DNA of 43,248 nucleotides from a virus. The position numbers and the translations under genes were made by a program. The stretch lies in IMG/VR virus record IMGVR_UViG_3300027749_000200, positions 1-43,248 of that record; one strand, written 5' to 3'. Below the pieces are notes generated by a model. The model was not told where the DNA came from, did no database searches, and saw only the letters and a program-made list of their open reading frames with translations. Numbering within the stretch: position 1 is the first letter of the stretch; each line of letters starts with the position of its first letter. This document shows positions 1 to 43,248 of the stretch, piece by piece.

Positions 1-130
1 CACCCAGTGTGGGACGATCCGGAGTTTCCTCCCTGCCCACGCGGCCCTATTACGTTCCTGTCACAACGGAATGAACTTGTATCCTAATGACATATAATAG
101 TAGCTCTATAAGTTCCCCTTGATCGGTAAA
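1..130. other. Window edge, no gene seen
   Basis: I see no tRNA, no convincing ORF and no consensus promoter here. A short GGAG/CTCC hairpin lies near position 20-32. It may be the downstream flank of the tRNA array, which is read on the minus strand. Confidence 0.4.
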
Positions 131-205
131 TGGTAGCCCGAACGGGTTTCGATCCCGCTTTCCTGCGCTGAGAACGCAGTGTCTTAGCCACTAGACGATC
201 GGGCT
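131..205 (-). tRNA. tRNA-Glu (CTC)
   Basis: Read on the minus strand it folds as a full cloverleaf: 7-bp acceptor AGCCCGA/TCGGGCT, D arm GTCTAGTGGCTAAGAC typical of tRNA-Glu, anticodon stem CTGCG/CGCAG around loop TTCTCAG (anticodon CTC, reads GAG), T stem GCGGG/CCCGT and an encoded CCA tail. A minus-strand promoter-like pair TTGAAC, 16 nt, TAATAT lies just upstream. Confidence 0.93.
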
Positions 206-314
206 ATGTATACTATATTAAGCAGGGCATTGTGTTGTTCAAGTCAATATCACGACTCCTGCCCCATAATGATATCTTTCATTGACTTACTACGATATCA
301 CTTAGCTTAAACTC

Positions 315-391
315 TGGTGAACGAGGTGGGCCACGATCCCACAACCTACGGATTAAGAGCCCGTCGCAACTGCCAATTGTGCTACTCGTCC
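315..391 (-). tRNA. tRNA-Lys (CTT)
   Basis: Acceptor GGACGAG/CTCGTTC, anticodon stem ACGGG/TCCGT around CTCTTAA (anticodon CTT, reads AAG), T stem GTGGG/CCCAC, encoded CCA. The T loop is ATCGTGG rather than the usual TTCGANN, so this copy departs from consensus while every stem pairs. A second tRNA-Lys with anticodon TTT is at 1391-1466. Confidence 0.88.
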
Positions 392-400
392 ATTATATTG

Positions 401-476
401 TGGTGCCTCCCCGAGAAATCGAATCCCGTCCTCTGATTCTTCAGACCAGCGCGCACACCAGTTACGCCAGAGAGGC
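401..476 (-). tRNA. tRNA-Phe (GAA)
   Basis: Acceptor GCCTCTC/GGGAGGC with discriminator A and encoded CCA. The anticodon stem CTGGT/ATCAG surrounds CTGAAGA (anticodon GAA, reads TTC/TTT). T stem CGGGA/TCTCG with loop TTCGATT. A promoter-like pair lies upstream on the minus strand (497-525). Confidence 0.9.
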
Positions 477-496
477 ATTAATAGTATTATTAGGAG

Positions 497-525
497 AATA
501 CACTAATATTCTATTTAAACGTCAA
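497..525 (-). promoter_or_regulatory. Promoter-like pair upstream of tRNA-Phe
   Basis: Minus strand TTGACG (520-525), 17-nt spacer, TGTATT (497-502), 20 nt upstream of the tRNA-Phe 5' end. Confidence 0.45.
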
Positions 526-685
526 CCAGTGCTTCGACTGCAGTACGAGCCTAGTGTAATAGTCTATAATTTAGAAAGTAGTGTATTCGCCAAATACCAC
601 TGATTAAAATAATACACTCAGAACTTCTTATACGACATGGCACACGCCAAGCTGGTCTCGCTAAGCCAGATCCCCCGGGCTTCCA

Positions 686-784
686 ACCCTAGTGTAATGT
701 CTCTTATGCGTCAACATAAGATAGCGATGTTAGTCTTTTCGTTTCCTGAAGTCTGTTGACGCAGCCCAGGGACTAGAGTGTATT
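686..784. promoter_or_regulatory. Divergent promoter-like pairs on one palindrome
   Basis: Both arms of the 10-bp inverted repeat contain TTGACG. The leftward one (709-714) is 17 nt from TAGGGT (686-691); the rightward one (756-761) is 17 nt from TGTATT (779-784). The -10 boxes are weak, so activity is uncertain, but the symmetry suggests a shared operator. Confidence 0.35.
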
Positions 785-795
785 AATTTAATAAG

Positions 796-877
796 TGGAG
801 CCGCAGACAGGATTCGAACCTGCATTTGCAATCCAGTTACCTTAGTCTCCGTTCGTAGCGGAGCGGGTTACTGCGGC
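796..877 (-). tRNA. Abnormal tRNA: Arg (ACG) anticodon arm in a Cys-like body
   Basis: The ends are good: acceptor GCCGCAG/CTGCGGC, T stem GCAGG/CCTGT with loop TTCGAAT, CCA tail. A perfect arm CTCCG/CGGAG holds loop CTACGAA (anticodon ACG), as in bacterial tRNA-Arg. However, only 7 nt separate it from the acceptor stem, so no D arm can form, and about 23 nt separate it from the T stem. That long segment ends in GGATTGCAAAT, the anticodon region of tRNA-Cys, and the discriminator is T, the Cys identity base. It may be a recombinant or decayed tRNA, or a functional D-armless one. Confidence 0.55.
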
Positions 878-879
878 AC

Positions 880-956
880 TGGTGCTCCAGGAGGGACTCG
901 AACCCCCAACATTCCGGACCTAAACCGGACGACTCTTCCAATTGGCCTACTGGAGC
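880..956 (-). tRNA. tRNA-Leu (TAG), short variable loop
   Basis: Acceptor GCTCCAG/CTGGAGC with discriminator A and CCA; anticodon stem TCCGG/CCGGA around TTTAGGT, the same loop as bacterial tRNA-Leu(UAG), which reads CUA. The variable region is only 5 nt (ATGTT), whereas bacterial tRNA-Leu normally has a long variable arm. T stem GGGGG/CCCTC. It is 2 nt from the hybrid tRNA. The anticodon is not that of an amber suppressor. Confidence 0.82.
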
Positions 957-962
957 ATATTC

Positions 963-1035
963 TGGTGGAGGTTGTGGGACTCGAACCCACCTCAGATTCC
1001 TTGCAAAGGATTCATGCTTGCCCCGAGCAACCCCC
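963..1035 (-). tRNA. tRNA-Ala (TGC), compact
   Basis: Acceptor GGGGGTT/AACCTCC, discriminator A, CCA. Anticodon loop TTTGCAA (TGC, reads GCA) closes on AATCC/GGAAT, which contains one A-A mismatch. T stem GTGGG/CCCAC is perfect. The D arm TGCT/AGCA abuts the acceptor stem, with almost no room for the usual two linker bases, so the molecule is slightly short (73 nt). Confidence 0.78.
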
Positions 1036-1042
1036 GTATATC

Positions 1043-1117
1043 TGGTACCCGGTGACGGGATTGAACCGCCGACCCTCGCTGTGTAAGAACGACGCTCTAC
1101 CACTGAGCTAACCGGGC
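1043..1117 (-). tRNA. tRNA-Val (TAC)
   Basis: Acceptor GCCCGGT/ACCGGGT, D arm GCTCAGTGGTAGAGC, anticodon stem TCGTT/AGCGA around CTTACAC (anticodon TAC, reads GTA), T stem GGCGG/CCGTC with loop TTCAATC, encoded CCA. Its first 10 nt overlap the 3' end of the protein gene at 1108-1326, so the two share a transcript that must be cut. Confidence 0.9.
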
Positions 1118-1326
1118 ATTTCTAAAATGTTAATCATCATGTCGCCATTGAAATAAAACTGCTTGATATCCTCAATAGAATTGAGTTCTGCTAGATCTTC
1201 CGGATCTATAGTAAAATCCCAAATACAGTGACGAAGATAAGCCTCATAAAGGCTTCCTTCAAAATTAAACAGTTCTTGAACTAGTTCGTTATCAAAAAAA
1301 TTCATCTTTGCTACTACGAACAACAT
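1108..1326 (-). CDS. Small acidic hypothetical protein (72 aa)
   Basis: Product unrecognised: acidic, starting MLFVVAKMNF, with no membrane segment or metal motif. The ATG at 1326 is preceded by AAGGAAGAG at good spacing and a consensus promoter just upstream. A longer reading from TTG at 1380 would begin inside the -35 box and is rejected. The TAG stop lies inside the tRNA-Val gene, so the ORF sits between tRNA-Lys(TTT) and tRNA-Val in a tRNA operon. Real gene likely, function unknown. Confidence 0.7.
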   Translation of the reverse strand: MLFVVAKMNFFDNELVQELFNFEGSLYEAYLRHCIWDFTIDPEDLAELNSIEDIKQFYFNGDMMINILEMPG

Positions 1327-1351
1327 TGGCTCTTCCTTTTCTTGAATATCT

Positions 1352-1380
1352 TTTATATCAAAAATAAACCAGTCTGTCAA
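1352..1380 (-). promoter_or_regulatory. Consensus sigma70-type promoter
   Basis: Minus strand TTGACA (1375-1380), 17-nt spacer, TATAAA (1352-1357). It drives the 72-aa gene and probably tRNA-Val and the tRNAs beyond it. Confidence 0.8.
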
Positions 1381-1390
1381 GATTTATTTT

Positions 1391-1466
1391 TGGTGAACGC
1401 TCTGGGGTTCGAACCCAGGACACACGGATTAAAAGCCCGTTGCTCTACCAACTGAGCTAAGCGTCC
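1391..1466 (-). tRNA. tRNA-Lys (TTT)
   Basis: Canonical cloverleaf: acceptor GGACGCT/AGCGTTC, D arm GCTCAGTTGGTAGAGC, anticodon stem ACGGG/TCCGT around CTTTTAA (anticodon TTT, reads AAA/AAG), T stem CTGGG/CCCAG with loop TTCGAAC, encoded CCA. It lies 2 nt downstream of the stop of the 58-aa gene and is probably co-transcribed with it. Confidence 0.95.
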
Positions 1467-1468
1467 AC

Positions 1469-1645
1469 TTAAACTTTTATAATTGCGACGCAAATATTCC
1501 TATTTGGGTCATAGAGAAGGCCCTGCTCTTCACGAAGACCACAGATTTCATACCCAGCTTTTGCTAGATCACGCTGAGCTTCGTCACGAGTGTCACGAAG
1601 TTTGCCTACTGTACCGTCATGATAACGTGCCTGATAAAATGTCAT
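1469..1645 (-). CDS. Small hypothetical protein (58 aa)
   Basis: Starts MTFYQARYHDGTVG and ends NICVAIIKV; charged, soluble, not recognised. Its ATG overlaps the TGA of the upstream gene in an ATGA arrangement, which implies translational coupling as the last gene of a three-gene operon (zincin, HTH-like protein, this gene). The pattern of short arginine-rich helices followed by a strand is compatible with a small RNA- or protein-binding domain, but nothing identifies it. Confidence 0.7.
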   Translation of the reverse strand: MTFYQARYHDGTVGKLRDTRDEAQRDLAKAGYEICGLREEQGLLYDPNRNICVAIIKV

Positions 1646-1983
1646 TGGTCTTCCAAATCAACTAGATGAGCACGAATAAAGTCTACGTTTGATAGAGCCT
1701 TGTGCAGATTAAGCAGGTCTAACTTACCAGCCTTTGCAAGACTGGGAATCTCTAGACCAAACCAATCACCTATCTCTTTCACAAGGTCTTCCTTGCGAGT
1801 GATGGGCTCACCATTCTTGCTGACACGGGCTGGAGCCTGATAGACACCAGCACTAGATAACTTAGCAATAATTGATCGAGCACTTTTGCCTTGCTCCTCT
1901 GCGAGGCGATCAACTGTCGCCCGAGTAGGATCAGCACTGTATTCAGCAATCAGAATTTGTGTGATCTCTTCAGTGTATGACAT
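1642..1983 (-). CDS. HTH-like paralogous DNA-binding protein A (113 aa)
   Basis: One of four proteins in this window that share a layout: an N-terminal helical part ending in a recognition-helix-like segment (here SARSIIAKLSSAGVYQAP, about residues 33-50), a linker with VSKNG, and a C-terminal helical part (KEDLVKEIG...LNLHKAL). The others are at 2487, 13438 and 16645. The first segment resembles helix-turn-helix families that read ploidy of Arg/Ser-rich helices; DNA binding is inference. RBS GAGGAAG precedes the ATG, and the start overlaps the zincin gene by 14 nt. Confidence 0.7.
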   Translation of the reverse strand: MSYTEEITQILIAEYSADPTRATVDRLAEEQGKSARSIIAKLSSAGVYQAPARVSKNGEPITRKEDLVKEIGDWFGLEIPSLAKAGKLDLLNLHKALSNVDFIRAHLVDLEDQ

Positions 1984-2404
1984 TTTGCTTCCTCAAATAC
2001 GTTTCATACAAGCCCACTTGATAGCCATAAGCTTCCACTTCCCAAGGGGCAAAATAATAATCTTCGCTTCCAAGAGCAAAGTCTTCAAAGCGCTGGCCTT
2101 TCCACATAGAATAGCCATGAAAGTCTTCTAATTCACCTTTGACATACTGCTTAACGTGCACCATCTCATGTGCCAGAACAACAAGAGGATTATCATATTC
2201 CTCTTTACGATTATTCTCAAGCATAATAAGGAAGGCAGGAAAAGTGATATCTTTTGTCATGGGAATACGCTCACAGTACCCCAGCTGACCCTTAAGGTTT
2301 TTCTTGGTTTTAATTACAATTACAACATTGCTGGGAATACCCAGTTTTTCAGCATAGAATTGAGCGGCAGCAATAAATTTCTTTTTACAGTCAATAATTG
2401 CCAT
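1970..2404 (-). CDS. Putative zinc metallopeptidase (SprT/zincin-like, 144 aa)
   Basis: Contains LAHEMVHVKQY near residue 100, an HExxH zincin motif, followed about 40 residues later by PWEVEAY, whose glutamate could be the third zinc ligand. The length suits small SprT-like or phage zincin domains. No signal peptide, so it probably acts in the cytoplasm on host or phage proteins. The ATG at 2404 has GGAG upstream; a longer start at 2458 falls in the -35 box and is discarded. First gene of its operon, with its own promoter. Confidence 0.75.
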   Translation of the reverse strand: MAIIDCKKKFIAAAQFYAEKLGIPSNVVIVIKTKKNLKGQLGYCERIPMTKDITFPAFLIMLENNRKEEYDNPLVVLAHEMVHVKQYVKGELEDFHGYSMWKGQRFEDFALGSEDYYFAPWEVEAYGYQVGLYETYLRKQNVIH

Positions 2405-2429
2405 ATCTGCTCTCCGTTTCAAGACTGTC

Positions 2430-2458
2430 ACTTTACCAAAGTTAGGGTCGGTTGTCAA
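2430..2458 (-). promoter_or_regulatory. Promoter embedded in an inverted repeat
   Basis: Minus strand TTGACA (2453-2458), 17 nt, TAAAGT (2430-2435). The -35 box lies between and partly within a perfect 10-bp inverted repeat (2445-2454 and 2469-2478), which can act as terminator of the upstream gene or as an operator. Confidence 0.75.
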
Positions 2459-2486
2459 TAACTATTTTCAACCGACCCCACATTCC

Positions 2487-2801
2487 TCAAAGCGCAATCT
2501 TTACGGTATTACGCAGCTTAACTAGGTCTTCAAGAACCAGCTTATCGAGACCCTTGAAAGTCACGTTGAGCATGGACTCGATCTCGCTAGCGATTTCAGC
2601 CTTGGATTGTCCAGAAGCCTTAGTCACTTTTGGCTTCTCGGTAGAAACCTTAGGCTCATAAGGAATATCCATTGAGCGCACTTTAGCAACAACGCTACGA
2701 ATGCTAATGTCATGCTTGAGAGCAAAGATATTGGCCATATCATAAGTGATAGTGCCCAACGACTGGAGTTCATTCAGCATCGACTCGGTATACTTAATCA
2801 T
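2487..2801 (-). CDS. HTH-like paralogous DNA-binding protein B (104 aa)
   Basis: Second member of the four-protein family. The segment SIRSVVAKVRSMDIPYEP aligns with SARSIIAKLSSAGVYQAP in A and DVRSIRAKAVRLGTYKAK in C. The lysine/serine-rich linker and C-terminal helices (LDKLVLEDLVKLRNTV) also match. Own promoter and RBS (GAAGGGGAAACG). Likely a small nucleic-acid-binding protein; whether it is a transcription factor or host-takeover protein cannot be told from sequence. Confidence 0.7.
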   Translation of the reverse strand: MIKYTESMLNELQSLGTITYDMANIFALKHDISIRSVVAKVRSMDIPYEPKVSTEKPKVTKASGQSKAEIASEIESMLNVTFKGLDKLVLEDLVKLRNTVKIAL

Positions 2802-2825
2802 TTCGTTTCCCCTTCTGATATAATC

Positions 2826-2854
2826 AATATAGTAGAAACGGACTCAGGAGTCAA
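2826..2854 (-). promoter_or_regulatory. Sigma70-type promoter of paralogue B
   Basis: Minus strand TTGACT (2849-2854), 17 nt, TATATT (2826-2831). Confidence 0.75.
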
Positions 2855-2864
2855 CACCCATTTT

Positions 2865-3014
2865 TTATTTGCTAGATTCTCGGATCATAGCATCCGCTAC
2901 CGCATAAGAATCCTTAACAATAGCCTGAACCGTATAATTAGCGGGGTCAAATTTAGTTAATAGAATTTGCAGTGCTTTAGCTGCAAAATAGTCTCGTACT
3001 TTAATATTATCCAT
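2865..3014 (-). CDS. Small hypothetical protein (49 aa)
   Basis: Starts MDNIKVRDYFAAKAL and ends AMIRESSK; probably helical and soluble. The ATG lies inside the end of the preceding HAD gene (AATGGATAA), so it is translationally coupled and is the last gene of a seven-gene operon. The DYFAAKAL start is a pattern I associate with small phage proteins of unknown role. Confidence 0.7.
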   Translation of the reverse strand: MDNIKVRDYFAAKALQILLTKFDPANYTVQAIVKDSYAVADAMIRESSK

Positions 3015-3510
3015 TAATAAAACTCCTTACTTCTGTTAGTGCCGACTTGTATTCGTGGTCATCGTAAATGAATCCGTACCCTCCGGCCTCGATGAACTTA
3101 TTGATGTTAGGTGTATGGTCATCAATAAGAAACGCGTTTTTATGAGCAAGCTGCGCTTTAGTTGCACCACTGCTAGTAATACAGAAAGGCACCTGTTCTA
3201 GTTCTGGAAAGTAGTGATCTAAACAGCGCTTCTTCTGCTCGGCAACGACTCCTCGCTCTGGGTAGAACGATCCACCAGAGGTAAGAATGGCCACATTGCA
3301 GTCCATAGCTAGAATGTTTTGTACAAGTTTGTCAGAGTTACTTAATGGAGGAATGTGAGCAAATCCGTCATTTTCAACAAAATTTGGAAGATAAGACTTA
3401 AATAGCTTACTTCGATCTTCCATAGGAAAATCGACTCCAGTAAACTTTACTAGCGCGGTATGAAGATCAAATAGAACTTCATCTAGATCAAGATAAATTA
3501 GTTTAGGCAC
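3007..3510 (-). CDS. HAD-family 5'(3')-nucleotidase-like phosphatase (167 aa)
   Basis: HAD motif I is YLDLDEVLFD (residues 5-14), matching the DxDGV type of 5'(3')-deoxyribonucleotidases. Motif II is ILTSGG near 75, a lysine follows near 118 (ATKAQLAHK), and motif IV is FLIDDHTPNI near 126. Likely hydrolyses nucleoside monophosphates in the cytoplasm, as in phage nucleotide salvage. GTG start with GGAGAT upstream, overlapping the previous gene by 8 nt. The E in place of the usual G after DLD is a minor departure. Confidence 0.8.
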   Translation of the reverse strand: MPKLIYLDLDEVLFDLHTALVKFTGVDFPMEDRSKLFKSYLPNFVENDGFAHIPPLSNSDKLVQNILAMDCNVAILTSGGSFYPERGVVAEQKKRCLDHYFPELEQVPFCITSSGATKAQLAHKNAFLIDDHTPNINKFIEAGGYGFIYDDHEYKSALTEVRSFING

Positions 3511-3709
3511 TCATAATCTCCATTCGATGATCGTTAATAGGCTTGAGAGCTTGAGCAGCTAGACGAATAGCTTCCTTTTCGTCTGCAGCTCCCTCGATCC
3601 AAGACCAAATTTCTTCGTCATCCCAGCATTGTACTAGAATATCCCAGCCTTCAAATTCGTAGTGGTCTAAGGCATGTTTAATTACTGCTTTAACCAATTT
3701 CCAGTTCAA
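3503..3709 (-). CDS. Small acidic hypothetical protein (68 aa)
   Basis: Tryptophan-rich acidic protein (WDILVQCWDDEEIWSWIEGA). I chose TTG at 3709 because GAGGAG lies 7 nt upstream; this SD sequence is inside the end of the HD-hydrolase gene, so the two are coupled. Not recognised. It sits between the HD hydrolase and the nucleotidase and could modulate one of them, but that is only context. Confidence 0.65.
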   Translation of the reverse strand: MNWKLVKAVIKHALDHYEFEGWDILVQCWDDEEIWSWIEGAADEKEAIRLAAQALKPINDHRMEIMSA

Positions 3710-4145
3710 CGAGTTTCTCCTCAATTAAATCACGGAACTTAGCGTACTTGTCCATACGCTGGGCAGTCTTATTGTCCATAAGAATACGATCGCTCTGCAT
3801 ATTGTGACGAAGGTCACAAAGCTTTACACGCATAGCATCAAAGCTACTCAAGACATTACGTTGGTATTCTTCGTAGGTTTGCCCTTTAAATTTGGACAAT
3901 TTTAGAATGCCATTGGCAATACGAAAACCAAAATGGTCTGCCAAATCTTGCCATAGTACACCAGCATCCTCCATAAGGTCATGCCCTATAGCAATACAAA
4001 GGAGATCCTCGTCTTCATGGCCCCAACGTTGACGAGTGTACTCAGCTACTGACATAATATGAAAAATATAAGGTACGCCGGCTTTATCAAATTGACCATC
4101 GTGAGCTGTAGCAGCAAGCGATAGCATTTCAGTAAGTTTACTCAT
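3690..4145 (-). CDS. SpoT/MESH1-like HD hydrolase (151 aa)
   Basis: HD-domain metal ligands are in the order seen in RelA/SpoT hydrolase domains and MESH1: AATAHDGQFDKAGVPYIFH at 11-29, AIGHDLMEDAG near 52-62, and KLCDLRHNM near 109, the counterpart of KLADRLHNM. There is no synthetase domain. A stand-alone small alarmone hydrolase would degrade (p)ppGpp in the cytoplasm, blunting the stringent response; NADPH phosphatase activity as in MESH1 is an alternative. Starts with an ATGA overlap after the RMF-like gene. Confidence 0.8.
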   Translation of the reverse strand: MSKLTEMLSLAATAHDGQFDKAGVPYIFHIMSVAEYTRQRWGHEDEDLLCIAIGHDLMEDAGVLWQDLADHFGFRIANGILKLSKFKGQTYEEYQRNVLSSFDAMRVKLCDLRHNMQSDRILMDNKTAQRMDKYAKFRDLIEEKLVELEIG

Positions 4146-4300
4146 AGTTCTTCTCCATCAAATTCGCGTTGCGCTAGTTCATCAAGCTCTGCGTCTTCCC
4201 AACCCTCATCCCACTCATACCATTCATCAGAGCCGATTGAGTATGGGTTTTCTTGAATACCATAAATATAGGCTTCGTATCCTTCCTCATAGATACTCAT
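4142..4300 (-). CDS. RMF/CrpP-like mini-protein (52 aa)
   Basis: The core reads EGYEAYIYGIQENPYSIG then WYEWDEGWEDA. This matches the ribosome modulation factor pattern GY.AG...NPY.....W..GW..A, though much more acidic than RMF, which is basic. The 43-aa gene at 7136 has the same motif. Inference: mimic of, or competitor with, host RMF in ribosome hibernation, or a member of the related CrpP-like family. Starts in a TAATG overlap with the 44-aa gene and ends in ATGA with the HD hydrolase. Confidence 0.68.
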   Translation of the reverse strand: MSIYEEGYEAYIYGIQENPYSIGSDEWYEWDEGWEDAELDELAQREFDGEEL

Positions 4301-4434
4301 TAAAAGTCTTTTTCAAGGTGGTCCATTACAGATTGCCAAATTTTCTTAAATTGTGGGTTTTGTGCACGAGCATGAGCAATATATGCCCGATACCAGCGGG
4401 AATAAACATCTACACTAGTGTTTTTATAATACAT
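4300..4434 (-). CDS. Small basic hypothetical protein (44 aa)
   Basis: Sequence starts MYYKNTSVDVYSRWYRAY and ends MDHLEKDF; rich in aromatic and basic residues, predicted helical. Second gene of the operon, one base after the stop of the zinc-ribbon protein, with GGAGAG upstream, and TAATG-coupled to the RMF-like gene. Function unknown; the size and charge would allow RNA or ribosome binding. Confidence 0.65.
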   Translation of the reverse strand: MYYKNTSVDVYSRWYRAYIAHARAQNPQFKKIWQSVMDHLEKDF

Positions 4435-4435
4435 A

Positions 4436-4705
4436 TTACTCTCCGTCATCAACACATTGGTTACATACAAGATTTGTCATATCGCTTTGTTCGTATGACA
4501 TATCACCAGCTTCGCAATTCCAGCCACATATATAGCAGTTGAACATTCGTTCATCTAGATAGCTTAAAATTGCTATTTCATTGGTATCGAAAAAACTCTG
4601 GCTCAAATCACAGTCTTCGATCATCTGGTCAATGATAAGCATTACATCATCTGGGGTACCACAGACTCGATCATAAATACTATCAGCTACTTGACTCGGG
4701 GTCAT
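4436..4705 (-). CDS. Zinc-ribbon hypothetical protein (89 aa)
   Basis: The C-terminal third has CYICGWNCE and, 18 residues later, CNQC: two CxxC knuckles, a zinc-ribbon layout. The N-terminal part is acidic and helical. The ATG at 4705 follows AAGGAGATAG; a TTG extension to 4726 would start in the -10 region. First gene of the seven-gene operon running to 2865. Confidence 0.7.
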   Translation of the reverse strand: MTPSQVADSIYDRVCGTPDDVMLIIDQMIEDCDLSQSFFDTNEIAILSYLDERMFNCYICGWNCEAGDMSYEQSDMTNLVCNQCVDDGE

Positions 4706-4725
4706 TTCTATCTCCTTATTAAACA

Positions 4726-4754
4726 AATATAAACCCTTGACCTGTAAAAGTCAA
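4726..4754 (-). promoter_or_regulatory. Promoter overlapping the kinase stop codon and a terminator hairpin
   Basis: Minus strand TTGACT (4749-4754), 17 nt, TATATT (4726-4731). The TGA in TTGACT is the stop codon of the kinase gene. A perfect 8-bp inverted repeat (4734-4741 and 4750-4757) followed by a T-rich run lies over the -35 and spacer, so one element can end one operon and start the next. Confidence 0.78.
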
Positions 4755-5218
4755 GGGCGAATATAGGTAATGGTAGAAAAACCCTCAGCTTCCGTGGGCA
4801 TCTCAAAATTCTTAGCCATAGACTTGAGTACGTTATCCGGAATAGATTTTCCAGGTCGTGAGTTAAGTCGACGTTCCCATTCCATAGGGTCTGGAGTAGG
4901 AAATACTACTGCCTCGAACTCATAACCATCAAGCATACGCATGAACCGCTTACGAGACTTCACACTAAGATTAGTACGATCAATGATGATATTGTCCTGA
5001 AAATATGCTGAGTCCTCAAGAGAACGCCACATCACCTTTTCCGCGAATTTAATAAGATCTTGGAAAACATCATCATAGCTAAGATCATACCTCTCGGCAA
5101 CGTTTTCGATGATGTTGTCCGTAGAAATAATCATAGTGCGTTCAAGTTCACCCTGCTCCTTGAGCCAAGTCGATTTGCCACTCGCAGGAACACCAATAAG
5201 AATAGTACACTTAGGCAT
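4751..5218 (-). CDS. Polynucleotide 5'-kinase, T4 Pnk N-terminal type (155 aa)
   Basis: P-loop GVPASGKST at residues 9-17, then STDNIIEN near 32 (the position of the catalytic aspartate in T4 Pnk), IIDRTNLS near 98, and RRLNSRPGKSIPDNVLKSM near 120-138, which parallels the arginine-containing lid of T4 Pnk. Transfers the ATP gamma-phosphate to 5'-OH RNA or DNA ends. The 3'-phosphatase domain of T4 Pnk is absent; a separate HAD phosphatase is at 17287 and a metallophosphoesterase is in this operon. Overlaps the ligase gene by 8 nt. Confidence 0.85.
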   Translation of the reverse strand: MPKCTILIGVPASGKSTWLKEQGELERTMIISTDNIIENVAERYDLSYDDVFQDLIKFAEKVMWRSLEDSAYFQDNIIIDRTNLSVKSRKRFMRMLDGYEFEAVVFPTPDPMEWERRLNSRPGKSIPDNVLKSMAKNFEMPTEAEGFSTITYIRP

Positions 5219-6104
5219 TAAAAAACTCCCTAACCCATGCTAGACGCTGTTGTTCAGTCATTATAGTATACGCTTCGATATTAGCCTGAATTGCATCAAT
5301 AAGAGGATAGTACTCTTCGTCAATGCTATTCTTAATATCAGGATGCATAAGCTTATCAGTACGAGGATTACGCGCTACAAATTTATTAATAAGGTAGTAA
5401 GGCGACTTAATCTTAGCTGCTCGACCATCTGCATGGTAGAACACAAAGCCCTCGTGCTTGCACTCCTTAGCCATTTCTTGTACCTGGGATACTGGAACAT
5501 TGTAAGTGCACTCTACAATTCGTGACCTAAATATCGCTGCGAATACCATTAGATATCGCAGGTCAACCTTAGAATCCCAATCCTTGGTACGATACCCAAT
5601 AAGATACATACCTGACCGCTCAGGTACAATATGCGGATCGCTAGGATGCACGCACTCAAACATGAAGGTAAGGTTGGGGTTCATTCGGCAAATAGAGCGA
5701 TACGCATCAATGTCGTTTCCGATCATATCATATACGTACTGTACGAAGTCACTATCAAGGCTACCAGTGGTGGACACTAGCAGATTGTCATTATGCCAGG
5801 TCACAGCGGCCATGAAACCATTGATCTTACGAAACACATCTACTCGATCAATAAAATTAAAACGAGGAGCACGCTTCTCTACACCGTAGTTATAGATTTT
5901 CGTGAAAGGACGTGACACAATATTGAAGTCAGCATCAACTACGAGCCCACGACATTCCTCTAGAATATCATTCCATAGGTTATCGTAGAACACGCGCTTT
6001 TTATACTTGATTACATAAAGTCCGGGATAGCGAACGCTCTCGCGCATCTGCACGAGCTTAGGGTTAGCTTCAATGAACTTCTTAAGATCGTTTCTAGTCA
6101 CCAT
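5211..6104 (-). CDS. RNA ligase, T4 Rnl1-like (297 aa)
   Basis: Covalent nucleotidyltransferase motifs in order: motif I KING (K93, the expected AMP-linked lysine), FECVHP near 150 (motif III/IIIa region), EGFVFYH (motif IV) and KIKSPYYL (motif V). The upstream CRGLVVDADFNIVSRPFTKIYNYG matches the conserved N-terminal region of Rnl1-type ligases. Joins 5'-phosphate to 3'-OH RNA ends, e.g. cut tRNA anticodon loops. The ATG at 6104 overlaps the phosphoesterase gene by 11 nt; TTG at 6140 is unlikely. Middle gene of an RNA-repair operon. Confidence 0.88.
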   Translation of the reverse strand: MVTRNDLKKFIEANPKLVQMRESVRYPGLYVIKYKKRVFYDNLWNDILEECRGLVVDADFNIVSRPFTKIYNYGVEKRAPRFNFIDRVDVFRKINGFMAAVTWHNDNLLVSTTGSLDSDFVQYVYDMIGNDIDAYRSICRMNPNLTFMFECVHPSDPHIVPERSGMYLIGYRTKDWDSKVDLRYLMVFAAIFRSRIVECTYNVPVSQVQEMAKECKHEGFVFYHADGRAAKIKSPYYLINKFVARNPRTDKLMHPDIKNSIDEEYYPLIDAIQANIEAYTIMTEQQRLAWVREFFNA

Positions 6105-6642
6105 GGTGTGCTTTAATCTTTCCTTTGAGGGCCTTGTCAATAGCCCACTCTAGTGGAACTACCACTGATCCAGTAGCGTCAAAACCAACGTCTACTGCGC
6201 GAAACTCTTCTAGTCCACTAGTACTACCGTGAAGGTGTCCATAAAAGTGTAGTGAGCCCCTATGCATAGCATTCCACTCTGCAATAGGATAGTGAAACAT
6301 TACGATCTTGCGCTTATCTACGGTAATTTCTAGGTAGTTATGAATCTCTTTGAAGCAGTTCCTAAAGAACTTATCTCTAAGAGCCTTCTCGTCGTGATTA
6401 CCAGATATTAGAATCTTTGTGCCCTGCAGCCTGTCGAAGATACGAGCAGTGTGGCTAGGCTCACGGTAAGAAATGTCTCCGAGAATGTATACAGTATCGT
6501 CGAAGTCAACGCTAGTGTTCCATTCTCGGATCATGGCTTCGTCCATTTCGTCAATGGAAGCGTATGGGCGGGTCTTCGCACAGAACTTTAGAATGTTTTT
6601 GTGTCCGAAGTGAAGATCTGATGTGATGAATGTCTTTGTCAT
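6094..6642 (-). CDS. Calcineurin-like metallophosphoesterase (182 aa)
   Basis: All binuclear-metal motifs are present: SDLHFGH (8-14), GDISY near 52, GNHDE near 78, and GHLHG near 133. First gene of an operon followed by RNA ligase and polynucleotide kinase, the same three activities that bacterial Pnkp fuses in one protein. It may therefore remove 3'-phosphate or open 2',3'-cyclic phosphate from RNA ends. Its ATG lies exactly 6 nt after the -10 box TATATT, with no room for an SD, so the message is probably leaderless. Confidence 0.85.
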   Translation of the reverse strand: MTKTFITSDLHFGHKNILKFCAKTRPYASIDEMDEAMIREWNTSVDFDDTVYILGDISYREPSHTARIFDRLQGTKILISGNHDEKALRDKFFRNCFKEIHNYLEITVDKRKIVMFHYPIAEWNAMHRGSLHFYGHLHGSTSGLEEFRAVDVGFDATGSVVVPLEWAIDKALKGKIKAHHGD

Positions 6643-6648
6643 GCCCTC

Positions 6649-6677
6649 AATATACAGAAAATGGCCCCTGTTGTCAA
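6649..6677 (-). promoter_or_regulatory. Promoter of the RNA-repair operon, within an inverted repeat
   Basis: Minus strand TTGACA (6672-6677), 17 nt, TATATT (6649-6654). It is enclosed by the perfect 8-bp arms at 6657-6664 and 6681-6688, which could terminate the upstream operon or serve as an operator. Predicted transcription start coincides with the ATG at 6642. Confidence 0.78.
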
Positions 6678-6690
6678 GGACCATTTTCAG

Positions 6691-6981
6691 TTATCCTGCG
6701 TTGAAACTCGCGCAGACTGTTCCGGAATCACCTTGGTATCCATCCGCTAGAAATTTTACTGAAACTTGATTTGGAGTAACCCAACAACTATGGCCAAAAT
6801 CCAAAACTCGTCCATCCTCAAGATGTGCTAACCACTTAGTGCCGCTCCACTTTCTATCACTAGTACCCCAATTATTTGGGTAAGTATGACGTGCATCTTC
6901 TTCCGTCTCTGCGGCAACGACTGCCGAGTCATAGGTGTCCCAGCCATTATTTTCAGACTGTGAAATATGCCAAAGTTTCAA
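6691..6981 (-). CDS. Conserved-looking hypothetical protein (96 aa)
   Basis: Begins MKLWHISQSENNGWDTYDSA with VVAAETEEDARHTYP next. This W-HISQ-N-YDTYDS-VVAA-EDAR pattern is one I associate with a small phage protein family of unknown function. I chose TTG at 6981, preceded by GAGAGGAAC and overlapping the TGA of the previous gene; a longer ATG start at 7050 would overlap that gene by 70 nt. Last gene of a five-gene operon, before the 6657-6688 inverted repeat. Confidence 0.7.
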   Translation of the reverse strand: MKLWHISQSENNGWDTYDSAVVAAETEEDARHTYPNNWGTSDRKWSGTKWLAHLEDGRVLDFGHSCWVTPNQVSVKFLADGYQGDSGTVCASFNAG

Positions 6982-7136
6982 TTTAAGTTCCTCTCTCGTG
7001 TTACAAAAGGCTCTAATGCTCTGTGCATATAAGCTAGAACTGCATCCCAATCATCATTTTCATCTAGATTAGCGTTTAGATCACCTAGAACCTCATAGAG
7101 GCCTAGAGCGACGCGATCAATATCATCAGCACTCAT
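6978..7136 (-). CDS. Small acidic hypothetical protein (52 aa)
   Basis: Starts MSADDIDRVALGLYEVLGD and contains an acidic DENDDWDAV stretch; probably a two-helix acidic protein. It begins in TAATG overlap with the second RMF-like gene and ends in a TTGA overlap with the 96-aa gene, so translation is coupled on both sides. Not recognised. Confidence 0.65.
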   Translation of the reverse strand: MSADDIDRVALGLYEVLGDLNANLDENDDWDAVLAYMHRALEPFVTRERNLN

Positions 7137-7267
7137 TATTTAGACTCCTCAACTGCTGATTCCCAGCCGGCGTTCCAATCATACCAAGCATCTGATAAAA
7201 TAGGATACGGATTGTCATGTTCCTTAGACTTAAAATCGTAGTATCCCTCAAACCATTCGTCAGTCAT
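7136..7267 (-). CDS. Second RMF/CrpP-like mini-protein (43 aa)
   Basis: The core EGYYDF...NPYPILSDAWYDWNAGWESA repeats the motif of the protein at 4142: glycine-aromatic start, NPY, then W..W..GW. It is acidic and short, fitting within the length of host RMF. ATGA overlap with the Cys-rich protein upstream and TAATG overlap downstream. Two separate operons each carrying one copy suggests a deliberate function, presumably at the ribosome; that is inference. Confidence 0.65.
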   Translation of the reverse strand: MTDEWFEGYYDFKSKEHDNPYPILSDAWYDWNAGWESAVEESK

Positions 7268-7512
7268 TTTTCAAACTCCTCTTTTAGACTCAGATACTGC
7301 TGGTAACGATTAACCTTTTGCTCTGCTTCGTAGGCTTCCTTACCAATGCAAGGCTTAATGGTGTCCTCACAGTGATGACACCAGCTATCCTTACAGTTTA
7401 CACAACCTGGGCCGTTATGATAGCCCCAATTCATTACCCAAACATCTACATCACCATCTTCATCACGTTTAAGTACGTGACCCGCAGCTTCTAGTTCCTG
7501 TTCATACGTCAT
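7264..7512 (-). CDS. Cysteine/histidine-rich small protein (82 aa)
   Basis: Central cluster CVNCKDSWCHHCEDTIKPC (about residues 37-55) has two CxxC pairs with adjacent His, an obvious zinc site. The N-terminal VLKRDEDGDVDVWVMN forms strand-like alternation; the C-terminus is a charged helix. Second gene of its operon, overlapping the first by 11 nt. Function unknown. Confidence 0.7.
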   Translation of the reverse strand: MTYEQELEAAGHVLKRDEDGDVDVWVMNWGYHNGPGCVNCKDSWCHHCEDTIKPCIGKEAYEAEQKVNRYQQYLSLKEEFEK

Positions 7513-7735
7513 CGTCTACATACTCCCAAGAACCCTCAATGTTCCAGCTATACTGGCTTTCATCTTCACCCTCTTCAAGATCGTCGGGGTATGGATAAAC
7601 ACCGTAGCTTTCAGCGTGAGAAAGAGCCATTTCCCAAGCGAGTTCATCCGCATCGTCATCATCCATTATAGTTACAATTTCATAGCTATCCATAGAAGGA
7701 TAGCCAGTGTGCATTTTAACTTTAATCGTACGCAT
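7502..7735 (-). CDS. Acidic hypothetical protein (77 aa)
   Basis: Starts MRTIKVKMHTGYPSMDSYE, then IMDDDDADELAWEMA and a strongly acidic tail (DDLEEGEDES). The ATG at 7735 follows GGAGAG; the ATG 12 nt upstream would leave no SD. First gene of the operon under a consensus promoter. The fold pattern (strand, helix, strand) is typical of small phage regulators or decoys, but I cannot name it. Confidence 0.68.
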   Translation of the reverse strand: MRTIKVKMHTGYPSMDSYEIVTIMDDDDADELAWEMALSHAESYGVYPYPDDLEEGEDESQYSWNIEGSWEYVDDDV

Positions 7736-7758
7736 AATTCTCTCCATCTGTTAAAGCC

Positions 7759-7787
7759 ATTATACAGCCTTATTCGAGTATAATCAA
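7759..7787 (-). promoter_or_regulatory. Sigma70-type promoter with consensus -10
   Basis: Minus strand TTGATT (7782-7787), 17 nt, TATAAT (7759-7764). The -35 box overlaps the TGA stop of the 33-aa gene, repeating the compact design seen at 4749. Confidence 0.8.
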
Positions 7788-7885
7788 GACTTAATTTTAC
7801 GAAGTCTTCGTGCAGCTTCTTTAATCATAGCCAGCGTAATTAGTTCATCATCTTCTAGCTTTGCGGCTAGCTCTTCATTACTCAT
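7784..7885 (-). CDS. Mini-protein (33 aa)
   Basis: Encodes MSNEELAAKLEDDELITL then an arginine/lysine-rich end (EAARRLRKIKS): one acidic and one basic amphipathic helix. The start lies in the last codons of the pentapeptide-repeat gene (overlap 8 nt). Short, so real status is less certain, but the tight fit between two neighbours supports it. Confidence 0.5.
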   Translation of the reverse strand: MSNEELAAKLEDDELITLAMIKEAARRLRKIKS

Positions 7886-8471
7886 ACGTTCTAGATAAGT
7901 ACTCACGGAAATCTTCTCCTCCATTATATAGTCCTCTTGCTAATATCATATCAAATATCCACTTCTTATTCTTCTTCCAGAAACGTGCTGCACGAAGTCC
8001 CTCACCGCTTGCAGCAAGTTTTTCATCAGCTTTCCAAAAGAACTCTATTGTATTAAATTCACACCCAACCTGCATGTGCCCATTATCTAGTACTGTAATA
8101 GGGTACTCAATACCCTGAACCATTAATGGAGAAGAATTTATGGTGGTTCCCTGCCATTCTACATTGGTAAAAGGTGAGTTCACAAAGTCTACTGTTGAAA
8201 GAAGCACGTCTTTCATTTCTGCACAGGTAAAGTTGCAGTTCTTAAATTGAGACGAAAAGAAATAAGTCCCATAAAACTTTGCGAACGTGAAGTCACAATT
8301 CTCAAATCTGGCACCAGTTATGTAGGCTCGTGTGAAGTCTGCACAAGAAAAGTTGCAATCTGTAAAAATTGCACCAAGAAAGTCGGCCCTTTCGAACCGA
8401 CTTCCCGTGAAGTTCTCATTACTATACTCTGCTAGATGAAGGTCTTTACGACTTAAATCATCGTACTGCAT
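7878..8471 (-). CDS. Pentapeptide-repeat protein (197 aa)
   Basis: Residues 1-125 contain tandem five-residue repeats of the A/C-D/N-F-x-x type (SRFERADFLGAIFTDCNF, CADFTRAYITGARFENCDF, FTFAKFYGTYF, NCNFTCAEMKDV), which fold as a right-handed quadrilateral beta helix. The last 70 residues are non-repeat. Some pentapeptide proteins mimic DNA and bind gyrase; a phage role in protecting or redirecting topoisomerases is possible but unproven. Overlaps the upstream gene by 14 nt. Confidence 0.85.
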   Translation of the reverse strand: MQYDDLSRKDLHLAEYSNENFTGSRFERADFLGAIFTDCNFSCADFTRAYITGARFENCDFTFAKFYGTYFFSSQFKNCNFTCAEMKDVLLSTVDFVNSPFTNVEWQGTTINSSPLMVQGIEYPITVLDNGHMQVGCEFNTIEFFWKADEKLAASGEGLRAARFWKKNKKWIFDMILARGLYNGGEDFREYLSRTYE

Positions 8472-8643
8472 AAAGCTCCTTCAAAGGCACATAAGTTGCC
8501 CTGCCCTCATACTCTACTTCAGCATAGGACACACCGTTCATGGTTCCCGCAACTTTAATAAGCTTTACGGGAATATCATGATCCTTGCTGCGCCATACGT
8601 ATTTACGTCGAAACGTAGGAAAAAACATATTAAAAATAAGCAT
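8458..8643 (-). CDS. Small basic hypothetical protein (61 aa)
   Basis: Starts MLIFNMFFPTFRRKYVWRSK, then two predicted strands around VKLIKVAGTMNGVSYAEVEY, an SH3-like barrel pattern. ATG in a TGATG overlap with the upstream stop, with AGGGAG upstream inside that gene. The hydrophobic start is too short for a secure membrane segment. Not recognised. Confidence 0.62.
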   Translation of the reverse strand: MLIFNMFFPTFRRKYVWRSKDHDIPVKLIKVAGTMNGVSYAEVEYEGRATYVPLKELYAVR

Positions 8644-8852
8644 CAAAAAGTCTCCCTTACTTCGTGGCCTAGATGTGCAATAATCATCTTATATACAGTT
8701 TCACTAGAATACTCAGCACTACCAAAACAATATGCTACTGGTTCTAGTTCAAAAATTTCTACACCATCAATGGTGACAATCGCACCTTCAGCAGAAGTAT
8801 AGCCGCAGCTATCACAGTCGTGTTCATCAGTAAGCCATTTAATGTTAATCAT
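8643..8852 (-). CDS. Small CxxC hypothetical protein (69 aa)
   Basis: Starts MINIKWLTDEHDCDSCGYTS with a single CxxC, then strand-like VTIDGVEIFELEPVAYC. The ATG at 8852 follows ACGGAGATTGAGC. First gene of a four-gene operon; longer readings from 9071 run through the divergent promoter region and are rejected. Function unknown. Confidence 0.68.
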   Translation of the reverse strand: MINIKWLTDEHDCDSCGYTSAEGAIVTIDGVEIFELEPVAYCFGSAEYSSETVYKMIIAHLGHEVRETF

Positions 8853-8876
8853 GCTCAATCTCCGTTTTGTTGCCCT

Positions 8877-8951
8877 GTTATAACAAGTTTGGGGCTGCAA
8901 GTCAAGATTTAAAAAATGAGACTTGACAATCGTGTTTGTTTTTAGTATATT
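8877..8951. promoter_or_regulatory. Divergent promoter region
   Basis: Minus strand TTGACT (8900-8905), 17 nt, TATAAC (8877-8882) drives the operon to 7784. Plus strand TTGACA (8923-8928), 17 nt, TATATT (8946-8951) drives the accessory operon from 8971. Only 17 nt separate the two -35 boxes, so both RNAPs compete for one site. Confidence 0.82.
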
Positions 8952-8970
8952 GGGCCATAAGGAGAAAGAA

Positions 8971-9216
8971 ATGATTAAATTTTTTGTTGGTTTTGCTGCT
9001 CTTGCGTTGGCTTCTACCTCGGCCAATGCATCTAGCCCCGAGTTTGACCGTTTCTTTGCTGAAATACGCAAAGAAAGATCACTTCACAAAGAAGTGCAGG
9101 CACTTCGCAATGAAGTATTTGAGGAAGAGGCTTTGTATAGTATTCGGGAAGCTATTATAGTTGTTCGCGAAGTTCGAATTCAACAAAAGCTTGTTCGTAA
9201 AAAGAAGGGACGTTAA
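8971..9216 (+). CDS. Small exported protein with signal peptide (81 aa)
   Basis: N-terminus MIKFFVGFAALALASTSANA is a clear Sec signal peptide: lysine, hydrophobic core, and ANA before SS as a signal-peptidase I site after residue 20. The mature ~61 residues are highly charged and helical (FDRFFAEIRKER, EVQALRNEVFEEEALYS), ending in KKKGR. Expected in the periplasm. GGAGAAAG lies just before the ATG, with a consensus promoter upstream. Exported phage proteins near early promoters can alter the envelope or block superinfection, but this one is not identified. Confidence 0.78.
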   Translation: MIKFFVGFAALALASTSANASSPEFDRFFAEIRKERSLHKEVQALRNEVFEEEALYSIREAIIVVREVRIQQKLVRKKKGR

Positions 9217-9217
9217 T

Positions 9218-9811
9218 ATGCAAAATGAAGAAACGATCCGTGCAGCGTGCGCTGAGGCGGGAAGCACTCAGCCCGACATTATCATCAATCGTATTTGGTA
9301 TTGCGTTGAAAACGGCATACCGCTTGATTCGTACTTGCACGCCATCCTCGCCCTTGCCCGCCGCATTGAGGCCGAGCAGGCTGCGGTGCTTGGACCAGAG
9401 CAGCGTTGTCCTGCTTGTTACGTCAAGTTTCAAGTAGTGCATGACGTAGACACGCACCTTGCCCACCCACCCACCGACCGCGAGCGCGTTGAGGCCGAGC
9501 AAACTGCAGTGCCGGATTGCGAGGGCGAAATATCCGACGATCAAATGCGTGCTTTGCGGATACTGGCTAATGCTCGCAGCGTTCACCATCCTGTTGACCG
9601 AGAGAAACTGGAAACCACACCGACACTGTTACTCTGCCAGCAGCGCGAGCGCATTGCGGAACTGGAGGCGGCTTTGCGTAAGTGCGGTGATCAATTCCAG
9701 TTTTATGCAAATGAGCATGAAGCAGCGGGTAAGATAGAAAAAGCGGCAACTAACCAACGGTTTGCGGACCTGTGCAGCCAAGCCCTGAAAGGAACCGGCA
9801 ATGATACGTGA
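9218..9811 (+). CDS. GC-rich coiled-coil protein (197 aa), Ead/Ea22-like flavour
   Basis: Alternates charged helices (RRIEAEQAAVLGPEQR, RERVEAEQTAVPDCEG) with a C-terminal ERIAELEAALRKCGDQ that resembles the end of Ead/Ea22-type phage proteins. A possible metal site is CPACYVKF plus later His residues. GC content and codon use are much higher than in flanking genes, so it looks recently acquired, perhaps from a GC-rich host or phage. ATG at 9218 with AAGGGACG upstream. Function unknown. Confidence 0.65.
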   Translation: MQNEETIRAACAEAGSTQPDIIINRIWYCVENGIPLDSYLHAILALARRIEAEQAAVLGPEQRCPACYVKFQVVHDVDTHLAHPPTDRERVEAEQTAVPDCEGEISDDQMRALRILANARSVHHPVDREKLETTPTLLLCQQRERIAELEAALRKCGDQFQFYANEHEAAGKIEKAATNQRFADLCSQALKGTGNDT

Positions 9812-10094
9812 GAGGCTGGAGGCAGCTTTCGCTGCGGCGTTTCCAGAACCAGAAGAACTACACAAGCGTTGGGCTTTTCGAGCGAAGGAGACCCGCTTCA
9901 CCCGCCTACTCGACGCCGAAGCCTATCTGGACGCGGCGATTATGTTGCTTCCAAGCGAGGAATGGGGCTTTCAGATCATGCCGTTGTTCTGTGTTTTGCG
10001 GCACCCCAAGCGGCAGGAGTTGGATGTTGAGGCCCACGGCAAAACTGCCGTCGAAGCACTCCTGTCAGCCATAGAGAAAGCGAGGACAGCGTGA
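9801..10094 (+). CDS. GC-rich hypothetical protein (97 aa)
   Basis: Starts MIRERLEAAFAAAFPEPEEL and carries LLDAEAYLDAAIMLLP, then strands and a C-terminal ARA-rich helix (AVEALLSAIEKARTA). The style is typical of small phage or prophage genes of GC-rich bacteria. Overlaps the preceding gene by 11 nt and the next by 4 nt, all in one operon. Not recognised. Confidence 0.65.
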   Translation: MIRERLEAAFAAAFPEPEELHKRWAFRAKETRFTRLLDAEAYLDAAIMLLPSEEWGFQIMPLFCVLRHPKRQELDVEAHGKTAVEALLSAIEKARTA

Positions 10095-10474
10095 GCGATG
10101 ATCTGATTGAGCGGTTAAAAAAGCCAATCGAAGCTGATCGCATTTATAATTGGGTAGTGGAGAAGCGGAAAAAACATCGCAGCGACTTTCCGCGCCAAGG
10201 TTTCCAGATTGAAATGGAATTACTTGACGAAGAACGCAAAGAAGCCGCCGACGCACTCGAAACTCAAGCCGCCGAACTCCTCACCCTGCGCGCCGAGCGT
10301 GGGGGCAGTCCTATTTGTGATGAAGCTGCTGAGGAACTCCACACCATGACTCTAGCACTTCATGAGATTTCGATTATTGCAGAGAACACAATTTCGCCCG
10401 ACGGACCAGAGGCAGCTTATGGGGCACTGGCCGAGATTTTGAGAATTATTCAACCGTTTAGGAAGTACAAATGA
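10091..10474 (+). CDS. GC-rich hypothetical coiled-coil protein (127 aa)
   Basis: GTG start overlapping the TGA of the previous gene. Helical throughout: SDDLIERLKKPIEADRI, then EERKEAADALETQAAELL and a C-terminal ISIIAENTISPDGPEA. DLIERL at the N-terminus and the EA-rich heptads suggest an Ead-like small protein. Third and last member of the GC-rich block; the gene after it returns to phage-typical composition. Confidence 0.62.
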   Translation: MSDDLIERLKKPIEADRIYNWVVEKRKKHRSDFPRQGFQIEMELLDEERKEAADALETQAAELLTLRAERGGSPICDEAAEELHTMTLALHEISIIAENTISPDGPEAAYGALAEILRIIQPFRKYK

Positions 10475-10653
10475 TTAATGAAATTGTAAAAGAACTTATT
10501 GAAAATGCCTACGAGAATGGCTACCAAGAAGAGATTGAAGCGATGACTGATGAAGATCTTGCATTTGAAATGGTCTGGGACCCGGGTCTAGATGAAGATT
10601 ACACTTTTGAAGATATTCTAGTAGCAGTAAAGGAGTTTCGTAATGTTCAGTAA
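10471..10653 (+). CDS. Small acidic hypothetical protein (60 aa)
   Basis: Starts MINEIVKELIENAYENGY and is rich in Asp/Glu (DEDLAFEM, GLDEDYTFEDI). ATGA overlap with the GC-rich gene upstream. Likely helical; no known motif. AT-richer than its upstream neighbour, marking the boundary of the acquired block. Confidence 0.62.
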   Translation: MINEIVKELIENAYENGYQEEIEAMTDEDLAFEMVWDPGLDEDYTFEDILVAVKEFRNVQ

Positions 10654-11041
10654 AACAGAAAAAGTACTTATTGAGGAGCTTCGCGAGCAGGATGCACCAC
10701 TAGAACGTTGGGCAAAGTTTTTTCCTGAAAAGACTATTGGAGATCTACTCAAGGCCGGTGAAGAGAAGCCAATTCATTATCTATATGGCAAACCTGTTTA
10801 CGCTAATGAAATCAATCCTTGCAGTGAAATTCCCTTAAACCCTCAGGTGTATGCGGCTTCTATGAAGAAAGGCAACATTTACAGATGGGACGTTCTACAG
10901 GATAGCTACCTAATAGAACTATGTAGGTGTCCTCTTAGTATGCAACAGGTAATTTATTATCTTGAAAAACGTTTTGGTATTAAACGAACTCCTGGTGCGA
11001 TTGAATCTCGACTTAGCTCTCTTGGTTATAAGACACAATAA
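10643..11041 (+). CDS. HTH/SANT-like protein (132 aa)
   Basis: The C-terminal half reads YLIELCRCPLSMQQVIYYLEKRFGIKRTPGAIESRLSSLGYKT, the pattern of a Myb/GcrA-like helix-turn-helix in which a threonine-arginine turn precedes a recognition helix. The N-terminal part is charged and helical. RBS AAAGGAGTTTCG lies within the preceding gene. It joins the Myb-like genes at 11357 and 11805, so this end of the operon encodes a set of DNA-binding proteins. Targets unknown. Confidence 0.65.
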   Translation: MFSKTEKVLIEELREQDAPLERWAKFFPEKTIGDLLKAGEEKPIHYLYGKPVYANEINPCSEIPLNPQVYAASMKKGNIYRWDVLQDSYLIELCRCPLSMQQVIYYLEKRFGIKRTPGAIESRLSSLGYKTQ

Positions 11042-11043
11042 CA

Positions 11044-11078
11044 CGAGGCCCTCGGCAGCAATGCTGGGGGCCTTTTGC
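11044..11078 (+). terminator. Rho-independent terminator
   Basis: GGCCCTCGGCAGC, loop AAT, GCTGGGGGCC, then TTTTG. It follows the 132-aa gene directly and ends the operon that starts at 8971. Confidence 0.85.
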
Positions 11079-11099
11079 TTGGGGTTGGGTAAATAATTC

Positions 11100-11128
11100 T
11101 TGACATGTGAGTCGCATTGTGTTATAAA
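11100..11128 (+). promoter_or_regulatory. Consensus sigma70-type promoter
   Basis: TTGACA (11100-11105), 17 nt, TATAAA (11123-11128). The spacer begins TGTGAGTCGCATTGTG; TCGCATTG recurs as CAATGCGA at 11134-11142, an inverted repeat that could be an operator. Confidence 0.82.
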
Positions 11129-11172
11129 AGTATCAATGCGACATTTTTTGCATTATTTGGAGAAAAATTAAA

Positions 11173-11367
11173 ATGAAAGACGAAAATAGTTTAGTAGCCT
11201 CACACATTAATAATATGATTGCAGAAGCCGCTCATGCAGAAGCTAGACAGCGTGAAAAAGATATGTATGAAGAAGTAATTGAGACTGAAGATGGTCTCAC
11301 TATTATTGGCATGAACTACAATAAGAACAAAATTGATTTTAACGAAGTACTACGCCGTGTTCGATAA
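11173..11367 (+). CDS. Small hypothetical protein (64 aa)
   Basis: Starts MKDENSLVASHINNMIAEAA, followed by acidic helices (ARQREKDMYEEVIE) and ITIIGMNYNKNKI-like strands. RBS TTTGGAGAAAAA. First gene of a three-gene operon under the 11100 promoter, with Myb-like proteins after it. Not recognised. Confidence 0.65.
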   Translation: MKDENSLVASHINNMIAEAAHAEARQREKDMYEEVIETEDGLTIIGMNYNKNKIDFNEVLRRVR

Positions 11368-11812
11368 CCTTGCTAGTAAATGGAGTAAGGAAGAGACCCA
11401 ACTTCTTGAAAAACATTTAAACAACGATGACTACGAAGAACTTTGTGAACTGTTTCCGGGGCGTACAAAAGCGGGTATTAAAGCTAAGCAGAAACGGCTT
11501 ATTAAATCTAAGGAAAGCAAGATGCCAGAAGCTATAGCTCGTGGCATATTTAAATATTACTTAAATGAAGAAGCTGAGGGCCAAATTCTTCTCAGGCTTA
11601 GAGCAGCGGGTCACGACTACACCTTGAAAGATATTTCAGTTGCAGTTAGAGACTGTAAACTGCTGTTTTCTGAGCAATTAAAAGCGTATGCTGACCAACA
11701 TAATCTCACTAGAAAATATAAGATTCCAACTTTACCACAACTTAAAAACTTTATTGAAGCAACCAAGCTTGGCGACGAAGTCGCCCTACGAAAGGCAGTC
11801 ACACATGGCTAA
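11357..11812 (+). CDS. SANT/Myb-like DNA-binding protein (151 aa)
   Basis: Near the N-terminus: KWSKEETQLLEKHLNNDDYE, then ELFPGRTKAGIKAKQKRLIK. This is a SANT/Myb repeat with the tryptophan, the EE acid pair and the GRT.AGI.AK recognition helix. The rest is helical (LRLRAAGHDYTLKDISVAV, KIPTLPQLKNFIEATK). The start is uncertain: GTG at 11357 overlaps the upstream stop, TTG at 11333 is also open. Probably binds DNA; may regulate phage genes or act in a homing-like element. Confidence 0.65.
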   Translation: MFDNLASKWSKEETQLLEKHLNNDDYEELCELFPGRTKAGIKAKQKRLIKSKESKMPEAIARGIFKYYLNEEAEGQILLRLRAAGHDYTLKDISVAVRDCKLLFSEQLKAYADQHNLTRKYKIPTLPQLKNFIEATKLGDEVALRKAVTHG

Positions 11813-12125
11813 ACGCTGGACACAAGAAGAGGATGATTTACTACTTAAGCTAAGAACAGAAGGCTACACTAGCAGAGAGATGACTCTCTATCTTAAAGAA
11901 CGCACACATGCCGCGATTAGAACTAGACTGGTTGTAATTGCGCCAGACAATCTAAATCGTACATGGACCGAAGCAGAAAAACTACAAGCGCTAGAGTTAC
12001 AAGCGGAACAAAAAAGTAATAAATACATTGCTAGAGTACTTAATCGAACTCCAAGGGCAATCGCATCTTTTCTATCTAGACACTGGAACAGCGTTGCTAG
12101 AGAACCCTCGGCAGAAAAAGATTAA
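11805..12125 (+). CDS. Two-repeat Myb/SANT-like protein (106 aa)
   Basis: Repeat 1: KRWTQEEDDLLLKLRTEGYT then KERTHAAIRTRL. Repeat 2: RTWTEAEKLQALELQAEQKS then NRTPRAIASFLSRHW. Both show the W-T-EE/AE start and the RT..AI..RL recognition helix, so this is a tandem DNA-binding protein without an enzymatic domain. ATG overlaps the upstream stop region. The same repeat type is fused to a GIY-YIG-like domain at 18624. Confidence 0.75.
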   Translation: MAKRWTQEEDDLLLKLRTEGYTSREMTLYLKERTHAAIRTRLVVIAPDNLNRTWTEAEKLQALELQAEQKSNKYIARVLNRTPRAIASFLSRHWNSVAREPSAEKD

Positions 12126-12145
12126 TCAATGAGTATAAAAAATGC

Positions 12146-12174
12146 TTGCAATTCTGCTATGAGTATGATATAAT
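12146..12174 (+). promoter_or_regulatory. Promoter facing the structured non-coding region
   Basis: TTGCAA (12146-12151), 17 nt, TATAAT (12169-12174). No ORF follows for 600 nt on this strand; the first structured hairpin starts about 50 nt downstream. Confidence 0.75.
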
Positions 12175-12179
12175 CTACT

Positions 12180-12716
12180 ATAAGTTTTAGATAGTTAGTT
12201 ATATATTTCATATGTTTTATTTATTGAAGTTCCGATCGACGGGCTGGGGTGGGGGCCCCAGTCCCCGTCGTATTCGGGACCTTCAAATCTAATTTATGAG
12301 AGCTAAGCTGCACCGTAATAACAAGTAAGTGAACGAAGTTCACAAACATTATTACTGATTGAAGCTACAACTGCGTCCGCTACATTGCTTAAAAATTTTT
12401 TGCCCTTTTAACGGGTTCGATATCAACTTATATTTAATTTCATTCTGGTTGAGGATAAGCTTTCACGAAGTCGGACTCTAGCCCCGCCGCAGGCCGAATG
12501 CTGGCCGCCATTTGCCTAGAAAAGCTCGAAATATCATTGAAAATGCGCACGAAGTGCGCTGGCCCTGCTTTCGACTCTTACAAGATCGAAAACAGGGCTA
12601 TTATTTTGTCTAAATTTCACTAGAGTCGAAAAATTGCTCAAAACTAGCCGCCGGCACCACTACAATTAAAAAAAATTTGGCGCTTTTTGCTGCTAGGGTG
12701 CCAAAAAACAGCAAAA
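12180..12716 (+). ncRNA. Candidate large structured RNA
   Basis: A ~540-nt non-coding transcript is expected from the 12146 promoter. It holds a long GC-rich hairpin (12224-12286; inner stems CGACGGG/CCCGTCG and CTGGGG/CCCCAG), a two-part hairpin at 12315-12355 (GTAATAA/TTATTAC outside GTGAAC-GAA-GTTCAC), a GCGCAC-GAA-GTGCGC hairpin at 12545-12559, a 12-bp hairpin at 12562-12598, and long-range pairs such as GACTCTAG (12474) with CTAGAGTC (12619). At 12676-12717 two interleaved pairs could form a pseudoknot. No ribosome-binding site or ORF explains it. Comparable to ornate phage RNAs such as GOLLD or ROOL in size and setting, but homology is not shown. Confidence 0.5.
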
Positions 12717-12750
12717 AACCCGCCCAGAGTTGCCTCCAAGCGGGTTTAAG
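12714..12750 (-). terminator. Terminator of the 12772 gene
   Basis: On the minus strand AAACCCGC, a 16-nt loop, GCGGGTTT, then TTTTGC. It also forms the 3' boundary of the plus-strand non-coding transcript. Confidence 0.8.
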
Positions 12751-12771
12751 TCTATTTAAGTCTAGAAAAGC

Positions 12772-13011
12772 TTAATTTGCTTCAAAAATCTCAAAAGAAG
12801 CAGAAAAATCGTCCCTAAGCACGATTTCACCAATTACTAGCTCAGTTTCGTCAGACTCGACGAAAACAATGTCAAACACGGTCGGACGATCGTAGTCGTC
12901 AATCTGAAGTTCGACCCTGTCTATGTCGTAGTTAAGAAAAACCTCAGGAATAGCAATCGCAAACTGACGAAGCACGTTTTCAATGTCATCGCGGATAGAA
13001 ATAGAACGCAT
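12772..13011 (-). CDS. Acidic hypothetical protein (79 aa)
   Basis: Starts MRSISIRDDIENVLRQFAIA and alternates helix with strands rich in Asp/Glu (RVELQIDDYDRPTVFDIVFV); an alpha/beta acidic fold, perhaps a DNA mimic, which is only a guess. RBS AGGAGATCAAC, own promoter and own terminator: a single-gene unit, like several others in this region. Confidence 0.7.
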   Translation of the reverse strand: MRSISIRDDIENVLRQFAIAIPEVFLNYDIDRVELQIDDYDRPTVFDIVFVESDETELVIGEIVLRDDFSASFEIFEAN

Positions 13012-13035
13012 GTTGATCTCCTATGTTGAAGTCTC

Positions 13036-13064
13036 ATATTAGTCGATTTAGCACTTGAAGTCAA
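13036..13064 (-). promoter_or_regulatory. Promoter of the 12772 gene
   Basis: Minus strand TTGACT (13059-13064), 17 nt, TAATAT (13036-13041). A 7-bp hairpin TGCGAAC/GTTCGCA with a 3-nt loop lies just upstream (13084-13100). Confidence 0.8.
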
Positions 13065-13119
13065 CACCAATTTTCAACAGACTTGCGAACTTCGTTCGCA
13101 GGCTTGGTTAAAATTTTAC

Positions 13120-13148
13120 TTGACTTTGTGTTGATTTTGCACTAAAAT
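13120..13148 (+). promoter_or_regulatory. Repeated rightward promoter, copy 1
   Basis: TTGACT, 17 nt, TAAAAT. The first 26 nt of this element (13119-13144) recur exactly at 13214-13239. No plus-strand gene follows. Confidence 0.65.
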
Positions 13149-13214
13149 CGGCGCTTTTTGCTGCGGCGCGACAAATCCTGGCACGAAGATGCCCAGCTTT
13201 GCTGAAAATTTCTC

Positions 13215-13243
13215 TTGACTTTGTGTTGATTTTGCACTATAAT
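13215..13243 (+). promoter_or_regulatory. Repeated rightward promoter, copy 2
   Basis: TTGACT (13215-13220), 17 nt, TATAAT (13238-13243), followed by TTTGGCGC, a sequence shared with the convergent-promoter modules. Confidence 0.72.
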
Positions 13244-13265
13244 TTTGGCGCAGTAGCGCCGGCGC

Positions 13266-13299
13266 GAAAAAGCCTGCTACAGTTGTCGCTGTAGCAGGC
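13266..13299 (-). terminator. Minus-strand terminator
   Basis: Perfect 11-bp stem GCCTGCTACAG/CTGTAGCAGGC with a 6-nt loop, followed on the minus strand by TTTTT. It ends transcription of the 13438 gene and isolates the rightward promoters. Confidence 0.85.
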
Positions 13300-13437
13300 C
13301 GATTCCGTACTTAGCCGATCCGTCGTAGGCTCTGTTCGTCGTTTCGTGTTAAACAGGCTCTAGGAGGAATCCGGTCGTGTACTGCAACTTCCGGGGGCGG
13401 TGTGGAAGTTATCTACTCCCTCGCGCCCCCGTGTTAC

Positions 13438-13749
13438 TTACGCACTCAGACGAGTGCGCAGGGTCTGAAGGACCAGCTTCGGGGCCTTCTCAAGACCGTC
13501 GAGGTTCTTGCCCACAAGAGCAGCGATATCAGCCACGATGGCTTCCTTCGACTCGACCTTGCCGCCAGTCTTGGACACCTTGTCCTTAGCCTTGTAAGTA
13601 CCGAGGCGGACTGCCTTAGCACGAATCGAGCGCACATCCTTACCGAACTTAGCGGCGAACTCCAGAGCGAGTTCATTGTCGATCACGCCAGCGGCTTCGA
13701 GTTCAGCTTCCTGAGCGGCGGTGTAGTTCTTCACAACTTCCTTGGACAT
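13438..13749 (-). CDS. HTH-like paralogous DNA-binding protein C (103 aa), optional 133-aa form
   Basis: Closest relative is paralogue D at 16645: both contain DVRSIRAKA, VSKTGGKVESKE and LEKAPKL. The layout is helices, HTH-like segment near residues 38-53, linker, C-terminal helices. The ATG at 13749 follows AGGAGAT. A second ATG in frame at 13839 has its own strong SD (AGGAGGGAAC) and its own promoter, and would add 30 residues (MIETISAIIKKFLTGK and on). Abundant small nucleoid-type or regulator proteins would look like this; DNA binding is inferred. Confidence 0.75.
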   Translation of the reverse strand: MSKEVVKNYTAAQEAELEAAGVIDNELALEFAAKFGKDVRSIRAKAVRLGTYKAKDKVSKTGGKVESKEAIVADIAALVGKNLDGLEKAPKLVLQTLRTRLSA

Positions 13750-13774
13750 TTCATTATCTCCTGTTGATGAAATC

Positions 13775-13803
13775 ATATTAGACGATTTGGGCTTGCCAGT
13801 CAA
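13775..13803 (-). promoter_or_regulatory. Promoter for the short form of paralogue C
   Basis: Minus strand TTGACT (13798-13803), 17 nt, TAATAT (13775-13780). It lies inside the coding sequence of the long form. Confidence 0.75.
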
Positions 13804-13863
13804 GAACTTTTTTATGATTGCTGAAATCGTTTCAATCATCTGCCGTTCCCTCCTGACCCATCC

Positions 13864-13892
13864 CTTCTAGCAAATCCGCGACACCGTGTCAA
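13864..13892 (-). promoter_or_regulatory. Promoter for the long form of paralogue C
   Basis: Minus strand TTGACA (13887-13892), 17 nt, TAGAAG (13864-13869), 25 nt upstream of the ATG at 13839. Confidence 0.65.
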
Positions 13893-13946
13893 GGATTATT
13901 TTTTCGTTCCCGGATCTGCGTTTCGCTCCCCCGTTTCCGATGACCC

Positions 13947-13975
13947 TTTATAGCGGAAAAGGCAGGGGCGGTCAA
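13947..13975 (-). promoter_or_regulatory. Additional leftward promoter
   Basis: Minus strand TTGACC (13970-13975), 17 nt, TATAAA (13947-13952). The third tandem promoter upstream of paralogue C. Confidence 0.7.
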
Positions 13976-14018
13976 GTGCATTTTTTGCACCTGCTCCGAG
14001 CGCTTGCAAAAATTTCAC

Positions 14019-14047
14019 TTGACAGGGCGTTGATTTGCCACTATAAT
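14019..14047 (+). promoter_or_regulatory. Perfect-consensus rightward promoter
   Basis: TTGACA, 17 nt, TATAAT. The transcript would begin with GCGCAAGCGCGC and the hairpin TTTAACC-AAATA-GGTTAAA followed by AAAAAAG. A decayed copy of the same arrangement follows at 14156-14202. No gene follows, so a short RNA is possible. Confidence 0.72.
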
Positions 14048-14198
14048 TGGCGCAAGCGCGCTTTAACCAAATAGGTTAAAAAAGTTATTTTCACCGCACG
14101 TTGATTTTTCACTTGACAACCGGCGCAAGCGCGCATACGTAACTTTTGCACTTATTGACTTTCCACTCTGGCGCAAAAGCGCTATTTAACCAAAATGG

Positions 14199-14383
14199 TT
14201 AAGTCCTTGAAAAATAAGGATTTTATTTTTTCGTTTAAAATCAATGACTTAGCTAAGTCTTTGATTTTAAAGGATTTTTCTAAGTCTTTGATTTTGCTCG
14301 ATTTTTTCATGATATGATATAACGTATCGCCCATTTAACATAATACCATTTATCAAACTGCGGCACCCTAAGTCATTGATTTC
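14199..14383. repeat. Iteron-like repeats CTAAGTCWTTGATTTT
   Basis: Copies at 14253-14268, 14280-14295 and 14368-14383 on the plus strand and an inverted copy at 14237-14252. The inverted and first direct copies meet head to head, making a 32-bp palindrome with one mismatch per arm pair. A weaker copy is at 14199-14214. The flank is AT-rich. This looks like a multi-site binding region for a replication initiator or repressor. Confidence 0.7.
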
Positions 14384-14424
14384 ATTGGGATAATTCACTT
14401 AACATAATATCTTTTATCAAACCG
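14334..14424 (+). repeat. Imperfect direct repeat pair TTAACATAATA...TTTATCAAAC
   Basis: Copies at 14335-14358 and 14399-14422 differ only at three central bases and flank the fourth iteron copy, at a 64-bp period. Confidence 0.65.
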
Positions 14425-14439
14425 GCCCTAGTCGAGCGC

Positions 14440-14572
14440 ATACGTATGCGGAAAAATTTTTCGCTTGACAAACGCGTAGAAACCTGCTAAAATCGGCGCC
14501 AGGCGGCTGTCGGCGCTGCCACATCCATTATAGCAGGATCCAGCGCGCTTGTCAATAGGAAAAATTGCGATT
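14440..14572. promoter_or_regulatory. Convergent-promoter module A
   Basis: Palindrome ATACGTAT (14440-14447), rightward TTGACA (14465-14470), 17 nt, TAAAAT (14488-14493), 33 nt containing GGCGCC, then leftward TATAAT (14527-14532), 17 nt, TTGACA (14550-14555), then GGAAAAATTGCG. The two promoters point at each other, so 5' parts of the transcripts would be complementary. Confidence 0.78.
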
Positions 14573-14642
14573 CCAAAAAATAATTCTCGCCCAGGCGCGG
14601 CATGGAACAAAACGTGAACAAAAATTTTGGCGCCCGCAGGGC

Positions 14643-14671
14643 ATCTTAACAGGGATTGCGCGCCTTGTCAA
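14643..14671 (-). promoter_or_regulatory. Leftward promoter, partial module
   Basis: Minus strand TTGACA (14666-14671), 17 nt, TAAGAT (14643-14648), with GGCGCC and AAAATTTT next to it. The opposite, rightward promoter is degenerate, so this seems a decayed copy of the module. Confidence 0.6.
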
Positions 14672-14691
14672 GAGGAAAAATCGCCTGTGGA

Positions 14692-14726
14692 TAAAAAAAT
14701 AAGGCCGGGATTGCTCCCGGCCTATC
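14692..14726 (-). terminator. Terminator of the exonuclease operon
   Basis: Minus strand AGGCCGGG, AGCAAT, CCCGGCCT, then TATTTTTTT. Confidence 0.88.
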
Positions 14727-14731
14727 GCGTT

Positions 14732-14917
14732 TTACTTTTGCTCTACTGTAACATATACAGTAAAATTCAAATCCAATTCTTGGAAGATTTTAACATCTAC
14801 TATCGAGCGACCTCCCTCTACTAGCGTTCTTGCATATAGCAAGGCGTCCTCAATTTTTTCGTAAGTATCGGTTTCTTCGACTTCATCGTATCCGCCAATA
14901 ACTTGAACAAGAAACAT
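14732..14917 (-). CDS. Small hypothetical protein (61 aa)
   Basis: Starts MFLVQVIGGYDEVEETDTYE, followed by a helix EDALLYARTLVEGGRSIVDV and strands; an acidic alpha/beta mini-protein resembling small phage proteins with a ferredoxin-like beta-alpha-beta pattern. RBS AAAGGATT. Co-transcribed after the exonuclease, separated by a strong hairpin at 14938-14961. Function unknown. Confidence 0.68.
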   Translation of the reverse strand: MFLVQVIGGYDEVEETDTYEKIEDALLYARTLVEGGRSIVDVKIFQELDLNFTVYVTVEQK

Positions 14918-14937
14918 AAATAATCCTTTCTAGTGAT

Positions 14938-14961
14938 GGGCGGGATTTCTCCCGCCCTAGT
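14938..14961 (-). terminator. Intercistronic hairpin
   Basis: Stem GGGCGGG/CCCGCCC with a 6-nt loop immediately after the exonuclease stop, but without a T run. A partial terminator, processing site or 3'-end stabiliser. Confidence 0.55.
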
Positions 14962-14967
14962 TGCGTT

Positions 14968-15687
14968 TTACTTGGGAACAAACCAATCCTTGACCTGATA
15001 TTCGCGCCAATTGTAAGCGGGAACGTCGAACAAGTCCTTAGTCTTAGTATTGCGAAGAATAGTGGAAAGAATAGGCAATTCATAATCGCGAACATCTTCG
15101 AAAGCCGTGTGCGGCTCGTCGTCAAGTGACGGATTATTAAGAACAAATCGAGCCATGATTTCGGCATCAGTATGATAGGACATATTGCCGTGCTTAGTGG
15201 GAGTATTAAAGCCGACAGTATCAAGAACAAACTGGCGATATGCTTTAGTCTTAGCATACTTATTAGCGGCAACGTGCCAGAGGCAGAACGAACGGTCGAA
15301 CATATCTGTATCAATGCCAGAATTGCCGAGCTTGTTCTTGTCGAAAGCCCAATTATAGGCGGTGACAATCGGATTATACTTTGCGTTTACTTTGGCAAGC
15401 CAGCGATTGATTGCCGGAACCGAAGCAAGCATGCGTCGGCCATCAGTAAGCATATTATCATATGCAGCATAACGGCGGGGAAGGTTACGTTGACCCCAAA
15501 GCGGATCAGCCGATTGATCGTGAAACAAAGTATTGTTGTCACGGTCCAGATAGTATTCGCGCACAAGTAGTGCAGCCGAATGAAGTATTTCACCCTTACG
15601 ATTAGTGACAATCGCGCCAAAATCAGCAACAGTATTGCTGATAGTGGTTTCCGTGTCAATAATCAGGAAGTGGTCAGCCTTAGCCAT
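14968..15687 (-). CDS. DEDDh 3'-5' exonuclease (239 aa)
   Basis: Exo I LIIDTETT (residues 8-15) gives the D and E; Exo II AYNWAFDKNKL near 110-120 gives the second D; Exo III HTAFEDVRDYELP near 194-206 gives H....D. This is the RNase H-fold DnaQ/RNase T class. Acts on 3' ends of single-stranded DNA or RNA; no polymerase domain attached. Could trim host RNA, replication intermediates or tRNA. RBS GGAGACAC. First gene of its operon. Confidence 0.85.
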   Translation of the reverse strand: MAKADHFLIIDTETTISNTVADFGAIVTNRKGEILHSAALLVREYYLDRDNNTLFHDQSADPLWGQRNLPRRYAAYDNMLTDGRRMLASVPAINRWLAKVNAKYNPIVTAYNWAFDKNKLGNSGIDTDMFDRSFCLWHVAANKYAKTKAYRQFVLDTVGFNTPTKHGNMSYHTDAEIMARFVLNNPSLDDEPHTAFEDVRDYELPILSTILRNTKTKDLFDVPAYNWREYQVKDWFVPK

Positions 15688-15718
15688 TTTAGTGTCTCCG
15701 TGCCGTCTTGGCCTGTCC

Positions 15719-15746
15719 CTTATATCAGATTGCGCGAATCCGTCAA
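15719..15746 (-). promoter_or_regulatory. Promoter of the exonuclease operon
   Basis: Minus strand TTGACG (15741-15746), 16 nt, TATAAG (15719-15724). Confidence 0.7.
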
Positions 15747-15802
15747 ATAAAATCGACAGGCAAAAAACGCAAATCTGTGGATAACTTTTTTCGCTCTGGG
15801 GG

Positions 15803-15832
15803 TTGACAGCATATGCGCGCGCGTGCTAATAT
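15803..15832 (+). promoter_or_regulatory. Rightward promoter of a candidate small RNA
   Basis: TTGACA (15803-15808), 18 nt rich in GCGC, TAATAT (15827-15832), then GGAAGTAGCGTGC. A near-copy with GAAAGTAGCGTGC follows the promoter at 17851. Confidence 0.65.
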
Positions 15833-15838
15833 GGAAGT

Positions 15839-15900
15839 AGCGTGCAAAATTTTTGGCGCGGCGGCGCAAATAAGCCTTTGAAAACAAAGGCTTATTTTAT
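15839..15900 (+). ncRNA. Candidate ~60-nt small RNA
   Basis: Bounded by the 15803 promoter and a plus-strand terminator hairpin (AAGCCTTTG-AAAA-CAAAGGCTT, T-rich tail). It contains GCGTGCAAAATTTTTGGCGC and no start codon. It is divergent from the exonuclease operon and convergent to the 15905 gene. Confidence 0.4.
15868..15900. terminator. Bidirectional terminator
   Basis: AATAAGCCTTTG/CAAAGGCTTATT with a 4-nt loop. T-rich tails exist on both strands, so it ends the 15905 operon leftward and the small RNA rightward. Confidence 0.82.
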
Positions 15901-15904
15901 TGTT

Positions 15905-16099
15905 TTATTGCAATGGGTTATCGGGCAAGTGCAAGCGGATTTCGTTTACCTTGCCGCTATACGATTGCCATAGCAGCCCCAGCAAATCCGCGATATTCTC
16001 AAAAATCGAATCCTCCAGCCCACAATTTTCTAGCATATCGGGCAATTCGATTTTCGCAAGAAAATCAATAGTTTCTTGCGTCAAAAACAATTCTTCCAT
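15905..16099 (-). CDS. Small acidic hypothetical protein (64 aa)
   Basis: Starts MEELFLTQETIDFLAKIELP, acidic and helical, ends HLPDNPLQ. RBS GAAAGGAAAAATT before the ATG at 16099. Downstream partner of the PQ-loop-like membrane protein, 32 nt apart, ending in the bidirectional terminator. Not recognised. Confidence 0.68.
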   Translation of the reverse strand: MEELFLTQETIDFLAKIELPDMLENCGLEDSIFENIADLLGLLWQSYSGKVNEIRLHLPDNPLQ

Positions 16100-16131
16100 A
16101 ATTTTTCCTTTCAAAACAAAGCCTTGGGGGA

Positions 16132-16407
16132 TTAACCCCGAGGATAAACAATTAGAGCCAAAAGAATAGTATTAACGAAAAAACCGAATCCGTTGGATAC
16201 CATATATAGAACGTCTTTATTCTTAAACGCCCGAACAAAGTAAAGAGCAAGACCTGCCCATACTAGCAGAACCATAGACAAAGGCGGCAATTTATTGCTA
16301 TAGCCAAGTAATACGCTAATGGTAGTTGGCAATGTTGCTGATTGCACAAGTATCATGCCAAGCCAGCCGGACAATTCCGTGGCGGGCATTTTGAGAATCT
16401 TTTTCAT
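16132..16407 (-). CDS. Three-TM membrane protein, PQ-loop/SemiSWEET-like (91 aa)
   Basis: Three hydrophobic segments: about 10-30 (WLGMILVQSATLPTTISVLL), 36-54 (LSMVLLVWAGLALYFV) and 66-88 (GFGFFVNTILLALIVY). The Q....P in helix 1, a polar loop, and N.FGF..N in helix 3 match the pattern of SemiSWEET half-transporters, although helix 1 has LPT where PQ is usual. Inner membrane expected. The start is ambiguous between 16428 and 16407; AAAGG favours 16407. May alter host membrane or transport; unproven. Confidence 0.65.
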   Translation of the reverse strand: MKKILKMPATELSGWLGMILVQSATLPTTISVLLGYSNKLPPLSMVLLVWAGLALYFVRAFKNKDVLYMVSNGFGFFVNTILLALIVYPRG

Positions 16408-16470
16408 TTGTTTGCCTTTCGTTTCCATGAATTGACCCTAGCAGAATCCGCCAAGCCTACAAGCAAATAA

Positions 16471-16605
16471 ATACGTATGCGCTGCGATTTTTTCGCTTAA
16501 CAAGTGTTTTAGTCCGTGGTATAATTTTGGCGCATCCTGGCCAAATTTTTGGCGCCTATCCCATTATAGCATAGCGCCGCAGGCTTGTCAATAGGAAAAA
16601 TTGCG
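16471..16605. promoter_or_regulatory. Convergent-promoter module B
   Basis: ATACGTAT (16471-16478), rightward TTAACA (16497-16502), 17 nt, TATAAT (16520-16525), TTTGGCGC, leftward TATAAT (16563-16568), 17 nt, TTGACA (16586-16591), then GGAAAAATTGCG. The leftward promoter is the likely source of the membrane-protein operon, with a ~150-nt leader. Confidence 0.82.
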
Positions 16606-16610
16606 GGAAA

Positions 16611-16640
16611 ACAAAAAGCCGGGGATTTCTCCCCGGCCCT
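16611..16640 (-). terminator. Terminator of paralogue D
   Basis: Minus strand GGCCGGGG, AGAAAT, CCCCGGC, then TTTTTGTTTT. Confidence 0.88.
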
Positions 16641-16644
16641 ATTG

Positions 16645-16983
16645 TCAAGCAGAAAGAGCCGCCCGAATGTTTTGCAATGCCAGCTTGGGAGCCTTTTCGA
16701 GGCCATCCATATTTTTGCCAACAAGCGCGGCGATGTCCGCCGTGATATCTTCCTTACTTTCAACCTTGCCGCCAGTCTTTGAAACCTTGACAGCCGCTTG
16801 ATAAATGCCCATACGGGTTGCCTTAGCGCGAATCGAGCGAACGTCTTTGTCAAGCTCGATTGCAAGCGCCTTAGCAAGCTCGCCATCAATCTTGCCGCTA
16901 GTCGTCGCGGCGGCGGCTTCCGTAAGGCGTGCTTCCTGCGCGTCCGAATAGTTCTTTTCGGTCTTTGCGGTGGTGGTAGCCAT
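16645..16983 (-). CDS. HTH-like paralogous DNA-binding protein D (112 aa)
   Basis: Fourth member of the family. It shares with C the segments DVRSIRAKATRMGIYQA (near residues 45-61), VSKTGGKVESKE and ADIAALVGKN, and the ending DGLEKAPKLALQ. The identity with C (13438) is far higher than with A or B, so C and D are a recent duplicate pair inside the module-rich region. RBS AAAGGAAA. Own promoter and terminator, flanked by modules B and C. Confidence 0.78.
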   Translation of the reverse strand: MATTTAKTEKNYSDAQEARLTEAAAATTSGKIDGELAKALAIELDKDVRSIRAKATRMGIYQAAVKVSKTGGKVESKEDITADIAALVGKNMDGLEKAPKLALQNIRAALSA

Positions 16984-17034
16984 GAGAGAAAATTTCCTTT
17001 TTATCGCGAGAGGCCCATCCCCTCTTGATGTCCC

Positions 17035-17063
17035 CTTATAACGCGGGCTTGGCAGGCTGGCAA
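17035..17063 (-). promoter_or_regulatory. Promoter of paralogue D
   Basis: Minus strand TTGCCA (17058-17063), 17 nt, TATAAG (17035-17040). Confidence 0.7.
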
Positions 17064-17092
17064 GAAAAAAATGAAGCAATGCCGATTAATAA

Positions 17093-17230
17093 ATACGTAT
17101 GCGTTGGGCATTTTTCGCTTGACAGCCTTACGGAAACCTGCTATAATTTTGGCGCCAGTGGGCCGCCGCATATAGCGCATCACTCCATTATAACATGCGG
17201 GCCAGGCCCTGTCAATAGGAAAAATTTCTC
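17093..17230. promoter_or_regulatory. Convergent-promoter module C
   Basis: ATACGTAT (17093-17100), rightward TTGACA (17119-17124), 17 nt, TATAAT (17142-17147), TTTGGCGCC, 39 nt in all, leftward TATAAT (17187-17192), 17 nt, TTGACA (17210-17215), then GGAAAAATT. Same order and spacing as modules A and B. Confidence 0.82.
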
Positions 17231-17235
17231 AAAAC

Positions 17236-17266
17236 AAAAAAAAAAGCCCGGATTGCTCCGGGCCTT
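17236..17266 (-). terminator. Terminator of the HAD gene
   Basis: Minus strand GGCCCGG, AGCAAT, CCGGGC, then a run of nine T. Confidence 0.87.
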
Positions 17267-17286
17267 TCTTGCCTTATACTTGGCGA

Positions 17287-17763
17287 CTATGCCGCAAGCC
17301 TTTCGTTTTGCTTAGTAGCGTTGAAACAATTAATACCTATTGAAAGCATTGCCGCGATAACTTTCAAGTTATCATCAAACATAATTGCGTTTGCTTCCTT
17401 AGCGCAAGTAAAGCCTTGCGAAACAAAGTATTCAGTAAGCAATTCAACCTTAAGCTGGCCATCCGGGCGATTGTCACCAATTGCACCGCGCGACAAGTAA
17501 ACGTCATAGCTAAGGCCATGAGAGGCAAGAAATTCTTGATCCGCAATTTGAAACGAGCGGGCAGTGCAAATAATAACAGTGTGACCAGCCGCCTTGATAT
17601 TGCGCATTTGTGCAGCAAGAGGCAGAAGCGTATCTTGCATGATTTTTTCATGGGTGTTATTTTCCAGCCAATCGGCAAGGTTTAGTGAGCCATCCGGCAA
17701 AGTATTCTGGCGGTGAGTCGAGTCGATAACTGTGCCGTCGAGGTCGAAAATTACGTAAGCCAT
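17287..17763 (-). CDS. HAD phosphatase resembling the Pnk 3'-phosphatase domain (158 aa)
   Basis: HAD motifs: IFDLDGTVIDS (5-15), IICTAR near 75, QLKVELL near 116, IMFDDN near 136. The segment YDVYLSRGAIGDNRPDGQLK resembles the end of T4 Pnk and eukaryotic-like polynucleotide phosphatases (YD..L.R...D.RPD..LK). Likely removes 3'-phosphate from nucleic-acid ends or acts on nucleotides. It complements the kinase at 4751, as if T4 Pnk were split. ATG at 17763 with ACGGAGAAACG; own promoter and terminator. Confidence 0.78.
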   Translation of the reverse strand: MAYVIFDLDGTVIDSTHRQNTLPDGSLNLADWLENNTHEKIMQDTLLPLAAQMRNIKAAGHTVIICTARSFQIADQEFLASHGLSYDVYLSRGAIGDNRPDGQLKVELLTEYFVSQGFTCAKEANAIMFDDNLKVIAAMLSIGINCFNATKQNERLAA

Positions 17764-17787
17764 TTCGTTTCTCCGTCTTGATGCCCT

Positions 17788-17816
17788 CTTATAACTTGGC
17801 ACCGCACCCTAGTCAA
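17788..17816 (-). promoter_or_regulatory. Promoter of the HAD gene
   Basis: Minus strand TTGACT (17811-17816), 17 nt, TATAAG (17788-17793). Confidence 0.78.
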
Positions 17817-17850
17817 GAACTATTTTTCAACAAATAAATTCTATTTCCTA

Positions 17851-17933
17851 TTGACAGCCTAGCGAGCACGTGCTATACTGAAAGTAGCGTGCCAAAAATT
17901 CGGCGCCTTTGGCTGCCTAATAAATAGGCAGCC
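17851..17933 (+). promoter_or_regulatory. Rightward promoter plus hairpin
   Basis: TTGACA (17851-17856), 17 nt, TATACT (17874-17879), then GAAAGTAGCGTGC and, at 17911-17933, a perfect 9-bp hairpin GGCTGCCTA/TAGGCAGCC. It parallels the 15803 element. The hairpin has no T run; it may still stop or process a short transcript. Confidence 0.6.
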
Positions 17934-17939
17934 TTGGGC

Positions 17940-18113
17940 TTAATCAAGAAAGAAATTTGAACCCTGAATGTCCCATTGACCCTTATCAATCTTGTCGGGC
18001 CAGTCAAGATTAAGATAAGCAAACATGATATATTCCATTTGTTCGTTTGCATCCAACCGTTCCAATTCGGAATCTGGAACGGTGATAACAGCAGTATGTA
18101 CAACCCTAGCCAT
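17940..18113 (-). CDS. Small acidic hypothetical protein (57 aa)
   Basis: Starts MARVVHTAVITVPDSELERL and ends IQGSNFFLD. It contains DWPDKIDKGQWDIQG; one strand then helices. Last gene of a three-gene operon; GGGAG about 10 nt before the ATG. Not recognised. Confidence 0.65.
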   Translation of the reverse strand: MARVVHTAVITVPDSELERLDANEQMEYIMFAYLNLDWPDKIDKGQWDIQGSNFFLD

Positions 18114-18114
18114 A

Positions 18115-18285
18115 TCACAGTGCTCCCGCATAAAGATCTTCGAGGAAGTCCTCGACCGCCTCGCTGAATGACAGGCCGTCATCGAAAGCATTCCACCAAT
18201 CCCAATCGGGAAAGCATTCCCGAGTCATACCAGTGCGAGCGATGATGATGGCATCCGCCATTATAAGCCAATCTTCGAATGTCAT
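18115..18285 (-). CDS. Small acidic hypothetical protein (56 aa)
   Basis: Starts MTFEDWLIMADAIIIARTGM, then DWDWWNAFDDGLSFSEAVED. Acidic, tryptophan-rich, helical. TAATG overlap with the upstream gene, AAAGGAT as SD. Unknown function. Confidence 0.65.
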   Translation of the reverse strand: MTFEDWLIMADAIIIARTGMTRECFPDWDWWNAFDDGLSFSEAVEDFLEDLYAGAL

Positions 18286-18440
18286 TAACCAATCCTTTCA
18301 CGCTTGAAGATAACGAAGTCAGTTCTAGCAGAAGCCGGGTCCGTGTCAAGGCAATTCTGCACATAGTCACGGGCTTCCTGTTCAGTAGCGAACACCGCAT
18401 AGTCATTCCATACCGTGTCGCGAACCATGTAGTCAACCAT
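18285..18440 (-). CDS. Small hypothetical protein (51 aa)
   Basis: Starts MVDYMVRDTVWNDYAVFATE and ends IFKRERIG; a beta-alpha-beta pattern with QEARDYVQNCL helix, as in many small phage proteins of unknown role. First gene of the three-gene operon; RBS GAGGAGAC, promoter at 18465-18493. Confidence 0.65.
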   Translation of the reverse strand: MVDYMVRDTVWNDYAVFATEQEARDYVQNCLDTDPASARTDFVIFKRERIG

Positions 18441-18464
18441 TGCCTTGTCTCCTCTTGATGTCCT

Positions 18465-18546
18465 CTTGTATCTGATTGTATTTATCCTGTCAAGCGAAAA
18501 AATAAATATCTTTTCGCTTGACAGTACCTAGACCCTGTGCTATACT
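18465..18546. promoter_or_regulatory. Divergent promoters sharing a 13-bp inverted repeat
   Basis: TGTCAAGCGAAAA (18488-18500) and TTTTCGCTTGACA (18511-18523) are exact inverted copies separated by 10 nt and contain both -35 boxes. Leftward -10 TACAAG (18465-18470), rightward -10 TATACT (18541-18546), each at 17 nt. Confidence 0.82.
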
Positions 18547-18623
18547 GGGGCGGTTCGAAGACCTTACATTTTAGCTAGCGCTAGAACTACTCTCCGCGGC
18601 CTCTTTTGGTAAAATTACAGGTT

Positions 18624-19490
18624 TTAGGTGCTAAATAGCCCAAGCAAGTCTGTACAGTCAGAATAAAAGCATTCCGAAGATCCAGACTTAAGATCAGCCC
18701 TCGCAAAATTTTTTATTTTATTCAAAATTTCTCTCTCAGCAGATAAAGCTAGTTCCAAATTCTCAAATACTTCATGGTCTAGAACCACATAATCTCTGTG
18801 TTCCATAGCAAATCTGGCTTTTATACTCTGTTGAGTTATACCAACCTTTTTAAATTCCCCAAAGTCAACAAAGTAAAGTATAGTTTCTTTATCTTTTTCT
18901 AGACCAAGATTATTATACTTTATTCCCGCAGCCTCACAAGCTTTTGACCATGAACCAAAGTAATTAATAACAGAATTATAGGAGGCATCTCCATTATCTT
19001 TATTCTTTTGTAGATTTAGAGTAGTTCCATATTTTTTAACTAACTCAATATAGTACTGCTCATCTCTATCAGAGTACCTATGTAAGCCTAAACTAGACAT
19101 GGCTCTTTTAGTTTTAGTTAGACTCATACCAAGTTGTTCAGCTAACCAAGGCCTACTTTTAGTATAGTTCTCTTTGAGAAATATTAACTGTTCTTCAGTT
19201 AATTTTATACTATCCATACCCCGCTTATACCTAACAGCCTCTTCAGACCTACCTATCTTTTTAGCTATTTCACTATTAGATAGCTCAGTATAAAGTAATG
19301 CCTCTTCATCTTCTGTCCAGTAATAGTTAGTTTCTAGTTTTGGTATCTTACCATCTTTCACTAATTTAGTATACCTGGCCGATACTGCATCAGTAGAGCG
19401 GCCAGGTACTTTAATCTGCCTAACAGTAGTGCCGTCTAATCTTGCTTTTATAATTAGTTCGTCTTCTTGTGGTGTCCAATATTTTATCAT
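18624..19490 (-). CDS. Myb-repeat plus GIY-YIG-like putative homing endonuclease (288 aa)
   Basis: N-terminal DNA-binding repeats: KYWTPQEDELIIKARLDGTT near 3-22 and YYWTEDEEALLYTELSNSEI near 56, each followed by an RS..AV or RSEEAVR helix; then FGSWSKACEAAG near 175, a homing-endonuclease-associated repeat. The C-terminal part TILYFVDFGEFKKVGITQQS with a downstream RF matches the GIY-YIG/T5orf172-type core (Y..K.GIT...+.RF). Lower GC than its neighbours. No SD; consensus promoter 9 nt upstream of the ATG. A free-standing selfish endonuclease is likely; it may have interrupted a promoter module at 18518. Confidence 0.75.
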   Translation of the reverse strand: MIKYWTPQEDELIIKARLDGTTVRQIKVPGRSTDAVSARYTKLVKDGKIPKLETNYYWTEDEEALLYTELSNSEIAKKIGRSEEAVRYKRGMDSIKLTEEQLIFLKENYTKSRPWLAEQLGMSLTKTKRAMSSLGLHRYSDRDEQYYIELVKKYGTTLNLQKNKDNGDASYNSVINYFGSWSKACEAAGIKYNNLGLEKDKETILYFVDFGEFKKVGITQQSIKARFAMEHRDYVVLDHEVFENLELALSAEREILNKIKNFARADLKSGSSECFYSDCTDLLGLFST

Positions 19491-19499
19491 AATATGACA

Positions 19500-19528
19500 T
19501 TTATATCACACACGTACAATTTTGTCAA
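19500..19528 (-). promoter_or_regulatory. Promoter of the endonuclease gene
   Basis: Minus strand TTGACA (19523-19528), 17 nt, TATAAA (19500-19505). Predicted leader is only 2-4 nt. Confidence 0.78.
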
Positions 19529-19542
19529 GATCTAAATTTTTG

Positions 19543-19824
19543 TTACCCCTGATGATGCATCCATCGCTTCTTTCGCTCCCATACTTCTTCAACCGAGTGA
19601 ATTGGCCCCGAAATATCCCCAAGATCCTCCATCGCCCAAATCATCCCAAGCACGTCATCTATTTCATTTCGTAGCCACTCAGTATTGCCCGTACCATCCG
19701 GGTATACTCCGTCCCAGCCATGCCGAATAATCTTCGAGCAAGCCTGAAACACCTCGCCGCACTCCTCCATGAGAATCACTAGCCGCTCGCGCTCAGCCTC
19801 TGTAACTTGTTCATTTGATAACAT
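19543..19824 (-). CDS. MazG-like nucleotide pyrophosphohydrolase (93 aa)
   Basis: Carries the MazG metal-binding pattern: LVILMEECGEVFQACSK near 15-31 (E-E-x-x-E) and EWLRNEIDDVLGMIW near 48-62 (E-x-x-D). Single-domain phage size. It would hydrolyse (d)NTPs to monophosphates, useful for nucleotide pool control, and some phage MazG are suggested to influence ppGpp. RBS GAAAGGAGAAAT. Own promoter. Confidence 0.8.
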   Translation of the reverse strand: MLSNEQVTEAERERLVILMEECGEVFQACSKIIRHGWDGVYPDGTGNTEWLRNEIDDVLGMIWAMEDLGDISGPIHSVEEVWERKKRWMHHQG

Positions 19825-19846
19825 ATATTTCTCCTTTCATGAACAC

Positions 19847-19875
19847 ACATTACTATAAAAAACCCTGAAAGTCAA
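19847..19875 (-). promoter_or_regulatory. Promoter of the MazG-like gene
   Basis: Minus strand TTGACT (19870-19875), 17 nt, TAATGT (19847-19852). Confidence 0.7.
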
Positions 19876-19923
19876 CAAAAATATTCTGTGTGGTTGTAAA
19901 CCTTGGTTCCCTCCAAAAATAAC

Positions 19924-19952
19924 TTGATATTTAAATCTTATGATGCTATACT
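19924..19952 (+). promoter_or_regulatory. Promoter of the LpxH-like gene
   Basis: TTGATA (19924-19929), 17 nt, TATACT (19947-19952). The ATG begins 6 nt after the -10 box. Confidence 0.75.
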
Positions 19953-19958
19953 TCCACT

Positions 19959-20699
19959 ATGAAATATAAAGCCATCTTTATTAGCGATATACACTTAGGA
20001 ACCAAAGACTGCAAGGCAGTTCAGCTTAATGAATTTCTAAAGAATAATACTTGTGAGACATTATATTTAGTCGGAGATATTGTAGATGCGTGGAAAATCC
20101 AGCAGAACAAACTGAAGTGGAAAGACTCACATACGCAGGTTGTTCGCAGACTTCTTAAATTAAGTAAGAAAACTAAAGTAGTATATGTTACTGGTAATCA
20201 TGATGAGTTTCTGCGTCCAATGATAAAGTATGCAGCTAACTTTGGAAATATACAGCTTTGCAATCAAGCGACGCACTTCGGCGTAAATGGTAAAAAGTAC
20301 CTTGTTGTACATGGGGACCTTTTTGATGGAATCACTACACTAGCACCCTGGCTCAGCTTTATGGGCGACAAGGCTTATGATTTTGCATTAAATCTTAATA
20401 CTCGTTTTAATTGGGTAAGACATAGACTAGGATTTAAATACTGGTCTCTTTCAAAGTGGCTTAAATTTCGTGTGAAGGGAGCTATAGATTTTGTATTTAA
20501 ATTTGAGAAGACAATAACGGATTATGCTAAAAAGAAAGGTTATGACGGAGTCATCTGCGGGCATATTCACCAAGCTGAAATTAAAGAAGTGAATGGTATA
20601 ACCTATATGAATGATGGTGACTGGGTTGAGTCTTTAACTGCTCTAGTAGAGCATGAGGATGGGACATGGTCTATAGTTACAGATCAAACCTTCACCTAA
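19959..20699 (+). CDS. LpxH/LpxH2-like metallophosphoesterase (246 aa)
   Basis: Motifs: ISDIHLGT (8-15), VGDIVDAWKI near 38, VTGNHDEF near 79, VVHGDLFDG near 114, CGHIHQAEIK near 198, then YMNDGDWVESLTALVE, a C-terminal signature I know from LpxH2-type UDP-2,3-diacylglucosamine diphosphatases. Length is typical. In hosts this cleaves UDP-diacylglucosamine in lipid A synthesis; in a phage it could modify lipid A supply or act on another phosphoester. No SD before the ATG, which sits 6 nt after the -10 box, so a leaderless message is predicted. Confidence 0.83.
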   Translation: MKYKAIFISDIHLGTKDCKAVQLNEFLKNNTCETLYLVGDIVDAWKIQQNKLKWKDSHTQVVRRLLKLSKKTKVVYVTGNHDEFLRPMIKYAANFGNIQLCNQATHFGVNGKKYLVVHGDLFDGITTLAPWLSFMGDKAYDFALNLNTRFNWVRHRLGFKYWSLSKWLKFRVKGAIDFVFKFEKTITDYAKKKGYDGVICGHIHQAEIKEVNGITYMNDGDWVESLTALVEHEDGTWSIVTDQTFT

Positions 20700-20706
20700 A
20701 AATAGC

Positions 20707-20735
20707 TTGACCTAAATCTACCCTACTGTTATAAT
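20707..20735 (+). promoter_or_regulatory. Promoter of the packaging/lysis operon
   Basis: TTGACC (20707-20712), 17 nt, TATAAT (20730-20735), followed by RBS TAGAGGAG before the TerS ATG. Confidence 0.8.
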
Positions 20736-20757
20736 ACAATTTTTAGAGGAGTAAAAT

Positions 20758-21189
20758 ATGTCCACTCATTTAGCGCTCCAGCCCGAAGAGCTGGATATAG
20801 CGAACGCTTACTTAACTTATGGCTCTGCAAAGGAAACAGCGGAACAGCTGATGATACCCGAGTATCATGTTGTTCAGTTTCTAGAACGCAGAGATGTAAA
20901 AGACTACATTAATGGGATCTACTTAGACCGAGGCTACAGAAACAGACACAAATTAGGTGCGGTTCTAGATCGAATGATTGAATCAAAACTAGAAGAGGCT
21001 GAAGAAAGTGGCATATACACATCGAAAGATTTACTTGAATTACTCCAGTTTGCGCAGAAAGTTCGCATGGATGAAGCAAAAATGGAGCAGACCAACACTG
21101 GCCCTACGGTTAATATAGCCAACTTTGGTCAAGGTAACTATGGACAGCTGATGGAGAGACTTCTCAGCAATGATAAAGGACCTAAGTGA
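20758..21189 (+). CDS. Putative terminase small subunit (143 aa)
   Basis: The N-terminal helix-turn-helix region ELDIANAYLTYGSAKETAEQ and a V..FLERRDVKDYI segment, then KLGAVLDRMIESKLEEAEES and SKDLLELLQFAQKVRMDEA, is the arrangement of TerS proteins. Basic regions are modest. It opens the packaging block and precedes the lysis genes and TerL. Strong RBS AGAGGAG. Binds pac/cos DNA and loads TerL if the assignment is right. Confidence 0.72.
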   Translation: MSTHLALQPEELDIANAYLTYGSAKETAEQLMIPEYHVVQFLERRDVKDYINGIYLDRGYRNRHKLGAVLDRMIESKLEEAEESGIYTSKDLLELLQFAQKVRMDEAKMEQTNTGPTVNIANFGQGNYGQLMERLLSNDKGPK

Positions 21190-21817
21190 AGCCCTTAGAA
21201 GATTAATTAATTCACTACAATTTAAACCGGTCGCAACATTGGGAGCAATTTTATTAGTATCCATTGGGTATATTGGCTATAGAAGCTATGATATTCTGCA
21301 AGAACTAGTAATTACACCTGATGAAGAGGCTCAGAACTTTGAATCACAATTAGAAAGTGCTACTCTTGTAAATGCGGCCATAGAAGATCTTAGAATAGAT
21401 TTAAAAGCAGATACTGTTGTAGTAAAACAATTCCATAATGGTAGGCACGACCTTACCGGAATTCCTTTTACAGAGTCTACTGCTACATTTTATACTGATA
21501 AATACTCATTTATCGGTGACGAGCCATTAAGCACAATGAATACTAGCCTTCGAGTAATGTGGAAGAGCATAGACAAACCAAGTTGTATGGTATTGTATGC
21601 CCCAATGGACTCTGCTAGTAAAAAGTACTTTACCGACTATAAGCTAAATAAAGCTATAGTATGTCCCTTAACTAACTTACTGAATTATCCTATCGGAACA
21701 ATTACGGTAGGCTTTTCGGGCAGCCATACTACTAGCGAGGATATTGCTACTGATAAAACTCAAGCAATTGCTAAAAGTATAACAGGATACTTAATAAATG
21801 CTAACACTAGAAACTAA
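21170..21817 (+). CDS. Membrane-anchored hypothetical protein with GAF-like domain (215 aa)
   Basis: One membrane segment near residues 21-40 (VATLGAILLVSIGYIGY), then a soluble domain with LRIDLKADTVVVKQFHNGRH and GIPFTESTATFYT. The HNG....GIPF pattern resembles GAF-type small-molecule-binding domains found in some phage lysis neighbourhoods. Overlaps TerS by 20 nt; followed directly by the holin candidate. Could be an accessory lysis or superinfection protein. Confidence 0.62.
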   Translation: MIKDLSEALRRLINSLQFKPVATLGAILLVSIGYIGYRSYDILQELVITPDEEAQNFESQLESATLVNAAIEDLRIDLKADTVVVKQFHNGRHDLTGIPFTESTATFYTDKYSFIGDEPLSTMNTSLRVMWKSIDKPSCMVLYAPMDSASKKYFTDYKLNKAIVCPLTNLLNYPIGTITVGFSGSHTTSEDIATDKTQAIAKSITGYLINANTRN

Positions 21818-21887
21818 TGCTCGTAAAAATATTGCATTATACATGCTAACACTAGAAACTAATGCTCGTAAAAATATTGCATTATAC
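21798..21887 (+). repeat. Exact 45-bp tandem duplication
   Basis: The 45-nt unit at 21798-21842 is repeated at 21843-21887 without change. It begins with ATG CTA ACA CTA GAA and keeps frame, so the duplicated peptide is MLTLETNARKNIALY twice. The first copy also carries the stop codon of the upstream gene. Confidence 0.95.
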
Positions 21888-22115
21888 ATGATGTTTGTAG
21901 GCTCAATAATATTTACTATATTTATTGGAATTTCACTATACTTACTAGCCGCTAATGCCACTTATATATTATACTTAGCTTTAGCGGCTCACTTGCAGGT
22001 TCTAATAATTATGACAGGATTTACTGCATTACTAGTTAAAAGAAGAATTTCTGCAAGTAAAAGTGGAATTTCTATAGAGGACGAAACTAGTGCCACTACG
22101 ATTACTACAAAGTAA
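21798..22115 (+). CDS. Putative holin with duplicated N-terminus (105 aa)
   Basis: Two membrane segments follow the duplicated 15-residue head: MMFVGSIIFTIFIGISLYLL and YILYLALAAHLQVLIIMTGF, then a basic KRRIS tail. Small size, two TMs, charged tail and position directly before the endolysin support a holin. The 45-bp repeat gives two ATG starts (21798 and 21843), so a 105- and a 90-residue form are possible, reminiscent of dual-start holin control. No strong SD for either. Confidence 0.7.
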   Translation: MLTLETNARKNIALYMLTLETNARKNIALYMMFVGSIIFTIFIGISLYLLAANATYILYLALAAHLQVLIIMTGFTALLVKRRISASKSGISIEDETSATTITTK

Positions 22116-22674
22116 ATGCGAAGTTACCCCGGATGGGGATTTTGGGCCAGAGTCTCTGAAAGCAGCTGCAAAGTACTTTCAGTTAACTAATGAACAGGCA
22201 GCCCACTTTTTTGGGCAATGTTACCATGAAAGTTGTGGATTTAGAATATTTAAGGAAAACCTTAATTATTCCGCAAAAGGACTTTTAAAAACTTTTCCAA
22301 AATATTTCTCGGTTAAATCCGCTAAAGAATATGCTAGAAATCCTGAAAAGATTGCTAATTACGTATACGCTAATAGAATGGGTAATGGTGATGAAGAGTC
22401 AGGAGATGGTTGGACATACAGAGGTAGAGGAGTAATTCAGTTAACTGGAAAAACAAATTATTCACTATTTGATAAAGACCCAAATAGTGTAGCGACTGAA
22501 TTTGCTTTTGAAAGCGGTTTTTTCTTTTTTGAGCACAATAATTTATGGTCTTTAACTAGCAGTGTTGATGATAGTAGTATTCTAGCATTAACTAAACAAA
22601 TAAACGGAGGAACTAAGGGATTAGCCCAAAGAACCACATTAACAAATAAATTTTATAAGGAGATTTTAAAATGA
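22090..22674 (+). CDS. GH19-type endolysin (194 aa)
   Basis: Chitinase-19-like lysozyme: HFFGQCYHESCGF near 37-49 (catalytic glutamate after H), then FPKYFSVKSAKEYA, YVYANRMGNGDEESGDGW and YRGRGVIQLTGKTNY, the family core with the second acidic residue. The N-terminal LRLLQSKCEVTPDGDFGPES resembles a short peptidoglycan-binding module. Degrades the glycan of the cell wall after holin opening. G T G start with AGAGGAC upstream, overlapping the holin by 26 nt. No signal peptide. Confidence 0.88.
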   Translation: MPLRLLQSKCEVTPDGDFGPESLKAAAKYFQLTNEQAAHFFGQCYHESCGFRIFKENLNYSAKGLLKTFPKYFSVKSAKEYARNPEKIANYVYANRMGNGDEESGDGWTYRGRGVIQLTGKTNYSLFDKDPNSVATEFAFESGFFFFEHNNLWSLTSSVDDSSILALTKQINGGTKGLAQRTTLTNKFYKEILK

Positions 22675-22880
22675 CCGATTACCCAGTAGATAATGCCCAG
22701 TCACTTTCACCAGTATCAGACTCTACAAGTACAGTAGGGACACCCGGTAGAGCAACTTCACCAAATATGGGACAGGCAGTATCCGCACCAGGAATGGCAA
22801 CTTCACCAAACTCATCACTTATCGTATCAGTACCTTCTAGAGGCTCAACCTCTACACCAATGACAGCCCAAGGGTCATGA
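22671..22880 (+). CDS. Low-complexity Ser/Thr/Pro-rich protein (69 aa)
   Basis: Composition is Ser, Thr, Pro, Gly, with approximate repeats (TVGTPGRATSPNMGQAVSAP then GMATSPN). Probably disordered. RBS AAGGAG. ATGA overlaps on both sides place it between endolysin and a decoration-like protein; it may be virion-associated. Confidence 0.6.
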   Translation: MTDYPVDNAQSLSPVSDSTSTVGTPGRATSPNMGQAVSAPGMATSPNSSLIVSVPSRGSTSTPMTAQGS

Positions 22881-23206
22881 GTACTAACCTAATGGCGGCA
22901 GCCGGCGCCATTAGGCGCAGGCGACGTAGACGTAGAGGTACATTAATAGCTATAAAATTAAAATTAAATAATGCAACTATGGTAGCTAATAGTCCAGAAA
23001 ATACTTTAGTAGGAAACGTACTAAATAAAATTTCTGAAAGCTATTTAACTATGATTGATACCGCAGGCGATAGGTTTAAGTTAGTTGGTACAGACATTCA
23101 GGCGGGCGCAACTCCAGCTCTAGCTGGACAGTATACTATTGAGTTACTAGAAGAGCAAAGTAGTGTGGGCCGCCAAGCTACTTTTATAGTAATTACAGTT
23201 ATATAA
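22877..23206 (+). CDS. Putative virion decoration protein, cadherin-like motif (109 aa)
   Basis: Starts MSTNLMAAAGAI then eight arginines in a row, a very basic patch. The rest (SPENTLVGNVLNKISESYLT, DTAGDRFKLVGTDIQAG) resembles cadherin-like/Ig-type repeats of phage surface proteins, which carry D.AG.RF.L.G. Coupled to the upstream gene by ATGA. Location before TerL and the arginine tract suggest a structural or DNA-contacting role. Confidence 0.5.
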   Translation: MSTNLMAAAGAIRRRRRRRRGTLIAIKLKLNNATMVANSPENTLVGNVLNKISESYLTMIDTAGDRFKLVGTDIQAGATPALAGQYTIELLEEQSSVGRQATFIVITVI

Positions 23207-23215
23207 AGGAATAAA

Positions 23216-24505
23216 ATGATTATAAGCAGAGCTGACATCCCTTCGGATGTAATCGTTCAATACCCAAATGCCTTTATGAGAGTACCAATCGCTAACTATC
23301 TTAGAGAGTTAGAAATCGATCCTTTACCCTCACAGATTGCATTAATAAATGGTATTAATAACCCAAAATATCGTTTTGGGTGTGCAGCTCTGTCTCGTCG
23401 TCAAGGTAAGACTTATATTGCGAACATTGTGGGCCAGGTAGTTTCATTAGTACCTGGTTCCAATGTTCTAATTATGGCACCCAACTATAATCTTTCCAGT
23501 ATTTCTTTTGAATTACAACGTGGACTCATTAAAAAGTTCGCACTAGAAGTAGAAAAAGATAATGCTAAAGATAGAGTTATCACACTTTCCAACGGATCCA
23601 GTATTCGTATTGGTTCTGTTAGTCAAGTGGATAGCTGTGTAGGTCGTTCATACGATCTTATTATCTTCGATGAGGCAGCTCTAGCAGACGGACTCGAGGC
23701 GTTCAATGTAGCTCTAAGACCTACACTAGACAAACCAAATGCAAAAGCACTATTTATTTCTACCCCACGAGGTAAAAATAACTGGTTTTCAACGTTATTT
23801 GATAGAGGATTCTCAGATGAGTTTCCACAGTGGTTTTCAATTAAAGCCACTTACAAAGATAATCCGCGCATGACAGAATCAGATGTTGCGGAAGCTCGTA
23901 AATCTATGTCAGACGCTGAGTTTCGTCAAGAATACGAAGCAGACTTTTCCACTTTCGAAGGTAAAATTTGGCAAGTTAAAGAGCATTGTATTAGAGAAAT
24001 TCCAGAACTTAACTTTAAGAAGTGTGATGTTTTTGCAGGACTGGATCTTGGGTTCAGAGATCCTACAGCTATGTGTGTAATTGCCTATAGTTGGGAAGAT
24101 GAAACCTTCTATGTTTTAGACGAGTATTTAGATAATGAAGAAGTAACTTCAGGCCACGCTAAAAATATTCGAAAGTTAATAGATAAGTGGGGCATAGAGT
24201 ATATATACATTGATTCTGCCAACCAACAGCAAAGATTCGATTTTGCACAAGAATATGATATTCCTACTACTAATGCTAAAAAGTCTGTACTAGATGGTAT
24301 TGGATATATAGCCTCGCTAGCTGATAATGATAAAATTATCATAGACCCAGATCTTAGAAATGTACTATACTCTGTAGATCAGTACCAATGGAACCCTAAT
24401 ACTGCTTTACAACAAGAAAAACCATTACATAATGAAGCTTCCCACATGGCCGATGCCTTAAGGTATGCACTTTATAGCTATAAAACTAGCATTGGTGGAT
24501 TCTAA
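23216..24505 (+). CDS. terL: Terminase large subunit (429 aa)
   Basis: ATPase: Walker A-like SRRQGKT near 61-67, Walker B LIIFDEAA near 148-155, motif III ALFISTPRG near 180. Nuclease domain: GLDLGFRDPT near 280 (first metal Asp), YIYIDSANQQ near 333 and HMADALRYAL near 412. Packages DNA into the prohead by ATP-driven translocation and cuts it. RBS AAAGGAAT. Length and motifs are full-size. Confidence 0.93.
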   Translation: MIISRADIPSDVIVQYPNAFMRVPIANYLRELEIDPLPSQIALINGINNPKYRFGCAALSRRQGKTYIANIVGQVVSLVPGSNVLIMAPNYNLSSISFELQRGLIKKFALEVEKDNAKDRVITLSNGSSIRIGSVSQVDSCVGRSYDLIIFDEAALADGLEAFNVALRPTLDKPNAKALFISTPRGKNNWFSTLFDRGFSDEFPQWFSIKATYKDNPRMTESDVAEARKSMSDAEFRQEYEADFSTFEGKIWQVKEHCIREIPELNFKKCDVFAGLDLGFRDPTAMCVIAYSWEDETFYVLDEYLDNEEVTSGHAKNIRKLIDKWGIEYIYIDSANQQQRFDFAQEYDIPTTNAKKSVLDGIGYIASLADNDKIIIDPDLRNVLYSVDQYQWNPNTALQQEKPLHNEASHMADALRYALYSYKTSIGGF

Positions 24506-24597
24506 TAGAGTAAGATATTACCGTACCTATTGTAATTTAAGACTAGACATTCGAGGGTATATATACTATAATCACAGAAATAAAAAGGAGATAAAAA
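24506..24597 (+). promoter_or_regulatory. Candidate promoter before the HNH gene
   Basis: TAGACA, 17 nt (24553-24569), TATAAT (24570-24575) within an AT-rich 92-nt gap. A strong SD, AAAAAGGAG, follows. Confidence 0.55.
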
Positions 24598-24978
24598 ATG
24601 TCCGGAACAACACTGCTTCGTGATCCGATCAAATATGTTCGTGACCGAGCAAAGTCTAGATATGCAAAAGGCTCTCACTGTGAGATTTGTAATACTACGG
24701 AATCCCTTGACTTTCATCACTACTTTACAATGACCCCGTTATTTAATAAGTGGTGCCGAACTAAAGGTTATACAGTTAAAACAGTAGACGACATCTTAAA
24801 AATCAGGGACGAATTTATATTTGAAGAGGAAGATAAAGTCTACAATCAAACTGTAACGTTATGTCACCCACATCACATGAAGCTTCACAGTGTCTATGGT
24901 AAAGACCCGGCTCTTTCTACTGCTGAAAAGCAAATGAACTGGGTAAGAATCCAAAAGGAGAAGTATGAAGCTAAGTAG
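24598..24978 (+). CDS. HNH endonuclease (126 aa)
   Basis: Zinc-binding CEICNTTESLDFHHYF near 27-42 (CxxC then the HH of the nuclease) and CHPHHMKLH near 83-91, the second knuckle and last HNH histidine. Compact single-domain form. Its place between terL and portal fits phages in which an HNH protein helps TerL cleave DNA at packaging; a mobile HNH gene is the alternative. Overlaps the portal start by 14 nt. Confidence 0.85.
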   Translation: MSGTTLLRDPIKYVRDRAKSRYAKGSHCEICNTTESLDFHHYFTMTPLFNKWCRTKGYTVKTVDDILKIRDEFIFEEEDKVYNQTVTLCHPHHMKLHSVYGKDPALSTAEKQMNWVRIQKEKYEAK

Positions 24979-26143
24979 TTGGCTAGTTGAAAAGCTTAAT
25001 CCTGGCCAGCGCTGGATTTCCTACATGGAACCCCAGAGTCCTACTAGTGAGCCAGAACAGTCTTATATTTACTATTACGATAATATTGAAATAGTAAATC
25101 GTGCTATCAATATGATTATTGATGATGCATCAGAAATAAACTTCAAAATAGGATTAGATAAAGTAGGTTTTCCTAAACAAATTGGTATTAAAAGAAAAAC
25201 AGTTGATACATTACTAAATATACAACCAAACCCTTATCAGGATATAAATTCATTTCGTAGAAATATTTTAATGGATCTTTTACTAGATGGTAATATCTTT
25301 TTATACTACGATGGTGCTTATTTATACCAGCTTCCTGCAAATAGAATGGTTATTTACTCAGACGATAAAACTTATGTTGAAAAGTACGTTTTTCAGGGAA
25401 CCATTGATTTTAAAGTGGACGAAATTATTCACATTAAAGACAATAGCTCTAGATCGCTTTATAGAGGCGCATCAAGATTAAAGCCTGCAATTCGAACAAT
25501 GAAATTAATGAAGTCCATGCGAGACTTTCAAGATAACTTCTTTACAAATGGAGCAGTACCTGGGTTAGTAATTAAAAGTCCAGATACATTAAGCTCTCGT
25601 ATTAAAGAGCGAATGAAAGAAGACTGGAAACAATCATATAGGCCACAATCAGGGGGTAGAAACCCCATGATTCTAGATGGTGGTATGGAAGTTGATGCGT
25701 TATCAAATGTGAATTTCAAAGACCTAGATTTTACAACATCTATTGAGTCTAATGAAAAAATTATTCTTAAAGCACTTGGAGTACCTCCTGTTTTAGTTGA
25801 TAGTGGTAATAATGCTAATTTAAGACCAAATCATAGATTGTACTACCTAGAAACAATTATCCCTATAATGAAGAAAATAAACTCTGCATTACAGATGTTT
25901 TTTGGATTTGAGATATCAGAGGAAATCTCTGGAATTCCAGCTCTACAGCCTGAACTTAAGGATGAGGCGGCATTTTATTCTACACTAGTAAATGGGGGTA
26001 TTTTAACCGCTAATGAAGCTAGAGAAGGAATGGGTAGGTTACCCCTACCAGGACATGACGAGGTAAGAATTCCACAAAATGTTGCTGGAAGTGCTACTAA
26101 CCCAGATCAAGGCGGTAGGCCTCAAGATAATACAGGAAATTAA
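24965..26143 (+). CDS. HK97-type portal protein (392 aa)
   Basis: Typical portal: variable N-terminus, LLLDGNIFLYYDG near 100, a stem/clip region with DNFFTNGAVPGLVIKSP near 187-203 (FF.NGA.P.G is a portal hallmark), RMKEDWKQSY, then PPVLV and a C-terminal NEAREGMGRLPLPG. Forms the dodecameric DNA channel at one capsid vertex. RBS AAAAGGAG. Length normal. Confidence 0.92.
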   Translation: MKLSSWLVEKLNPGQRWISYMEPQSPTSEPEQSYIYYYDNIEIVNRAINMIIDDASEINFKIGLDKVGFPKQIGIKRKTVDTLLNIQPNPYQDINSFRRNILMDLLLDGNIFLYYDGAYLYQLPANRMVIYSDDKTYVEKYVFQGTIDFKVDEIIHIKDNSSRSLYRGASRLKPAIRTMKLMKSMRDFQDNFFTNGAVPGLVIKSPDTLSSRIKERMKEDWKQSYRPQSGGRNPMILDGGMEVDALSNVNFKDLDFTTSIESNEKIILKALGVPPVLVDSGNNANLRPNHRLYYLETIIPIMKKINSALQMFFGFEISEEISGIPALQPELKDEAAFYSTLVNGGILTANEAREGMGRLPLPGHDEVRIPQNVAGSATNPDQGGRPQDNTGN

Positions 26144-26145
26144 TA

Positions 26146-26391
26146 ATGACAAGAAGAACAAGCATAATTTCTCAGCTTGGTAATTACTTTGCTTCTAAAG
26201 GTGGAGTAATGAGTGCTGAAGAATATAAGATGGCAGAAGATACTCCAGTTAGGTTTACTTTAGTTAAAAGAACTTTCGGTTCTTGGAGACGATTACTTAA
26301 TTCCATTGGGGATATTGGCCAATATAGCATTAACGAAGAAGTTGCAAAAACCCCAATAGAGCCAGTAGTACCGCCTACTACAACTAAATAA
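26146..26391 (+). CDS. Small HTH-like protein (81 aa)
   Basis: The segment MSAEEYKMAEDTPVRFTLVK and RTFGSWRRLLNSIGD resembles the homing-endonuclease-associated repeat (…FGSW..LL...G), an HTH. No catalytic domain. It sits between portal and protease/capsid, three nt after the portal stop, where conserved small head genes can occur, or it could be a relic of an inserted homing gene. Confidence 0.6.
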   Translation: MTRRTSIISQLGNYFASKGGVMSAEEYKMAEDTPVRFTLVKRTFGSWRRLLNSIGDIGQYSINEEVAKTPIEPVVPPTTTK

Positions 26392-26392
26392 T

Positions 26393-29300
26393 ATGGCTAA
26401 AGTTGGTGGAGAAGAGGTAGACCTAACCCCTACAGAGGGTATGGCCAAAGAAGCTCAAAAAGCTTTAGATTGGAAAAAAGATGGTCAAGCCGGCGGAACT
26501 GCCGTAGGAATGGCCAGGGCGCATCAATTAGTTAGTAAAGAACAGTTATCTCCTAGCACCGTACGTAGAATGCATAGTTTCTTTAGCCGACATGAAGTCG
26601 ATAAAAAGGGAGAAGGGTTTAGACCTGGTGAGCCTGGTTATCCTTCTAACGGTAGAGTAGCCTGGGCATTATGGGGCGGAGACCCTGGTCAAACATGGGC
26701 CGCTGCGAAATCAAAAACACTAGATCGTCTGGAAGGTAAAAGTATAGATTATACAAAAGATTTTACTGACGAAGAAGAAAAATCTAGTGCAAATGACCTA
26801 AAAGTTGGAGATTTTGTACGTTGGGGATCTTCGGGGGGACCAGCAAAAGGTAAAATAGAACGTATAGTTAGAGATGGCAGTTTAAATGTACCTAATAGTT
26901 CTTTTTCTATTGAAGGAACAAAAGAAGATCCAGCGGCGCTAATTAGAATATATAAAGATGGAGATAAAACAGATACTTTAGTAGGACATAAATTTTCTAC
27001 ACTAACAAAAGTATCTTCAAAATCATTAGAAGATATCTGCCCTATTGTTACTAAAGACGCTACTATTAATATAGCACACCATATGGTAGCCATATCAGAT
27101 GCTAACTTAGGTCCTGCTGATCCGTCAGCATCTAGTGATAGTTATTGGTCTTACATGGCGGAAAAGTGGATGGTATCCACAGAAGAAGCTAGAGTTCGTC
27201 AGTGCCAGAACTGCGAATATTATGATAATTCACCTAAAATTTTAGATTGTCTTAAAGACTCTACTTTTAAAGCCTCAGATTTACCTACTACACCTAAGTG
27301 GGCAGATGTATCAGTTCCATCAGGATATTGTACTAAGTGGGATATTACTTGCACAAGTACAAGAACTTGTGTAAATTGGGAACTAGATGCTGATGATTTG
27401 GGCGAAACCGAAGAAGTAGAGGCCAGTAATGATGGACCTCTTGGTGGAGGACCTAACTTGGACGATACAATGATGATTCTTAGTGCTGGTAAGCCAGTAA
27501 CTAAAATGTTTACTTTTGATACTACTATGAAAGCTGTAGACACCGGAACCGATGGTGAGCTCAAGATCATAGGGTATGCTAGTACAACCTCAGTAGATAG
27601 GTCAGCTGATGTAATTTTATCGTCTGCATGGAATAAGTCAGGCGGATTAAATAACTTCAAAGCAAACCCAATCCTACTATTTAATCATAACTATGATAAA
27701 CCAATTGGTAAAGTCGTAGAAATGGGAACAGATAGTATGGGCTTAAAGATTAAAGGTATTATTAGCAAGAGTGCTGGTGATGTATATAATCTAGTTAAGG
27801 AAGGTGTCCTAACAACATTCTCTGTCGGATTCTTAATTAAAGATGCAGAATATGACAAAGAAAAAGATGGGCTAGTGGTTAAAGATGCAGAACTTCTTGA
27901 AATTTCTGTAGTATCCGTACCCTGTAACCAAGACGCTACATTTTCTGTAGCTAAATCATTTGATAATCAAACCGATTATTTAACTTTTAGAAAACAATTC
28001 GAAACCGCTCTAGGTAGTCAGCCCTCCGCTGAAACCGGAGGCTCAACAGAGGGCGCCAGCAAGGCGTCAAGGAAAATTAAAATGGAAGATAATACAAACG
28101 AAATGCTTCAGAAGATGGTAGCAGACGCTATGACAGCACAGAAGGCTGCTGATACAGCTGCTGCTGAAAAAGCTGCTGAAGCTAAGAATGCTGAAGATGC
28201 TATGGTAGCTAAGGTTATCGCTTCTTCAGAAGAGAAGATTTATGCTGAACTACAAAAGCGCTTCGCAGATGACAAGACTTCACTAGAAGAGAAGCTAGAA
28301 GGTCTACGTACAGAACTAGCTGAAAAGTCAACTGAACTATCAGCAATTGCTAATAGCAAGCGTGTATTTGCAGATCGTGGAAGTAATAATGAGTGGCAGA
28401 AAGAATTTGCTAAGGACATAGACGATGCCTACCTTCTAGCGCGTATTACTGGAAAGGGATATAATACTGACTTTGCGCAGAATCTTCTACAGAAAGTAAA
28501 CACAATGTCATCAGTTCAGGTATCAAGCGATAACTTTGAGCGTGAAGTTTCACAGAATATTGAGCGCGAAATTCAGTTAGAGTTAGTACTAGCTCCACTA
28601 TTCCGCGAAATTCAGATGAATACAGCAAGTATGATTCTACCAATTATGCCAGATACCAGCTATGCGCAGGTAAGTAACGCAGTAGGAAGTGGGTCAGGTA
28701 CATACCAAAATGGTTCTCTAGATGAGCGTGCTGGGTTAACCGGTGCAGGTACCGCAGGTATAGCACTAAAAGAAATTGATCTACGTACAATTAAAATGGT
28801 AGCTAAAAGCTATCTAGGTAATGAAACAGAAGAGGATACAATTATTCCTATTCTTCCGCTACTACGCGAAGCTATGATTCGTCAGCACGCTCGTGGCGTA
28901 GAAAACCTAATGCTACTTGGTGGTGCAACTAGTGCTGGTGGTGCTTATAGTGCTGCTACTTTAGGTACAGCTACTAAAGGTCTAGTTGCTTATGCTGAAA
29001 GTCAGTCACGTAATGTGACTAATAGCGCAACAGTTAATGGTACTGGTGGTACTGATGCCTCAAGCGTAACTAGCATCGCACTATTAGCTTTACGTAAGAA
29101 GTTAGGTAAGTACGGTATTAGACCAGGCGATGTTGTATACATTGTATCACAGACTGCTTATTTTGATCTTCTACAAGATGCAGAGTTCCAGGACTTCAAC
29201 ATTGTAGGTAACATGGCAACTAAGCTAACTGGTGAAGTTGGTCAAATCTTTGGATCATCAGTACTAGTTTGTGATGAGTTCGCAAATACAGGCGCTACTG

Positions 29301-29482
29301 GAACTTATTCTGCACTAGCAGTTAATACACGTAACTTTATTGTACCACGTCAGCGCGGTATTACTGTAGAAAGCCAGTATCTAGTTGAGAATCAGTATAG
29401 AGTACTAACAACAACACAGCGTCTAGGCTTCCGTGAAGTTATTGATAACGCTCCAGCAGTTGTTGGACTAAAGTACGCTTAA
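26393..29482 (+). CDS. Prohead protease / major capsid fusion protein (1029 aa)
   Basis: Single ORF, modules in order: an N-terminal region with RMHSFFSRHEV and WALWGGDPGQTW (1-115); Tudor-like NDLKVGDFVRWGSSGGPAKG to GHKFSTLTKV (about 133-207); a Cys cluster RQCQNCEYYD...CTKWDITC..TRTCVNW (268-326); S78 prohead protease with FNHNYDKPIG (His near 428) and TTFSVGF (Ser near 475); a coiled-coil delta/scaffold region (about 564-650); and an HK97-fold capsid to the end. An in-frame ATG at 28082 (codon 564) with AAGGAAAA upstream could give a separate 466-aa capsid. The protease presumably frees the capsid by processing. Confidence 0.85.
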   Translation: MAKVGGEEVDLTPTEGMAKEAQKALDWKKDGQAGGTAVGMARAHQLVSKEQLSPSTVRRMHSFFSRHEVDKKGEGFRPGEPGYPSNGRVAWALWGGDPGQTWAAAKSKTLDRLEGKSIDYTKDFTDEEEKSSANDLKVGDFVRWGSSGGPAKGKIERIVRDGSLNVPNSSFSIEGTKEDPAALIRIYKDGDKTDTLVGHKFSTLTKVSSKSLEDICPIVTKDATINIAHHMVAISDANLGPADPSASSDSYWSYMAEKWMVSTEEARVRQCQNCEYYDNSPKILDCLKDSTFKASDLPTTPKWADVSVPSGYCTKWDITCTSTRTCVNWELDADDLGETEEVEASNDGPLGGGPNLDDTMMILSAGKPVTKMFTFDTTMKAVDTGTDGELKIIGYASTTSVDRSADVILSSAWNKSGGLNNFKANPILLFNHNYDKPIGKVVEMGTDSMGLKIKGIISKSAGDVYNLVKEGVLTTFSVGFLIKDAEYDKEKDGLVVKDAELLEISVVSVPCNQDATFSVAKSFDNQTDYLTFRKQFETALGSQPSAETGGSTEGASKASRKIKMEDNTNEMLQKMVADAMTAQKAADTAAAEKAAEAKNAEDAMVAKVIASSEEKIYAELQKRFADDKTSLEEKLEGLRTELAEKSTELSAIANSKRVFADRGSNNEWQKEFAKDIDDAYLLARITGKGYNTDFAQNLLQKVNTMSSVQVSSDNFEREVSQNIEREIQLELVLAPLFREIQMNTASMILPIMPDTSYAQVSNAVGSGSGTYQNGSLDERAGLTGAGTAGIALKEIDLRTIKMVAKSYLGNETEEDTIIPILPLLREAMIRQHARGVENLMLLGGATSAGGAYSAATLGTATKGLVAYAESQSRNVTNSATVNGTGGTDASSVTSIALLALRKKLGKYGIRPGDVVYIVSQTAYFDLLQDAEFQDFNIVGNMATKLTGEVGQIFGSSVLVCDEFANTGATGTYSALAVNTRNFIVPRQRGITVESQYLVENQYRVLTTTQRLGFREVIDNAPAVVGLKYA
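28082..29482 (+). CDS. Major capsid protein, internal in-frame start (466 aa)
   Basis: Alternative product inside the fusion ORF. The ATG at 28082 begins MEDNTNEMLQKMVADAM, follows AAGGAAAATTAAA, and starts exactly where the coiled-coil delta domain would begin in a stand-alone HK97-type capsid precursor. Length 466 aa is normal for such a precursor. Capsid needs far more copies than protease, so internal initiation would supply the ratio. Protein evidence is lacking. Confidence 0.6.
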   Translation: MEDNTNEMLQKMVADAMTAQKAADTAAAEKAAEAKNAEDAMVAKVIASSEEKIYAELQKRFADDKTSLEEKLEGLRTELAEKSTELSAIANSKRVFADRGSNNEWQKEFAKDIDDAYLLARITGKGYNTDFAQNLLQKVNTMSSVQVSSDNFEREVSQNIEREIQLELVLAPLFREIQMNTASMILPIMPDTSYAQVSNAVGSGSGTYQNGSLDERAGLTGAGTAGIALKEIDLRTIKMVAKSYLGNETEEDTIIPILPLLREAMIRQHARGVENLMLLGGATSAGGAYSAATLGTATKGLVAYAESQSRNVTNSATVNGTGGTDASSVTSIALLALRKKLGKYGIRPGDVVYIVSQTAYFDLLQDAEFQDFNIVGNMATKLTGEVGQIFGSSVLVCDEFANTGATGTYSALAVNTRNFIVPRQRGITVESQYLVENQYRVLTTTQRLGFREVIDNAPAVVGLKYA

Positions 29483-29495
29483 TTTTTAAATTAAC

Positions 29496-29533
29496 CGTAG
29501 AGGGGGTTGCTGCTACCAGCAGCCCCCTTTACT
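29496..29533 (+). terminator. Terminator after the capsid gene
   Basis: GGGGGTTGCTG, CTAC, CAGCAGCCCCC, then TTTACT. One G-T pair in an 11-bp stem; short T run. Partial terminator separating capsid from tail genes. Confidence 0.8.
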
Positions 29534-29545
29534 ATTGGAGTAACT

Positions 29546-30118
29546 ATGACAGCATTAGTAACATTAGATGACTATAAGAGATATAAGAAAATCACTAAGA
29601 CAGATAATGATGAAGAAATTGGTTTTATATTAAACTCTGTTAGCTCTATGGTTAAATCTTATTGCGGTCATTCTTTTATAGATTATTACACTACTCCACT
29701 GGAAGAAATTTTTAGTATTCAAGAAGGCAATAAAAATGCTTTACAGTTAAATGAATGGCCTGTAAATAATGTAGTAAGTGTATACAGTAGAAAATATTAT
29801 AATTTGCCTTATGAGTTAATAGCATCTACTGAGTATTTTACTGACCCTAAAACAGGATCATTATACTTAATAAATGGAGACTATTGGCAAACTGGATTTG
29901 CTTCTACTAAAGTATCTTATACTGCAGGGTGGGCAGCTACACCAGAAGATATAAAGATTGCATGTCTAGATTTAGTGCAGCACTATTATAAAGAAGAGTA
30001 TAAAGAAAGAAAACAAATTGGTAATGTATCAGTAGACAACAGTAATAGGTATATTGGTATTGCATCTAAATGGCCTGCGCATGTAGCTAGGGTTCTGCAA
30101 ATGTATAAAAATGTCTAA
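29546..30118 (+). CDS. Head-tail connector / adaptor (190 aa)
   Basis: Starts MTALVTLDDYKRYKKITKTD, then NDEEIGFILNSVSSMVKSYCG: the alpha-helical N-terminus of gp6-like head-tail adaptors (L..YK...I......D..L..LI...S..I..Y.G). KVSYTAGWAATPEDIKIACL near 130 is also typical. Forms the ring below the portal. ATG at 29546 has TTGGAG upstream. Confidence 0.83.
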   Translation: MTALVTLDDYKRYKKITKTDNDEEIGFILNSVSSMVKSYCGHSFIDYYTTPLEEIFSIQEGNKNALQLNEWPVNNVVSVYSRKYYNLPYELIASTEYFTDPKTGSLYLINGDYWQTGFASTKVSYTAGWAATPEDIKIACLDLVQHYYKEEYKERKQIGNVSVDNSNRYIGIASKWPAHVARVLQMYKNV

Positions 30119-31400
30119 AGCAGATTTAGCTAAATTAGTGGAGTCTGCTAAAGCTTCTATATTAAGAGATGCGGAAAACCTTAGAACTACGGATTATAAT
30201 TTACGTCCCCATATATTTATCGTTAGTACTGATAATATTAAATCTCAAATACTACGACAAACTAAGAGAACTAAAAAATTAACTCCTACACAAAGTAGTA
30301 AACTAGATGAAGTAACACTTAAATATACTACCGCTTTATATGATACTTTCAGGTTCAGAGATAGCGTAGCATTTACTTATAGACTAGATGGTACTCCTAG
30401 TAAGTTTCAAGTATTAGTAACCAGTAAAAATGGTACTTCAGATGTTTTTAGAAAAATCAAAGAGATTAGAGGTGGAACCTCAGAAGAAGATAAAGGCAGA
30501 TTAAAAAAATTAGCCCAAGATGTTGCTGATATTTTTAGTAGAGACGAGAGTGTTAATCCAGAAAGTTTAAAACATATATTTGATCTTGGTCATATGGAAT
30601 CTTCTAGCATTGCAGAAAAAATGGCGCAACAAGCATTAGGGAGATTTTCTACTTTATCCCCTTTAAAAACAGATTATCCAGAATTAACACCCATAATAGA
30701 TTTAGCTATTAAGTCAGAAGAAGTTAGATTGTCAAAAAGTTTTACTGTTACTGTAACTGATGAAAGCTATTCGGATAATAGATCTAAAGCTACTACTGAA
30801 AAAAAGTACTTAAGTGATATTAGAAAGGCAATAACTAATTGGGTAGAGCAATATGGTTCTAACTGGGCAACTCAAGGTGGTTCTAGATCTGCTGTTGATA
30901 TAGCTTTATATGAACTTATGGTTGTAGCTAAAAAATCTGGCGCTAAAGTTAGAGGTAAGTATAAGGGCCCATCTGGACCTGGTAAAGTTTCTACTAAAAT
31001 TAAAGGTAAAAAAGTAGTTCCTAAAATAGTTAGCGGCGATATAAACTTAGGATTTAAAGCTACTGAAAGTACACAACAAACAAATTGGGTTTCTATAGTT
31101 AATATAATTAATAGTAAACTTACAGACTCTATAATTAGTAATATGCAGCTTCCTTCTTTACAAAATAGAACAGGTACTTTTGCTAATAGTGTAAAAGTAA
31201 CTGGAGTAGAAGTTACTAAAGAAGGCTACCCAAGTTTTGTATTTAACTATGAAAGAAACCCTTATGACGTTTTTGATAAAACACTTGGTAAGTCCCCTTG
31301 GAATACACCAACTAGAGATCCTAGAATTTTAATAGACAGATCAATAAGAGAAGTAGTTAAAGATCTAGCTATAGGCAGATTTTATACAAGGAGAGCCTAA
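30111..31400 (+). CDS. Neck / head-tail joining protein (429 aa)
   Basis: Not recognised by a clear motif in its first 300 residues, which are lysine-rich and helical. The C-terminal LQNRTGTFANSVKVTGVEV and DIDRSIREVV-type ending resemble HK97 gp10-like or T5-type tail-completion segments (R.G.F..S...). Overlaps the adaptor by 8 nt and abuts the tail terminator, so a joining role is likely by position. Unusually long for this slot. Confidence 0.68.
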   Translation: MSKADLAKLVESAKASILRDAENLRTTDYNLRPHIFIVSTDNIKSQILRQTKRTKKLTPTQSSKLDEVTLKYTTALYDTFRFRDSVAFTYRLDGTPSKFQVLVTSKNGTSDVFRKIKEIRGGTSEEDKGRLKKLAQDVADIFSRDESVNPESLKHIFDLGHMESSSIAEKMAQQALGRFSTLSPLKTDYPELTPIIDLAIKSEEVRLSKSFTVTVTDESYSDNRSKATTEKKYLSDIRKAITNWVEQYGSNWATQGGSRSAVDIALYELMVVAKKSGAKVRGKYKGPSGPGKVSTKIKGKKVVPKIVSGDINLGFKATESTQQTNWVSIVNIINSKLTDSIISNMQLPSLQNRTGTFANSVKVTGVEVTKEGYPSFVFNYERNPYDVFDKTLGKSPWNTPTRDPRILIDRSIREVVKDLAIGRFYTRRA

Positions 31401-31846
31401 TGGCAAATAGAACACGTAGAAGCTCTATTGTAGAGGCTCTTACAGAAAAATTTAAAGATATTAGTTTAACTAATGGGTATACAACAGATTTAGGTAATCA
31501 GGCATATCCTCGTATGCGCTTCTGGGATGAAATCACGGAGTTTCCATGCGTATGCCTTGTAGCAGGACCAGAGACTATAGTTCACCAAGGCGGCGGGCTA
31601 AAAGATAGATACCTAAGTGTTATTCTTCGTGCATACGTGAATGAAGAAGACTCTATTTTAGCTTTAGAGAGATTACTGGAAGATGTCGAAATAATTATTG
31701 ACAGAAATGGCAGGTTGGCGTACGTCGACTCTTCTGGTAACACTGGTACGACCAGAGATATTATTATAACAAACATAGATACAGATCAGGGAGCTCTATC
31801 ACCATTAGGTGTAGGAGAAATGACCCTACAAGTCAAGTACGCATAA
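31400..31846 (+). CDS. Tail terminator / tail completion protein (148 aa)
   Basis: Alpha/beta layout MANRTRRSSIVEALTEKFKD, WDEITEFPCVCLVAGPETIV, then LSVILRAYVNEEDSILALER and a final TLQVKYA, typical of gpU-like tail-terminator proteins (helix, strands, L.L...E.). Position between neck and tail tube supports it. RBS AAGGAGAG. Confidence 0.75.
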   Translation: MANRTRRSSIVEALTEKFKDISLTNGYTTDLGNQAYPRMRFWDEITEFPCVCLVAGPETIVHQGGGLKDRYLSVILRAYVNEEDSILALERLLEDVEIIIDRNGRLAYVDSSGNTGTTRDIIITNIDTDQGALSPLGVGEMTLQVKYA

Positions 31847-31866
31847 AGTACTTTAGGAGATAAATA

Positions 31867-33255
31867 ATGGTAGTAGCCACAGGCGCATCAAATCTATTCT
31901 TTAGTAGAGATACAAAAGTTTATATCAAGCAGGGAACCAATATTTGGGAAGTTCCTGTTCTTAATGGGTATTCATTTACTCAATCAACTAACGCTAGCAC
32001 AATCACTCTAAATGAAATGAGTGACGCCACTGGTAAGAGCCGCCGTGGTCAGCGCGTGTTTAATGACTCACTATCACCAGCTGAGTGGAGTTTCGACTCA
32101 TACGCTAGACCAGTTCTAGTTAGCAGTAAAATGCGTTCAACAGATGAAATTTTATGGGCTTCACTAGTTAATAGTAATGCATATGATCCAGCATTAGCAA
32201 CTGCAGGCGTAGCTATTACAGGTACTCCTACTATTGCTGCAGGTATTTTAACAATTGCATTTACTGCAACTGTAACTCCATTCAAGGTAGGCGATGCAGC
32301 AACTTTAGCAGGATTAAGCGCCGCTACAGGTGGTTCAATTACTTCAGGTACAGTAGTTACTTGTACAACAAGTGGTGCAACTATCAATATTGGAACAACT
32401 TTTTCAGGCGTTGTAACTGCTACTACAGCCACAGTTAAGCCAACAAGTTATACTTCAAATGGTACAGAGTTAGACTTTACTTTTGGTAGTTCAAATACTA
32501 CTACATTAGGTACATTCGATCTATACTTCGTACTTGGGGGAAACCAGATCGTTGGTGGTAGCTATCTAAATGATGGGGATACAACAATTTATCAGATTGC
32601 TGAGTGTTCAGTTAACGAAGTAACAATGAACTTTGAAATTGATGGTATCGCAACTTTTTCATGGTCAGGAATGGGTAAGACAATTACTGAAGTAGATACT
32701 TTTGATGCTTCAGCAGCAATTGTTACCGGATTCAAGAACTCTGGCGCACTAATTACTAATAATCTTATTCGTAATCGTTTAACCGCTCTAAACGCTGTAA
32801 GCACGTCACCAACTGCAACAACATACGCTTTAGCTATTACTGGCGGAAGTATTACTATTAGCAATAATATGACCTTCCTGACTCCAGAGACACTAGGTGT
32901 TGTTAACCAGCCACTAGGTCACGTTACTGGTACTCGCTCAGTATCTGGTACATTTACCACTTATTTAGACGAAGCATTAAACGGAAGCATCGATCTTTAT
33001 AAGAACCTAGTTACAGCTACTTCAACAATTACAAATAGCTTTAATCTTCAGTTTTTTGTTGGAGGCAAAAATACTGCAGGTACTCACCCAGTAGGTCCTG
33101 GAATCTTATTTGATATGGGGCAGTGTCATCTTGAAATTCCAGCCATTAATAATGATGATGTTATTGCAGTTGAAGTTAACTTCACCGCTTTGCCATCAAA
33201 TATTAGTGGTACTGATGAGGTTAAGAAGATTCGTTATGTAGGTATTGCACCTTAA
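31867..33255 (+). CDS. Major tail tube protein (462 aa)
   Basis: Beta-rich: FFSRDTKVYIKQGTNIWEVP, ASTITLNEMSD, RRGQRVFNDSLSPAEWSFDSY near 55-75, and repeated SYLNDGDTTIY and TFSWSG strands. An internal stretch with TSGAT and TATVKPTSY looks Ig-like. Larger than most tube proteins (~200 aa), more like T5-type tubes with a decoration domain. RBS TTTAGGAG. Confidence 0.82.
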   Translation: MVVATGASNLFFSRDTKVYIKQGTNIWEVPVLNGYSFTQSTNASTITLNEMSDATGKSRRGQRVFNDSLSPAEWSFDSYARPVLVSSKMRSTDEILWASLVNSNAYDPALATAGVAITGTPTIAAGILTIAFTATVTPFKVGDAATLAGLSAATGGSITSGTVVTCTTSGATINIGTTFSGVVTATTATVKPTSYTSNGTELDFTFGSSNTTTLGTFDLYFVLGGNQIVGGSYLNDGDTTIYQIAECSVNEVTMNFEIDGIATFSWSGMGKTITEVDTFDASAAIVTGFKNSGALITNNLIRNRLTALNAVSTSPTATTYALAITGGSITISNNMTFLTPETLGVVNQPLGHVTGTRSVSGTFTTYLDEALNGSIDLYKNLVTATSTITNSFNLQFFVGGKNTAGTHPVGPGILFDMGQCHLEIPAINNDDVIAVEVNFTALPSNISGTDEVKKIRYVGIAP

Positions 33256-33276
33256 TAGCCAACTAAAAAATAGTTC

Positions 33277-33347
33277 TTGACTTTAAGGACCAACCATTCT
33301 ATAATTATAGAAATTCGGGGGAGCAGAAGAAATTTTGCTCCCCCTTT
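33277..33347 (+). promoter_or_regulatory. Promoter followed at once by a terminator hairpin
   Basis: TTGACT (33277-33282), 17 nt, TATAAT (33300-33305), then the 9-bp stem GGGGGAGCA/TGCTCCCCC (33317-33344) and TTT. The hairpin ends tail-tube transcription and attenuates transcription starting here. Confidence 0.8.
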
Positions 33348-33356
33348 ATGTAAGAT

Positions 33357-34289
33357 ATGTACAACTTTAAAAAGAACACAAAACTCTATATAGTAGAGAA
33401 TGGCAATAAGTATCCTATAGATGTATACTCAGATATATCTGCTTCTCAAACTTTTGATGAGCAAAACCACAAACAAAAAACTTTACATAGGCTACATAAC
33501 CTACACGATACAGCTAGTATTACTAATGCTAATCCTGCTAATTTTTCTTTTACTTCTCCAATTAATGGATGCGGCATTCTCTTATCTTTAGGCACTGAAT
33601 ATTCTGCTGAGGCTAGATTACGCTCTTTTGATATTTATATAGAATCAGACTATGTTATATATAAAATTCAAAACTGTATAATAGAGAATACAGTATTCAA
33701 TATAGAAAGGACTTCTATAGTTACTATCTCAATATCTGGCACTGGTAGTAAACTTTATCAAGTAACCAACATTCCTGGAGTAGAAGTACCGGAATATACT
33801 AGAGAATATATTATTATTAGTAGTCTCCAAGTAGAAATGGACCAAGTATTAAATAATATAGCCGGTATACATATAGAGTATAGTAATTCTATATCTTGGA
33901 TAGATAATACAACGTTACATGAATCTTTAACAGGAGAAATAGCATATCCAGACAACTATGTGTTAACTGGTAGAAAAGTATCTGGGTCCATAACACAGTT
34001 TCTAACTAATGATAATCTAAATACTATGGGGGATACTAGCAGAGATTCAAGTTTAAATATAATAATAGGAGATAGTAATACTTCCAATATACTATCTTTT
34101 AGGATGCCCTCTATAGTTTATACTAGAAGATTAAACTATGATGAGCTTATAAACAGAGTCTATGATTTCAGAGTTAATACTAACTCAGGAATCCTACGAC
34201 CGGATTACATTAAACTATCTTATATCTATGATAGGGCAGAGAACCTAGTAGAAGATAGACTAAACAATAATATACAGATAAGGAGTTGA
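33357..34289 (+). CDS. Minor tail tube-like protein, paralogue of the tube (310 aa)
   Basis: Same N-terminal plan as the major tube: KKNTKLYIVENGNKYPIDVY vs SRDTKVYIKQGTNIWEVPVL, followed by SASQTFDEQ and TASITNANPANFSFTSPI, as in SP...WSFDSYARP. Shorter C-terminus. Weak RBS after a terminator, so low expression is expected, which fits a cap or adaptor ring with few copies. Confidence 0.75.
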   Translation: MYNFKKNTKLYIVENGNKYPIDVYSDISASQTFDEQNHKQKTLHRLHNLHDTASITNANPANFSFTSPINGCGILLSLGTEYSAEARLRSFDIYIESDYVIYKIQNCIIENTVFNIERTSIVTISISGTGSKLYQVTNIPGVEVPEYTREYIIISSLQVEMDQVLNNIAGIHIEYSNSISWIDNTTLHESLTGEIAYPDNYVLTGRKVSGSITQFLTNDNLNTMGDTSRDSSLNIIIGDSNTSNILSFRMPSIVYTRRLNYDELINRVYDFRVNTNSGILRPDYIKLSYIYDRAENLVEDRLNNNIQIRS

Positions 34290-34293
34290 GTAG

Positions 34294-34740
34294 ATGAATT
34301 TAAGTGAACTAATGGTCGATACAAAGTCAGCATGGGTAGAGTATCCAGGTTATGATGGATTTGAAGTAGAGGTTGTAAACCTTTCTCGTCCAGAACTAAC
34401 GGCTCTACGTAAGCGTTGTTTGATTACTAAGTATGACAAGACTACACGTAAGCCTGTTGAAGAATTAAATGAAGAGAAGTTCATTTCAGAGTTCACTAAG
34501 GCTACTATTAAAGGTTGGAAGGGATTCAAGTATAAGTTTCTACAGGATTTTGTACTTGTTGATCTCTCAAATGTAGATGCAGAAAAGGAACTACCATATA
34601 CGCAGGATAACGCCAAGCTACTAGTTACAAACTCATCAGAGTTTGATACTTGGATTAATGATTGTGTTTTTGACTTGACGCGATTTCACGGAGGACCAAA
34701 GGGAACTAATGTGGAAGCGCCTGGAAAAGTGGCAGAATAA
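34294..34740 (+). CDS. Tail assembly chaperone, upstream part (148 aa)
   Basis: Helical soluble protein with MNLSELMVDTKSAWVEYPGY, then LSRPELTALRKRC, EFTKATIKGWKGFKYKFLQ and FDLTRFHGGPKG at the end; the position and pattern of a lambda gpG-like chaperone before the tape measure. RBS AAGGAG. Overlaps the next ORF, which is in the +1 frame. Confidence 0.75.
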   Translation: MNLSELMVDTKSAWVEYPGYDGFEVEVVNLSRPELTALRKRCLITKYDKTTRKPVEELNEEKFISEFTKATIKGWKGFKYKFLQDFVLVDLSNVDAEKELPYTQDNAKLLVTNSSEFDTWINDCVFDLTRFHGGPKGTNVEAPGKVAE

Positions 34741-35074
34741 CCTAGATGTAGGAATGACGAAGGAAAAGTACCTGGCCATGTGTGAACAGCTTGGCCAGGA
34801 ACCTTCTGAGGCTAAATGTCCCCCGGATTATGAGGATTTCCCGCTACCACTTCAACAAGCTATAGAAGTATTTAATAGACTTGGGGATAGAGTTGTGCCT
34901 GATATAGGTTATATCGGAAAAAACCACGATATACTACCACTGTATATCGAGACACTAAAAATAGAAAACCTAGATATATTCTTAGAGGCCTTAGCTAGAC
35001 TTGACGCTAGTATGATAAAGAGATCCGCAGATCAAATGAAAAAAGCTCGTGATTCTGTAAAGAAAGGTAAGTAA
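34709..35074 (+). CDS. Tail assembly chaperone, second part (121 aa)
   Basis: Starts MWKRLEKWQNNLDVGMTKEK, then PPDYEDFPLPLQQAIEVFNR and SADQMKKARDSVKKGK. It lies in the +1 frame relative to the first chaperone ORF and overlaps its last 32 nt. The ATG has AAAGGGAACTA just upstream, so independent initiation is likely; fusion by +1 or -2 frameshifting, as for many gpG-T pairs, cannot be excluded. Helps fold the tape measure. Confidence 0.7.
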   Translation: MWKRLEKWQNNLDVGMTKEKYLAMCEQLGQEPSEAKCPPDYEDFPLPLQQAIEVFNRLGDRVVPDIGYIGKNHDILPLYIETLKIENLDIFLEALARLDASMIKRSADQMKKARDSVKKGK

Positions 35075-35076
35075 TA

Positions 35077-35895
35077 ATGGTATCTACTTGGACTAATGAT
35101 AGAATTAAATTTTTAGAGGATAATTATTATTCTCAAGGAGCTGACTTCTGCGCCATATATTTACAGTGTTCAAAAGGCACAATATATTCCAAAGCTCAAA
35201 GACTAGGATTAAAATCTAGTAGAAGTAAGTTAAAAACGCACGAAGAGTACCTTAAAGAGTTAAGTAGCAATAATATACCTTACACTCCATTAGATAGGTA
35301 CATAAATGCTTTAACTAAAATTCCTCACATGTGTAAAAATAACCATATATGGGATGTAACTCCAAGCAAATTGTTAAATGGTAAAGGCTGTCCTGAGTGC
35401 TCCGGAATGTTAAAAAAGACTACCGATACTTATATAGAAGCTTTACTAGAAAAAGATATAAATATAGCCCCCGCAGAAAAGTACATTAATGTTAAGACTC
35501 ATATATTGCATGAGTGCCTAGACTGCGGGCATATTTGGAATGCTACACCTAATAAAATACTAATGGGTAGAGGTTGCCCCTCTTGCGCAGAATACGGATT
35601 CAATGCAGATAAACCAGCTATTTTATACTATATTAAAATAGTATCATACCATCAAGAAGTATACTATAAAATAGGAATCACAAATAGAACTATAAAAGAT
35701 AGGTTTTTTAGGGATAGAGATAAAACTATAAAAATTTTATTACAAAAAGAATTTGAGCTAGGAACAGATGCTCGCTTAGAAGAGCAAAGTATTTTAAGTA
35801 AATACAAAGATAAACGAGTAACTGTTCCTGACTTCTTGAAAAGTGGAGGTAACACTGAACTCTTCGAAATAGATATTCTAGGGTTGGATCCTTAG
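35077..35895 (+). CDS. Free-standing GIY-YIG-like homing endonuclease with zinc ribbons (272 aa)
   Basis: N-terminal HTH (TWTNDRIKFLEDNYY), two zinc-ribbon modules (CKNNHIWDVTPSKLL...GCPEC near 88-108 and CLDCGHIWNATP...GCPSC near 146-167), then ILYYIKI and VYYKIGITNRTIKDRF near 186-211, a GIY-YIG/T5orf172 core. It stands between tail chaperone and tape measure with no role in tail building, the classic site for a selfish endonuclease. Related in architecture to the gene at 18624. Confidence 0.8.
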   Translation: MVSTWTNDRIKFLEDNYYSQGADFCAIYLQCSKGTIYSKAQRLGLKSSRSKLKTHEEYLKELSSNNIPYTPLDRYINALTKIPHMCKNNHIWDVTPSKLLNGKGCPECSGMLKKTTDTYIEALLEKDINIAPAEKYINVKTHILHECLDCGHIWNATPNKILMGRGCPSCAEYGFNADKPAILYYIKIVSYHQEVYYKIGITNRTIKDRFFRDRDKTIKILLQKEFELGTDARLEEQSILSKYKDKRVTVPDFLKSGGNTELFEIDILGLDP

Positions 35896-35927
35896 GACAG
35901 AGCGGGATTCCGTTAAAAAGAAGTGAG

Positions 35928-38900
35928 ATGGCAAACAACGCACAATTTGATATTCTAATTAATGCTGTAGGTGACTTAACCAAGGCAATAAAGGAAACAA
36001 AATCTTTAGGTAGTGCCGTAGATGGTGTTGCTAAAAGTCAGGATAAAGCAGCTAAAGCTGGTAAAACACATAATGATGTAATGAACGGCGGAGTAGCTAG
36101 TGCTAATAACGCTGGTCGCAGTATGTCAAAGCTAATGGAAACAGTGGGCGGCAATAATAGCGGACTAGTAGCAGCGTATGCAACGTTAGCAACTAATGCC
36201 TTCGCTGTTAGTGCCGCCTTTACTAGTTTAAAGTCAGCTTATCAAGCCCAACAGTTACTTGCAGGACTAGAAGCTCAAGGTGCAAGAACAGGTAAAACTT
36301 TAACTACGGTAGCAGAAAGTGTTAGAAAATTAAGTGGTGAAGCAATAAGTGCTGCTGATGCCATGAGATATACTGCACAAGCTTCCTCTGCTGGTATAGG
36401 TGGTAAAGATTTAGAAAGACTAACTAAAGTAGCTACAGCATCTGCCAGAGCTTTAGGTAGAGATGCTCCGGATTCTATTAACCGTCTAATTATGGCTGTT
36501 ACTAAAGCAGAACCAGAATTAGTAGATGAATTAGGGTTAACTATAAAGCTAACCGAAGCTCAACAGATGTATGCTAGACAAACAGGTAAAACTGCCAGTA
36601 GCTTAAGTCAACTTGAAAAACAACAAGCATTAGTTAATGCTTGGGCTTCTCAAGGTGAAGCTAAGTTTGGCGCATTAGCAGAAAGTGTAGACCCTAATCC
36701 ATATGACCAATTAGCTTCTTCTTTCACAAATTTAACTAATACTATATTAAACTTTGCAAATAATGTTGGTGTAGTATCTATGGTAAAAATACTTGGAAGT
36801 GATAAACTAGCTTTAACAGCAGCTTTACTATTTTTAGTTAATACCGTTAAAGGACAACTGCTACCAGTATTCGCAGAAGCAAGTAAAGCAGCTAAAAAAC
36901 TGGCAGACGAAAGACTATCATCACTAGCTACTGAAAGAACTGAACAAGAAAAACTACAAAAAGATCTTGCTGCTAAACAAAAAGCCAGTACTAAATTAGT
37001 TAGTGGTCTAACTACTGCAGGTATTACACCACCAAAAGGATATAAAGACTGGGTAGCCTCATTAAATGATGGTACTAATAGTACAGAAAAATTTACTGCG
37101 GCACAAAAAAGTTTAAGATTATCAATATCTCAAAATCAATCACTAGCAGATAAAGCTGCAGAAGGTAACCTAAAAAACGGTAAAACTGAAAAAGATTATA
37201 TAGAGATTAAAAAAGCTCATGAAAAAGAATTACTTAATATGCAAAAGTATTATACTAATTATGGGACTTTACAAAGTGAGATAGCTACAAGTACAGAAAA
37301 ATTAGCAAAAATAGAACAAGAATCCTCTTTAGTGATGCAACAAGCTAAAGCTCAGGATGCTAGATCAGATGCTATATCTAGCTTATCAAAATTAGAACTA
37401 AAGAATTCCATAAATTCCTTAATAGTTAGTACAAAAGCTTATGCTCAAGCTTTACAAGAAGAAAGGATACTTAAAGTAGGAGAGACTGAGGCAACTTACG
37501 CTGCCTCCGCCGCTAATACTTTATTTGCAAGGTCACTTATTATTACTAAAGCAAGCTTATTTGGAGCAGTAACTGGGGTTAAAGCAATTGGTGCAGCTAT
37601 TTTAGAATGGCTACCATACTTAGGACTTGCTGTTGTGGCTTGGGATTTATTAATGGGTGCAATAAGTATGCTAACTCCTGATTCTTGGAAAAAGCAAGCT
37701 GCTGCTTATGATACACTAACAGCAGTTGTATCTAGTACTATAGATAAACTTGAAGCTTTAAAGAAAATAGAAGAAAGTAACTCCTCAGTAGCTGATAAAG
37801 GAACAGCAGGGCTACTAAATCGTATAAATACTTTAGCTGAAATTACTATAGCCTATGATGAGTACAATAAAGCTATAGCTGACTCAACAAAAGAAGAAAG
37901 TAAGGGTGTGGGTACAATATTTAGCTTATCTGGTGCTGTAAAATCTCTATTTGATGGAACAGGGCTTCTTGTTTATGGTTGGGAAGTTTGGAAAAGAAGT
38001 ATAAATGATACTGCTGGTATTGATGAGTTAGTTGGAAAAATATATGATATTGGACCAACTTCTTCAAAAGCAGAAACAGCTGCCGCTGCTATGTTATCTT
38101 CTATTCATAAGCAGCTTCCAAAGACTACAGAAGCTTTTATAGCTGCCAATGGCGGACTAAAAGGTATGTCAGATGAAGCTAGAAATGAGAAAGTAACAGA
38201 ATTTCTTAAGAAAATTCAACCAATTGCTGAGAGTGCACAAAAACAAGTTCAAGAATTATCTGGTGCAATAACAACTCTTAATAACTCCTATAGCGACTTT
38301 ATAAATAGCTTAAAAGTATCAACACCATATGATAAGTTAAGTGACTCATTAAGTAACGTATTAGGTATAACTAGTAAGTTAAGAACAGATTTAAAATCTG
38401 GGATTTTTAAGAAAGAAGATATAGCAAAAACTGTAGCAGATCTTAATGCAAGTATGGGTAGTATTGGTGATGGAATGCTAAGCACTACTACTAAGAAAGC
38501 TTATGATAATGTCACATTAATAGATAAAGCTATTCAAGAACTAAAAGTAAAACAAACTGGATTAAATAGTACTACTCTAGACTATATAAATATACAAAAA
38601 GAAATCGAGTCTCTAAATAAGAAGAAAGAGGGATCTTTAGTTACTTTTAGTACTTTAGCTGAGGCCGACCTAAAAACTTTATATAAAAGAGTATATCAAA
38701 GTAGATTAGATTCTATCTCTCAACAATCATCTTTAGCTCTTGCTCAAGCTAGGTTAGCTGTAACGGAGCGCCAAGGTTTATTAAGTAAAGAAGATATTGC
38801 TAGAGATATTGATGCTAAAAATCATATTATAAAACTACAGGCAGATATCCAAAATGCTCAAGTACAGTATCTAGAAGGTCTTCAGTTACAAAAGAAAGAG

Positions 38901-41900
38901 GACCTAGATAGAGCTATTAGACAAGCAGAAGAACTAACAAGACTCCAAGCTATGACGGAAGAAAATAGAAAGTCAATGCTACTCGCTGCAGAACAAGCCT
39001 TAGCTTTAGAAAAAGGTAGAGGTAGACTGGGGCAGGGAGGTCAAGGACCAGATTTTCAAGCTATTGAAACTTATCAAACTATAATAGATAAGTTAGAAAA
39101 AGCAAAAGATCCAGGCATTGCGGATAAAGCTACTCAAGATGTAGAAAAAGCAAAGCGAGACTACGAACTATTTACTGCACAAGTAAATGCACAAAAGAAA
39201 ATGGTGGAAGCCATTAATTTAGGCGCAATTACTGCATCCGAAAAAACTGCACAAATGGCTAAAGGTGATTTGTCCATTCTTAAAGAAAGAGCCCAGTTAG
39301 AGGGGGCTAGAGATGATGCAATCCAGAAGAAACTAGAAAATGAAAGATTAATTCAAAATCTAGCTTCAAAGGGACTAACTATAGCTAAGAACGAGTTTCT
39401 TACTATAAAAGATACTTCGAAAAATAAAATTGATAGTGCAAATGAATCTTATGATTTCAAAGTAAAAGAGTTAGAAATTGACAAAACTTTAGCCGCTGCT
39501 CAAGGTAGAACTGAAGATGTAAAAATATATGAAGCAAGATTAAAGCTAATAAAGGAGGAACACTCAGTAACTTTAGAGAATTTAAACACCGAAGAAAGAC
39601 TACAAATCTACGGAAAAATAGATCTTGATACTACAGAGAAAAAGTTAGCTTTACTAAAACAAGTGTTAGATGTTCAGATAGCCCTTGCAGATCAGCAAAA
39701 AACAATGTTAGATAAAGAACAAGAGCTTTATAGATTAAAAGTTGAAAATGCCGTTAATAAGCGTGGCGGAGTTCTTAGTGAAACAGCACAAAAAGCTGTA
39801 GAAGCTAAAGCAGCTCAAGAACAGTTAAATCTGGCAGAAAAGCAACTAGCACTAAGAAAGATAGGCATTAGTTTAGAGTATGATATTCTTGAAGCAAAAA
39901 GAGTATTATTACGCGAAGAACTAAAAGCTAAAAAAGCCGAAGCAGATAAATTAGCTGCAACAGCTAAAACTCCTCTTGAAAAGTCAGCTGCTGAAGATCT
40001 ATCCAGAACTTTATCTTCTGCAATAGAGGGGGTAGGTGCTCAAAGTTATGAAGTACTAAAGAAGAGTGCTTTAAGAATTGCTGATATGGATGTAGACATA
40101 CTTCGTGAAAGAGCTATAAAAGCTTATAATGAACTTAATGCAAAATTTGTCACCCCTAACTTATTTGATAAGATGAAGGAAGCACAGAATAATGCACAAA
40201 TATTAAGAGAAGCTTTTATTGCAAGAAAAACACAACAAAATACTCCAGACCAAATAGCTCCTAAAGCTATAGTTGATAGACAAAAGGAACTAGCTGATGC
40301 AATAAATACTAATTTCCCAGTACTTATAGCACAGATAGATAAAGCAATAGCGCCTAAAACAGAGGCTACTTTAGCAGGTGTTTCAAATACTCCGTCTAAA
40401 AGAACTTTAGATTCTATGTTAAATCAAGGTAGTTATAATATTGACTATAAAGGGGAGTTTGGTAAGCGAGTTTCTGCCATGTTAAATGAGTATTTTGATA
40501 TGACAAGTAGATCAAATCCAATATCTGTAGTTTCTGGTATACGTTCTACTAATAGACAGCAAGAGATATGGGATGCAGGACATTTTGATGAAAGTGGCAA
40601 AAGAGTAACTAGTGCAGGACGACCAATAGCTAAACCAGGTACAAGTCCTCATGAAAAAGAAAATGCCCTAGATATTCCAACAAATATATGGGATGATTTA
40701 ATTAGTAAAGGTTTACTAAAGAAATTTGGATTAGGAACAGTATCAGGTGATCCTGGGCATATACAACTAGATAAGTCTGCAACTAATATTTTAGAAGCAG
40801 CACAAACTGGTGCTAAACCGCTATCAGTATCTGTTGTTAATACAGCAACTACTACTTCAGTACCTAATACTGCGGCAGCTACTACAGCAACACTTACAGC
40901 AACTGATACACCAGCATCTATAACTGCCGGAGCTTTAGATAGTTTAAGTACTGTAAAAACTGCTGATATGCCATCCACTGATATAGTAGGTGTGGCAGAT
41001 ACTGCAAAAGCAGGAGCTGAAAGTATAAAACTATCTTTCATTGAAAATCTTGCTGTAGCAAAAGAACAAGTGCAACCACTTCTAGAAGAACTTAAGAAGT
41101 TAGGTCCTGATGGAGAGCTAGCAGTATCTATTATAGATGGTGCTGATAGTATGATTGGAGCTTTTAGTACTTTCTTCGAATCTATTAAAGCCGGTGGCGT
41201 ATCTATAGATAATGTAACTTCTTTAGCTTCTACAGCTATTTCAGCATTAACTGCTATAAATGATGCTAGTGCTAAATCTAAATCAGCGGCTATTGATAAA
41301 GAAATATCCGCAGAAGAGAAGCGTGATGGTAAGTCTGCAGCAAGTGTAGCTAAAATTGCTGCATTACAAAAAAAGAAAGAAGCAGAAGAAAGAAAAGCTT
41401 TCGAGAATAACAAAAAATTAAAAATGGCAGAAACAGTAATTAATACTGCCGCTGCTATTGCAAAAGCTCTTCCAAATATACCAATGGCTATTCTTGCTGG
41501 AGCCATGGGTGCTGCACAATTAGCTGTTATTGCTAGCGCTTCTTATTCTGGTTACACTGCTCCCCCAGCAGCTGTATCTACTCCATCTACTCTATCAGTA
41601 GGTAAACAAGGTGATACAGTGAACTTAGCTAAAGGACCAAATGCTAACGCAGGTGGAGAAGTAGGATATCTACGAGGCTCTTCTGGTACAGGCTCAAATG
41701 CTTCAAACTATCGCACAGTAGGCTCCGCCTATGGTGGCGATCTTATGAGGGGTTACGGAAACCGTGGATTCGTTGTTGGTGAGAAGGGGCCCGAGGTTAT
41801 TACCCCAGATACTCCAATCTCAGTAACACCAGCTAACGATATTCAAGCATCAGCTCCAATCAATGCTAATATCTCAATACACGCTCTAGACTCACATGGT

Positions 41901-42035
41901 GTTCAAGATATTCTTGTGAGCCAGAAGGGTAATATCATTAAGATGCTTAGAGAAGCCGCTAATGCTTCGGGCAAGACATTCATGGAGGATGTAAACGTTA
42001 ATGTTTATACTCGTCCATCTGTTGGGAAGTTATAA
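35928..42035 (+). CDS. Tape measure protein with M15 peptidase domain (2035 aa)
   Basis: Very long, mostly helical and alanine/lysine-rich, with hydrophobic stretches near 545-580 (ILEWLPYLGLAVVAWDLLMG) and near 1840-1860. The N-terminus has LVAAYATLATNAFAVSAAF, typical of tape measures. Residues about 1505-1625 form a D,D/L,D-peptidase M15 (VanY-like) domain: SGIRSTNRQQEIWDAG, PHEKENALDIP and GDPGHIQL with the three metal ligands. Sets tail length and probably cuts peptidoglycan during DNA entry. Length predicts a tail around 300 nm at 0.15 nm per residue. Confidence 0.93.
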   Translation: MANNAQFDILINAVGDLTKAIKETKSLGSAVDGVAKSQDKAAKAGKTHNDVMNGGVASANNAGRSMSKLMETVGGNNSGLVAAYATLATNAFAVSAAFTSLKSAYQAQQLLAGLEAQGARTGKTLTTVAESVRKLSGEAISAADAMRYTAQASSAGIGGKDLERLTKVATASARALGRDAPDSINRLIMAVTKAEPELVDELGLTIKLTEAQQMYARQTGKTASSLSQLEKQQALVNAWASQGEAKFGALAESVDPNPYDQLASSFTNLTNTILNFANNVGVVSMVKILGSDKLALTAALLFLVNTVKGQLLPVFAEASKAAKKLADERLSSLATERTEQEKLQKDLAAKQKASTKLVSGLTTAGITPPKGYKDWVASLNDGTNSTEKFTAAQKSLRLSISQNQSLADKAAEGNLKNGKTEKDYIEIKKAHEKELLNMQKYYTNYGTLQSEIATSTEKLAKIEQESSLVMQQAKAQDARSDAISSLSKLELKNSINSLIVSTKAYAQALQEERILKVGETEATYAASAANTLFARSLIITKASLFGAVTGVKAIGAAILEWLPYLGLAVVAWDLLMGAISMLTPDSWKKQAAAYDTLTAVVSSTIDKLEALKKIEESNSSVADKGTAGLLNRINTLAEITIAYDEYNKAIADSTKEESKGVGTIFSLSGAVKSLFDGTGLLVYGWEVWKRSINDTAGIDELVGKIYDIGPTSSKAETAAAAMLSSIHKQLPKTTEAFIAANGGLKGMSDEARNEKVTEFLKKIQPIAESAQKQVQELSGAITTLNNSYSDFINSLKVSTPYDKLSDSLSNVLGITSKLRTDLKSGIFKKEDIAKTVADLNASMGSIGDGMLSTTTKKAYDNVTLIDKAIQELKVKQTGLNSTTLDYINIQKEIESLNKKKEGSLVTFSTLAEADLKTLYKRVYQSRLDSISQQSSLALAQARLAVTERQGLLSKEDIARDIDAKNHIIKLQADIQNAQVQYLEGLQLQKKEDLDRAIRQAEELTRLQAMTEENRKSMLLAAEQALALEKGRGRLGQGGQGPDFQAIETYQTIIDKLEKAKDPGIADKATQDVEKAKRDYELFTAQVNAQKKMVEAINLGAITASEKTAQMAKGDLSILKERAQLEGARDDAIQKKLENERLIQNLASKGLTIAKNEFLTIKDTSKNKIDSANESYDFKVKELEIDKTLAAAQGRTEDVKIYEARLKLIKEEHSVTLENLNTEERLQIYGKIDLDTTEKKLALLKQVLDVQIALADQQKTMLDKEQELYRLKVENAVNKRGGVLSETAQKAVEAKAAQEQLNLAEKQLALRKIGISLEYDILEAKRVLLREELKAKKAEADKLAATAKTPLEKSAAEDLSRTLSSAIEGVGAQSYEVLKKSALRIADMDVDILRERAIKAYNELNAKFVTPNLFDKMKEAQNNAQILREAFIARKTQQNTPDQIAPKAIVDRQKELADAINTNFPVLIAQIDKAIAPKTEATLAGVSNTPSKRTLDSMLNQGSYNIDYKGEFGKRVSAMLNEYFDMTSRSNPISVVSGIRSTNRQQEIWDAGHFDESGKRVTSAGRPIAKPGTSPHEKENALDIPTNIWDDLISKGLLKKFGLGTVSGDPGHIQLDKSATNILEAAQTGAKPLSVSVVNTATTTSVPNTAAATTATLTATDTPASITAGALDSLSTVKTADMPSTDIVGVADTAKAGAESIKLSFIENLAVAKEQVQPLLEELKKLGPDGELAVSIIDGADSMIGAFSTFFESIKAGGVSIDNVTSLASTAISALTAINDASAKSKSAAIDKEISAEEKRDGKSAASVAKIAALQKKKEAEERKAFENNKKLKMAETVINTAAAIAKALPNIPMAILAGAMGAAQLAVIASASYSGYTAPPAAVSTPSTLSVGKQGDTVNLAKGPNANAGGEVGYLRGSSGTGSNASNYRTVGSAYGGDLMRGYGNRGFVVGEKGPEVITPDTPISVTPANDIQASAPINANISIHALDSHGVQDILVSQKGNIIKMLREAANASGKTFMEDVNVNVYTRPSVGKL

Positions 42036-42787
42036 TGGCTGTTTTTACAAGCTTTTCAGATCTTTTACCGGATCCGAATAATAAAATAAACAGTGCCGGA
42101 GCTAGTGATAGCTCCGGTACTGCCGGACCAGGTTTTGCTAAAATTAAGTTTGCTTCTAATAATCAAACTCAGATATCTAGAACAATAAGTGGGAGGGGAG
42201 TAGCCGCCTCTCCCAGTTATCATACCTGGGCTTTTGATATTACTTATAATCAAATGACTAGGGATGATTTTGATACTGTAGGAGCTTTTCTTGAAAGCCG
42301 TAGAGGAAGACTATACCCTTTCTACGTTATTCTACCACAACATGCTTCGCCTAAAGATAGTATTTTTTATAATTATATTATTGGAACTCCAATTGCACAT
42401 ACTATTAATACAGTATCGAGCGTGCCAGCAGGTATAAGTAAAATAGATATATTAGGTAAAGTAGTAGGTGGAACAAATGATCCGATATTAGGAAACCCTA
42501 GTCCAGGTGACTTTTTCACTATTAATGATCCAAATGACACAAACCATAAAAAAGCTTATAAGGTAATTAGGGTAGAAACGCCCACAACGTATCAAACAGC
42601 TGTAACTTCAGGAAAATTAAGGGTACACATACACCCACCACTTGCTAGAAGTGTATCTTCCGGGGCTGAACTTGTGTTCATCAATCCTAAATTCAGAGTA
42701 ATTCAAAAAGGAGATACTTTAGAGTACGATCTTGATACAGATAATCTATATCAATTCTCCTTATCATTGGAAGAAATACAACCATGA
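42035..42787 (+). CDS. Distal tail / tail-tip protein (250 aa)
   Basis: Beta-rich with AFDITYNQMTRDDFDTVGAF, LYPFYVILPQ and a C-terminal YQFSLSLEEIQP, a pattern of distal tail-tip proteins. Overlaps the tape measure stop by one nt (TAATG). Directly followed by another tip protein. Assignment rests on position plus general pattern. Confidence 0.72.
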   Translation: MAVFTSFSDLLPDPNNKINSAGASDSSGTAGPGFAKIKFASNNQTQISRTISGRGVAASPSYHTWAFDITYNQMTRDDFDTVGAFLESRRGRLYPFYVILPQHASPKDSIFYNYIIGTPIAHTINTVSSVPAGISKIDILGKVVGGTNDPILGNPSPGDFFTINDPNDTNHKKAYKVIRVETPTTYQTAVTSGKLRVHIHPPLARSVSSGAELVFINPKFRVIQKGDTLEYDLDTDNLYQFSLSLEEIQP

Positions 42788-43248
42788 GTATAACCGAAAG
42801 ACCACTTGATTCTGCATTAAAAACAATGTTAGTAAATAATGAGCCATTTCAATATGCTCATCTCATTAAGTTTGAAAGACCCTCTAGACCAGATTCACTA
42901 TCTGGTCTAGTGTCTACTGCATATCAGCGTTACACTTATCTAACAGATGCTAGTATAAATATTAACTTTGATGATGGTAGTTCTGATCTACAAGGTGTAG
43001 CAAATGGCACACAAACATACTTAGCAAATAAAGTTTTAAGTGTAGGCGCTATTCAAGAACAAACAAAAGCTACTACATCAAATACTAGTGTAGTGCTTGA
43101 TGGTAATGCTCTTGGTGCAAATCTTATAACTAATGTAACTATCACTTCACCAAGTACTGGAGTATATGATCTTCAAGTGACTTCTACAGATGATTTTTTA
43201 TCTGCAGGATTTAGAGAAGGAGATAAAGTAACAGTTGGTGGTTTAAAA
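42784..43248 (+). CDS. Tail-tip / baseplate hub-like protein, partial
   Basis: Starts MSITERPLDSALKTMLVNNE with FQYAHLIKFERPSRP, then TYLTDASININFDDGSSDLQ, a form seen in distal tail proteins of siphoviruses. At least 155 residues; no stop before the window end. ATGA overlap with the previous gene. A perfect 11-bp hairpin (42884-42910) lies within the coding sequence. Confidence 0.7.
   Translation, partial: MSITERPLDSALKTMLVNNEPFQYAHLIKFERPSRPDSLSGLVSTAYQRYTYLTDASININFDDGSSDLQGVANGTQTYLANKVLSVGAIQEQTKATTSNTSVVLDGNALGANLITNVTITSPSTGVYDLQVTSTDDFLSAGFREGDKVTVGGLK

Follow-up and report, generated by a model that had tools for sequence, protein, structure and literature searches.

A candidate structured non-coding RNA with repeated cGAAg hairpins in a lineage of T5-like phages

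Few large structured phage RNAs are known, and the roles of GOLLD and ROOL are an open question. The CsrB/RsmZ sponges are intergenic, terminator-ended RNAs with several hairpins that carry a constant loop on variable stems. ROOL RNAs contain pseudoknots, and one of them has 659 nt (PMC12286853); in OLE, ROOL and GOLLD hairpins with conserved loops form contacts between molecules (PMC12286853). As DNA, hairpins with a 3-base loop serve as promoters for the N4 virion polymerase (PMC4496689).

The locus described here lies in a 43,248-base IMG/VR fragment (IMGVR_UViG_3300027749_000200) of an uncultured T5-like phage, the whole of which was analysed and is called the window below. Its terminase shares 46-49% identity with the terminases of Vibrio, Pectobacterium and Serratia Demerecviridae, and its layout runs from seven tRNA genes at the left end, through genes on both strands, to head and tail genes. 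Judged from sequence, one intergenic region of the window very probably encodes a free-standing structured non-coding RNA of this lineage, running from ~12181 to ~12610 or ~12750, in which the skeleton is kept while the letters change. As a whole, the locus would be best explained (probability roughly 0.6) by a structured phage RNA that acts in trans via its cGAAg loops. Five distinct sequences, all metagenomic, were compared: the window, G003 (IMGVR_UViG_3300021963_000083; G004, 3300021962_000113, is identical to it over the 1,100 bases compared), G021/L108 (3300032092_000229, with the RNA locus cut by the contig end), G022/L109 (3300022752_000379) and G007 (3300023174_000099). The features are as follows, with positions in the window unless a relative is named.

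11805-12125, plus strand: HTH/Myb-like ORF, the upstream neighbour, with homologues before the RNA in L109 and G007
12146-12174, plus strand: sigma70 promoter TTGCAA-17-TATAAT with extended -10 box (TG), read from the sequence, with counterparts in four relatives
12181-12223, plus strand: AT-rich 5' leader from a predicted start site, read from the sequence, its start resembling L109, G007 and G003
12224-12286, plus strand: P1, a long 5' compound stem, -40.3 kcal/mol, z -5.6 with short flanks
12315-12355, plus strand: cGAAg hairpin (12329-12343) inside GTAATAA/TTATTAC, part of a 42-nt stretch alignable with G003
12356-12530, plus strand: central region, partly conserved and mostly unpaired by sequence comparison, with CTCTAGCCC near 12476
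12545-12559, plus strand: second cGAAg hairpin, GCGCA-CGAAG-TGCGC, with an invariant loop and compensatory stem changes
12561-12612, plus strand: terminator-like hairpin, then TATTATTTTGTC, in all five homologues, with 5 of 10 pairs changed on both sides
12676-12717, plus strand: H-type pseudoknot, TTTGGC/GCCAAA with TTTTTGCTG/CAGCAAAAA, its place and topology kept in G003 and L109
12716-12747, no strand assigned: final hairpin CCCGCC...GCGGG, with equivalents in G003, L109 and G007
12772-13011, minus strand: acidic 79-aa ORF, convergent and kept beside the RNA, a locus marker and neighbour rather than part of the RNA
L108:416-861 and L127:2891-3379, minus strand: true GOLLD RNAs of two relatives, in tRNA clusters, matched by RF02032

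All features named in an earlier note on this DNA are present where it had placed them, among them the TATAAT promoter (its -10 box turns out to be preceded by TG), the long compound stem, the nested stems at 12315-12355 and the GCGCA-CGAAG-TGCGC hairpin; what it had listed as a 12-bp hairpin was also found, at 12561-12610, and now looks like a first terminator kept in five homologues. Host RNA polymerase would start at ~12181, the predicted transcription start, from the RNA's own promoter. The counterpart boxes are TTGACT/TATTAT in G003 and L108, TTTACA/TATAAT in L109 and TTGACT/TATAAT in G007, all with 17-nt spacers. The region from 12146 to 12720, described earlier as ORF-free and intergenic, indeed holds no ORF longer than 42 aa on either strand, and the predicted fold of these 575 nt, at -163.5 kcal/mol (z -4.3), is lower in energy than that of each of 100 dinucleotide shuffles. 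Both strands of these RNA loci fold better than shuffles, so the strand is chosen not by folding energy alone but by the promoter and the CGAAG orientation.

The region of the -10 box is separated from the first terminator by 437 nt in the window, 580 in G003, 600 in L108, 480 in L109 and 496 in G007. The first terminator is probably the hairpin at 12561-12610, since all five sequences keep it and its tail is U-rich. The one at 12716-12747 received its terminator score on the opposite strand and thus would serve mainly the convergent minus-strand gene, while possibly also ending a long form of the RNA. The stretch up to 12747, with the pseudoknot inside it, is conserved, G003 being alignable through it with L109 and with the window; since the first terminator is conserved as well, we propose two forms, a short one of ~430 nt and a long one of ~570 nt. 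The 3' end may accordingly lie near 12610 or near 12750, the transcript either stopping at the hairpin or continuing via the pseudoknot. A promoter, a structured RNA of 430-570 nt, an intergenic position and an AT-rich leader in the window and G003 would also suit a transcription-primed replication origin, with the structured transcript as pre-primer in the manner of ColE1 RNA II or the T4 R-loop origin; we hold this to be very unlikely, as there is no GC-skew switch beyond the effect of gene direction, L109 and G007 have only a short AT-rich leader, and nothing else origin-like was seen.

Searching the window region by blastn against annotated phages and plasmids returned no match, as did the L109 copy against phages, and single-protein scans with the two neighbour ORFs of the RNA found no relatives. 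Since the DNA searches were empty, relatives were sought via the terminase, and they were reached through it together with whole-contig searches, a DNA pattern and protein alignments. In the window, G003, L109 and G007 this comparison revealed the same gene order, with the promoter followed by an ORF-free stretch, a terminator and a convergent ORF of ~80 aa, and in L108 a promoter, an ORF-free stretch and a terminator-like hairpin, after which the contig stops before the convergent ORF. The homologues keep the order of their elements and are mostly unalignable in sequence, with few alignable stretches: MAFFT gave no useful alignment of the 5' half of the RNA, and blastn aligned 42 nt of the window with G003 (81%). 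Beside the RNA, the very acidic ORF is 73% identical in L109, 65% in G003 and 30% in G007; it has no Pfam or PHROG match, and its AlphaFold model is unreliable (mean pLDDT 50.5). On the upstream side a different gene, pentapeptide-repeat-like by eye, precedes the RNA promoter in G003 and L108, and because the upstream gene varies between phages, the RNA does not belong to a single conserved gene as its 3' UTR. Separately, the window holds at 13283-13440 (minus strand) a structured, conserved 3' UTR of a DNA-binding ORF (13438-13839), whose internal loop region is wholly changed between the window and L109 and whose flanking stem CTGTT/AACAG is kept.

The predicted skeleton comprises a long 5' stem, several cGAAg hairpins, a weakly structured middle, cGAAg plus terminator-like hairpins, a pseudoknot and a final hairpin. 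Each of the five RNAs has a P1-type stem of 23-45 bp (z -4.1 to -6.7); its sequence is common to G003 and L108, and is unrelated among the window, the G003/L108 pair, L109 and G007. Conservation of the central region is strong among G003, L108 and L109 and weak in the window and G007, and no consensus structure could be modelled for it. The 3' module of cGAAg and terminator-like hairpins shows compensatory evolution, with 92.5% of cells paired, both sides changed in 9 of 16 pairs, and a covariation score of 0.644; shuffles gave 0.252 +/- 0.064, none of the 500 reaching that score, and slid partners did not exceed 0.19. In a tandem cGAAg element of 58 nt, found in two sequences (L109 and G007), all 17 pairs are preserved, with compensatory changes at 4; it is predicted to fold into a single long stem interrupted by a GAA/GAA internal loop. 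The earlier suggestion of a large structured non-coding RNA is thus backed by homologues in related phages and by compensatory base changes.

The interleaved complements that had been put forward as a pseudoknot recur with the same topology and other sequences in two homologues, i.e., in three phages in all: in the window, G003 and L109 they immediately precede the final hairpin, and each phage has its own set of arms. The chance of such an arrangement per sequence is 0.2-0.8% in shuffles of 50 nt, or 0.35-0.74% with the longer helix as given, figures that are somewhat optimistic since the loop limits were set after seeing the cases. The pseudoknot is absent from G007. R1, a covariance model built on the 3' module, scores 59-81 bits in six member contigs and at most 25.5 bits elsewhere in 36 viral records, with nothing convincing in 30 other viral records or in T5, My1, PG07 and Ceto. 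Those weak matches look like ordinary terminators; the inspected one, in L138, is a terminator that follows a small ORF. An 18-base word conserved in the middle region has no exact match in the available genomes from 84,980 species of bacteria and archaea, which gives no sign of the RNA copying a host RNA; this was one of two scans of such genomes, and neither found a match.

An alternative is that the region is ordinary intergenic sequence, made up of terminators and read-through-controlling hairpins that separate convergent operons, and does nothing as an RNA. The position between convergent genes, the fast sequence change and the presence of several hairpins that are terminators would agree with this; the consensus promoter that each of the five sequences has at its upstream edge, the compensatory evolution of non-terminator hairpins, the CGAAG bias and the kept pseudoknot would not, and we regard it as a remote prospect.

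As to that loop bias, among hairpins with a five-base loop and at least 4 pairs, the five RNAs hold 14 with CGAAG and no more than 3 with any other loop, the C(GAA)G caps being mostly ACGAAGU. Inside the RNAs 14 of 20 CGAAG occurrences sit on a stem of at least 4 bp, versus 9 of 368 outside (Fisher p 1.7e-15, for sequences that are related and not fully independent), and the opposite orientation, CTTCG, does not occur within the RNAs. A constant loop repeated on changing stems is expected where the loop is the recognised part. Presenting one loop repeatedly in this way could serve protein titration or scaffolding, or the joining of RNA copies, so our tentative proposal, held at somewhat under even odds, is that the RNA acts in trans through these invariant loops. 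A protein-titrating or scaffolding RNA would fit by analogy with CsrB/RsmZ, whose many hairpins with one loop have their likeness here in the 14 CGAAG hairpins; this is analogy only. Membership of that class was rejected, the repeated loop being CGAAG rather than the CsrA/RsmA-binding GGA, with no Rfam match. As for antisense action, the available parts of the same genomes hold no complement of at least 13 nt, except the cGAAg palindrome itself in G007.

Hairpins of the d(GCGAAGC) type are unusually stable as DNA, which speaks for a DNA-level element: the cGAAg repeats would be single-stranded or extruded DNA mini-hairpins, serving as promoters for a phage polymerase or in replication or transfer, with the RNA as a by-product. 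The N4 virion polymerase promoters, likewise short hairpins with a 3-base loop, supply a precedent (PMC4496689). Some cGAAg hairpins do lie outside the transcription unit, mostly within ~1.1 kb of the RNA, and the loop of a palindromic hairpin with conserved flanks is inverted between the window (13084-13100, CTTCG) and its L109 counterpart (reverse complement, ~4690-4710, CGAAG), and these leave room for a DNA-level role. However, all copies inside the unit share one orientation, G-U pairs occur in the terminator and P1 helices, and the unit includes a pseudoknot as well as a promoter and a terminator. The N4 hairpins moreover act as DNA and need the virion polymerase, whereas the present ones lie inside a sigma70 transcription unit, and the largest ORF of the window (35928-42035), which covers the smaller part of this phage's genome, encodes a tape measure rather than a virion polymerase. 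On balance the DNA-level explanation seems improbable to us.

The earlier note had likened the RNA to GOLLD and ROOL on account of size, phage origin and a tRNA-rich genome; its sense of the context was good, these phages being tRNA-rich and GOLLD-bearing, and membership of either family was not borne out. At gathering score, Rfam covariance searches matched none of 4227 families, GOLLD, ROOL, OLE and HEARO included; at E up to 10 there were just weak chance matches that resemble terminators. In two close relatives a true GOLLD (RF02032) accompanies the present RNA, in the contigs of L108 (210.8 bits) and L109 (179.5 bits), within tRNA clusters and on the strand opposite to it. GOLLD resembles the present RNA in being large, structured and found in tRNA-rich phages, yet there is no model similarity, locus and strand differ, and both coexist in one genome. 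The conserved 3' domain model of GOLLD (at least 150 bits) is not matched here, and the nearest tRNA gene of the window is ~10.7 kb off, whereas the GOLLD of L108 and L127 is inside a tRNA array. The present RNA is thus a second, separate RNA beside GOLLD, and appears to be a hitherto undescribed, conserved RNA family of the T5-like lineage that matches no catalogued one. ROOL shares with it a phage origin, a similar length and pseudoknots, and differs in that no Rfam match exists and the hallmark here is the repeated cGAAg hairpin. A retron or DGR RNA was also set aside, with no PF00078 reverse transcriptase match in the incomplete contigs of the window, G003, G007, G021 and G022.

A self-assembling RNA would nevertheless fit by analogy with OLE, ROOL and GOLLD (PMC12286853). 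In its strongest form this would be an oligomeric or nanocage RNA in the GOLLD/ROOL manner that belongs to neither family, for which we see a slim chance. Consistent with it are the size, the phage and tRNA-rich setting, the pseudoknot, the invariant loops on variable stems and the conserved-loop contacts between molecules in OLE, ROOL and GOLLD (PMC12286853); near-palindromic cGAAg hairpins could also pair between copies via GAA/GAA internal loops, the intramolecular version of which is predicted in L109 and G007. Against it stand the missing match to GOLLD and ROOL and the weakly structured middle. Broader, and still rather unlikely, is a second, unrelated large "ornate" RNA of GOLLD-bearing phages whose cGAAg loops would let it bind other copies of itself or a protein of the host or the phage; if true, this would be a new class of phage RNA machine. 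A second RNA family in GOLLD phages gives a handle on large structured phage RNAs, its simple repeated loop lending itself to mutation or to use as bait.

The tRNA order of the window, Glu-Lys-Phe-Leu-Ala-Val...Lys, is that of L127 at 7940-9412, where GOLLD lies ~4.5 kb further out than the matching tRNA run; as the window ends short of that point, its phage probably has GOLLD too, just past the left end. Phage-encoded tmRNA genes of permuted, alphaproteobacterial type occur in G007 and G021 (L126:9457-9768, plus strand; L128:8235-8604, minus strand), and this type hints at an alphaproteobacterial host. With tRNAs, permuted tmRNA, GOLLD and the present RNA, one T5-like lineage would have an unusually RNA-rich genome. 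The window also encodes an AAA_33 kinase, a T4-type RNA ligase and a PNKP-like phosphatase (4751-6684 and 17287-17802, both minus strand), possibly a tRNA repair set. Intergenic regions at 14465-17215 hold consensus sigma70 promoters facing each other, with the starts of their -35 boxes 90-96 bases apart (14465 plus/14555 minus, 16497 plus/16591 minus, 17119 plus/17215 minus); a GGCGC-like sequence follows several of the plus-strand promoters, and similar elements are seen in relatives.
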